This document shows, in pieces, positions 1 to 64,000 of a DNA stretch of 64,000 bases. Positions within the stretch are counted from its first letter, which is position 1; each line of letters opens with the position of its first letter. Both the position numbers and the translations under genes were made by a program. Location: positions 35,012,956-35,076,955 of the forward strand of contig OY997594.1 of assembly GCA_963921825.1 (NCBI GenBank). Reading direction: 5' to 3'. The notes under the pieces were generated by a model. It saw only the letters and a program-made list of their open reading frames with translations. It ran no database searches and was not told the DNA's origin. This DNA is from Erodium maritimum. Taxonomy: Eukaryota > Streptophyta > Magnoliopsida > Geraniales > Geraniaceae.

Positions 1-617
1 CCAATCTTGGTATATCAACGTCATATCACCTGCCAATTCTGCTGGATTCGGACCGTCGGGTGGAACTGATTGGCTCTCGACAATTTCGTATTGAAAACAT
101 CTGGGCGGAAGATCCTGAATGTGTTCATGTGATCCAGTCATGGTGGGGTGCCCCCGAGGATCTTTATATAGTCCTGAAGACGAAGGAAACGGGGGAAGCG
201 TTGGAAGTTCGGGGAAAGGGGGTGTACAACGCGCTATCTAGGAAAATAGGTAGATACGAACGAGATATCCTGTGGTTAAATGGTAGATCGGACCGTCTGA
301 GTATCCGAAGACGTAGAGCATTACAAAATCTCTATGAGACGACGCTAGACAGAAAAGGGAAATTTTGGAGGCAGAGAGCAAAACAGCGCTGACTTACTAA
401 GAGCGACCAAAACACAAAAAAATTTCAGGCGTCAGCATCTTAGAAAAAGAATATCAATAAAGTCACAGAACTTCAGGATGATTCAGGGACAATCCTAACC
501 TGGGAAACAGGATTGGGGGACCATATACTAGAGTTCTATAAAACTCTGTCTAGGAAATCAAGGGGAGATGGATAGAGTTTTCCACGTTTTCAGCAACAAA
601 TATCAGCTACTTAGAAC

Positions 618-1629
618 ATGTCCCTAATGGAAGATGTAACGTCGGAGGAGGTGAGGGATGCTACATTTTTGATGGGCCCTAACAAGTCGCCAGGACCGGA
701 TGAGCTCAACCTGTTTTTTTACCATAAGTATTGGAGTACAGTGGGTGCGGATGTCATTAACTGGGTAAGGAGAATATTTGCGGGAGAGGAGATACCACAA
801 GATATGAATAAGACAACCTTGGTCCTGATCCCGAAGGTGGAGTGCTCGAAGTCCCTGAAAGACCTACGACCTATTGCATTATGCAATGTAGTGTTCAAAG
901 TAGTGTCAAAGGTGGCAGCAAACTGTCTCAAGGGAATGTTGGATGGGATTATATCGTCCTCCCAGGGAGCTTTTGTGCCTAAGCGGTCGATTCAAGACAA
1001 TATTATTTTGTCCTATGAAACCCTACACTTCATGAAAAATAAGAGACAAGGTCGAGAGGGGTGGATGACCTTGAATCTAGACATGAGCAAAACCTACGAC
1101 AAAGTGGAATGGGGTTTTCTATGGGACATTATGCGAGGATTCGGTTTTGGGGAGGAATGGATATCTCTAATCAGAAGATGCACTTACTCAGTCACGTATA
1201 ACATTGTGGGGGGGGGGGGGGGGGTCGGAAGGTTTTGTCCAACCAAAGAGAGGAATTAGACAAGGTGAACCACTATCACCATATCTATTCCTCTTCTGCA
1301 TGGAAGGATTTTCCCGACTCCTACAAGAGGAAGAAAGTCGAGGAAACATACATGGGGTGTGGGTTGCTCCACGGGCTCCCTCGCATACCCGTCTGTTCTT
1401 TGCAGATGGCTGCTATGTCTACTGTAAAGCGACCCTCATGGAAATGGAGAGAATTCGAGGTCTTCTTCAGATGTTTGAGGAAGTGTCTGGCCAAGTAGTG
1501 AATCAGCAAAAGTCATCTATGTTCTTTAGTACCAATACAAAGGAAGACATGAGAGAAGAGGGGGTACAGATACTGGGAATTCCAACAACCATCCCCCTAT
1601 ATGGGAATCCCAAACATGATGAGCCGTAA
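618..1629 (+). pseudogene. LINE reverse transcriptase, inactive
   Basis: Two overlapping frames give the RT fingers and palm: TLVLIPK, a DLRPIALCNV block, QGAFVPKRSIQDNI, the first catalytic block LDMSKTYDKVEW, then GIRQGEPLSPYLF and the second catalytic block LFFADG. The normal block ends in ADD, so the second catalytic aspartate is replaced by glycine (1408-1410). The frame shifts at a run of 17 G (1208-1224) lying between the two catalytic blocks. Both defects indicate a dead copy. The family assignment to plant L1 RT is firm. Confidence 0.9.
1208..1224 (+). repeat. Poly-G run of 17 inside LINE RT
   Basis: A perfect run of 17 G replaces the turn before the RT block GFVQPKRGIRQG and shifts the frame. 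Confidence 0.95.
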
Positions 1630-2965
1630 CAGAAAACAGGGGTTGCAGTTTATCCTGAACAAAGTACTACGTAGAATTCAGAAATGGGATGGCAAACTCC
1701 TAAATAGGGCAGGAAAGGAAGTGTTGGTTAAGTCAGTCCTACAAGAAATCCCGACATACACTATGGGTGTGATGAGGCTCCCACAAAGGATATTGGAAAA
1801 GATGAACGTAGCTCTAGGTCGATTCTGGTGGAAATCATCTGGTCCCGGTGGTAAAGGCATTATATGACAATCATGGACGACCATGTCAAGACCGAAGGAG
1901 GAAGAAGGATTGGGTTTCAAAAATCTACAAGACTTCAATACGGCTCTACTAGGGAAACAACTATGGAAACTTATGACATATGAGTTTAGCTTGGTGGCAA
2001 GAGTACTAAAAGCTGGATACTATCCGGAGTCCTCAACTTTGGAGGCGGTAAGGAAGCCAAATCAGAGCTATGTATGGCAAAGTATACTATCCGCTCATGA
2101 TTTGATCAAAAAAGGAGCAAGGCGCTCGATTGGTCCAGGGACAACAACGTCTTTTCTTCGACATTCGTAGCTGACATGGGTAGATCCAAGGGTGAAGACG
2201 GTGGGGCCAGAACTCGAGCACCTAAATGTTTCTGGACTCATGAGGCCTAACGCGAGACAATGGAACACAAACGTGATCCGTGATCTATTCAGCGAGGATG
2301 ATTACCGAGCCATTCTTGCGGTACCTACGAGTAGGACCGCCACCACGTACTCGTGGTATTGGGCGAGGGAGCATCTGGGGCACTACTCCGTCAAGCCCGC
2401 ATACGTTCTGAGCCAACAGGGACAAGCAATTTTTAACAGTCAGACGGATATATGGAACTCCATTTGGGCATTGGAAGCGATGCCAAAGGTGCGTTCTTTT
2501 CTATGGAGAACATGTTCGGGATGTCTACAAGTAACGCCAAATCTTCAGCATTGGTACGTGGAAGTGGAAGCATGTTTCCCTGTCTGCAAAGGAGATGAAG
2601 AATCAGAGCTTCATCTACTAGTCCAATGCCCTGTAGCAGCAGAATGTTGGGCAAAATCTGGCTTGAAGTTTCCTCAAGAGTCTACAGACATCACAAGATG
2701 GCTGAAAGCTACCCTACAACTCAACTCCCCCAGCATGTGGTGGAATGGTGAGATGTATACTATGAGAAATCTGGAAAGCCAGAAACAAAGTAGTTTGGGA
2801 GAATACCCACAGACGTCGTCGCCATCTATCAGACGACATTCTTCTTGCAAACGGGATGGTTGGAAGCCAGAAATAGGAAAGCGCAAGCAAGGTCAGTCCC
2901 TCGACAAACACACACAGAAGCAGACACGACATGGACATATCCACACCAAGGAACATGGGCCATAA
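1601..2965 (+). pseudogene. LINE RT thumb and zf-RVT region, broken
   Basis: Three consecutive frames (1601-1867, 1883-2170, 2192-2965) encode the region after RT, with MSRPKEEEGLGFKNLQDFN and then the zinc-binding zf-RVT stretch. The latter shows WNSIWALEAMPKVRSFLWR and a later CPVCK-like segment (here FPVCK) followed by ESELHLLVQCPVAAECW. The frame breaks between blocks are stop codons or small shifts. It is part of the same LINE as the neighbouring RT and RNase H blocks. Confidence 0.85.
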
Positions 2966-3346
2966 ACACGGATAGAGCGTTATTTGCGGCATCTGACGGG
3001 ATGGGTATGTAGGGATGATATGGGACGACTCACACGGGCTCGATCATCCTCGTTCCATGGACCATAAAATCCGGGGCTGTTGGAGTCATATGCTATTAGA
3101 GACGCTTTGACATGGCTGCTACAACGACCAGGACAACGGACTAGTGTCAGAAGTGATCGTAAGGTCATAGTGGATATGATCAACAAAGTAAGAAAATCGT
3201 CTTCTCCTTTAGGGATAATCGTCACTGATTGTATTTCCCTATTAGCTAGACTCGAGTGCGTGCAACTCGATTTTGTAAAACGGACAGCGAACAAAGCAGC
3301 TCATTGGATTGCTAAGGCGGCTTGTTCTTCCCCTGTCTGGAATTGA
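2957..3346 (+). pseudogene. Plant-type RNase H domain at the LINE 3' end
   Basis: The start WAINTDRALFAASDG resembles the first beta strand of plant RNase H (RVT_3), with its catalytic aspartate. An in-frame stop follows at about 3010, then ESYAIRDALTWLL and SDRKVIVDMIN carry the next conserved acidic positions. The domain ends with VKRTANKAAHWIAKAA and a stop at 3346, the usual C-terminus of this LINE class. The internal stop makes it nonfunctional. Confidence 0.8.
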
Positions 3347-3749
3347 CAAGGGTGTGTGTTATCTAAAAATTAAAATAAAAGAAAACGTGCTGATAAAGTT
3401 ACCGTGTCTAATTTGTATGGATAATTCGAAGGAATTACTCCAATTTAGTAACTAGATTACTAGTAACACAAATTTGGTAAAATAAGTATGATTTTCTTTA
3501 TTTGAAGATGTATGAGTTGGTACCAACGGAAGAATATTTTGTCGGCCCAGACCTATACCCATCAAGGCCCAGTAGAAAGGCCCGTTTGCTTTATTTAATG
3601 ACGAGGCAATTGTACAAAAGAAACGAATAGAAAAAAAAAAGGACAGCAAAAAGCCTCTTCAGCAAGAAATCCACAAAGTCCATTCTCTCTGTTCTCAAAA
3701 ACACAATCTTCCTGCAACTCTCTGGATCCTTCTTCTCCATCCTTCAGCC
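3347..3749 (+). promoter_or_regulatory. RPN10 upstream region and 5' leader
   Basis: Non-coding stretch between the LINE end and the RPN10 start codon. It is A/T-rich at first. From about 3650 it becomes CT-rich (tctctctgttctc, ccttcttctccatcc), typical of plant 5' leaders. The start codon context is gccATGG, a good plant initiation site. The transcription start cannot be placed; no convincing TATA box was chosen. Confidence 0.5.
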
Positions 3750-6700
3750 ATGGTGCTCGAGGTTTGCTCTATACCTCATCTGATCCTCCTTATGACTTCC
3801 TGTCTCTTTCTCACGATGCATCACAACTAGGGTTCCTTTTCTACTTCTTAATCAATTAATGAGTTCAATTTGTGTAGGCGACTATGATCTGTATCGACAA
3901 TTCGGAGTGGATGCGGAACGGAGATTACTCCCCAAATAGGTTTCAAGCTCAAGCTGATGCCGTCAATCTCATTTGCGGTGCCAAAACTCAGGTTTTCTTT
4001 TCTCACCTTTTCCCGAGAAAATTTAGGGAAGAGTAGAGAATTTGAATGTTATATTATTGAATTTTCTGCTGTTGATGTAAGGATTCAGTTCTCAGTGATA
4101 TATTTGCATGTATTTTTTTCCAGTCTAATCCGGAGAATACAGTGGGGGTTCTGACAATGGCAGGCAAGGGGGTCCGTGTTTTGGTTACTCCTACTTGTGA
4201 TCTTGGCAAGATATTGGCTTGTATGCATGGTTAGTTCTTGAACCTTATTTTCTGAAGCTCTTATTTCATTTTGATGCTTCAAAATTGGAACCCTGTATAT
4301 GAAGCGTGTTGAATTTTGCTTCATTTGATGCCTATACTCTGTTTTATTAATTTATACTTCAGATATATCTTCGCTTTGTTGGTGTGTTTTTTATTTTTAC
4401 TAACAGCTTGTCTTGATGTTGGAATGATCTAGTATGACAAAATGTTACGCATTTTCTTCTATCATAGTATTTATGATGAATATCTTGACATTCTTTTTCC
4501 TTAGTTTAGGTTTAGACATCGGTGGTGAGATGAATCTAGCAGCCGGGATTCAGGTGGCTCAGCTGGCTCTCAAGCATCGCCAAAACAAAAAACAGCATCA
4601 GCGAATTATTGTCTTTGCTGGAAGGTGTCTTTTAACAGTCACCGTGTTGCCATGCTTTGTTGTGGATTTTCATCTTATTATTTAGTCTTACAATTTCATT
4701 TTCCATGCTATGTCCTTAGTCCTATCAAACATGACAAGAAGGCACTGGAGTTGATCGGAAGGAAGTTAAAGAAGAACAGTGTGTCCCTTGATATTGTTGA
4801 TTTTGGCGAGGAAGATGATGGAAAGCCCGAGAAACTGGAAGCACTTCTTGCTGCTGTAAACAATAACGACAGCAGCCATATTGTTCATGTTCCTTCTGGT
4901 TCAAATGCTCTTTCTGATGCTCTTATAAGGTATAGTGCTTTGAATTCATCTTATCTTTTTTTTTTTATGGTATTACCACAGTATTATTTTTAGGTTATAT
5001 ATTTTCCTTGTTCAATGGCAGTACTCCTATCTTCACTGGGGATGGGGAAGGTGGGAGTGGTTTTGCTGCAGCGGCAGCTGCAGCTGCAGCTGGTGGTGCC
5101 TCTGGTTATGATTTTGGTGTCGATCCCAACCTAGATCCTGAACTGGCCCTTGCTCTGAGAGTTTCAATGGAGGAGGAGAGAGCCAGGCAAGAAGCAGCTG
5201 CCAAGAAGTCTGCAGAGGAGGCACCCAAACAAGAAAAAGGAGAACAGCCATCTAGTTCCCAAGATGTGATAATGACTGAGTCTGCCTGTGCTGCAGTTTC
5301 TGAACCTGACAATAGGATTCATTTAATGGTTGGTGCCAATTTGCACATCTAAAACCTCCAATCTCTCTTGCTTTTATGCCTTGTGCTTAACATGTGCATA
5401 ATCTCGTCTCTCACTTTTATATGACCATTTGACTGCATTGTTGATCACTCTTCTTGAGGCCAACAAGGAAGTATCCCAATACTTCTTACCCAATGTTACT
5501 ATGGTAATGTCCACATACCTATTCAAGCATGTGATCTCATTGCTTGAAATGTTTTTTTATTATTCCCCTGATGAATAATAAACCAATGAGGGAAATGGAA
5601 ATAGTAGGAAGTCTCACCTATATATAACCTCCGGATTTGATCATGTCTGGATCTATTTTCTTGAGGTGAACAAGGAAGTACTCCAATATTTGTTACCCTA
5701 TGTGACTGTCAATATTGACACAGCAACACGTAAATTTTGTGAAATTTAAGACATGGTACGTTATGTAAAAAACTAATGCATATTATCTATCCAAACTCAT
5801 CTAGCTTTTACATGGTAAAGGCTAATCTTCATATCATTAAGAAGTTCAAAATAAAAATCAACTAATGTTATACACTTGCAAGATTGACTTAGAGGATATG
5901 AGAGCATGGAAGAGTGAGAAACGGGGTTTTGCAAATACATAGACTTGCAGGATATGGAAACTAAATGTATGAAAATCTTTTGTGCTTCACTATATTCATA
6001 AATGCGTTTGAGGGGTTCAGACATGTGTTTGCCTAAAAACTTAGTTTCTTTTTTAATGTAGGGAAACATAGTTTTTTTTTTATATACATATTTTGGGGGA
6101 CGTGTAAATCGAGTATCTGATGCATATCTGTAAATGATCGACGTCTGATACGGGTATCTGATATGTACGTTGAGGAAGACTAGAGTATCCGTGCATCATC
6201 GGTGACGGATGATGCCCATGTACCTGTACAAGGAGGTGATAAAAGTTAGAGATTCACAAGTTGACTAGTGAGATATCAAACCCTTACCATACCTATATAA
6301 TATAATTTTGTACATCTTCAATTACATAATTGATGAGGGGATTAGGAAATCAGAATCTGTATTTCTCAGTTCATCATGTGAAGGTTATGCAATGCAGTCA
6401 TTGCTCCACTTTCCGGGATAGGGGCGTGCCTATTTTTTAAAACAGTATTAATATTATGCTGTTAGTTGTTTCTGGGTCTCTTTTCTAAGTGTATCTTTTT
6501 GTCAACATTGATGCCACTCTTCAGTAACATGTTAATTTGAGGTTTTGTATGATTGGATTATTTGAATATTATGCTGTATTAAAAATTTGTACAACTAGGT
6601 TTAGGAAAGCCATGATATTTTTCGAAAATTTTGGCCACTATTCATAACTTTGCATCATTCCATGATTTTTGCATTCTAGTTACTACGTATGATTCCCATG

Positions 6701-9700
6701 ATGAGGATAGTTTTTCCTTTGCAATCTAACCTATATTTGGAACAGGATGATGATAATGCATTGCTACAGCAGGCCCTTGTAATGTCAATGGATGAACCAG
6801 CTTCTAGCCAGACCGTGAGAGATACAGATATGCCAGAAGCAACTGCAGATGATCCCGAATTGGCTCTAGGTGAGATCTGTTACTTATCATAGCAATTTTC
6901 AAGTTTGCAGAGGTAGTCAATACCTGGGATTATTTCAGAATCTGCAGCTATATCCCTGCTGAGTAACACCTCCCCTAAACATTCAGGACTATTCTATTCT
7001 GAACCTGTCCAAGTTAGTTTCTTTTTGGAAATGATGGTCAGAAATTCCCCTGAATCTTCTCTGTATGTCAGTTACTAACAGTCCGGAGAGAATTACTGAA
7101 AATATTAATTGATAGTTTTTATATTCTATGTTTGTTCTAAATGTATTTGGGATCTAGAATATCAATTTGTTTTTGTTTTGCCCAAGCATAAAGTCAGTCG
7201 CCTTACTGTTACAGTTATTTTTTCTACCATATATCCTACATAAAATCTTTAGCTGTTGTTGCTTGCAGCTCTTCAACTGTCAGTGCAGGAAAGTGCAAAA
7301 GAGTCGACTGGGCAGGCAGACATGAGTAAGTTGTTGGCTGACCAGTCTTTTGTGTCTTCTATCCTTGCATCGGTAAGTCTGTTCAACTAACTGTTACTGT
7401 TCTTCATATTTCCCACCCAACGAAAAAATGATATGAAAATTTTCTTTTGTAGTTATGCATGTAATGACAATTCCTTTGTTGTTGCAGCTTCCTGGGGTTG
7501 ATCCAAATGACCCATCAGTAAAAGATCTACTTGCTTCAATGCAAAACCAGTCTGAGGTGAGTAGTTACAAATATAATGAAAATAGGGATAATTGTCCAAA
7601 ACTACCCTAAAGTTTCGTCCACAAATGAGTTGATGCACAAAGTTTTGTCCACGCTGTGTGGCTACCCTGAAATTTTGTCCACGCTTTTGTGGGTGCATTG
7701 AAGTTTTGCCCACGCTTTTGTGGGTGCATTGAAGTTTTGCCCACGCTTCTATTCAATCCGGGAAGCACTTCCCAGAGGCCCTAGACCATCATTTTGAACA
7801 TCCCTATTACGTCAAAACTAAAAAAGTCGTGGACAAAACTTCAGGGTAGGCACACAACGTGGACGAAACTTTGTGCATCAACTCGTTTGTGGACGAAACT
7901 TTAGGGTAGGTTTGGACAATTATCCCATGAAAATATTGTCCTCGGCTGCTTTATACCTCAAGTTATATTTGGTATCTCGCTTGCTATTTCAGCCGTGAAA
8001 TAAACTTAGTTTCAAATCTGTGCATTTGCATACATTTGGTCTGCCATAGTGCCTCTGCCAGGGCTATATACTACTGTGGTTCAGTTGAGCGATATTAAAA
8101 TTTTCATCCTACTTTTTTATTGAGTTCATCGGTGCACGCTCATTTGGATTTGAAAATCAAGCACTATTAAGCTTCTTATATTGTAGAGTAGATGTCCTTC
8201 TTTGTTTTCTACTTCATTAAAGGGGGTTGAGTGGTAAACATGTAGAATTAATTTTTTATAGGCAATAAAGTAGGTGACCCACTAGGATTTGAACTTTGGA
8301 TCTCATATGAGATAGTGCTCGCCTTGACCAAATAGGCCATCCATAATGGAAAACATGTAAAAAAATTAAAATGAAGGTCGTAACTGTTGGGAGAATCATT
8401 TCCTTACAAAGAGGATCCACTCAAGGAAGCCCGTGATATACACATTAGAAACCCCACTAGCCCAAACGACTAGTTTAATACATGGGTCCAAGTTGTGTAT
8501 CAACTCTTCCTTATCCCCTTATTTCCTAACGTGGTACCTGGACTCACATGTGGATTCCTAAGAATCTCTCTCTTCACATTGAACCCCCTCCACATCGATC
8601 TACTCACTCCTAAGCCTAAATGGCCTTACATGCTCACCCGCTGACCCATCTGGCATACTAGTCTGATCCACTAGTGGTTATGGTTCTATTGGCCTATCGG
8701 CTCTATCCACCACGACTTCTGGGATCTGTTGGCTTGCCCGACCCGATAAGATCTGTGCAACCAGGCTTTAATACCACTTGTTAGGGATGGCAGGCCTTAC
8801 CAATGAGGAGCTACCAAGAAAGCCCATTAGCTACATATTGGACACCATCCTGACCCAAAAGACTAGTATAGAAGGTCTTGGGTCCAAGCTGTATATCAAC
8901 CCTTTGATTACCTTAAGTGGGATATGTACTCACATTTGAACTCCTAACAAGAACAACTTAAAGATTATATATGTGAACAAGTTTATTAATTAAAAGTTCT
9001 GACTTCTAACCAAAACAAGTTTACTTTATTGTGTATGCTCATTTACAACATGCAGTATGTCTGTTATGCCATATCAAGAGATATAATAAACTTGTCATTA
9101 TTAGCTGTTCCCTTGACTTCCATTTCCATTGAACATCAATCTTTCAAAACTAAAGAGGTGATTTTTTTTATCATCACTTTAGCTGGGTTCATATTTTCTT
9201 TATCTTTGCAATCTTGAGCAGGATGTTTAGTTCTATTTCATGCAGATAGTCAAGTAGGCACATGGTCAACATTGAAAATGTACCTTCTTGCATCTTATGA
9301 TATTGAGTCTCAACCACGAGTTTTATGACTATAGATAAGTAGTCATGTACAATGATTGTTGAGAAGTACTGGTAAATACTGTGTTAACCCAGTAATATAG
9401 TTGGAGAACCTTCTTTTGAAAAGAGAGCGGACTTTGGATGTCGTGACACAGCTTTTGGAGGATAGGATTGATGTTGACAAGTGATTGGTGAAAGGCTGTG
9501 TTTGTGGTGACAGACATGCAATAATGTATCAAGTAATAACTGATGAGGTGTACTCTTGCCATCCAAAATGAGTATGCTTCTCTAATTTGGGTGACCCCAA
9601 AAGAGTGCCTACTTACCCCTTTCAAGGAGTAAATTATGTATGAAATACCACTATTATCCTCGATATTCTTAATTAGTAGCACATGGGAGGATAAGAGGGA

Positions 9701-9958
9701 ATGTAAGAAATTTCGTGGCATAATTCTAGCATTACGTTACATTTTTGCCAAAGCTGAAATAGTATTAGATATAGTCTGTTTGTGAAAATTGGTTGAATGG
9801 TACGTTGGTGGTGTGTGTTTTCATTGCGAGAGTTTTGTCGGTATTCATGCCCAATCTTTCATAAACACATTTTAACCCTGAGGCCTGATTGTAGTGCAAT
9901 TTTCCATCAGCAGGAGAAACAAAATGAAGAGAAGACACCTAAAGGTGAAGAAAAGTGA
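3750..9958 (+). CDS. RPN10: 26S proteasome regulatory subunit RPN10 (ubiquitin receptor, PSMD4/S5a)
   Basis: Ten coding exons with GT..AG borders: 3750-3761, 3878-3991, 4124-4229, 4510-4624, 4720-4929, 5022-5328, 6746-6869, 7269-7372, 7488-7556 and 9914-9958. Together they encode 401 residues, close to known plant RPN10. The N-terminal VWA domain (about 1-190) starts [20 protein letters not shown] and docks the protein in the regulatory particle. Three ubiquitin-interacting motifs follow: about 222-243 ([13 protein letters not shown]), 289-305 ([12 protein letters not shown]) and 323-338 ([12 protein letters not shown]). A run of nine alanines (201-209) links VWA and UIM1. The tail is lysine and glutamate rich ([10 protein letters not shown]). 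RPN10 binds polyubiquitinated substrates in cytosol and nucleus. The last intron is 2.36 kb and holds two transposable elements. The frame is intact. Confidence 0.97.
5329..6745 (+). other. RPN10 intron 6, no gene
   Basis: A 1.4-kb intron that is A/T-rich with no supported coding content. Around 6100-6230 lies a more GC-balanced stretch with repeated gtatctgat motifs that looks like a transposon scrap, but I cannot assign it. Confidence 0.6.
7585..7926. mobile_element. Mutator-like MITE in RPN10 intron 9
   Basis: The 342-bp element starts GGGATAATTGTCCAAA and ends with its exact inverse TTTGGACAATTATCCC. The inverted arms run about 100 bp each. It is flanked by perfect 9-bp direct repeats ATGAAAATA (7576-7584 and 7927-7935). 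A 9-bp duplication is the mark of Mutator-superfamily transposition. There is no coding capacity. Inside, a 37-bp unit around gggtgcattgaagttttg is duplicated (about 7691-7745). The transcript of this intron could fold into a long hairpin. Confidence 0.9.
8385..8949. mobile_element. TRIM-like relic in RPN10 intron 9
   Basis: Two diverged direct repeats of about 175 bp, 8385-8561 (tgttgggagaatc...) and 8779-8949 (tgttagggatggc...cctaaca), share ordered blocks such as caagaaagccc/caaggaagccc, gactagt, gggtccaag and gtatatcaac. They flank about 215 bp that ends with aataccacttg, a sequence often seen next to short plant LTRs. Size and layout fit a terminal-repeat retrotransposon in miniature. 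The copies are well diverged, and no target-site duplication was found. Confidence 0.55.
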
Positions 9959-12391
9959 TGATTACGGGGAGTGTTGTAAATGTCAGGTTTCATTTCCCAT
10001 ATGAACGACTTGTTACCAAATTTTAGGGATTAACCAGTACGTTTTCCTTTTTAACTTGGATAATTGGTTTTGCTTGCAGGTGTGTAAGATCCTACAGTGG
10101 CCTCCTGTATGGGGGTGCATATTTATTGTTTTATTCATCTTGATAGCACTGTAGGAACCCTTTAGAAACAAGGAGTATGCAATGTTTCAAATGTATTATT
10201 TGGTGATGATAAATCAAAAGCTGAACTGTCTAATTAATTACATGTGCAATTCATGCATCCTTGCTGTCATCTCTTGGTTTTGGAAGTAAAATGTATGAAA
10301 ACTTGTCGTAATTTTGATTGCATTTAGAAGCTGAAATAACTGTGGTTGGTGCTTTGTGAAACTGATAGGTCTCAAATTCCATGGCTGAAGATGTGAACAT
10401 TCTGTTCACAATTAATGTTGAGAACTGATAATGTTGGGATTACAATACTGTATTTTGATTATATATTTAAACTTATCTTTAAGAGAATTAAAGATAGAGG
10501 CACGGGCAACCCCTTACAAACATGAGCATCGAACTTGTTTCGGCTTCACAACAGAAATACGAGCATTCCTACACTGGTACCTTAAAACTTGAACCAGACT
10601 CAAACAGAGGGTCGAAGCATTTAGGGCCTAGATTTTACAACCATGAAGCATAATACCAACCCAACAAGGGGTTTAACAGAGATATGAAAAACTATCTGAA
10701 AATCCGATTTTCCAACCATGAAGCTCGAACATAAACGACCCAACAAGGAGTTTGAGAGAAAAACAAAAATAGGTCTAAAACTTAAATTGGACAACTATAA
10801 AGCTCAAAAAACCATCTTACCATATTAGTTTCCAACCTTCACTCAAAACACCCCAAATCCTTATCCATACTTGTAGAAAACACTCAATTTTATCGGGACC
10901 ACAAACTCAACCAGTACACATTTGTTACTAGAAAAAATACAGCTCTATTGTTAGATTGTTTTTCCCAGTTCTCAAACAATATTGTGTTTGGTTTCTCTTA
11001 TCCTATCAAGAAAGATGAGAAAGGAGTCATGGCTATTCTATACGGTCATATATGGTATACAGATATTTTGAACCCTTTGGTTTGTTTTGGCACATCGACC
11101 TTGCTTGTACTCAATTTGCCCGCTACACTTGGAAGAAGCTAATCGAACCGACCTATGACATGAATCATGATATACCTTTGTCCTTTTTCAATCAAAACGA
11201 AGATAAGTTGGCATGATTTTGTAATTATGGGACTGAATCACAATGCTTTATTTGGTTCCTTGTGTGCCCTTTTTGCTCTGCTTTCCATTCCTTCATTTTT
11301 CAAACACATTTCTATATATGCAAATGCAAGCGGGTCCTAAGCTTATCAATCTGATTGTGTAGTGTGTACGACTACTTGGTGGAGCCCAACAACATTGGCT
11401 CTTTCACACCTTGTATTATTGGAGCGCCCACGACCACAACACCACACCACTTGTTCAACTTAACCATGGCCACGGCCCTTTTAATACCCGACCAAAAAAG
11501 ATTAGTTGCAGAATCAAGCTAGCATTTCTAGTTTTAAAGGTGATCCCTTTTGTAACACGGACACTGAATTGACTCCATCTCTTGCACAACTGCACACTTA
11601 TCTTTTTCTTTTATTTTCTTTGGAGAAAAAAACGAAGCTATATATTAGAGATCAGAGAAATAACATCATGAAAAACAAGCCCTAACATCAAGAGAAAAAG
11701 GAAACATACAGTAAAAGTAAAAATTTATTGGCCGAAATGCTTCACTAGGCTGTCTAAAGATGATACTACAATAACTTCCGAAGAAATCGATACAACGAAT
11801 CTAAACGAGAAGCTTGAATAGAGTGGGCCCCTTTCTAGACGATTGACATCGAAACTCTGGAAAGTGCTCCAGGAGTATACTACGTTAGCGGTTGACACCA
11901 CCAAAACAGTTGTTGAAGTACGAGAGTGAAGGTGTGGACAGTCCTGTAACCAGGGACTGAGATGACTAAATTGGACTTTGCATCCTCCTGAGAAACTAGT
12001 TGATGTCGTCCCCCTGATAATAACGAGGGCCTTTAAAAACGTAAAGTTATTGGTTCCTGGTATGGTAGGAGAATGTCGCACCAGTACTTGGTGGAACCGA
12101 TGCCACCCTACGTCCAGTAAGGCGGTATTACTAGCAGACCCCCAATTAGACCACAAAGTCCTCATTGATTGAAGCGAGATTTCATTCTGCCCCTCGCCGG
12201 TTGGACTGCCAATCCATTGGAACCCGCAGACCCCTTTGAGCTAGTGCTCGGGATTCACATCAGACCATATATCATCCGAGCACTAACAGTAGATAAATAC
12301 ATTCTGTCGCCGACTGAGAACAAGGTCCCTACGGTACTTGTCCACTCTACAGTCAGCAGACGATAATTATGTATCGAAACACCAGCCGACT
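9959..12391. other. RPN10 3' UTR, then gene-poor spacer
   Basis: About 250-300 bp after the stop is likely 3' UTR. From 10430 on I see no coding exon. A degenerate repeat of roughly 90 bp recurs around 10560-10830, carrying ttttccaaccatgaagc and acaaggagttt; related text recurs near 42830 and 62480-62600. The stretch 11725-12391 has open frames on both strands, but none looks like a known family. Confidence 0.5.
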
Positions 12392-13827
12392 TGTAAGGAC
12401 CGCTCCTGGTCAACGCCGGTCAATTGGCGGAAAAACGGAAAAATTTCAAATTTTGGGACAGACACCTAAATGAACCTAAGATTGACCCCGAGGGTCATAT
12501 CGGACTTAAGTTGACCCCGACATCGACCAAAGTGAGTTCTGGGTGACTCAGGGCAACTTTTTGACCAGTTCGGGAAAAGTTGACTTTTTGCCGAAAAAGT
12601 CAACCGAGCAACGTTTTGGTCCGTTCGAGGCCCGATTTGGATCAAAAAAGCTTATTCGTCGTTACAGTGGTCTTAGTTGGACCGTTTCCTTGTAGCACGC
12701 GAAATTTCATAAATTCTTAGAAAATGGGCCCGTACGGGGTCCGAAACGGCCAAATTTCGCGAATATTTTTCAAACTAGTGGGACCCACATGACACTTGTC
12801 ATGAAAGTGGTGGTTTAGAGTTGAAAGGACAATTGTGCCCTTGACTTTAAAGAAATGACAAAAGAGAAAGGAGGGGTATTTTAGTCGTTTTGCTATGTGT
12901 TAGTGTTTGAATCAAATTAAAAAGGAAAGAAGGAGTGAGTCTCGGCCAAAACAGGAAAAAAGGAGAGAAGAGGAGAGAGAAATAAGAGAGAGAAAGGGAA
13001 GGAGAGAAAATAAGGAGAAGCTTGGGATTTTTGAAGATCGACGACGATCCGACCGTTGGATCGGGTTTGTTCTTGCATAATCGTCATCCCCTCATCGTTG
13101 CCTACGGTAAGAACCCGAATTTTCCTCGTTTCAACGTGTTTGATTTCTAAGTGTTCGTTTCGAATTGATTAAATGATGAACGGTTGAGGTTTAGAGGTCG
13201 TTAGGAACATTTTGGGGCGAAAATGAGCGTTCTCCGGTGTGGCCGGGTGGGGCCCACGTGTTCGGGTGTCGGGTTTTTCGTGTTTGGGTGGTCTTGGACG
13301 ATCCCCGAGTCGATAACTTAAACCCGTATAAAATTATGGAATTAAATTGGGAAAATTGGAATTATCGGGTTCAGAAACTTTAAACTCGAATTAAATCGCT
13401 CGGACGTCAGAATTTAGTTCCGTCGATTGCGTTGGAACACGCGAATTATTTTAAGATCGTAGAAACGAAAATGAGAATTTTCGGAGCCCCGGAAGGGCGT
13501 TTACCGATCCCGAGCAGATTCGCCGAGCCGGGCGAATCGGACTTTTCCGGACCCTTTGTTGACAATGTCGAGTAATCGGAAAGTTTGGGAGTGATCGGCA
13601 TTGTCGGGGTTGCGTTTGAGCGTTAAGTTCATTAAATTCGGGTTCCACCTGCTTATTTAAAAAGTGTGTTAATTGTGATCATTGTAGACCGTGTCGCCGA
13701 CCGTGGAAAGAGGAGGCTAAGCGGGTAATCTGGAGCATTGCCGGAGCGCGAGCATCGGATTTGACACGCTTCAAGAGGTAGGGAAAAGTAGCCGGATATC
13801 GGCCTTGACTAGGGAAAGTTATTAGTA

Positions 13828-14046
13828 GAAATGCATGTGACACTTGGTGGTGTCGTAGGATAAGTGAACTTATCGAACAATAGAAATGCATGTGACACTT
13901 GGTGGTGTCGTAGGATAAGTGAACTCATCGAACAATAGAAATGCATGTGACACTTGGTGGTGTCGTAGGATAAGTGAACGTATCGAACAATAGAAATGCA
14001 TGTGGCACTTGGTGGTGCTGTAGGTTAAGTAAACTGACCGAGCGAT
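13828..14046. repeat. 55-bp tandem repeat, 4 copies
   Basis: Four copies of a 55-bp unit containing gcatgtgacacttggtggtg, the last more diverged, inside the solo LTR. Related text (cggtgtcacatgcaattcta, reversed) occurs once at the matching place in the 9-kb element's LTRs. Confidence 0.9.
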
Positions 14047-14924
14047 AGGAATCACATGTGGGCACCTGGTTGTGCCCGTAGGTTGAGTGAACTGATTGTG
14101 TTTGTGTGTGGCTATGTGTGCCTGTGGGGTATTGAGCCCGTTTGTTGTTGACTGACTTGCTGAGTGGTAGTTAGTCGTGATGTTAATTTCGCTATTTGCG
14201 GAGTATTGTGTGATATTTGGTTGTGATTGTGATTGTTCTGGTGATACCTGGATGAGATGTGCCCGAGAGGTGTGTCGTAGCTTGTCACGCCCCAAATCCA
14301 GTTCTTGCCCGGACTCGAGGCATGACTAGTAGAATATGAATAAAAGAGATAACAATTCGACAATAGGTTCACGAGAACTCCAAAAAGTAACTCAATCCAT
14401 AAAATTCGATGCAAAAGTAAGTAACCCTCTAGGGGTGTAATAATAAACCTCTACAAAATCTGTTCTTAAACAAAAAGAAACGAAAGTGAAGTCTCTACTG
14501 ACACCCACAGTGAGAAGCTCCCGAGCCTCTACTCCTCAATCAAACCTGTAAACACAACAATGAACTCACAGGGGTGAGCTTACGCTCAGTAGGGAAAACA
14601 CAAAACAGGGTAAACCTTAACTCCAACAAGATCAACCATAAAGTCAACAGAATATAACTTAACAAACCCGGGAAAAAAGTAAACTAGTCAATGCCGTGGC
14701 ACATGAAGTCTCCACCCTCCGATCCACATGATGTGTCCTCTCGGATTTTCCCTCAAATCCAGAGGAGACGCATAACATTGAGGCGACCGGAAACAACCCT
14801 TCGGGGCGCTTATCGTCGGGATTCTCAGAAACGTCTCCAAAGGATTTTATGTCCTCGGGAACCAAGGTATTACTCTCATAGGGAGCATACACTTGGGCAA
14901 TTCACCAAATAACCAATATATTAT

Positions 14925-15048
14925 CCTACACCGGACTCCTCAACGGTGTAGGTACCATACCGTAACAACCATAATCCCGATCTCACCCTACACCGGACTC
15001 CTCGACGGTGTAGGTGCCATACCGTATCAACCATGATCCAATAACAAC
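14925..15048. repeat. 62-bp tandem duplication with hairpin
   Basis: Two copies of a 62-bp unit. Each contains cctacaccggactcc followed by acggtgtaggt, so the two ends of the core can pair as a small hairpin (ctacaccg with cggtgtag). Confidence 0.85.
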
Positions 15049-15951
15049 TTAGTAACACGCTCAACCGAAACTCGACGCCATCCAATCCAACCACTACTAA
15101 TCCACTAACACACAGAGCTCACACATCACTAATTCCCCATAGCACACAGCACACAAATCACTAAATCACGTCACACCAATCACACAATGCCAACTTACCG
15201 TTCACTTACCAGTTTCGAACCATCGGGGCATCGATCACCTGATTGCACCGCTCGGTACAACCAGTCATACTCGATGCTCCAAACAACCATTCAAGTAAAT
15301 CAAGTAATCAATCGGATACAATCAACGAGCAAGTACGAGTTTAAACAACCAATCATAAAGCCTTCAAAAGAGCATTCAAACATACAATTCCACTAGTTTC
15401 ATTAGACTCTTTAGCCTATCCACTAAGCAATCAACAACCAAGCATGTGATCCTAACACGCAACTAATCCGAGGGCTTTGCCAAGGCTCCTCTACCAGACA
15501 ATCATATCCCAAGTATTGAAAGCGAATTACACTAGTGATTGGCATCTTAATCGGTCACCACTAGACACTCCGGTTATTAGTAATTGAAAGACGATTAAGC
15601 TAGCTATTCGCATCCTATATGCATTTCTAGGACCTTGTCCAATTTTATTAACCTAGCATGCACACTAAACATCGTAAACGAGAGGTTAAGGCTTTCCCTA
15701 CCTCAAGGTCCTCCTCTTCAACGCTTTGATGAAGTCCGGCGATCACCACGTCGCTCTTCCCTCGGGTCCCGGCGTGATCCTTGCTTCTCTAGATCAATCC
15801 CCAAAGTCTTGGACACAAAGAAACGCTAATTAGACTCCACTTAAACAGCAAGAAAGATCCTCAAAACCCTTCCAAAGTTCAGCTCAAAACCAAGATGCAA
15901 AACCTTCGAAAAACCCCCAAGAAACCCTCACCCTGGTCTGTCACGGACCTG

Positions 15952-16024
15952 GTCACGGATCCGTGACGTTAACCCGCACGGTTACCGTCACGGAGCCGTG
16001 ACGAGTGCCGTCACGGATCCGTGG
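15952..16024. repeat. Cluster of cacggatccgtg palindromes
   Basis: GTCACGGATCCGTGAC (15952-15967) is a perfect 16-base palindrome. CGTCACGGAGCCGTGACG (15986-16003) is a near-perfect one. A third partial copy is at 16009-16024. All lie in the nested solo LTR. Confidence 0.9.
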
Positions 16025-16906
16025 GGCACCAGGGCAGTTTCGCCCTTCTTCAACCTCCAGCTCCAAAACTCCGAAAAACCACCATCAAACCCAGAAATTT
16101 ACCCTTTCCAACCCCCAAAACAGTCCAAATCCTTCAATACTCCTCTACCCATGGTAGGAATCAACACACAAACAAGTTTCCAATGATTCATCAAATCAAA
16201 CCCACTTCAAAATCTCCAACAACTAGTGATTTCTCAACAAAAACTTAACCAAGCTCTTCATCAACACCATCTCCCATCATTTCTACTCAAACCCAACATC
16301 ATCTAGCAACTTTCACCCAAAACCCATGAAAATAGATGAAGAGAAATGAGGATTAGAGAGTTCCATTACCTCTAGGATGTGGAGATGAAGAAGATGCTAG
16401 TACTTTTGAGGGTGGATGGCTAGAGGAAGACTCCAAATGGCTCCTTCTTCTTTGATTTTCCTTCAAGCTTCCATGGGAGCTCTTCTCCCTTGCTTCCTCT
16501 CCAAATTTCGGCTACACCAATGCAAATAAGAAGATTTTGCTTCTCCAATTACATATAATACCTAGATGTAGCAAAGACCTAAATGCCCTTGAGCTAGATT
16601 CCCTTGTAGTAGCTTTTGGGAGGGTAAAAGGGACTATGACTATCCCTTTTCTCTCTTTCAACCAAAAGAAGACAAGTGTCCACCTAGGTCATTTAACTTT
16701 CCAAAATAATTTCCAGCACTTTTAAAATAACGCTTTAGTCGATAAAAAGTCTCGTTTTGACCAAAATTGACTTTATCCAATATTATACTCAAACGAAAGG
16801 GTTTTCTCCCCTGAAGCCAACCGTGATAATGGCTAAATCGTTTGGGTTCCGGAAAAGTCCCGCGTGACTTCCGGAGTCACCGGTTCGACCGGAAGCGGGT
16901 CTTACA

Positions 16907-17250
16907 TACCTTCCGATGCGCGACCGGTAAAGTGCCGAGGGCTGTGTTCCCCGTGAGGTGTGTCGTACCTTCCGGCGCGTGATTGGTAAAGTGCTGAGGC
17001 TTGAGCTGTGCCCGAGAGGTGTGTCGTACCTTCCGATGCGCGACGGGTAAAGTGCCGAGGGCTGTGGTCCCCGTGAGGTGTGTCGTACCTTCCGGCGCGC
17101 GATTGGTAAAGTGCTGAGGCTTGAGTTATGCCCGTGAGGTGTGTCGTACCTTCTGATGCGCGATCGGTAAAGTGCCGAGGGCTGTGGTCCCCGTGAGGTG
17201 TGTCGTACCTTCCGACGCGCGATCGGTAAAGTGCTGAGGCTTGTGGTTGT
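16907..17250. repeat. 60-bp tandem repeat, six units in alternating types
   Basis: Units of 59-61 bp begin taccttccg at about 16907, 16966, 17027, 17086, 17147 and 17206. Odd units carry gtgccgagggctgtg and even units gtgctgaggcttg, so the array is a 120-bp dimer repeated three times. It belongs to the outer solo LTR and was split by the nested LTR at its left side. Confidence 0.9.
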
Positions 17251-17284
17251 GCAGTATGTGTGTTGATCCTTTGTGATCTTGCGT

Positions 17285-18214
17285 AGTGCCGGCCCTGAGG
17301 CCAAGCAGCCCAAGCAATGACTTGGGGCTCAAGATTTTTTTTTGAGGCTATAAAAAAGCCCAAATACAGAAACGGTTTTAGTGTTTTACAATTGGTTTTA
17401 ATACAAAAGCCCAAACGCACGAGTAGTACTCGGCTATTCCAAACCAAACGCTGAAACGCGTCCCTTCCTCTTCCCCATTCCCATTCCAATTGGTTAACGA
17501 TCAGAGACAGAGAGTCAGAGACACACCTTCCTCGCCGTCGCCGGACCTCCTGCGCCCACCTTACACGCCGGACCAGCCGCGCCGACCTTCCTCGCCATAC
17601 CTCCCGCCGGACCTCCCTTGTCGAACACACACACACAATCACGGTCGGACCTCCCTTGCCGAACAAACAGGTATGTTTCTAATTTTTTTTATATCAGACA
17701 CTGATTCAATATATTTTTTGATGTGAATCATGTGACAACCAGTTTATATAGTTTATATAATATTTTTTTGATGTGAATCATGAGACAGCAAGTAACTTGC
17801 AGCAAGTTTATATCAGATTCAAGTTTTTTGATTCAATATTGTTTGAGTGTAATTCTCTGATTTTTGATTCACGATTTTATTGTAAAACTAATTTACTATA
17901 TACATGTATATGTATATGTATATAAGTATATTTCACTTATGTATACGTATATATAATATATGTATATATGATTACAATTTACATACACGGTTGATATCCG
18001 GGTTTGCAGTGATAATTCGTCTTTTAGGAGGCAAAAATTTGTTCTGCTTAAACTTAATGTCTCCTGCAATACAAATGAAAATTATAGGCATACCATTAAT
18101 AACTTGAAGCTATATATATGAGTTCAAAATTATATGGTTTCGGTAAAAAAAATTGAGATTAAGGGGCTCAAAAAAGTGAGTCGTTTGGGGCTCCAAATTC
18201 TCAAGGCCGGCCTT
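17285..18214. mobile_element. Non-autonomous hAT-like element
   Basis: Terminal inverted repeats AGTGCCGGCCCTGAG (left) and CTCAAGGCCGGCCTT (right) fit hAT ends. Flanks share GATCTTGCGT (17275-17284 and 18215-18224), which contains the 8-bp duplication expected of hAT; the exact cut is ambiguous by a base or two. Inner arms also pair (aatgacttggggctcaag with gggctcaaaa and ggggctcc). The interior has a proline-rich open stretch (about 17490-17670) followed by a plausible splice donor (aggtatgtttc) and A/T-rich DNA. That resembles the first exon of a transposase gene that has lost the rest. No transposase domain remains. Confidence 0.82.
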
Positions 18215-18418
18215 GATCTTGCGTGCATTGTGTGTGTTGATATTGCGTGACTTTGTTCACGATTGTGTTTGTTAGTAAAGGTCGTAAGTTCTGTGTTAAA
18301 GGGTGAGGTCTTGGGTTTGAGACTCATCAATAACCTACGGTGGTGATACAGTGCCTCTATGTGAGGGTCTCACCACGGAGAGGGGTTAGGGTTGATGCGC
18401 TGCGGCGCAGTACGAACT

Positions 18419-18605
18419 AGGTTTCCCCCACGTGAACGGGTTGTTCGAGGTTTCCCTCACGTGAACGGGTGGTTCGAGGTTTCCCTCACGTGAACGGGTG
18501 GTTTGAGGTTTCCCTCACGTGAACGGGTTGTTTGAGGTTTCCCTCACGTGAATGGGTGGTTTGAGGTTTCCCTCACGTGAGTGGGTTGTTTGAGGTTTCC
18601 CCTAT
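18419..18605. repeat. 29-bp tandem repeat with CACGTG core
   Basis: Six copies of a 29-bp unit cgaggtttccctcacgtgaa plus cgggtggtt, degenerating into longer units to about 18790. Each unit contains the palindrome CACGTG or a variant. The array is inside the outer solo LTR. Confidence 0.9.
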
Positions 18606-19572
18606 GTGATTGGGTAGTTGGGGTATTGATGTTGTGAGCAATAGTGTTTTGCTTAGTTGAGAACGTGATCCCCGTTTTGAGGTTTCCCCTACGTGATCAG
18701 GTAATTGGGGTGTTGATATGGTGAGCAATAATGTTTTACTTAGTGGAGAATATGATCCCCATTCGAGGTTTCCCTTCGTGAGCGAGTATTTGAGGTATTG
18801 ATATCGTGAGCAGTTGTGACGGTTTGGTATCAGGTTTTGAGGTAGTTGTTTGCCCTGTTTAGATTGGTAAGTTGTTGATGTTTTAGTAGTATGCCATAAT
18901 CGAACGGGTATCCGTGGAGGTGAGCGGAACGCTCATCCCCTTTACTACTTTCCCGCAAGCCTCTGAGGTAGGGACGAGTAGCGAATACTGGTTTGGTTGC
19001 GGAAAGTTACAAGTAAATGCACATAGGATCGTGTGAGGGTTGTGCTTTACCTTGTCGGTGCGACTAATGGGATGGTTGTTCGGTCTCTGATTTGGGGTCT
19101 CCTTTACGTGCACGGGTTTTAGATGGTTGGGGAAATTGGCAGTGATTTGTGTGACAGTCGGGTTTAATATGTGATTTGGGGTGGTAGTCCCCTATGTTAT
19201 TGTTTGTTGCCGGTGTTCCCGACATTTCTGCTGTATGCCGTAGTCAGTCTGGTGTCCGTGGTGGTGAGCGAAACGCTCACCCCTTGCTGCTTTTCCTACA
19301 TGTACCGTTTGCGAGGCGGACTAGGAGGATCTCTCGAGGCTTGAAGAGCTAGGAGCGAGAGTCTGGGCTGTCGGGGTTGTCTAGCGACGTACACTCATGT
19401 TTTAGTGTTCTTTCGTTTTTTTTTAAATTAAAACTCAGTTTGTAAAATATTGTTTGATTAATACAAGTGGTGCTTTAAAAGCGGTTTATTAAACTATTTG
19501 AGACTTTGTTTTACTTGCTTCATCGTTCCCGTTCCGGGTTCGGTTATACTGAATTCGGGGCGTGACACGACT

Positions 19573-20264
19573 ACTCCCGCTGCCTCCACTATTTCCTCCG
19601 CAACTGCTACTGTCGTTGTCTTGGCTGCCCAAGATACGCCGACCCTTCGAACACCTCATCATCCCAGCCGATATCGAGACCGGGGCCGTCATGACAAACC
19701 TATCTGGAGAAGCCTCACGTCGCCCCGCGCCGTTGCCATGGCCTGCCGTCAACAACCCCATAACCCACGGATGGGTCGTTCGTGTCTCCGCCACATGACC
19801 ACTCTAACCATCCCGGATCAAACCATGGGTCCTCGTCCGTTTGGTGTTGTACCCCTCACCACTAAGGAGCAAGCCCATTTGTCCCCGGAGCATATAATCA
19901 TCGATCAATAGTTGTAAGCCCTTCAAAACGCACCAACACCATAGCACCCATACTATTAAGATCACACTGAAAGTAAACATGGTAAAACAAGAACCACAAG
20001 CCGCTTAAGTACTCATCCACACAAACCAAACGACAATAGAGGTGAGGACCAAGCCGTTGCCAAGTCTTCTCTCTAAGGTTTATACGTCGCAATATAATAC
20101 TACACACTTATACTAGAATAATGTCCTATTTTCTAATATAATAATAAACATATGATGTTTTTGGTTTGTCTGTCCCATCGTTTGTAATTTGTATTTTACT
20201 ATCGTGTATTTATTACTTTCTCTTATTATTGGTGTTTGTATATAACTGATAAAATGTTTTTTTT
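19573..20264. other. Unassigned flank of the solo LTR
   Basis: This DNA was continuous with 11725-12391 before the solo LTR inserted at CGACT. It is GC-balanced, with open frames on both strands (for example minus 19489-19794, whose non-LTR part starts MAETRTTHPWVMGLLTAG). None is a family I recognise, and no splice pattern stands out. It may be an older element or a gene relic. Confidence 0.35.
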
Positions 20265-22290
20265 GTTTTTTTTTTGATCGGCAAAGCAAATTTAGATTAA
20301 AATTGTTCTTTAGAAAGAAGAACAAAGTTTGAATACAACCAAAGGAGCAATCTCAAAGGATCCTCAGACTAACCAAAGGAAATACAACCAGACATCCAGT
20401 CAGATAAGGAAATCAACAAGAACACCAAAGGATATCAAAATAAGGACTAAAACTTGAATACCAACTTGAATACCAAAGGAAGTCCAACAACCAGAAATCA
20501 CCCAACCTTATCCAAGTTTAAGCTTCCAAACTCTCAACTCAATAGTGCTTCCAACGAGGGGGAGCCACTACTACGCCGGAGGCCAACACCATACCCGACA
20601 GAGTAAAGTTCGATGGAAACCCACCAGACCCCCTTCAACAAGCAAACCTAAACCCAAAGACTTCAAAGGAGGCTGAACAAGCCCAAAGGACTCGCCGGAG
20701 AAACAACAGTTCCAGCGAGCTCGATCCACAGTATGGTCGAGAAGGAGCGAAGTCTAAAGAAAAGGAATGCTTGAAGGGGAAAGAGAAGGAAAGTCAAACA
20801 AGGAAGGGGAAGAGTGAGAAGCACAAAGGAGTAGATCAAAGAATCTACACAGTCCTTGACCCTTACTCTGCCCTCCTCACCCACTTTTGGCCTACACCGA
20901 AGAAGGGGCTAACGAGGAGGGCTAGTATTTCTACCTGAATAAGGGAGGCTGCGAAGATCCACAATTCAGCTTTCCACCAGCAGAAGCCCGAGTCCTACGA
21001 CCTCGGGAGCCGAAAAGTTGATCTAAGGAGGTGCAAAAGCAGCAAACCCCAGTCTCCATTCGAACGAGAATCTCCCAGCACCATAGGAATCCTCTGCGAA
21101 GAAGCCTGTCCCACGACTGAAACTGAAAGACAACGAACAAAAGGAAGATCGAGCATCATCACAAGAGCACCAATGGAGGACCCAGCACCACACACGGAGT
21201 GAAGCCGAAACCGCGATAATCCTCTCCGCAAGAAAGAGCAAAATCGTCCCACAACGGTCTGCAGCACCCCGAAAAAGATATGGTGAGAAAAGCCAACCAC
21301 GACCCGAACTCGAATGTGCTCGACCCGAACCCAAAAGAGCCAACAGTTCGACCCGAACCACCAGTCCGACCCAGATCTTCCTTCCCGAACCTAAGGAGCA
21401 GCACCCGAGCAGGCCCAAACAGGCCCAGCCCGCGATACAAACTGTCGAACCAACCCGGCCCGGTCGGCCAAAACCCTACCCGACCCGCAGAAGCTTCCAA
21501 AACGAGCCGTCAACCTCGACTGTTGCAGTACCCAGCAACACCGGCGAACCTGCAAACCAGCCCACGAACCAGCCACCGTTGCCGGAGCCGAACAACCACA
21601 TCTGTGCTACTCCGACCAAACCACCCAGAACACGGCAAGGACTCCGACCAGGTCTGTCAGAGAGGCACGCTTGACGAGCAGCAACAGGCATCGGATCCAA
21701 GGACAGAGCTCCAGCTAGCAGCATCGGGCAACTCCGGCGAACCTCAACCGAGCAGCAACAGGAAGAGAGATAAAATCAGCCCACGAACCAGCCACCGTCG
21801 CCGGAGCCGAGCAACCACGTCTGAGCTACTCCGACCAAACCACCCAGAACGTCAAGGACTCCGACCAGGTCTGTCAGAGGGGCGTGTTTGGCGAGCAGCA
21901 ACAGGCGTCGGAGCCAAGGATACGAGCTTCAGCAAACGCAAGCCGGCGAGCCAAAAGGAGAGCTCCGGCAAGCAATATCGGGCTGAGGAACCTGAAGGAG
22001 CTTCAAAACGAAGGCCTGAAGCAAAGCGAGCACAGATCCGGTGAGACTAGCCCAGATCTGAAGGAGGCCGGCAACCGGAGCAAGTCCCCGGGATGACGAG
22101 CCTCGAGAAGAAAACGCCGGACCAAAGCCCCGGACCACCGGAACAAAGGAGAAGGCGAATAAAGGGGAAGGGGGGAAGAAGAGGCGCCGCCGGCAACTTC
22201 CATGGTCGAAACCAAGGACGTCACCGGCGGGGTGAGGGGGTGGCGGCACAACAAGGAGCAGTAGGGTTTACGTTTTTTTAGAGAGAGTTT
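20265..22290 (-). mobile_element. Non-autonomous LINE, about 2 kb
   Basis: The plus strand begins with a T-run followed by gatcggcaaagcaaatttag, the reverse complement of the plant LINE 3' tail AATTTGCTTTGCCGATC plus poly-A. The other end near 22290 has agggtttacgttttttta and gagagag, resembling LINE 5' ends. Between them is GC-rich DNA with several long open frames, none of which encodes ORF1, endonuclease or RT. A roughly 150-bp segment (gccaccgt..gccggagccgagcaaccac) is duplicated around 21560-21880. The layout matches 42411-44840 and 62085-63755. No target-site duplication was found. Confidence 0.65.
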
Positions 22291-23326
22291 TTTGCAGAAT
22301 GGCCACACCCCCTGTCAATTTTAGGGAGGGAGTGCACTATTGTTTATTTTGTTATATGAATGAGAATACAATAAGGGATCCTATTTATAATAATAGTGCG
22401 AGATGAAGACTTTTAATTGCAATTAGGGGTGTTTGTGGGGGATATTTGTCCGTGGGGAGGAGATTTTCATCCGTCCGTGCGATGTAGATTTGAATTTTTG
22501 TATTCCACGACCAGTTCATGACAAATGGATATTTGGCGGATTTTATCCGCAAAATATGCGGGTGGATCGGGTACAGTCCGTGTGGCCCGCAAACTTTAAT
22601 CAAAATCGAACATGAAATAATTTTTAGAAAAAACTAATACCATTTTTTGATTCAATCAATTGTCAGACACCTATTTACATTACAAAAATAATATTGATCC
22701 AAAACCAAGGATCCAAAACCTGACAATCAATCAATCGAAGGCCTAGAGAGGAAATGTAGTTCCAAGCTAGAGACCTAGATTTGCTTGGATCTTGAGATCG
22801 CAAGTTCAATAACTAAATTACTCCTACAATTCTAATTCAAGTTCTTGGTATAAGCTGTTCTCGATTCCTTATGAGGAATCACACTGTAAACATTTTGATT
22901 CTTCTCATTTTCAATCAACAGGAACATGGCATGTGGCATTCAAATTATAAAAAATATTTAACTATTTCAATAATAGTTTTGCACTATTTCACTCTACAAA
23001 CATTATTTAAATAGTACAACAAAAACGCAAAATTAAGTATATTAATTGAAATTATATGAGGAACCGGTATCAGAAACTTTCCACAACGTAGACTATGTTA
23101 AAATAATAGGAATCGATTCCTTAAATACATAAATCCCTAAACAAGGTGTCGATATTAAAATTCATAGAAAAACCTTGATAATATACGTTTTTGAACAGTC
23201 GATACAATATGGAACTTGGTGTGACGGACAGTGGCTCATGTAACTTACTTATTTAATTATATACTCTAAGAAAACCCTACAATGAGTGTAGCAGCCATGG
23301 GCACTAAATGGGAAAGGGATTGTGTA
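22291..23326. other. Spacer, no gene seen
   Basis: No coding exon, RNA gene or clear repeat is supported here. The piece 22430-22610 is rich in gggtggatcgggtac-like text and may be a transposon remnant. The rest is A/T-rich. Confidence 0.4.
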
Positions 23327-23334
23327 TATAGAAC

Positions 23335-24475
23335 CAAAGGCGGATCTACTCAGGGTCCGGGGGGGGGGGGGGGGGGGGGGACCTGTGGTTAATGTTTACA
23401 TAATTGTTTTTTAGTTAATTCACTTAATTGTCTCATTGGCCCCCCTTGAACTTCTTTAATTTATCATCCTTTTATCTTTCCATTTTTTTTCAATTAGAAG
23501 TAGTAATAAGTAACTGTTCAATACTCATCCAAATAATAACACAACCAATGTTGTAAAAATCCCCGCCTGGAGGCATCTAGGCGGGGATCCGATTTATTCT
23601 ACTAGGGCGCTCCAGGCCGTTTTGGCGCAATTTCACCGATTAATCCCCGATTCGGCCGATTAATTACCGCCTGACCGATTAATTGAGCGGGTCGATCAGA
23701 CGTCGGGTCGGATTCGTAGTTAAAAAAACAGTTTCTAACGTCCTACAAACCAAGTGAAGCCATAAAATTATGCTAGTTGATGGTCATACTTATTGATATT
23801 CTTTTAAGACATGTATAATACTTTAGTTTAGTAGACTATTTATGTTTTTTAATATATTTAATGTTCGATATTATTAATATTTTTATATAGTATAATATAA
23901 ATTTTGATAATATATAATAAAAAATAATAAAATAATAATCCGATTAATCCCCGATTAATCCCCGCCTAGCGCCTAGGACCCCTTCCCACCCGACTAGCGC
24001 CTAACGTTTTTTACAACCTTGAACGCAACTGCTCAATTTTTATCCAAAAAAAATAACTGTTTAATAGAATATTATTAGTAATTAATATTTTTTTTCACCA
24101 TACTTATATTTCCTTTTTTTCTTTCTAATTACAAGTAGAACTAATGAGTAATTATTTAATAGATTTCAAGCGTGTAATAGGTTTATGATGTTTTTGTATT
24201 TTCTTAATTATATTTTTTAATTTTTGGTACTTCTACTTTAAAAAATTCTAATTCTAATTAGTTTGAATTTTTTTATTTAATATATTGAGTTTAATTATTT
24301 ATAAAATTTAAGTTTTTATTTTGAAATTTTGTTTCTTAATCTTTGACAATTTCTAAAATACCCCTCTAGTTTTTCTCAATTTCCTAATTGTATCCTCTTA
24401 AATATGTTTAACGATATGTATTATCATCGAAAAAATTTGGTACCCCCCTCGTCAGAAAAGATGGATCCGCCACTG
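23335..24475. mobile_element. Non-autonomous hAT element, host of a nested MITE
   Basis: The ends are CAAAGGCGGATCTACTC and, inverted, CAGTGGCGGATCCATC, which match the hAT end pattern CAgtGGCGGATC. Perfect 8-bp direct repeats TATAGAAC flank it (23327-23334 and 24476-24483). Without the inner MITE and its duplicated site it is about 657 bp. It holds a 22-base poly-G run (23359-23380) near the left end. No coding capacity. Confidence 0.88.
23546..24021. mobile_element. hAT-like MITE, copy 1
   Basis: A 476-bp element with ends CAATGTTGTAAAAA and, inverted, CAAGGTTGTAAAAAAC. Flanks AACACAAC (23538-23545) and AACGCAAC (24022-24029) form an 8-bp duplication with one mismatch. Both ends carry clustered ccccgcctaggcg-type text around an A/T-rich centre. 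Copy 2 is at 47793-48319. Confidence 0.87.
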
Positions 24476-24483
24476 TATAGAAC

Positions 24484-26093
24484 AAATGATGAGATTGTGA
24501 TCTTTTTTAATTTGGGGTGTGCAATAAGAAGGGGATTATGTGGAGGCTTAATGGCACTAAACTATTCAAACCTTTATAGCTACATAGTGTTTGTTTTGGT
24601 CATAGAAAGGTGATGGAGTGAGTGAAGTGGGGCACAAAAGTTGCATACTAGAGGAGGAAGCATGCACATTGCACTCTCCATTACCCTCTTTCCCATTCAA
24701 ACTTAAGCTTTTAAACCAACCACTTACCACTTAAACTTCTATTTCTTTTATCTCTTCATCTCTATCCCTTTGAGTTAAAATCTGTCCATATAGATGAAAG
24801 TCTATTTGTTTATCATGAGATGTACATATTCATATATTTACTTTTATGTATTTGTTATTCTAACACATTTTTTTTGCATATAGATAGGATTAAAATGATT
24901 TATATATTATATAAAAACTATACATGTTAAGGTAGATCAGTGACATATCAGACTTCAAATACAATAAAGTTTAAATATGATATATCTTGACTTATCTAAA
25001 TATTTTTATAAGTAGACACCAAATTATTTTTCAAACATTTTCTTACATGAAACTTAGATACCATGGTTTCTGAAGTAAAGTATTTGTTACTCAACCTCTG
25101 TCATCTTTTGATTTGTTTACACCTTTGGGGTACTATAAACTCCATAGATAATGAAATAAATTAAAGTTAAGATCAGGACAGTTACTATATATGAATCCTT
25201 CTTTTTTTTTATATCGATCTTTCGAAAATCAAATAAAAATAACTAAATTAGGTAGAGATAACGGAAGTTGAATTAAATAACTATAGGAAAAGTAAATAAT
25301 ATCTTATACTTGTGTCATGGTTTTGGAACCACAAGTTTATATATAATAAATAGGTGGAGGGTCATCCAAAGGACACTGTACCTTTGGACTAGTTGGAATC
25401 AGCAAACACTCAAATGTAGCTGAATACTACCATGTTTTTTCTTGGTATAATTGTCCTTTTTCTCTTATTTTTGCTCCTCCTTTAAGAACTCGTAAATATA
25501 TTTTTTTTATCAGTAAAATTCACGGTACAGGAACGGAAAGAGAGAAAGAACTAACAGAAGCCACAAGGCCAAAAACAAAGAGCGAAGCCAAATCGAAAGA
25601 AAACGAGCACCAACGTTACGCCACACTCTCAAACATGTTAATAACTGGTATATATGTAAGTGTTGATCACTCCGATTCCCACGGTTAGGTCACCCCAGCA
25701 TAGCCCTGCTGGACAAAAAGGCAGAGAGTGGTATCAAACACAAGAAATAGGAAAAAGGGTGGAGAAGATTTGAGTTTGTGGGTGAAGAATAAAAAAACAG
25801 CCACAAGCACAAGCAGCCATCTCCACTTGAAAAAACAACAAAAAGTTGGAAGCAGAAGCAGAGATGTGATATTGATATATATGTGCATATGCCATATTGC
25901 CCTTGAAGGAAAAAAGTGGAAGATGACACAAGAAGTCTAGTACACCATTTTTAATCAGAATCACTCTCCACCCACCCACCAATCTCCCTCACACTTGTTC
26001 TTGCACACCACCTGTTTGTAAAAATTCCTCACAGAGTGTAACATGTGATACCCATCTGAAAAATTGAATCTTGATCCCTTCCAGCTTCACCCA
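24484..26093 (+). promoter_or_regulatory. Upstream region of the AHK1-type kinase
   Basis: A/T-rich DNA with no coding exon. At 25500-25640 a T-run plus atcagtaaaattcacgg looks like a short, 5'-truncated LINE tail on the minus strand. From 25930 to 26060 the sequence turns CT-rich (cactctccacccacccacc), a likely 5' leader. An in-frame TGA at 26046-26048 sits upstream of the chosen start codon. Confidence 0.5.
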
Positions 26094-29000
26094 ATGGGTT
26101 TTGGATCACCTCTGACCAAAGTTTTTCATACAGTTTCTAGCTTTGTGGTTCCATGGAGGAGGTACAGGGCTCCTCGTGGCCGCAGGATTTTTCACAGGGA
26201 TGTGGAGCAGGAGGAGTTCCAGTATGCAAGCACCCATTGCCTTTCTTCCTATTACAGCGTCTTCGTCGCTCGCCTAGCAATCATGGTTGGTCAACTTCTT
26301 CCTTTGTCTCTCCAACTGTTACTTAGTTTAGTGGTAGTAGAAAGTTTGGATTTTTATTTTCTGTCAGGGTGAGTAATATGATGCTATGGACCATTAGATT
26401 GTGTATACAAGCAGGAACAAATCAGTTTCTTGTGTTTGTTCATGTTTGATGATGGTGGACTCTGTTGGGTGTGGACCAATTTTTGAAACTGTAGCTACTG
26501 TGTTGGTGGTAGAGAGTAGTCTAATTTAGCAGTTTCAGATCAACCCATTTATGGTAGAGCAGCAATTATGATGATTTAGCAGTTTCAGATCAACCCATTC
26601 AGTCTTGCTGTTTACTTCTGCTGGAGACTTTTCTCTATTAATTTGAACATGAGAGATTATGTGAGTTGTTTTGTCTTAATGACTTGTGCAGGTGATGCTA
26701 GCAATTTTAATTGGTCTGTTAACCATATTAACATGGCATTTTACAAGGGTCTATACAACGAAATCATTGAACACCTTAGCATATGGTCTTCGCTACGAAC
26801 TTCTACAACGTCCCATATTGCGAATGTGGAACATCTTGAATTCCACTGTTGAGATAACTACGGCACAGGTTAAGTTGTCAGAGTTCGTATTCAAACGGTA
26901 TAGCAAGGCCGTCGATCAAGCAGAACAAGTAGAGGTTGATTTTCTGAACTTCATTTATCCCAGTCATTTGTCCCTCTTTTGGATGCATTTTTATTCAGTA
27001 TCTTTCTGAACCTTTTAGCAGCTGTATGAAACGATGAAGGAAGTAACTTGGGCACTATTTGCAAGTCGTAAGGCTCTCAATGCAATTACTATAAACTACC
27101 GAAACGGGTTTGTCCAGGCTTTCCACAGAGACCATAGGAGTAACAACACATTCTACATCTATTCTGATCTGGTGAATTATTCAATAAGTGCCCCTGCTTC
27201 TTATGATGCTAAGCTGCTCTCAACAAGACCTCAGGGGTGGAACGATCAATCAGTACATGGTAATCTTTCTGCAATTTGGTACCGTGAGCCTCTTGATCCT
27301 GTTACTGGTGAGAAGATTGGAAAGCCAAGGCCAATCCCTCCAGATGATCTGATCAACATAGCAGGCATTTCACAAGTACCTGATGGTGTAGCTTCATGGC
27401 ATGTGGCAGTGAGTAAGTACACTGATTCACCATTGCTTTCAGCGGCATTGCCTGTTTGGGATCCTTACAACAGAAGTATAGTGGCTGTGGTTGGTGTTAC
27501 CACTGCACTCTATAGTGTAGGGCAGCTGATGAAAGAACTTGTTGAATTTCATAGTGGACATATCTACTTGACCTCTCAAGAGGGTTACTTGCTTGCCACT
27601 TCAACGAATACTCCTCTCCTGACCAACTCAACTAAGGGGCCCAAACTTATGATGGCTGTTGATTCTGAGGATGGCGTGATTCGAGAGGGAGCCCAGTGGC
27701 TGCAAAGAGTCTATGGAAACAAATTTCACGATGTTCACGTAGAGAAAGCAAAGCTTGGTCACGAGCACTATTATATCGACTCATTTTTTCTAAATCTAGA
27801 GAGACTTCCTATGGTAAGTTTTAACTGTTCCAAGCCTCTTACTTACCATTGAATTAATGGGGACTAATACTATATCATGTAGAACTTGACAAGGTTTAGT
27901 GATTAACTGAAATGAGTTACATATTTCACAGGTGGGAGTGATAATCCTTCCAAGAAGATATATAATGGGGAAAGTAGATGAGAGAGCTTTGAAAACATTG
28001 ATCATACTGATATCTGCGTCTTTATGCATCCTAGTTATTGGATGTGTCTGCATATTTGTACTGACAAATGGAGTATCAAAGGAAATGAATCTAAGAGCCG
28101 AATTGATAAGCCATCTTGAAGCTAGAAGGAGGGCTGAGGCATCAAGCAACTACAAAAGCCAATTCCTAGCAAACATGAGGTGAAGCCAATTCACAGAATG
28201 TACTGATAATTTAGAGCACCCGAGATCAAGAATTTAAGTAGAAAACAATAATTTTTGTGCATTGCAGCCATGAATTGAGGACACCTATGGCTGCTGTGAT
28301 TGGGTTGCTGGACATTCTTATATGTGATGATTGTCTTACAAATGAACAATACTCAACAGTTACGCAGATTCGCAAGTGCTCAACAGCTCTTCTCCGGCTT
28401 CTTAACAACATACTGGACCTTAGTAAGGTGAGTTATACATGCATGTATATGTTTTTTTACTGGCATCTAAAACAATATCATACTGGTTATGGTAAAATGA
28501 TGCTTTTAACACAATTTATGAGTGAGAAAACCAGACAAAATAGATCCCACACCATATCTGAGACATGAAGAGTAAGGCTTCATGTCGAATGAGGTTCACA
28601 TCATAGCTTTGCGTATATTGTGAGTTTTGAGTGTGAAAACTCTGTTAAGAGAAGTGTGGTTTTATTCTGCCCAAGAGCTCATATTCTCTCTTTCAATAAT
28701 TTGTACAGGTCGAATCTGGAAAATTGGTGTTGGAAGAAGCTGACTTTGACTTGGGACGTGAACTTGAAGGACTCATGGATATGTTCTCTGTGCAGTGCAT
28801 TAACCATAATGTGGAAACTGTATTAGATCTATCTGGTACCACTCTAAATTTTTGCAGACCAATCATCTGCTTATATTTCTCAGTTTCTGGTGCTAACTTC
28901 GGTTTATTCATCATTTCACTCCAGATGATATGCCAAAAGTAGTTCGTGGAGACTCTGGTAGAGTTGTTCAAATATTTGCAAATTTGATCAGCAATTCGAT

Positions 29001-31735
29001 CAAATTCACAACATGTAAGTGAAGTTATTTCTGTTTCGACTTCTTCCAGGCTTAGCTTGCCTTATCAAGTAATGTGCACGTTGATCCATGTATCAAGTAT
29101 CAACACAACTGTGCAAGTTCTGATAAAAAAACACAACTGTGCAAGCATACAAGTTACTTAAGAGGAGATCATGCATTTCATGGCATCTAATTACTGTTCC
29201 AAATGGCTTACATACAGCTGGTCACATTATTCTGCGAGGATGGTGCGAGCACTCAAGAGGTCTAAATGACAATGATAAGTTATCCCTGGATTCAAAGAAG
29301 GCGCGTTCTACGCTGCTGAAACGTCAAGGGAGTCATGCCAAGAGAGCTAGTAAGAAAGACAACAGAGTGGCTCTCTGGTTTGAAGTTGATGACACTGGCT
29401 GTGGTACGTACCTACCTTACCTTACTACTTTCTGAAACCACCTTTACATGTTATGTTGCTATGAGAAGCATACACGCTCGCTTTCTTTCTGGCAAGCATT
29501 TAATGGTTTGCTTGATAGGAATTGATCAAAGCAAATGGGAGTCTGTTTTTGAAAGCTTTGAGCAAGCTGATCCCTCTACAACACGAACGTAAGTGGTTTC
29601 AACAACCTCACCATTCAAAACTCACTTATGAAATATAGAGTTATCCTGAAATGCTCTGTAATTTTCAGGCATGGTGGCACTGGTCTTGGCCTATGCATTG
29701 TAAGAACCTTGGTGAGTATCTTCACTAAGCTTATAGTTGCATTCGTTACACGGCGTGTATCAGCTGCACACGAACACAAATCTGCAGTACATTAGTACAT
29801 TCTTTTAAATGTTTGTCGAGAATAAACCCATCTTATGATGACAGGTTAACAAAATGGGTGGAGAGATCAAGGTTTTAAAGAAGAATGGCCAAGGAACTCT
29901 AATGCAGTTGTACCTACTTCTCAATACGCCAGTTAATTGTACAGAGCATCATTGCCAAGTGGATTTTGCAAAGCATAAGTTAGTGGTGAGTAAAACTATC
30001 CTCTTCTCGACAAAAGCACATGTTATGATTATGTGGCTTAAGTTCACCAATTATCATACGCTGAGAAGATTGAAACCTCTAATTAACTCAGGATTTTCAC
30101 ATCAAAACCAAACTAGCAGTACTTGTTTGGCTTGCATTGGAGTATCTCCTTCATGTTATAGTAATTCTAAATCCAACTAAACCTTCATGTTATAGTAACA
30201 AAACTGACCTTAAAGTTTGAGCTGCTATTTGTAGCAAAATAAATGAAACTTTTCATGGTATCTGAGCTTGGTTTGGTATCAGGCTTGTGACATGGTTGTG
30301 TTTCCTCCCTGTTTGTGTGCCCTGCATACACGTGAAGGAGAATGTTAAAGTCACACGCATTACAAGATTGTGAAGTTAATAAACACTTTTGAAACACAAT
30401 TGAAATGTGATTGCAGGTGTTGCTTGCTCTGCACGGTATAAAGGGTAGGCTCATTACAGCCCAGTGGTTACAGAAAAAAGGAGTGGTGACTTCTGAAGCA
30501 TCAGAGTGGAATGAACTGACACATATCCTCAGGGAACTTTTCCAAGCCAGAAGTTCATCCCCAAATATCAGCTGTGACACAAAGTATTCAACAAGTGCTG
30601 CTTTGAAAGCTCAAGCACTAAGCATACACAACATGGAGAATCCAGTGTTTATCATAGTCATCGATATAGGGCTGCTCGACTTGAGCACAGTCATCTGGAA
30701 GGATCAACTCAATTTCCTCGACAATTTCTATGAGAAGGTAAAGTTCGCGTGGATGCTAAACCACGACACGCCTAATGCCATAAAGATGGAGCTTCGGAGG
30801 AAAGGGCATCTACTGATGGTTAATAAGCCACTATATAAAGCCAAAATGCTACATATTTTGGAAGCTGTCATAAAGATGAGGGATGTTGAAGTTGAGGAGG
30901 AAACCCGGAATGGCTTGAATACACATGAGTGCCTTGAGATTGACCCTGTTCATCTCGGTGTTGCCAGCTCTGATGATTCAGATAAGTCTGAAGTTGGTAG
31001 TCCTAACTCTGTTGCTGCATTTCATATAGAGGACAAACAAAGAGAGAGAATTGGAGGACCTCGTGGAAATGGCTTAGTTGAGCTCAATCATGCATATAAA
31101 ACAGAAAATTCTTCAAGGACAGAGGGGTTGAAGCGCAACTCACATGACATCGAACCGAAAATGGGAAGCCAACAAGCATCAAATTCAGGAGTAGGAAGAT
31201 CAAAGGAACTAAAAAAAGGTATGAATAAGCACAAGTCTCTTGAAGGGGTTCGGATACTGCTTGCTGAAGATACACCTGTGCTGCAAAGAGTGGCAACAAT
31301 AATGCTGGAAAAGATGGGGGCTACAGTCATCGCCGTGGGAGACGGACATCAGGCTGTAGAAGCTCTTAACAGTTCAGAAATCTCCGACTCCAATTCCCCT
31401 GCATATGATTTGGTCTTGATGGATTGTCAGGTAAGAAACACAAATGAACAAAGCTAAGGCATTTATATATATCATGTTAATTTGCTATATGACTTTAAAA
31501 TATGAATGTTGTAAAACAGATGCCGAAAATGGATGGTTATGAAGCGACTAAAGCGATAAGGAAATCAGAAGCAGGAACAAGTGTGCACATACCCATTGTT
31601 GCACTGACAGCCCACGCAATGTCATCAGATGAGGCCAAGTGCTTGGAGGTGGGCATGGATGCGTATCTTACAAAACCAATAGACTACAAGCTCATGGTGT
31701 CCACCATTCTCTCACTCACTAAGCTGTCTAGCTAA
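26094..31735 (+). CDS. AHK1: AHK1-type hybrid histidine kinase (osmosensor)
   Basis: Thirteen coding exons: 26094-26285, 26692-26934, 27022-27813, 27932-28179, 28268-28427, 28709-28835, 28925-29014, 29218-29403, 29519-29588, 29669-29711, 29845-29985, 30417-31430 and 31520-31735. They encode 1173 residues, near the known AHK1 size. Membrane segments at about 57-78 and 432-453 bracket an extracytosolic sensor region. The HisKA phosphoacceptor is His493 ([12 protein letters not shown]). ATPase boxes follow: N-box 607-611 (NLISN), DDTGCG and [10 protein letters not shown]. The C-terminal receiver has LLAEDTPV, phosphoacceptor Asp1100 (VLMDCQMP) and Lys1154 (LTKPID). The kinase relays phosphate His to Asp and then to phosphotransfer proteins; AHK1 acts in osmotic and drought sensing in Arabidopsis. 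It starts at the first in-frame ATG. All catalytic residues are present. Confidence 0.96.
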
Positions 31736-31977
31736 CCATTTCTTGCACTTAACACATCATAGATGTCTGAGAAATGTACATGGTCCAGGATCACAGCAAT
31801 TGCAATTCAACAACAGAAATCTAAATGTAAATCCAATTTTCCTTCCTGAATGAGTCTAGGGAATCTCAATCTTGATTAGTGAATGACTTATTATTATGAT
31901 AACAAAATGTATCTACAACTTGATCGGAGCTTATTATAGCATTTTCCTAACTAAAGAAGCTACTTGTCGGAGTCTCT
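31736..31977. other. Kinase 3' UTR, convergent with the peroxidase pseudogene
   Basis: This 242-bp gap separates the kinase stop from the stop codon of the ascorbate peroxidase pseudogene on the other strand. The two 3' ends point at each other. Confidence 0.6.
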
Positions 31978-32017
31978 TCACTTGGTTTTTCTGTGGATTC
32001 CATACAAGTAACCAAGG

Positions 32018-35000
32018 TGTCACGCCCCAATTTTAGTAAAACCGAACTAGGGACGTGAACATTTAAAGTAATAAAACCGTTTGAAACCTGTTGTGAATAA
32101 ACACTTTAAAATCACCATTTGTTCAACAAAATAATATTTACAACTCAAAATCAGTCCCAACAAGTGGACAAAACAAGGTATCCGTCACTAGACTCAAAAG
32201 TAAAACCCAGAATCCCGCTCCTAGCTCTTCAAGCTTCAGAAGCTCACCTAGTCCAACCTGCGACCGGTACCTGTAGGAAAAGCAGCTAGGGGTGAGCGTT
32301 CGCTCACCACCACAGATAACAGACTGACTACGGCATAATTAGCAGACAATGCCGGTAACACCAACAACAAACTCAACACCGGGGATCACTGTCCCCAACT
32401 CAAGTACTCCGACTGACACACACCCACGGTGACCTTCCTCGAATGACTCGACACTTGACACGTAAAATAGACCCGACACAACGATTGACGACCTCCTCCA
32501 AAGACTCAAGAGACCACCACGCAACACCCAAGATCACAAAGGATCGCACACCAAACAATATCACAAAGTATCGCATACCAACTACTCAGTAACCTCCCCC
32601 ACTCACACGAACACGGATCAGGCTAGCCAAAGAATGCTTACAACCTGTTGATACTCGACCACGGATCAGGCTAGCCAACGAATGCTTACAACCTGTTGAT
32701 ACTCAAACTCGGATCAGGCTAGCCAAATAATGCTTACAACCTGTTGATACTCAACTTGGTCAGGCCAACCCAAGAATGCTTGCAACCTGCCGGGATTCAA
32801 ACTTAGTCAGGCCAGCCCAAGAATGCTTGCAACCTACCGGGAATCAAAATTGGTCAGGCCAGCCAACGAATGCTTGCAACCTACCGGGATCCGCAATCAC
32901 AATCACAAGCAAGGTTCAACCAACAGTAACAGACCGACTCAACACACCAACAGTAAAACACGGACTCAATAATCCAAATCATTCACAGGCACTCACGGCC
33001 TCCCAAGACACACCAACAGTAACTCACGGGCTCAACAACTCCACGGCACTCACGGCCACCCAAGACACGCCAACAGTAACTCACGGGCTCAACAACCCCA
33101 CGGCACTCACGGCCACTCAAGACACCAACAATAAGCAACACGGGTTCAATAACCCAACGGCACTCACGGCCACCCAAGACACCAATAATAAAGCAACACG
33201 GGTTCAACAACCCTACGACACTCACGGCCACCCAAGACACCGATAATAAAGTAACACGGGTTCAGCAACCCAACGGGCCCTCATGGCCACTCAAGATACC
33301 AACGGTAAAGTACGGGTTCACAACCCCACGGGCACTCACGGCCACCCAAAACACCGATAATAATACCACGGGCTCTCATGGCCACCCAAGACTCGACAAT
33401 AATAACACGGGCTCTCATGGCCACCCAAACTCAATAATAATACACGGGTTCTCATGGCCACCCAAGACATCTACAATAATACACGGGCTCTCATGGCCAC
33501 CCAAGACACAAATGAAACAGTCAACCTCCGGGCATGGTCATATGCCTCCAGTACTTCTAATATCACTAAGTTCTCTGCTCCTACGACACTACTAAGTGTC
33601 ACATGCTTTTCTCATAAACGCTACGTTCCCGTATCATGCTTTTCTAATATTCGATAAACCTAATTAACCCACGACACCCCGGTGTCACATGCAATTCTAC
33701 TGTTAACTTTCCCTAGTCAGGGCCGAGATCTGACTACTTTTCCCTACCTCGTGCGTGTTCTCCCAAAAGCCTACCCACGAGCTTCGGTGATGATCTCAGT
33801 CACTCACCCAGTTTTCCCTTGCCTCGGTCCGTGGCACGATCTAAAAGAACACAATTTTCAATGCACTTTAACTCGCAGGAAATAAGGTGAAATTTAATAA
33901 ACTTAACGCCCAAACGTAACCCCGACAATGTCGATCACTCCCAAACTTCCCAATTACTCGACATTGTCGATAAAGGACTCGTAAAGGCCCGATTCGCCCG
34001 ACATGGCAAATCTGCCCGGGTTTTGTGAATGCCCTTCCGGGGCTCCAAAAATTCCCATTTTCGTTTCTACGGTCTTAGAATAATTCAAGGATCCCAATGC
34101 ACTTGACGGGATCGAATTCCGACTTCCGAGTCGATTAATTAACGTTTAAAGTTTCTAAAACCCGTTAATTACAACTTTTCCAAATTAATTCCAATTTTCG
34201 ATTCGGTTAAGGATAAATGGTCCGGGGAACGTTTTAAACCTCCCGAACATTAAACCCGAGCACGTGGGCCCCACCCGGCCCACTTGGCCGTGAGCCCTAA
34301 GGTTCAAGGGGGGCTCGGCCACCATGGTGGTGGCTGGTCCCAGCTCCGGCCAGCCACCCCATGGCCGGCCGGCCACCACCCGCGGTGGCCGGAGCTCCTC
34401 CCGAGCTTCCGGTCACTGGAAAACGTGCAATCACACCTCCAAACACCTCTAAAACGTCTCCAACACTTCCCCAACCTCAATACACCCCTAACCCATTCAT
34501 TTTAACGAAACCCTATCTTTTGAAATTAAACAAAACGACGATCGGTTTAGTACAAACCGTAGAGGAGGATGAGGGGAACTAGATTGCTCCTTGCCTTGAG
34601 ACGATCCAAAGGTGGCATGACGTGAATAGTGGCTTCACAACCTCAACTCCCTCTCTTCTTCTTCTCCTTTTCTCCCTTTCTTCTCTCTTCTTTCTCTTTC
34701 TAAAACAACTAACTCTAATTTCTATTTTTTTTCCTTTTTGCCCTATATGGCCGACCACCTCTTGTACCCTCATAGTTTCCCCCCAAAACTAACACCACCA
34801 CATAATGGACAAGTGTCAAGGTGGGTCCCACACCTTTTGGAAAATATATACTTGATATTTTCCAATCAGATTCGCGAAAATCGGACGTTTCGGGACCCGA
34901 ACGGGTACTTTTCCCAAGAAATTACGAAACTTGGCGGGCTACAAGGAAACGGCTCAACTAAGACCGCTGTGACGGCGGCTAAGCCTTTTGCATCCAAAAC

Positions 35001-35243
35001 GGTCTTCGAATGGAACAAAACGTCGCTCGGTTGACTTTTCCAACGAAAAAGTCAACATTTCCCAAACTGGTAAGACAATTGCCCTGAGTCCCCCGGAACT
35101 CACTTTGGTCAACAAAGGGGTCAACTTAAGTCCGGTATGACTCTCGGGGTCATTTTAGGTTCAATTAAGTGTCTGTCTTAAAATTTTTAAATTTTCCTGT
35201 TTTTCGCAGGTTTGACTGGCGTTGACCGGGAGTGGTTATTATA
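32018..35243 (-). repeat. LTR (3' LTR in element orientation)
   Basis: This copy starts TGTCACGCCCCAATTTT in plus orientation and ends TTATA, where its partner has the canonical TTACA. It contains the long minisatellite zone 32610-33500 and CT-rich DNA at 34645-34700. Confidence 0.92.
32608..33500. repeat. LTR minisatellites, two successive arrays
   Basis: About six or seven units of roughly 48 bp with ggatcaggctagccaa and aatgcttacaacctgttgat (32608-32895), then about ten units of 45-60 bp with ctcacggccacccaagacac (32980-33500). Open frames here are translations of the repeat, not genes. Confidence 0.9.
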
Positions 35244-35244
35244 A

Positions 35245-35260
35245 TCTACCCCCCTTAAAG
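35245..35260 (-). other. Polypurine tract
   Basis: On the minus strand, CTTTAAGGGGGGTAGA lies directly before the 3' LTR. It is the expected plus-strand priming site. Confidence 0.85.
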
Positions 35261-35278
35261 GAATTTCGTCCGCGAAAT

Positions 35279-36441
35279 TTAGAACAACGCCCATATAAGA
35301 TACAACAAATACGTACCCTGAAAGGTCTCGCGGTAGGTAGGGGATCCTGGGGTCTGGGAGTCGGTAACCGCGTACACTCTTCCCTCCGACTCCTGCTGCC
35401 TCTGACCCGGCGCACTGACTGCTGGATACCCATAGCCCTGTTGCTGACTCAGAGCCGGCGCGTTCGTCGACGGCTGCGAAAACCTCGACTGTTGGCTCTG
35501 ACGCGGGCGAACTCCGGACGACTGCGCGGTATACGACTGTTGCGGTCGCCGCGCTGAGGTCGCTCCCAACAGCTCTCGGCACCATGCCACCGTGTATCCC
35601 ACCCAGCCGCACCGGAAACACCTCCTATCGTCAGCCCTCGGCTCCATGTCCTGGCCTGCCTGGCTTGTCGCTGGCAGCGCCGTGGGCCCTACTCTCATCG
35701 GACACTCTCGCTGGAAGTGGCCTCGCTGCCCGCAGGTGAAACATGTCGGCCCCCTCCTTGAGGCGACTGGTCACACTGACGCTACAGACCCCTCTGTCTC
35801 GCTCCGTCCCGCTGAGCATGTGGCCTGAAGAACCCCGTGGTCCTCTGTCTCATCGGGTCTCGGGACTCGGACTGCCCCGCAACACTGATCGGCCGCTGTC
35901 GAACCTCACGGGTCCTGGCCGCATCCCGGATATCCTGCTCCATTGTCGCTGTAGTGTCCCGCGACCTCGAGGCGAGGACTTGGTCCCGAGCCACCGGCCT
36001 CAGTCCCCCCTCGAACCTTATGCCACAGTTCTGCTCTGTCACCACCGTCTCTGGCGCAAATCTGGTCAGGGCCGTGAATCTGGCCTCGTATTCTGCCACT
36101 GACATCTCCTCCTGCTGCAGGTCCAGAAACTGCCGATGTCGGTCCAACCGAGCCGACATTCGACTGGCGATGATCGCCACCAAACTCTGTACTGCCCTGG
36201 TCAGCTCGTCCAGGGTGGTCGTGGTGGGAGGGTCTGCGACCGGCGGGACGCGGGGCATGCCCGTAGATGGTCCCGCGTCGCTCCTCCTGTCTTCTCCGAC
36301 AAGAGTACCCTGAGCCTCCGCGTACTCAGCGGGCACAACGGTGGGCACCCTTCCTGGTGTCTCTGCTGACCGTCCCCCTCTGCCACGCGCGGGCGCCCGT
36401 CCCCATGTCACAGTTGATCCTCTTCGTCTACCCCGAGCCAT
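35279..36441 (-). pseudogene. gag of the Ty3-type element, shortened and frameshifted
   Basis: The frame opens at 36441 (MARGRRRGSTVTWGRAPARG) and runs to 35782. It includes the end of the retrotransposon gag core, FLDLQQEEMSVAEYEARFTA. The first half of that core is missing: the sequence jumps from RMSARLDRHR directly into the QFLDLQQ block. After a frame change come two CCHC knuckles. The first is intact (35702-35743, CFTCGQRGHFQREC). The second has Tyr in place of His (35579-35620, CFRCGWVGYTVAWC). The protein then reaches GRVYAVT, where protease would begin, and ends. Gag packages element RNA, but this copy is probably not functional. Confidence 0.85.
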
Positions 36442-36904
36442 CTCTCAGTATCCTCTGCACGGATACATGCAAACGTTTAGTCTGCGAATTTAAATGACGA
36501 CAACAAGCTCCAACACACTAGCGCTCACACGTTCTACGTCTGTACAACCCTCACACGGTTCTCTATGCATTCACTTATAACTTTCCGCAACCAAACCAGT
36601 GTTCGCTACTCGTCCCCTGCGGGAAAAGTAGTAAAGGGGATGAGCGTTATGCTCACCTCCACGGACACCCGTTCGATTATGGCATACTAGTAACGCACTA
36701 AAGACTTACCGATCTAACTAGGGCAAACCACTACCTCAACACCTGATGCCAACGTCACACCACTCACGCTATTAATACTTTAGTTACTAGAACACGTAAG
36801 CGAAACCTCAAACCAACCACACAACTGCACACCAAGTCACGCAACAACAAACCTAATCCGCACAACGAAACAAACAAAGATAAATTCTAAAAGCGGCTCA
36901 TTGA

Positions 36905-37130
36905 CCAGGCCGGCACACGACCCGGGCCGTGCCACCCTCCGGGCCGGTAACCAAGTCGGGCCGTGCCCCATACCGGGCCGGCACCAAGGCCCTGCCGTGC
37001 CCCCTACTGGGCCGACGCCCAAACCCTGCCGGGCCCCTTACCAGGCCGGCACACAAACCGTTCCGTCTCACCTACAGGGCCGGTACTCAGTCCTGCCCAT
37101 TTCACCTCCCGGGCCAAACCAGTGACCCCA
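36905..37130. repeat. GC-rich minisatellite in the element leader
   Basis: About seven degenerate units of 30-37 bp around ccgggccgtgcc and gggccggcac, in the non-coding leader between primer site and gag. The short frames here follow the repeat. Confidence 0.8.
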
Positions 37131-37740
37131 ATTTCGTAGCGGTGATAATTTCGCACTACTTACACCCGCTATGTCTACCCTAGGGTATTCGTAACTTTCC
37201 CGCCTAATAGCGACCCGTACACTAGTACGTCGCAGAAAAACGACCACCAAACACATAACACAAGTACGGCAACTCAAGACCGACGTCAAACACAAGCCAA
37301 CACGGCCGAGTAACAACAATACATGCCCACCGGGCCATCCAACACCGAACCACGCCCACCGGACCAATCAAAATCAAACACACACGCCCACGGCGTCAAA
37401 CAAAATCAAAACCCGCCCACCGGGCCAACCAATTCTAAAACTTTCCCCTTTTTAACTTAAAACCTCAGACTTGACATCACGCAGTTACAACCCGGTCCAG
37501 GCGTCCCCGAACTACGTCGTACCGACTTGATGTCAGCACGGTCACGTTCGACTACAGGAGCGCTCCTGAGTCGACCCGCGACGGCTTAAAAAACGTTTCA
37601 AGCAGCAACAACAATCAGCAAGCCAGCAATAAAACACTGCACATACACACAATCCCAACCAAGACTCATAACACTACGGGTCTACAATGACTCGACCCTC
37701 CCCACCTAATTGACACACGGTCCGAGGTGTGAAACCTCGA

Positions 37741-37752
37741 GCTCTGATACCA
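37741..37752 (-). other. Primer binding site for initiator tRNA-Met
   Basis: On the minus strand, TGGTATCAGAGC follows the 5' LTR after a 3-base gap. It is the standard plant LTR retrotransposon primer site, complementary to the 3' end of tRNA-iMet. Confidence 0.93.
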
Positions 37753-37755
37753 AGC

Positions 37756-40700
37756 TGTCACGCCCCAATTTTAGTAAAACCGAACTAGGGACACGAACAT
37801 TTAAAATAATAAAACCGTTTGAAACCTGTTTTGAATAAACACTTTAAAATCACCCTTTGTTCAACAAAATAATATTTACAACTCAAAATCAGTCCCAACA
37901 AGTGGACAAAACAAGGTATCCGTCACTAGACTCAAAAGTAAAACCCAGAATCCCGCTCCTAGCTCTTCAAGCTTCAGAAGCTCACCTAGTCCAACCTGCG
38001 ACCGGTACCTGTAGGAAAAGCAGCTAGGGGTGAGCGTTCGCTCACCACCACAGATAACAGACTAACTACGGCATAATTAGCAGACAATGCCGGTAACACC
38101 GACAACAAACTCAACACCGGGGATCACTGTCCCCAACTCAAGTACTCCGACTGACACACACCCACAGTGACCTTCCTCGAATGACTCGACACTTGACACG
38201 TAAAGTAGACCCGACACAACGATTGACGACCTCCTCCAAAGACTCAAGAGACCACCACGGAACACCCAAGATCACAAAGGATCGCACACCAAACAAGATC
38301 ACAAAGTATCGCATACCCACTGCTCAGTAACCTCCCCCACTCACACGAACACGAATCAGGCTAGCCAAAGAATGCTTACAACCTGTTGATACTCGACCAC
38401 GGATCAGGCTAGCCAACGAATGCTTACAACCTGTTGATACTCAAACTCGGATCAGGCTAGCCAAATACTGCTTACAACCTGTTGATACTCAACTTGGTCA
38501 GGCCAGCCCAAGAATGCTTGCAACCTGCCGGGATTCAAACTTAGTCAGGCCAGCCCAAGAATGCTTGCAACCTACCGGGATTCAAACTTGGTCAGGCCAG
38601 CCAACGAATGCTTGCAACCTACCGGGATCCGCAATCACAATCACAAGCAAGGTTCAACCAACAGTAACAGACCGGTTCAACACTCCACAGGCACTCATGG
38701 CCACACAAGACACCAACAGTAAAACACGGACTCAACAATCCAAATCATTCACAGGCACTCACGGCCTCCCAAGACACACCAACAGTAACTCACGGGCTCA
38801 ACAACCCCACGGCACTCACGACCACCCAAGAAACGCCAACAGTAACTCACGAGCTCAACAACCCCACAGCACTCACGGCCACTCAAGACACCAACAATAA
38901 GAAACACGAGTTCAATAACCCAACGGCACACACGGCCACCCAAGACACCAATAATAAAGCAACACGGGTTCAACAACCCTACGACACTCACGGCCACCCA
39001 AGACACCGATAATAAAGTAACACGGGTTCAGCAACCCAACGGGCCCTCATGGCCACCCAAGACACCAACGGTAAAGTACGTGTTCACAACCCCACGGGCA
39101 CTCACGACCACCCAAAACACCGATAATAATACCACGGGCTCTCATGGACACCCAAGACTCGACAATAATAACACGGGCTCTCATGGCCACCCAAACTCAA
39201 TAATAATACACGGGCTCTCATGGCCACCCAAGACATCTACAATAATACACGGGCTCTCATGGCCACCCAAAACACAAATGAAACAGTCAACCTCCGGGCA
39301 TGGTCATATGCCTCCAGTACTTCTAATATCACTAAGTTCTCTGCTCTTACGACACTACTAAGTGTCACATGCTTTTCTCATAAACGCTACGTTCCCGTAT
39401 CATGCTTTTCTAATATTCGATAAATCTAATTAACCCATGACACCCCGGTGTCACATGCAATTCTACTGTTAACTTTCCCTAGTCAGGGCCGAGATCCGGC
39501 TACTTTTCCCTACCTCGTGCGTGTTCTCCCAAAAGCCAACCCACGAGCTCCGGTGATGATCTCAGTCACTCACCCAGCTTTCCCTTGCCTCGGTCCGTGG
39601 CACGATCTAAAAGAACACAATTTTCAATGCACTTTAACTCGCAGGAAATAAGGTGAAATTTAATAAACTTAACGCCCAAACGTAACCCCGACAATGTCGA
39701 TCACTCCCAAACTTCCCAATTACTCGACATTGTCGATAAAGGACTCGTAAAGGCCCGATTCGCCCGACATGGAAAATCTGCCCGGGTTTTGTGAATGCCC
39801 TTCCGGGGCTCCAAAAATTCCCGTTTTCGTTTCTACGGTCTTAGAATAATTCAAGGATCCCAATGCACTTGACGGGATCGAATGCCGACTTCCGAGTCGA
39901 TTAATTAACGTTTAAAGTTTCTAAAACCCGTTAATTACAACTTTTCCGAATTAATTCCAATTTTTGATTCGGTTAAGGATAAATGGTCCGGGGAACGTTT
40001 TAAACCTCCCGAACACTAAACCCGAGCACGTGGGCCCCACCCGACCCACTTGGCCGTGAGCCCTAGGGTTCAAGGGGTGCTCGGCCACCATGGTGGTGGC
40101 TGGTCCCAGCTCCTGCCAGCCACCCCATGGCTGGCCGGCCACCACCCACGGTGGCCGGAGCTCCTCCCGAGCTTCCGGTCACCGAAAAACGTGCAATCAC
40201 ACCTCCAAACACCTCTAAAACGTCTCCAACACTTCCCCAACCTCAATACACCCCTAACCCATTCATTTTAACGAAACCCTAGCTTTTGAAATTAAACAAA
40301 ACGACGATCGGTTTAGTACAAACCGTAGAGGAGGATGAGGGGAACTAGATTGCTCCTTGCCTTGAGACGATCCAAAGGTGGGATGACGTGAATAGTGGCT
40401 TCACAACCTCAACTCCCTCTCTTCTTCTTCTCCTTTTCTCCCTTTCTTCTCTCTTCTTTCTCTTTCTAAAACAACTAACTCTAATTTCTATTTTTTTTCC
40501 TTTTTGCCCTAATGGCCGGCCACCTCTTGTCCCCTCATAGTTTCCCCCCAAAACTAACACCACCACATAATGGACAAGTGTCAAGGTGGGTCCCACACCT
40601 TTTGGAAAATATCTACTTGATATTTTCCAATCAGATTCGCGAAAATCGGACGTTTCGGGCCCCGAACGGGCACTTTTCCCAAGAAATTACGAAACTTGGC

Positions 40701-41007
40701 GGGCTACAAGGAAACGGCTCAACTAAGACCGCTGCGACGACGGCTAAGCCTTTTGGATCCAAAACGGTCTTCGAATGGACCAAAATGTCGCTCGGTTGAC
40801 TTTTCCAACGAAAAGTCAACATTTCCCAAACTGATCAGACAGTTGCCCTGAGTCCCTCGAAACTCACTTTGTTCAACAACGGGGTCAACTTAAGTCTGGT
40901 ATGACTCTCAGGGTCATTTTAGGTTCAATTAAGTGTCTGTCTTAAATTTTTTAAATTTTCCTGTTTTTCACAGATTTGACTGGCGTTGAACGAGAGTGGT
41001 TATTACA
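37756..41007 (-). repeat. LTR (5' LTR in element orientation)
   Basis: Same structure as the copy at 32018-35243, ending in canonical TTACA. It carries extra minisatellite units around 38672-38730 that the other copy lacks, which accounts for its greater length. Confidence 0.92.
38340..39270. repeat. LTR minisatellites, partner copy
   Basis: Same two arrays as at 32608-33500, with slightly different unit numbers and several scattered substitutions. Confidence 0.9.
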
Positions 41008-41529
41008 CAAGGAACCCCACAACTGCAGCTCCAAAAGCCCTCTGTGCTAATATTGTACTCTTCTTTGATGTTGGCTTGAAGCATGAGGAAGGTGGAACAA
41101 AGCCTAGCTCTGATAATTTTTTGTTCTGCAAAAAATGCTTCCTCGTCCTGTCATAATGTCACGTAAATGAAGGAAAAATTAGATGTTTTTCTTTTGGCAG
41201 CTCAAGAATTCATATATAAGCCATACAAATACAATACAACCTCTGCATATAGTTCCATTAAGCTTTTGAAGTTTTACAAGTATTGTCAACAAAGAGTCTA
41301 ATTGACACACCAAATCTAAACTAGTTAAGCCAATTATGAGACATTGGTTGGTAATAGTTGTAATTAGAACTTTGTTCAGTAATACCCTTTTTAGCATCTG
41401 GCAGACGACCTTCTTCAGGAGATTCTAGTGAATCCTGACAGTTAATTACCTTTCTACCGGGAGAAAAGTCAATTCCAGTGACTTCAACTGCAACAACATC
41501 AGCAAGCTGAAATCCCAAATTTGATTTAA

Positions 41530-42401
41530 ATTTTCAAACCGAGACAAGACTATATGTTCTGCTAGAAAGAAAAAAAGTGTACATGAAGCTAAAATAGGTG
41601 AGTAAAACTGAAAATGTGGGTTTAGATAAGACAGACTTAAAAACGAAACTAGACTTAAAAACGAACCAAATCGAAAGTTTCAGGACACCGGAGAAGGTTG
41701 AGGGAGGAGGGAAGAGGCCGGGGACGACGCCGGCGAAGTGCGGATGGCCGGGGACGACACCGGCGGAGGAGGGATGCCGGAGACCACGCCGGAGAAGACG
41801 AGTTCGCGAGCAGCTCCGGGTTTTTTTTTAATATAAATAAAATTAATTTTTTAAAAAAATAAAACTGTTTTTAATAAAAAAAATATTTTTATATAAAAAA
41901 ATTGATTTTATGTATTTTTTAAAATAAAATCTGATTTTTTGAAATTAAAAAATGAATTTGTAAAAAAAAAACTGATTTTGTTTTAAAATTATTGAAATTT
42001 TCAGTTTAACACCCTAAACAATGAAGGGTATTATTGTCATTTCACTTCTTTTCAAATTCTGAGTCAGTGGCATGAGATGAAAATTTGAGTAATAGTTAGG
42101 GGTATTTTGGACATTTTACCCTGCTGGGTATGAAAGTGAAATTAAAAGTTTGGTTAGGGTATGAAACTGAAAAAAATTTATGCCAGGGTATTAAACTGAA
42201 GTTAAATGTTTGACAGAGTGGTAAAATGAAATTTTCCCTAAGTTTTAACTTGAATGCATATCTAATTCATCTCACACAAAGTATCATTCATAAGCAAAGC
42301 ATCTTGAGTTAGTCATGTAGACATGCAAAAACCCAAGTGACATAGAACATAGTAAGTAAGCATGAGATCATCCATCAAATAACAAATGAAACTGACCATT
42401 T
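41530..42401. other. A/T-rich repeat-like block with a GC-rich island
   Basis: A GC-rich piece (41690-41820, with ccggggacgacgccggcg) is followed by 180 bp of A/T-rich DNA and then a block with repeated gggtatgaaactgaaa-type text up to 42240. That last text resembles ends of plant MITE or Mutator-type elements, but I could not find the partner end or a target duplication. No coding exon is supported. Confidence 0.4.
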
Positions 42402-42548
42402 TCATTCACACTTACTTTTTTTTATCAGTAAAGCAAATTTAAATTAAACATCTCTCAAAGATGAAAAGGAGTACAAACAAGAAAGTCTAGCTACACACTC
42501 CCCAACAAAAAACAGACCACAACAAAGACTCCAACACCACTAGAAACT

Positions 42549-42656
42549 ATGAATGGGTACACAGACCCTGAAGTTATGAATGAGTACGCAGACCCGGAAG
42601 CAATGAATGGGTACGCAGACCCTGAAGCTATGAATGGGTACGCAGACCCAGAAGTC
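42549..42656. repeat. 27-bp tandem repeat, 4 copies
   Basis: Four units of 27 bp, atgaatgggtacgcagaccc plus tgaagtt with variants. The unit length is a multiple of three, so the frame stays open through it (NGYADPE repeated). Confidence 0.92.
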
Positions 42657-42675
42657 CCACACCGGGGAAGATCAA

Positions 42676-42802
42676 CAACCACAACACGAGCATGGCGCTC
42701 TGAAAACGAGCATGTCGCTCTGAATACAATCACGAGCATGACGCTCGGAATACAACCACGAGCATGGCGCTCAAAATACTACCACGAGCATGACGCTCGG
42801 AA
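42676..42802. repeat. Degenerate 25-30-bp tandem repeat
   Basis: Five units built on acgagcatggcgctc with variable spacers, directly after the 27-bp array in the same element. Confidence 0.85.
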
Positions 42803-44849
42803 GACAACCAATAAACACACCAAAAAGGTCTTTTACCCGTATTTTCCAACCATTAAGCACACGGGATACTGGCTTAGAACCTACCACAAGCCAGTATCAG
42901 TACCTGAACGAGCCGCTAGATCCACGACGATCAACACCTTGAAGGATAAAGAAACGCGTCCCACGACCGGATCTAAAATGAAACGCCAGGAAAACTCCCG
43001 ATCCACTAGAAGCAGCAAGAGCAGCTCCGCAACGATCCCCACCCTGAATGATGAAGAAGCGCGTCCCACGACCAGAGCTGGAAGTATACACCTCTAATGA
43101 CCCGAGAGTAGCTCCTCCTTGGCGAGGGACTAATCAAACGCTGGAGCACATACTTAGCCCTCCGAAATATAAATCCGGACTACACCGAGAAAAGGCCATA
43201 AGGAGGAGGACTGTTATTTCTACCAAGTACAAGCTACGAGCTCCAAGCCGGCAGGAGCAAGTCATCACGTCTGGGGATCTGAGGCTGGTATGTGAGCTGA
43301 ACATTCCGATACCGTGACCGGTAACCCCTCGTTGGCCAACACCAAGCGAGGACCCGAAGAGGAAGACCTGTAATTATATCGAGCACGAACTAGCCTAAAC
43401 CTAGACAATTCTGACATCAAAGCTAGCTACCAAAAGCAGATCGACCGATAAGTAGGATTTACCGGTGGCCAACACTTGAAAATCCGGCAAAAAATCTACC
43501 CAAAAACCGATTCCTTAAGGAGGCTCCCCAAGCTCCAATGGACTGAGATGTTTGCCCTTGTACGCTGAGATGGAATTGCTTGTTGCATAGAAGCGATCCG
43601 TAGCAGGAGACGAGTAATACTGAACATCCAATACCCCCAGCAGCAAAGAACTCCTCTGGTCTCAAGCACTCCGAACCAACACCGGAGAATAACGAGCTGT
43701 GGCCAACACATCAACAGCTACACGCGAACACCTCTACCAAATCCTCACGATCAACCAGCCAGGGGATGTGAAATGCGTCCCACTGCAGGACGAGGAAGAG
43801 ATGGCGTGACTCACCAAAGGTACGGTTGGAGGAAGCAATGAGACCCGGAGTTCGGGCGGTCCCTAGGAACGGGGGACTAATGGTGCGCGCGCCAAGAGGA
43901 CCACCAGAATCAGATTCGTTCCGGCAAGGACAAATCCGGCGAGCTCCCTCATCAATGACCCAAACCCGTAGACCAAAATCACCACGCGACCGAGGCTCTT
44001 TCAGATCAGCAACAGAGGAACTGTAGGAACCACTGAAACTAGAACCGACTCTGTCGGCCAGAGTCGACCAACACTGTCCCTCCCACCATGCTACCAAGGC
44101 TCATACTCGTATGGAACTATGCTTGTAATGTGTGGCGGAACTGGTTTTGGAACTCCATTATAGGGACAAGGAGATGGAGAGTTGGAGGAACCTTCGGAAC
44201 CACTGAAACCAGAATGTACTCGACCGGCTGGAGTCGACCAACACCACCCCTTTCCAGCAAATGTCCGACCACTGAAGCTCTGAAAGATGTCAGATCTGGA
44301 TCCCGGAGCAGAGCAAGACGAAGTCGAGAAAGATGTGGTCAGCAGGTTCGCGACCACCACACACACTCCACGCCTCCAACGAGCCACGACCAGAAGACCT
44401 GAACATCACCGACAACGCAAAGATGTTGGCCGAAGGACAAGATCTCACCATCGAAGTGCACGCAAGAAACCTGGCCGGAGCAGAGTCGGGGTCTTGACCG
44501 AGAGACCCAGCCAAGAGAGGGCTCAGCACGACCCGGGAACGACGGCGACACCACGAGTGGAACCACAGCCAGGGAAGAGGCCCTCACCAACCTTCAAAGC
44601 CCTGCACCGAAAGAAGAGTTCGCCGGAGCAATGGGAAGATGACCAGTCGAGATCGAGTGCGAGATCTAAGAGAAAAGAAGGGGAAAAGGCTTGGGAAGGA
44701 AGAAGGGAGATGAGAGGGAGGCTGTCGACGATCGACCAGACCCGTAGGTTCGGTGAACCGCCGACGGCGACCAAAGGGAGAAACGAACTCTAGGGTTTAA
44801 CTGTAGCAAAACGAGAGAGAAAAGTTCGAGTCGATAAATCTCATTCACA

Positions 44850-45587
44850 ATCACTTAACTGATGTTATTACATGAATTTATACATTAGTAGTTTCACTTT
44901 CATTCTATATAACCCAAATGTTATAAATATAACTATGTCAAAACAAATCTTTTAAAAGTGTATTATATTCACCTGGTAAAGATCAGTATATGAAATTTTA
45001 GTATGTTTAGCCTCCGCTTCTTCTGAGGACTAGAATCCAAAATCAACCAAAATTGAATTTCACCAACAAACTTAAGAAATCAAGATGTGTATCTAAGAAA
45101 TTGTGATTATTATTTCAAAATTAAAAGAAGAAACCCACCACATAAATCAACTCTAATCCTCAAGCCAAGCCATTGTTGGAGGCGTGGCCGCACTCTTGGT
45201 CAGTCCTGATAGAACCATTAGCACCTTCTGTATTGGTCTTAGCATCATAGTTCCATCGTCATGCCAACGAGCTGGACATCAAAAGAAAAACAATTAAAAT
45301 TGATTGATTTTTAGAAGAAAAGAAAAGGAAATAAATGAAAATAATGAAAACGAAAAATGAAAATATTTTATAATTAATGAAACTAAATAAAAATAATAAT
45401 TTTTTTTTAATTTTAATATAAAAATTAAACTTAATAACTAAAAACTTTATGGAAAATAGTTAACGATTTGACGAAAATTTTTTAATTAAAGAATTAAGTA
45501 ACGAATAATAATTAACAAAGAATGATAACATAGTTTTTCAATTCATATGAACAAGTTAATTTAAATTTAGAAGAAACAGAAAACAAA
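44850..45587. other. Introns and flank of the peroxidase pseudogene
   Basis: Apart from the two pseudogene exons at 44973-45022 and 45139-45271, this is A/T-rich DNA. The missing first peroxidase exon is not visible between 45272 and the LINE that starts near 45588. Confidence 0.6.
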
Positions 45588-45642
45588 TTCTCTCTCGAAT
45601 TGCGAGATTTTTCTCTTTACCAAGGAAATCCTAGCCTCACCT

Positions 45643-47129
45643 ATGGAGTCCCTTACTCCTGCCGCCAATGTGACTGTTGTCTCTACCGCCGGTCATGTCT
45701 CATTGTATCCCCACATGGTGCAGCACTCGCCATTTGTGCTACCACCACGCCTCTCCTCGGAGGTCGTGTTCCCTATCAAAACAAGACGAAACCGGAAGAC
45801 AAAGAAATCTATGGCTTTGGTCCCTTTCCCTTCTTCTTTCAAAGTCTTCTCTCGACTCCAACACCATTAGTGTCCCCGACCTTCGTTCTGGGCTCTTCCG
45901 AGCCATTGGTGAAGCCACGACGGGGCCGTCCTCTCAAGGCTAAAACCCTAACGTCTTCTCCAAGTCTTGTTAGGGTTTCGACGTCTCCATCATGGACGGT
46001 CAATCCTGTCGCCTCGCCTCCGTCCCAGGCTTCGACGATTGCCTCAGCTCCTCAACTGCCACCGGAATCTCGCGCTCCTAGCACGCTGCAATTGACGGTG
46101 ACTCCGCCATCTACTCTGGGTTTTATTCCTCTGCGAGGCAGAGTGGAAGCGAGGCTTTCGGGGTCAGCCATCTCGTCTGATCCTCCCACGAGGGTGGGAG
46201 TCTTCTCCCCAGGCTCTTCTGATCCGGTGGGCAGTCGCCCCTTCGTGCCTAAAACCCTAGCTTTAGACACAAGTTACGCTAGGGTTCTGAAGGTTGTTGT
46301 CTCTATCCCGCCGCCTCCACTAATTAAAGACCCATCTCGGGGGAAGGTCCCTATGGTCGATATGGAGAGGGATGAACCGGGCCGGAAGGAGTTGAATGAC
46401 CTATGTGAGGGGATCATCGTCCCCAATGGTGATCGGGTGCCAATTATTCCGGCTTACTCTCTCCTTCTCCGGATATGGTCCACCGTTGTAGAACTTTAAA
46501 GCCCAAGGACACCAGGACCGCCTTGAAAATATCAGAACTGTCGGTGTCGCTGGAGTCCAATCTACTCAACCTCCATGATGGCCTCTTGTCCTGCTCGTTG
46601 GAGGAGAAGGAAGAGGAGGTGGTTGAAGTCTTGTACCTTCCGGTGAGCACGTCGATCCTCGCACGGTAATAGTTTGCCATGTTGGGCAAACTGTGGACCT
46701 CCAAGCCACCCCGGAAGGAGGCCCTTCTTCGGATACTCTCTCGGGCTTGGGGGAAGTCGGCCGAGGGTTTGGTCATAAAGGACATTATGAGTGCACGCCC
46801 ACGACCTCCCTCTCGTAGTGCGCACCAAAACCGCGAGAGAGACGATCGACTCGACTCTAAGATTGTGCGTCGAGGTCCCGTGTGACCAATGGGGTATCTG
46901 TTGGGGAGGTGTAATGAAAGTCCGCTTTTTGCACCTTGTGGAGCGTCTTATTCGCCGCCAGCTCCTGCCCCGATTCTGGAAAGTCCTCGAGCCAGTTTGT
47001 GTCACTCTTACCTTTACCAAACTTCCCGTGTTTTGCTTTAACTATGGCCTAATTGGTCACATGCTAGCCGATTGTGATAGGGAGTTAGTGGGTAAGCACA
47101 AATTGGACTCCTCCGTCCTGGAGTATTAG
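45643..47129 (+). pseudogene. LINE ORF1 with DUF4283 and degraded zinc knuckle
   Basis: The frame starts MESLTPAANVTVVSTAG and is proline and serine rich. It shifts several times. Around 46680-46770 the text GKLWTSKPPRKEALLRILSR matches the DUF4283 domain of plant LINE and gag-like proteins. Near 47025-47075, PVFCFNYGLIGHMLADC is the CCHC knuckle with Tyr replacing the second Cys. ORF1 proteins bind the element RNA. The frameshifts and lost cysteine make this a relic. Confidence 0.82.
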
Positions 47130-47361
47130 AAGGATTGCCACCCGAAGACGTACGCGACGGACTAGGACAATTAGACTCCCCGTCATCGGTGTCCTCGACG
47201 TCTACACCTCAGGGTCCCTTGTATAGGGGTAGGTTCCCAATTGTATCCTCGGGTACTTCACCTTAGGGTGTGAGCCATCGGCGGGTCTCTCAATCACAAC
47301 TGGTTGACCTAGGTTGGAAAAACTTGGTGATCGGCCAACCGGTCAGGGGAAGAAAAGCTGA

Positions 47362-47375
47362 CCCCCCCCCCCCCC
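47362..47375. repeat. Poly-C run of 14
   Basis: Uninterrupted C-run just past the LINE ORF1 fragment, followed by more C-rich text (tatccccccaccc). Confidence 0.95.
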
Positions 47376-47380
47376 TATCC

Positions 47381-47784
47381 CCCCACCCCTGCCTGTGCAT
47401 AGAGATAACTGGACTCTAAGCCGGAGCTGAGTCTAGTTGTGGAGCGGGAGGTGTGGGAGTGAAATAGGGTTCTATAAGGGAACCTCGAGATGATGAAGAT
47501 CAGGTTGGGAAGATGGCCCGAATGGAGGAATGAAAGGGATACACTGCTCTAGGGAATGGCCTTGGGAGGGGTCCCTGGGAAGAGCTCTGCCTCCCTTAGA
47601 AGCTGGTGTCAACAGGTTCAATATCATTCTATAAAATATGCACTAGTTAGGCAAGACCTTGAGCAGTAGACACCAGTTTCATTGTTATTTACTTTTTGTT
47701 CGCCTTTATGGCTCCACAACAAACCGCTTGTGTCGATTTTTTAGTCACAGAGCTATGCGTAGACAGACCTTAAGGGCTCGATAC
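47381..47784. other. Spacer, no gene seen
   Basis: No coding frame or known repeat is supported. It may include the degraded tail of the LINE fragment on its left. Confidence 0.4.
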
Positions 47785-47792
47785 CATGTAAT

Positions 47793-48319
47793 CATGGTTG
47801 TAAAAGTCCCCGCTTAGTCCGCCTAGGCCCTAAAATCTATAAGAACGCCGACTCGCCGCCTCGCCTAGGCGCCAAAATCCGAAAACCACCCGACTCGTCG
47901 TCCCACCCGATTAGTCAAAAATTTAGGACTCTGGTTTGTGAAGTCGGACATTAGAAAAAGAGATGAAAAGGTGAGAGAAACGATGTGTTTGTAATGGTCT
48001 TAAATTTCTTGATAAAAAGAATATGGAACATGTCCCTCTTTGGTGGTTCATCATTATAATTTATATTTTTATTAAAATAAAGAGTAAAATCAAAATGAGG
48101 GCATTATTTGGTTTAGTATTTTGTAATTTGATACTTTATGTTTTTTTATATCATACAAATATAGTTTATATTTTAAATTTTTATTATATTTGTGTAATAT
48201 ATATTTATTCATAATTAAAAATATTAAAAAGTTAAATTCGCCTAGGCCCCGACTAGTCCCCGCCTAACGCCTAAGGGTCCTCACCGCCCGACTAGCTGTT
48301 AGCTCCATTTACAACCTTG
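47793..48319. mobile_element. hAT-like MITE, copy 2
   Basis: A 527-bp element with ends CATGGTTGTAAAAG and, inverted, CAAGGTTGTAAATG. Perfect 8-bp repeats CATGTAAT flank it (47785-47792 and 48320-48327). As in copy 1 (23546-24021), the ends are rich in cgcctaggc text and the centre is A/T-rich. No coding capacity. Confidence 0.92.
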
Positions 48320-49238
48320 CATGTAATAGCTCTTCTACTATGATCAGGGGGTTTCCTAATGCATTTTTTTTGTTAGATTGAAGTCTAATTAATGAAATTG
48401 CAATTTTTAGTAAAAAAAAAATTAATTTAGAAGGGTAAAATGATCATTTCATGTTATGCTATTAGTTTTTCTTAACATAATCGCATGACCAATACTTTAA
48501 GTATTTTTTTAGATCAGCGAATGCATATTGAATAAATCTCTTCCGAGGAAGAAAAGATTACAAAAGAATCAAGTCATGTTACCGACTTGCCCAAATCAAG
48601 GGGGAATAAACAAAAGCAATACAAAAGTCCTACAATTCTTGTGAGCAAAACTAGAGGTTACCACTAATGTAAGAGTGATTTTAAATACAAGCCAAGAGAA
48701 AATATGACTAGTAGTACCAACAAAAGAAGATTAGGGACAGTGGATGTATGACATGCACTTGAGACTGTTGAGTCTGTTGCAGAAGAAGAGTTTTAGCCAA
48801 CAATTAATGATAGAGCTGAAATGATCTTGTGGTCATCTTGGATGAGGGATGAGTTGAATGTCAAAGTCTAAGGCTCTCAAGATGTTAAAGAGAGGAAGCA
48901 ATCAGGAGTAAAGATTGCTAGAAAGGAGTTCCAAGTCAAAGGCCCTGGAGAGGGTGTTGAGAGGAGGCAACTGGACTGGAGAAGTCTTAGTGAATCTGTA
49001 GGGAGTCGTTGCTTGAGTCCCAAGCCAAGCCGAGTAAACCTGCACAAATATCAGAAGGGGAACACTCAATCTGGATTAAACCTAAGGGGCAAGGTGAGCC
49101 TACCCACACACCAGGATGAGGTAACATAAGGGGAAACAACCACTCACAATGAGAAGCAAGAGAACCAGAGGACCTTACCAAACTCACCATCACTCCCCAA
49201 AGCACCCAAACCCATCCCAGAACCCCGCCCAAGAAATG

Positions 49239-52200
49239 CTAAGATTTAACCACCAACCATGGATTTGAAATCCAGTCAAGGAGACTAAAGTGATAGGATT
49301 GATCAAAAGAAGCCCAATCCCAGCTATAAGATTTGTGTAGTACCTTTGTGAAGGTTTCAGAAGGAGATTCTTGTTGCCCATTGAAAACGAAATTATTCCT
49401 TGCCGGCCATATTTTCCATAGTAAAGCTTGGAGGATATTACACCAACTTCTTCTGAGTTTTGGAGGCACTAAGGTCCTCCAAGAGTTGAAAACTGCTTTG
49501 ATGTCAACAGGACAAACCCAAGATATTCCCCACCAAGAAATTACAAGTAACCATGTTTCCCAAGCCTTTTTACAATGTAAGAGTAGATGAGCTCCATCTT
49601 CCAAATCCCAAGAGCATTGTTGACAGATCAGTTCATTAAAGGATAAACTTATTCCTCTTGTTTCAAGGAAACATTTAGATGGAATTGCCTCCAAGCAGGC
49701 CAACCAACAGAAAGTTGTGATCTTTGTGGGTATTCCAGGGAGCTAAAGTGATTTTGTCCATGTCTGATCAGTAGTTCCTTGTGCTGCAAGTAAGCTGTAC
49801 ATTTTGTGAACTGTGAAGCCTTTGTTCTCTGAGAGCCAGCACAATTTATCATCCTCCTTAGTAAGGATTGTAACATTTAAATTTGCATATAGGGATCCTC
49901 TTTCCTAGTGTTCCCAACCCTCAGGGTCTCTTCTTAGATCTAAATCCCACACCACTCCATCATTGATTGTAGCTAGTGTGCATTTTTAGAACCTACTAGC
50001 AGATAGATTCTTAGATATAAAGCTTTGAGTGGTACATCATCCTTCCAAAGATCTTCCCAGAATAAGATTCTGGACCCATTTCCTAGTATCCAACTGAGGC
50101 CTTTCTTGCCAAACTGATAAAAAAATAGGGGGTCCTTGGCTAGATCAATGATATGTTTAAAAAGGCTTAGGCATCCCATCTCAGAGAAGTTGTTTAGATC
50201 CCACTCATCCCCCCCCCCCCCCTCTATACTTTGCACAAATGATTTTCTTCCAAATAGAGTCCTCTTCTAGAGCAAATCTCCACCACCATTTTGCTAGAAG
50301 AGCTAGGTTCATACATTTCAAGCTTTTGATGCCAAGGCCTCCTTCTGATTTTGAGTTGTAGACTTGTTTCCAATTCACTTTATAGAATACTTTTGTGGGG
50401 GTAGATCCATGCCATAGGAACCTTCTTTGCCAAGCTTCCATTGTTTTGATAACTGCTTTAGGAGCTCTGAGTAGTGATAGAAAATACATTGGCAAGGCAC
50501 TCAGTATTGTCTTGATCAGTGTGATTCTTCCTCCAAAAGATAGGAACTTGGCCTGCCATAGTCCCAGACTTTTCTCAAATTTCTGAACAATAGGTTCCTA
50601 GGTTATCACACTTTTTAGGGTTTTATCCCATATTGAAGCCCAAGTACTTGAATGGGAGGACCTCTATTGGACATGATAGGATGGATGAGTATTCTTGTGC
50701 TTCCTCCTCTGTCAAATTCATTGGTATAATGGTTGATTTGATGAAGTTAACTTTCAGGCCTGCTGTTACTTTGAACATTGCAAGGGCATGCTTGTGGTTT
50801 AAAGCTCCTTGTGTGTCTTCTTTTATGAAGAAGATAGAATCATCAGGAAATTGTAGGTGGGAGGTGCAAGGTCCCGAGATTCCCATATGTATTCCTTGAA
50901 TTTGGGACTGATTTAATCCTGCCTTCATAATTTGATTGAGGCACTCAGCTGTCAAAGCAAATAGTAATGGTGATAGAGCACAACCCTGTCTCAGCCCCTT
51001 ATGTATTTGAAAGTCTGGTGGTGATGGTGAACCATTGATGAGGATGGACATATGAGCCTTGCAGCTGGATATCATCCATAGTCTCCACAAGCTGCCAAAA
51101 CCCATTTTGTTGAGGAGTTTCATCAGGAACATCCAATGCAAAGTATCAAATGCCTTTTCAAAGTCAGCTTTGAATATGATTGCCTTCATCTTGGTCTGCT
51201 TGATATGTCTACTCAAAACCTAGTAGAGGACCAATGACTTCCTTTAGTCTCAAGGCTAGCAATTTGAAAGTATTTTGAACCCCCCCCCCCCCCCCACCCC
51301 CCAATGTGGCTGATAGGTCTGTAGTCCGCAAAGGTTATGGGGGTTTCCCACTTGAGTATGCGTGCCACAAATGAAGAATTTAGACCCTTTCCCAAGTGTC
51401 CTGATCTGTGGAAGTGAGTGACGAAATTCATAATATCTGTTTTGATGATGGGCCAACATACATGGAAGAATTTAAGAGTGAACCCATCAGGTCCAGTGGC
51501 TTTATCCTCAACACAAACCAACAAAGCTTTTACAATCTCTTATTCTGAGAAGGGTCTCTCCAACCATTCTGCCTGCAATACTGAGATGGATTTGAATTCA
51601 AGCTGATCAAAATTAATTGGAGCAGTTGTAGGCTCAGAGAACTTTGATTTGAAATAATTTGCAGCAGCTTCTTTGATCATAATTGAGTCTTGCTGTAATT
51701 CCTCATTGACTAAGATCTTAGTCATCTTCTTTCTTGCTCCTTGATAATTGGAAATTATGTGAAAATATTTTGATGGCTTATCTCCTTCATTGATCCATTT
51801 TTTCCTTACTTTTTGACTCCAGAGTTTTGACAACTGCTTGGTTTTTTGTATAAGTTCAGCTTTACAAGCTCCTATTTGATTACATTCTTCTTCAGACAAA
51901 ATTCTCTCTTCTACCAGTGCATCCAACTTGTGTAATTTGGATTTGAGGTTGATTACTTGTGTGTCAATCCAAATACTTCAGAGTTCCACTCGTTTAATTT
52001 TTCTCCGAGTAGTTTGAGTTTTTGCCATAGGATGAGATAAGGTTGACCTATGACATTAAAGGAGGACCAGAAGACTTCAACTGTTTTGTAGAATCTGTTA
52101 TCTTCAATCCAGATATTGAGAAACTTAGAGGGTCTGGGGCCCCAATCAAGTTGGTCATCAAACAGAAGTATAGGTCTATGATCAAAGATGCTTGTGGGCA

Positions 52201-52530
52201 AGCATTGCTGAGTGAGGCTTCTGAATTTGCTGAATAAGTCAATTGAGATGAGGTATCTATCTATTCTTGAGGCTAGTGATCCTGGGCAAAACCAATTGTA
52301 TCTCCCACCTACAAGGGGAAGATCTAGTAAAGCAAGAGTGTTGATCATATCTTGTAAGCGTATGATGTCTGACCTTGAAGCTCTATTGTTAGATCTCTCA
52401 GAATTAGATAGCACTGCATTAAAATCTCTAGCTAATAATAGAAGTGTTGTTGAAGTGAGTGGTTGTAGTTCTGTAGTAAGTTCTTCTCAGAGACCTCTTC
52501 TTCCTCTTCTGGAGCAAGGAGCATAAATAT
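49239..52530 (-). pseudogene. LINE endonuclease (C-terminal half), RT and zf-RVT
   Basis: The block starts with NIYAPC, a stop in place of a probable Trp, and ARDFNAVLSNSER, the core of the apurinic-type endonuclease. It ends near DHRPILL, with Phe where Ser of the SDH motif is usual. RT follows: KATGPDGFTLKFF, YRPIS, KADFEKAFDTLHW, GLRQGCALSPLLF and the catalytic block LQFPDD (usually FADD). The thumb region is at 50205-50495 and zf-RVT at 49239-49703 (CQQCSWDLEDGAHLLLHC). Stops, shifts and C-runs abolish function. Confidence 0.88.
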
Positions 52531-54515
52531 TTGCTATACAACAATCTTTGCAAATCTCCTGGATGTGTCCAAACCATATTTGTAATAAATGCTGATGGGT
52601 GAGCTGTGTACTTGCTATTTTGGGTTGTGGTGAGAGTAATTGTTGGTTTTCCCTTCTAGTTAGAGTCATCTGATTACCTCTAGTTGTAGTGACCATTGTT
52701 TTTGCTTCCTTTGGTGTTGCATCTGAGGTTGTATTACTGATATGTTCTTCTTCATCAATGTCTTCATCATTGGAAAATCTGGTTGGAGGCGTTGTTGGGA
52801 TTGAATCCTCAGATTCTATTTGACTCACTGATCTCATAGGCTTCTTCAACCTTAAGGTCCCTGTTTCTTTGTTTCCCAGTGCTGCAGTTAATGCTATAGA
52901 CATAGTATCTGAGATTGGTTGCAACTGGCCAGAGCTTTGAAGAGAAACATTCTTCTGCATACCAACATTGTTCTCCTTAACTGCTTGAGAATCAGTCATG
53001 GTTCCTTCTGCAATAGCACCTTCAGAATGATTGATATTTGAGCATCATGTCCTTTTCTCAGCTAATCCATCTTCCTAAGACCCCCTTGCCTTCTTCTGAG
53101 TAAATTCCACTTCTTTCCCACAACTTTCAACATGGATTGTAGCCTTTTCTTGCTCTTCAAGATTTTCAGTGGATGGTGTATCAAATTGTGAACTTTCATC
53201 TTCAGAGAATTTTCTGTCCTGCACATTGATTTCTGGGAGCTCATCTTCTTTGATTTCCTTGATAAATTTTTTTTTTTTGGTGTCCCAGATATATTTCATC
53301 TGTTGCTGAGATGGTTGAGTATCTATCTTTGTGTAAGAGGACATATGCAACATCAATGTGTTCACCAGCCATGGTTGTTGGATGAGCATAGACATATCTT
53401 CCATAGTTTTATACTACATCTGCAAAGGTCTCCTCACACCATCCATGGAAAGGGATTCCATAGATGACCACCCATTTAAAACACCCCCCTTTTCACATAG
53501 GCTTTCTTGTTCTGGGATGATTGTGAGCCATTTGCTGAGCTAGGATTCATCTTCTTTCATCAGTTCTCTGTGAAAATCAGGATCTGGCCAGTGTAATAGG
53601 ATTACTCTATTGCCTAAAGCTTTGATTTTGATTTCATAGACTCCTTCTTCAACAAAGTTAGCCATGATTGCTTGTGTTGTGTAGCTCTTGTGTGCTATTG
53701 CAAGGTGGCTATTTCTTAGCAACTCTTGTTTAGGTATCACCACTGATCCTTGAACCCGGAGAGGATGAAATGCTTCTTGTTCATGGTATATTTGTTGCTT
53801 CTTTGTACATCCAGTTTTGTGAAAGGTGTTGGCTCTAGCTTGTGTAACATATAGTTTATACCCATTTGTGGTGAAGCCATTGAATAGGCTGATTGCTTCC
53901 TGTAACTGAAGATGGTTAGTGTAATTGAAAAAGCCATACCATTTATCTTGGTTATTTGTGTGTTGCTGCAATATGTGCTCTTTTGAGGCCTTGTACTTTT
54001 GAGAATAGATTGTACAGCCATGGTTCTGTTGCTTTGCTTGGCAAGTTGTAAATATATACTGCAAAACCCCCATATCTTTGCTCTGGCTTCTCTTGCTCGG
54101 TTTTTACATGGTCATATTGTGTCTTTGATGTTTGCCCTTCTTTTGGTTTGCTGTTCGGAATTGGTCTTTTTGCAGTGTGAAATAAGTATGTATGCTCTTT
54201 AGTCAGACCATTTTTCCTTCCTTCCACATAAATTTCTTTTCCTTTTGCAGTTGGTGCTTGAGTGATTTTTCTTGTTTGTATAGGTCTTAATTGAGCTGGT
54301 GTTGAGTCTATATCAGATGAGACTGATTTGAAGCATTTGTCGTACAACATTTTTCTCCCATCTAGAAGCTTGGTATGTCCACCTGGTGAGTATTCCTGTG
54401 TGCGATCTGAAGAAGAGGATTGATCAGCCTGCATTCTGCTTCTTCTTTTCTTTATCAGCTTCTTGGGTAGCTTTTCAAACATAGGAGGAGGTCCCAGCGT
54501 TGAAGAGGAGGCCAT
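52487..54515 (-). pseudogene. LINE ORF1 with RRM domain
   Basis: The frame opens MASSSTLGPPPMFEKLPKKL with a basic N-terminus. An RNA-recognition motif follows, split by a frameshift near 53970: RNP2-like AVYIYNLPSKATEPWLYNLF, then RNP1-like KWYGFFNY. RRM-bearing ORF1 is a known plant LINE type. Past a stop at 53540 the sequence continues with VYGVPFH-like text (here VIYGIPFHGW), a linker with GKEVEFTQKK, and a serine/threonine-rich stretch (52487-52999). That stretch runs directly into ANIYAPC of the endonuclease. Confidence 0.8.
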
Positions 54516-54795
54516 CCTCTAAGGTAGCTCTAGGTGAAGCTCTTCTCTTCTCGATTCCACATGTTGAGGCACATGATTGCCACTGAGTTCTTGGATTGTT
54601 AGCATGGCTGTAGGTAATTGGATCTAATGAGTGGGCAGTGGCTGAGGTCGACTTTCTTGCTGAGAAAAAGCTTGAGAACTGGTGTTGCTCGTCGGAGGTC
54701 ACTGTAGCATGATGATGATGTTCTTCATGGCTTGAAGATCTTCAAAGATTGTTGTCGAAATGTTGAGATGCTACAGTAAAGCTAGAGAGCATTTT

Positions 54796-57720
<2,925 letters not shown>

Positions 57721-57730
<10 letters not shown>

Positions 57731-57840
57731 TTGAAACTAGGTTATGCTCTACTTGTTGAAGAAGCTGCATCAAGTCAAAACGTCTTGTGATTGAAACTAG
57801 GTTATGCTCTAATTGTTGAAGAAGCTGCATCAAGTCAAAA
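57721..57840 (+). repeat. 60-bp tandem duplication across the ROP stop codon
   Basis: Two 60-bp copies (57721-57780, 57781-57840), identical except one base (ctctacttg versus ctctaattg). The unit starts cgtcttgtgattgaaactag, so it includes the last codons, the stop and part of the 3' UTR. The second stop context lies in the UTR and does not alter the protein. Confidence 0.97.
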
Positions 57841-59611
57841 CGCAAAGCTTTTAGTAAGCGGAGGACTGACGTCTAATTGTAGAATCATTTTACGTGGTTT
57901 TGTTTCCACCACCTCCATTTTGTTACTCTTATATTAGACTTAAAAACTATCCCAGTTAGGAAAACCTTGTTACAAGGCATTGGTCAGTGTTTGTTGTTTT
58001 GCTGTATTTAGATTCTACTTGTTTGCTTTCTGCTTCATATCCATCTTCTTTTTGTTGTCGGATTGTGATTAAAAGGGGGTGTAATTATTAGCGTGATTGA
58101 TTGTTTGTGTTTTAAATTTCTTCAAGCATTTTAACAAAAGGCTCAACAACTTTGGTTTTGGAGACATTAGCTGGAATTAGGAAACAACCAAATTGACGAA
58201 GCATAGGGTAGGTGTATTGTTGGGCACACAGGACGTGGGTATAGAAGTATTTTTTTTTTGAAACGGTAACCAGAGGCGTCCATTAATACAAATTAAAAGG
58301 TTACAAAATAGGGTCAAAGACCTTAGGCACCATGATATTGCCGACCTTAGGCACCATAATATTGCCTGAACCTTCTGTAGGCGATCCAGCTCTCATGAAC
58401 CTGCAAAATTAATCTACTTCACATCATAGACACTAAACGAAGACAATTAATATACTTCACATCATAGACACTGAACGAAGACGACCTCATATCACATTTT
58501 GAAGTTAAATATTATTTGGTATCTTATGTTTTTGGTCACGCGTCTTATATTTTTATATGTTTCAAAATATCCAACAAACTACTCAAACTTCAGGTCCCAT
58601 CATTTGTTAGTAAACGTGGAAGAATTATCAGTTAATATAGAATGAAATGACGATTTTGTCTTTACTGATTTGAATATTATAAGTTTTATCGGAAAAATTA
58701 TCTTTGTACCCATATTCAATAATGAATAAAATTAAAAAATAATTATTAAAAATAAATAAATTATATAAAATAATTATACTAAAATTTAAAAATTAAAAAT
58801 TAGAATCTATCTAAACCACTAAACCTAGTTTGAACCAACCCTATTATTTCAATTCTAGGCCCAAACGATATCTAAACCTAATTTATCTAAGCATATAGTC
58901 TAATAGAACATCAAGCCATTTTATTCCCTCAGTTTAAGAGCATCCACTATGTACAAGATTTTATTAGAGATTCCGAATCTTATTTTTTGTATTAGAATAT
59001 GTGTATATAAATCGATTCCTTATATTTCTTTTGATAAACGAATTTGATTTTATTCCAGGTATTCTAAGATGAAATACAAGAAAAAGGGGAGAGAAGCATC
59101 TTAATCCCAAGCTAAGAGAAAACAGCAAAAACAACTTGTCAACGAAAATACTGAAACTGATTTTTATCTTGATTCTTGAAGCTGATGTATTTTACAATGT
59201 CAAGATCTTGTAGGGATACTACAAGAATTCTTGTTTGTTGGCTGAAGAATTGATTTTAATTTTTCTGAGATTAGTAAATACTAAAATGAAACATATTTCC
59301 AAGAACAAAACTTCAATAATGAATACAATGGAAATTAAATACAATGGTACAACAAATACAAAGGAAATTAAAACAACTTCATTTCAAATTAAATCCCTAT
59401 TTTGATTCGTAGTTCCCGTCAAAGTGATCTCATATGTGCTCAACAAGGTCATCTTGGAGTTGCGGGTAGAGTTATCACTTTTCATGTGTGCTTGAACGAA
59501 AGGATAAGGGCCTTCATGATGCTATCTTTCTAGTGGTGTCAAATCAATTTTGTTCGAATGGTCCTTGTCCAAAAAGTTTTCAACTCCTTCTCACATGTTG
59601 CGTTCCTTCTA
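57841..59611. other. ROP 3' UTR and spacer with LINE tails
   Basis: After the likely 3' UTR the DNA is A/T-rich. At 58249-58330 a T-run plus gaaacggtaaccagaggcgt looks like a minus-strand LINE or SINE tail, followed by two short duplications (ccttaggcaccatgatattg, and cttcacatcatagacacta). At 59035-59170 another tail-like stretch (gaatttgattttattccag) occurs. No coding exon is supported. Confidence 0.5.
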
Positions 59612-60539
59612 TACAATCATATTGTGTAGAATGACACAAGTGTGCATGATATAAGAAAAGATAGACTTTCTCTAAATACGAGACGGGCGGGAAATTATCA
59701 TTCATCGCACTTGGAGAACTCCAAAAACTTGTCCAGCATCCTTTTGAGCACCTTCCTGGACTTTAGCAAACAGTTAGTGTTTGCTATGGACAAGATGTCA
59801 AGTCGTTTTCATAAACCGACTCCCATTTGGGAAAATTTTGTCAACCAATGGATAAGGTCGATTGTATAGATTCTCGTTGAACTCAGAGTCCACTACATAG
59901 TCTCGATCGGAAAAAATTCATTGAACAAATTTTCTTCATTGAGCACGTTGATATCGTTTTTTGAGCCATTCGTACCAAAAATATGCATGCTAAACCAAAA
60001 AACATGGGAAGTTACATCTTTCAGCATTATCGTTGGACGTCCATGATGTTATCCCTGTCCGTAGGTTCCATGCAACGCAGTTGTAAATTCTTCCACTCCC
60101 AATGCATGTAGTCAAGACTCCCGATCATGCCTGGGAACCCTCGTCTGTATCCCGATTCCTGCAACCAGGTCAAGTCATCCACATGTAGAGCTCTCTTGTA
60201 CTCCTCCATGAATACATAAATATATGGCTTGTAAAATCGTGTCACACATTCGAGTATTGTGCTTTCACCCATTCGTAGTGCTTCATCCAACGAATCTGCC
60301 GAGCACCCGTATGGTAGCATTTGTATTGGGGTTGTGCATTTTTGTTGCGTAGAACAATAGGACTGGTTGAAAGCGTCATTCTTTAGGACGATGAAGTCGT
60401 CATACGCCGCAACCACTTCCATAACCTGAGTGAAAAGGGCCCCGCTCATCCGGAACCTATGCCTGAAGACCTCGGGATCGTAAATAAACTTGTCAGCAAA
60501 ATAATAATGCATTAATTGTCGTAACCTTAGACACGACAT
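59612..60539 (-). pseudogene. PIF/Harbinger transposase relic
   Basis: The longest frame (60027-60539) carries FRHRFRMSGALFTQVMEVV, then DSLDEALRMGESTILECVTRFY, and SLDYMHWEWKN, the first DDE block of Harbinger transposases. After stops and shifts, SKNDINVLNE (around 59920-59960) matches the second acidic block, and MHTCVILHNMIV (59612-59647) matches the C-terminal helix of the family. Several in-frame stops show it is dead. Host HARBI1-like genes have the same domain, but the disruption argues for a transposon remnant. Confidence 0.85.
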
Positions 60540-60695
60540 CTTTTCAGCTCTCTTCGAGATGGTTCTTTGCTTTCTAACTTTTTATTCAATGCCTCCATCC
60601 GAAACTATATTCTTGCTATCAATAGAAGCATCTTTGATACTCCATAAAGTAGTACCAATTTGTAATGTACCTAACTATTTAGTGAATAAAATATA

Positions 60696-61942
60696 GGGGT
60701 TTCTCCAGAAAATACCAGTTCTTTGACTATGTTTTTCACAGATTAACGTGTAAGTTAACTTTTTTCATAATATAACCGAAGACTAACGGAAATTATCGAG
60801 GACCAACAAAATCTGTTAAATTTGACAGAATCCGTGAGGAAAAAAACATGTGGGTATTTAAACATTTCTAAATGACCAAAATACCCTCAAATGTTCTAAG
60901 TTTCATTCTCAGATCACAACTACTCAACTTTACACTTTACTAATAATTTATTTTATTCTTTTTTTCATATATTTATTAACTTAATATTTCAAAAAATAAA
61001 GTATTTATAAATAGATAAAAACTCTTTTAAAATTTCATAAAATGTGTTATTATATATTTATTGTTTCAAAAAAATTAGTATATAAATAAATAAATCTAAT
61101 TATTTAATAAAATCATATTTAATTACTTTGTATCATATTTTTATTTTTTATTTTTTGAATTAAGATTTTAATTATAAGAAATATATACAAAAACATATCT
61201 TAGCTACCCACCTTCAACCATCAACAACACACAAGCAGTGTGACTCCTCTCTCCCTTTTCCCCTCTTAATCCTCTATTTTCTTCATTCCCTCTTGCTCGC
61301 CTTCTTCAAGTTCGCGCCAGAAGCTCTAGCGTTCTCAATCCCGTCTGACCGGTCTTATTCTTCCGTTATTAGATCTGGCGCGGTCCGGTCCATTGGCCTT
61401 CATCCAAACTGGGTTGTGCTGGTGTTCATCCCGGTCAGAGGTGGTTGGGTGACCTTCACTCGTCGTTGAGACGCCAGATTCTTCTGTTTGAGCCTCTAGT
61501 CACCTCATTGGAGCTACAACACCAAATGGTCATCAATAGTCCTTATTACTCCATGTTGAACATCTCCAGAATTAAAATAACCAATAAATAAGATTTTTAA
61601 AAGAGTGACTAAAAAATAATAAACAATTCAATAGTTAATGAAAATTATAATAATTATAATTTATAAAAAAGAATTATCGAAAGCAAAAATTAGTATTTCA
61701 GTATTTTTATAAATTGAAAAAATAGTATTGTCCACCGATATAATCTGAGAAAATAGAAGTATAGTTTGGAGGGCAAAAAAGTCTTTTTGTATACTCCGTT
61801 AACGCTCCATCCATTTTTGGACGGAATCTGTTAGTTATTAACATTTTTCATTAGTCATATGTTGTCTTATAAAAAAGTTTAACTCCACAAGTGCTGTTCT
61901 GATAACGAAAGTCAAATAACCGGTGTGTAGCGGAGTTTCCCC
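60696..61942. mobile_element. Mutator-type element with a possible captured insert
   Basis: Ends GGGGTTTCTCC and, inverted, GGGGAAACTCC extend as diverged terminal inverted repeats of over 100 bp; both include taac..agaatc/cgg text near 60830 and 61830. Perfect 9-bp repeats TAAAATATA flank it (60687-60695 and 61943-61951). Length is 1247 bp. Between A/T-rich arms lies a GC-balanced 350-bp piece (about 61200-61560, ccttcttcaagttcgcgcca and following) unlike the rest of the element. It has no long open frame and is not recognised. No transposase is present. Confidence 0.85.
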
Positions 61943-62002
61943 TAAAATATAATACAACCACTATAATGTGTGTTATTTATAGTTGCCTTGTGATAATTTA
62001 TA

Positions 62003-62021
62003 ATATATATATATATATATT
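62003..62021. repeat. (AT)n microsatellite
   Basis: A short run of about nine AT units. Confidence 0.9.
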
Positions 62022-62084
62022 TGTCATGGGTAAATCATAACATATGTGATTGTTATGGTTACATTTATTAGTTTACACTTATAT

Positions 62085-63755
62085 GTTTTTTTATCAGCAA
62101 AGACATATTATAAAACCCGCTCTATGAAACGTAGAGCAATAATGAAGCACAATGAATGAGCATTCCCCTCTAATCGGAATCCCATGAACAACCTCAACAC
62201 ACTGAGGCAGAAACAACACCATGAACAGAGCCCACGCAGGGGAGAAACATGAAAGACGAGCACTGGCATGCAAGCTCAGCCTCTTGACAGCCCCAGGAAG
62301 GGGAACAACCTGAGAAAACAAGTGAAAGATCCAACAACAGGAATCGAGCGGTGGCCTGTCAACTCAGCCTCATGTGAGTCCCATCAAGGGGAATGACCTG
62401 ATACATGAAAGAGCATTCCTATACAAGGAACCTCGACATCCGAACATGGAAGCAAACCACACAAAGAAGGTCTAAAAACCAGATATTACAAATATGAAGT
62501 GCAACAAGAGAAAAAAGAAGAGGGTATAGCACCCGAATTTTGCTACCATGAAGCGCACAAAAAGGGTCTAAAACCCGGATTTTCCAACCATTAAGCACAC
62601 AAGGAACCAAACGGGCCACCATAAGCAGGAAGAACAGCTCTGCAACGATCTGCAGCCGGTAGGATGAAGAAGTGCGTCCCACGACCAAAGCTGAAACTAG
62701 CCACCTCTAAAGACCCGAGGGACGGACTTATATCGCAAGACAACTTTCCGCAGACAATGGAGCTCGAACTCAGTCCTCCGAACAACAATGCCAACCAACA
62801 TCAAGAAAAGGCTCAAAATGAGAGGACCAATATTTCTACCGAGAACGATCTCTAAACTCCAAACAAGCAGCATAAAGTCAACAAGATCCAGAAATCCGAG
62901 ACAGGAAATCGAGCTGAGCGATCCGAAACCGAAACCGGTAACCCCTCGCCGGCCAACACCAAGCGAGGATCCGAAGGGGAATGCCTGTAGTTATACCGAG
63001 CACGAGCCAATCCCAAACCTTACCATCCTGACACCAAAGCCTGCAAAGAAGCGAAAACCAACACGAAAATCCTCACTTCCACAAGAGCATCACGACACCT
63101 ATCAGCATGACGGAGGACCAGATCCACGACGATCAACACCTGAGAGAATGAAGAAACACGTCCCACAACCAGATCCAAAGCAAGCGACGACCAATCAGGA
63201 GCAACAAGAAGCGACTGCCTAGACACCACACCGAGCCAACCAACGAAACCAAACCAGATCTACAACGATCAACACCTAAGACGATGAAGAAACGCGTCAC
63301 ACGACAGATCTGAAAACCGGCCCCGCAAGAGACACGAGAGAGCAGCTACCCCGATGACCAACACCATAAACGGAGATCATAGCCTACTCAATGTCAAAAA
63401 ACAAACACTCGACCAAGCCGCTCCACAAGTATCAAGCTTCTCAAAGAGGGCCACGAACACCGTCAGAAAACCCAAGGAGCCGAAAATAGGAGGATCAACT
63501 TACCCCGGCGGGGCAAACCAACCCGGGCAGGTTAAACCCACCCGGGTGGGTCAACCCAACCCAGACGGATCAACCCGACCCGGACGGATCAAACTGACCC
63601 GAACAGATCAGCCCATGCCCAAACCCACCGAGGCTCAATCCTGACCCAATCCGACCCACAAGGTTAAAACCTACATGGTCAGAACCAAGCAAACCAGCTG
63701 CCATTGTCCATGAGACGATCACTGCCTGGACGCACGAGGAAGACGGGGAGCACAC
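62085..63755 (-). mobile_element. Non-autonomous LINE, interrupted at 63756
   Basis: The plus strand starts with a T-run and atcagcaaagacatattata, a variant of the reversed LINE tail. The body shares blocks with 42411-44840: ttttccaaccattaagcac, aagtgcgtcccacgaccaaa, ggtaacccctcg and atgaagaaacgcgtc. Its 5' end is not reached because an LTR begins at 63756. No ORF1, endonuclease or RT is seen. Simple units such as cccgggtgggtcaaccca and gacggatcaa recur at 63510-63620. Confidence 0.7.
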
Positions 63756-64000
63756 TGTCACGCCCCAAATCCGGTTTTGACCGGACTCGAGATGTGGGCT
63801 AGGGATAATAAATAAACAGTGCATAAAATAAATTTAAATGCAATTAAACTTTAAGTTTTTAATATAAAAGAACATGAGTCCAATGCTCAATCCAAACGAT
63901 AAGGAAAAACATAGTTTATAACGAAGTGGAAAGTACGTCTCTCTACTACAAATCACCCGGATCCTCAAGGAGCTCCCGAGCCCCGAGACCACCTCTAGGT
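63756..64000 (-). mobile_element. Start of an LTR, cut by the window end
   Basis: TGTCACGCCCCAAATCCGG and the following gaccggactcgag match the start of the solo LTR at 14283, so a copy of that family, read on the minus strand, begins here. Whether it is a solo LTR or a full element cannot be seen. Confidence 0.8.

Follow-up and report, generated by a model that had tools for sequence, protein, structure and literature searches.

A broken APX3-type ascorbate peroxidase gene in Erodium maritimum, with its last exon split by an LTR retrotransposon and a complete twin in the same genome

The locus raises the question of why the end of a peroxidase-like reading frame lies 9 kb away from the rest of it, and how the gene came to be broken. 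In the window (the whole 64,000-nucleotide stretch of Erodium maritimum DNA analysed here, which lies on C7), a minus-strand reading gives ...STILAQRAFGAAVVGFL as far as one edge of a retrotransposon and, beyond the other edge, LGYLYGIHRKTK followed by a stop codon. We found that these pieces belong to a broken gene for an APX3-type (peroxisomal, membrane-anchored) ascorbate peroxidase, of which exons 2, 3, 4, 5, the tail of exon 8 and exon 9 can be recognized, as listed below together with the evidence for each.

45139..45271, minus strand: exon 2, pseudo (WHD active-site region); tblastn, spliced alignment and DNA alignment to the complete twin gene on C2
44973..45022, minus strand: exon 3, open frame, GT/AG splice signals retained; tblastn, spliced and DNA alignment
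41450..41506, minus strand: exon 4, with a 9-bp in-frame deletion; spliced and DNA alignment
41435..41449, minus strand: what is left of intron 4, 15 nt (GTAATTAACTGTCAG), against 76 nt in the C2 twin
41386..41434, minus strand: exon 5, GT donor retained; spliced alignment, DNA alignment to the C2 twin
41241..41281, minus strand: 3' end of exon 8 with its donor (MELYAE), 41241-41255 being firm and the rest tentative; C2 DNA alignment
41013..41147, minus strand: first part of exon 9, its frame broken by a deletion of 14 bp; DNA alignment to the C2 twin
31978..32017, minus strand: final 12 codons of exon 9 and the stop, past the retrotransposon; tblastn, C-terminus scoring and C2 DNA alignment

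The identity of the remnant is supported by its spliced alignment to APX, which reached a score of 294 compared with a maximum of 57 among 60 shuffles, and by the solved structures that the joined pieces matched (100 in all), where the best 24 of the 60 top matches carried ascorbate peroxidase names, with a best E of 1.1e-13. Chance assembly of the blocks was ruled out by the shuffles and the match ranks, and an origin of the fragments from several families was ruled out as well, as the blocks follow the order of one gene. The joined 5' pieces scored 24.6 bits with the Pfam peroxidase model, under the cut-off of 27, and no match was returned for three single remnant pieces in Pfam, for two in NCBIfam, or for the whole window in Rfam. 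The anchor piece matched Sec61 gamma alone among the solved structures, at E 0.43 or worse. The putative C-terminal hydrophobic anchor, basic tail and stop match the last exon of three complete APX genes of the same genome. Judging from this anchor, the product would have been peroxisomal.

Three kinds of evidence join the two parts of exon 9. When scored against an APX3 C-terminus, the tail 11-mer reached 30, with the next best at 20 among 6508 stop-terminated 11-mers from both strands of the window. After removal of the element and one CAAGG copy, the tblastn alignment crossed the join (60.5 to 65.9 bits). In DNA, the C2 twin's exon 9 aligned across the retrotransposon as a single piece (209 columns, 78%). 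The original prediction of an APX3-type pseudogene on the minus strand, with its last 12 codons resuming past a CAAGG copy 9 kb away, is thus borne out, as is its placing of two further exons (2 and 3) beyond a second insertion.

The remnant has kept introns with GT/AG at the intron positions of the C2 twin, indicating that it is not a processed copy. Its open reading frame has been lost: exon 2 carries a 1-bp deletion and a 5-bp insertion, and by eye also a 4-bp insertion past the acceptor. In all, three indels or more break the frame, counting out the one seen by eye, and two are in-frame. With its frame broken in both exon 2 and exon 9, the remnant is a pseudogene of the APX family; it would no longer yield a peroxidase and most likely has no function. 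Nothing convincing was found for exon 1 or exons 6-7 in the 64-kb window, nor among the C7:35-Mb matches of a search of the plant's own genome; the best hits were at chance level (E 1.5 for exon 1; E 0.29 or worse for residues 136-200, elsewhere or out of frame), and these exons are not simply displaced inside the window. A literature search of titles and abstract openings found no APX pseudogene.

The same genome holds a complete APX twin at C2:15442711-15444754, in which all nine exons are open and whose protein scores 166 bits with the Pfam peroxidase model; it is one of three complete anchored APX genes, the others lying at C7:26.6 Mb and C9:62.0 Mb. Over the aligned exon bases, the remnant is identical to the C2 gene at 373 of 450 positions, compared with 323 of 450 and 311 of 438 for the other two. 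C2 is not favoured when exons 2 and 3 are compared by themselves as protein: exon 2 is 61.8% identical to C2 and 67.9% to each of the others. The pseudogene and the C2 gene differ at 34 of 149 third positions (0.27 corrected), and the other APX pair shows a dS of 0.657.

Two insertions lie within the remnant, as follows.

32018..41007, minus strand: LTR retrotransposon, with paired LTRs, target duplication, primer site, gag and zinc knuckle
32018-35241 and 37756-41007: its two 3.2-kb LTRs
41008..41012, no strand: CAAGG target-site duplication, second copy with identical letters at 32013-32017
42411..44840, minus strand: LINE-like retroposon in the intron between exons 3 and 4, with a 9-bp target duplication and an A-tail

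Both carry target duplications, in keeping with the proposal that at least two insertions dispersed the remnant over 13 kb. The LTR retrotransposon encodes gag (PF03732) and a zinc knuckle (PF00098) on its minus strand, has a primer site which we take from its motif to be of the tRNA-Met type, and showed no pol domain in the 5 of its 18 open frames (≥100 aa) that were scanned. With gag and zinc knuckle, long LTRs and about 2.5 kb between them, it resembles the TR-GAG (terminal-repeat, gag only) elements, from which it differs in that its apparent absence of pol is judged from those 5 of 18 frames. The second insertion was originally called a LINE; the insertion was confirmed, with its A-tail and a 9-bp duplication (TCATTCACA, copies starting at 42402 and 44841), but among its 8 open frames of ≥90 aa the 7 that were scanned showed no coding domain above the cut-off. 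The label would therefore follow from retroposon hallmarks, and the element is at best a non-autonomous or truncated LINE copy.

The surroundings of the remnant were compared with those of its twin. The genes concerned are the following.

3534..7572 (alignment extent), plus strand: proteasome subunit gene, presumably RPN10-like (Pfam VWA_2, one exon), anchor shared with C2
25990..31735 (5' limit approximate), plus strand: AHK1-like hybrid histidine kinase gene, convergent neighbour of APX
55229..57731 (alignment extent), plus strand: ROP/Rac small GTPase gene, anchor shared with C2

The AHK1-like gene adjoins the remnant as predicted, with 242 bp from stop to stop. Comparison of about 48 kb of C2 with about 94 kb of C7 placed 19 of 27 matched pieces on a single antiparallel line (hand count; C2:15417264-15465220 versus C7:35081426-35016489), while six pieces of 58-291 bp lay off it and the other two made an inverted pair next to the RPN10-like gene. 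The window and C2 have four anchors in common, namely the RPN10-like gene, APX, the ROP GTPase gene and one unnamed block. Probes for ROP and RPN10-like gave no matches at six loci flanking the other copies of APX and AHK1. A C1 match to window positions 45586-47792 was dropped as collinearity evidence, since two members of that family also lie near the C7:26.6-Mb APX. With codons containing gaps or stops removed and one of the five RPN10-like patterns dropped, dS between C7 and C2 was 0.456 for RPN10-like (106 codons); for ROP, where one of seven exons was handled apart, it was 0.255 without that exon and 0.441 for that exon alone. Because dS differs between the anchors, a single duplication event for the C7 and C2 segments is likely but not proved. 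AHK1 was not found in the 15,030-bp stretch of C2 that separates APX from the RPN10-like gene, and a genome search for receiver domains gave 16 matches, none of them on C2; thus, the C2 and C7 blocks appear to have lost opposite neighbours, AHK1 in one and APX in the other. A second AHK1-like copy lies on C1 at 11.92 Mb (dS 0.685 to C7, a value that a badly aligned linker inflates); it could be the former C2 copy, relocated instead of lost.

Taken together, we explain the locus, with a probability of roughly 90%, by duplication of a segment, decay of APX on C7, late entry of the LTR retrotransposon and entry of a LINE-like element into an intron. A segment with the RPN10-like, AHK1, APX3-type and ROP genes would have been duplicated, with copies now on C7 and C2, leaving one APX copy redundant; small indels would then have eroded the window copy, a decay in which exons 6-7 dropped out and intron 4 contracted to 15 nt. 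Afterwards, the LTR retrotransposon would have entered the last exon and detached the final 12 codons, and at some point the LINE-like element would have entered its intron.

The alternative that a working gene was killed by the LTR retrotransposon, all other damage being later, draws on the facts that this insertion cuts the end of the membrane anchor and the tail from the remaining gene and that the LTRs are still 96.5% alike. Nevertheless, the element is young (K2P 0.0266 between the LTRs, compared with the third-position distance of 0.27 between the twins), and only 0.21 indels would be expected in 450 exonic bp over its age, against at least three frame-breaking ones (P 0.0013) and the two in-frame ones observed, at a rate derived from three gaps between the aligned LTRs, which may differ from that of exons. 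The loss of exons 6-7 and the intron collapse come on top of these indels, and death by the LTR retrotransposon is highly improbable. A substitution test for relaxed constraint was not significant (18/274 versus 11/274 first and second positions, P 0.25). Because the indels are too many to date from the insertion, the retrotransposon most likely landed in an already dead gene, and thus it dispersed the remnant but probably did not cause its decay. APX and ROP may instead have reached one place through a small segmental copy, with no duplication of a whole chromosome or genome; the ROP dS of 0.255 is below the values for AHK1 between C7 and C1 and for the other APX pair, and C2 was compared over only about 48 kb. 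This seems unlikely, as the four anchors, spread across some 48 kb on C2 and 65 kb on C7, keep one antiparallel order, with AHK1 found on C7 only. It is extremely improbable that the remnant still acts, for example as a source of antisense or small RNAs directed at the living APX genes: the layout is convergent, with AHK1 transcription running towards the remnant, and 40 nt directly downstream of AHK1 have 92.5% identity to the C2 APX, but the stretch common to both is short.

The reading of a duplicated segment with a decaying APX copy offers a datable snapshot of duplicate-gene loss, in which small indels and exon loss would come first and dispersal by mobile elements later, and the opposite losses of adjacent convergent genes provide a testable case of whether neighbours go missing independently. 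In Arabidopsis, the locus numbers suggest a like outcome: they put AHK1 (At2g17820) close to ROP3 (At2g17800), APX3 (At4g35000) close to ROP6 (At4g35020), and ROP5 (At4g35950) close to APX5 (At4g35970), and suggest no APX beside At2g17820 and no AHK1 beside At4g35000. We speculate that AHK1, APX3-type and ROP genes were anciently linked in eudicots and that duplicated AHK1-APX pairs lose opposite members independently in each lineage, which we consider quite unlikely at present. If this were repeated across plants, it may be that keeping both members of the tightly convergent AHK1-APX pair in duplicate is disfavoured.

Compared with pAPX genes of the APX3/APX5 type, the remnant shares exon order, splice phases, the active-site exon, KKLSELGF, and a last exon made of a hydrophobic anchor and a basic tail. 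In grass pAPX genes, the transmembrane domain and sorting signal lie in the last exon and the heme-binding site in exon 6 (PMC9747090). Unlike in such genes, exons 1, 6 and 7 were not found in the remnant, its frame is broken in exons 2 and 9, and its last exon is split by a retrotransposon. The collinear block, with one copy complete and the other decaying, resembles fractionated plant duplicates, from which it differs in that the dead copy is still legible and a neighbouring gene is missing from the other block. The window therefore presents a case of ordinary duplicate-gene fractionation that is unusually readable.

The original prediction held that an ascorbate peroxidase (APX) pseudogene has its last 12 codons 9 kb away, and ascorbate peroxidase pieces were indeed present on the minus strand at 31978–45271. 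Two insertions interrupt them:

32018–41007, minus strand: LTR retrotransposon splitting exon 9, with gag and a zinc knuckle and about 2.5 kb between its LTRs
42411–44840: LINE-like insertion between exons 3 and 4, with retroposon hallmarks only

The CAAGG duplications and the retrotransposon edges were exact, with LGYLYGIHRKTK-stop just beyond one edge and the end of ...QRAFGAAVVGFL at the opposite edge. This tail ranked first among the 6508 stop-terminated 11-mers of the window (score 30, runner-up 20) against the APX3 C-terminus, and a spliced, frameshift-tolerant alignment scored 294, against 57 at most for 60 shuffled proteins. The strongest proof that the retrotransposon split the last exon is that exon 9 of the complete APX gene on contig C2 of the same genome aligned as DNA in a single stretch (209 columns, 78%) from window position 41153 across the removed element to 31973. 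When the joined 92-residue 5' part was compared with solved structures, which gave 100 matches at E 1 or better, ascorbate peroxidases were the best 24 of the 60 matches shown (best E 1.1e-13), and the anchor part matched nothing convincing there. The Pfam peroxidase model gave 24.6 bits on the joined pieces, below its 27-bit cut-off, and three single pieces gave no Pfam match.

Living relatives were sought in the plant's own genome, which comprises 763 Mb in 40 contigs and in which the window spans C7:35012956-35076955. The last-exon peptide matched six places, the window included; three of the other five (C2:15.44 Mb, C7:26.6 Mb and C9:62.0 Mb) carry nine-exon anchored APX genes with all exons open, and the two weakest matches were without APX. 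The C2 gene aligned as DNA with the window over exons 2 to 5, the end of exon 8, and exon 9. Base identity over five exons was 373/450 to C2, 323/450 to C7:26.6 Mb and 311/438 to C9; exon 4 alone gave a tie between C2 and C7:26.6 Mb (48/57 each), and exon 2 as protein was 67.9% identical to the C7:26.6 Mb and C9 genes versus 61.8% to C2.

With the C2 twin as reference, exon 2 has lost 1 bp and gained 5 bp, with a further 4-bp insertion at its start read by eye; exon 4 carries a 9-bp deletion, and exon 9 a 14-bp deletion plus 9 bp of in-frame loss. Intron 4 has 15 nt versus 76 in C2; these 15 nt (41435–41449) keep their GT start and AG end and are now read through in frame. Elsewhere 122 bp of the window stand opposite 591 bp of C2 (L015 6850–7440); within this stretch exon 8 is reduced to its end and exons 6 and 7 are not recognisable. 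Exon 1 was not found within the 64-kb window. The window copy would not be expected to give a working peroxidase, because exon 6 encodes the heme-binding site in grass pAPX, according to PMC9747090.

The LTR retrotransposon most likely entered a gene that was already dead, a reading based on a divergence gap and on an excess of indels over the age of the LTRs. LTR divergence (K2P 0.0266) corresponds to an insertion about 1.0–1.9 million years ago at substitution rates that we assume to be 1.3e-8 and 7e-9. The pseudogene differs from the C2 twin at 34/149 third positions (0.27 corrected) and at 77/450 of all positions (0.19), seven to ten times the LTR divergence. At an indel rate derived from 3 gaps in the LTR alignment, 0.21 indels would be expected in 450 exonic bp over the LTR age (P for three or more, 0.0013); the substitution pattern points in the same direction without being significant (P 0.25).

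The LTR element has a tRNA-Met-type primer site, and no pol domain was found in the 5 of its 18 open frames scanned. Further repeat-like features of the window are:

12399–13982 and 19148–19567, opposite orientation: 3.2-kb LTR relatives (71–81%, one short piece 87%)
41660–42240, between exons 3 and 4: A+T-rich, insertion-like, with short inverted repeats, possibly a further mobile element
45534–47792: repeat family (321-aa open frame, no Pfam match), with 64–71% copies, two near the C7:26.6-Mb APX and one upstream of the C1 AHK1 relative
50623–51219, minus strand: reverse-transcriptase domain (PF00078), in the 10 kb now parting the dead APX from the ROP gene
62545–63315: another copy of parts of the LINE-like element (73–85% similar)

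C2:15417264-15465220 is collinear with C7:35081426-35016489 in the opposite direction, in the order unnamed block, ROP GTPase gene, APX and RPN10-like gene. By manual count, 19 of the 27 matched pieces lie on the collinear line, six (58–291 bp, repeat-like) lie off it, and two sit next to the RPN10-like gene as an inverted pair. On C2, about 1.6 kb separate the aligned ROP end from the APX start. In the window, a gene with HisKA and receiver domains, which we, like the original prediction, take to be AHK1-like, sits between APX and the RPN10-like gene. In the corresponding 15,030-bp C2 interval, the sole match to AHK1 DNA was 21 bp long (E 0.076), neither of the two AHK1 protein pieces searched had a match, and 0 of 16 receiver matches genome-wide fell on C2. 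From these searches, C2 has retained APX and appears to lack AHK1, and C7 has retained AHK1 and carries a dead APX.

A close AHK1 relative, with two exons matching at 91% and 79%, lies at C1:11.92 Mb; the 20 kb examined there gave no above-chance APX, ROP or RPN10-like match. This relative may be the C2 copy, moved, or an older duplicate. The dS pattern hints at the older event, because AHK1 C7–C1 (0.685, part of the alignment being poor) resembles the APX C7/C9 pair (0.657) and exceeds ROP (0.255, leaving out one exon that gives 0.441) and the RPN10-like gene (0.456).

Literature searches turned up no account of APX pseudogenes or of APX3–AHK1 synteny in the library used. In published work, the Arabidopsis loci are ROP3 At2g17800, ROP5 At4g35950 and ROP6 At4g35020 (PMC9456112), AHK1 At2g17820 (PMC7718014), and APX3 At4g35000 and APX5 At4g35970 (PMC4802093). 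If near numbers mean near genes, as we infer, these locus numbers suggest that ROP, AHK1 and APX are anciently linked.
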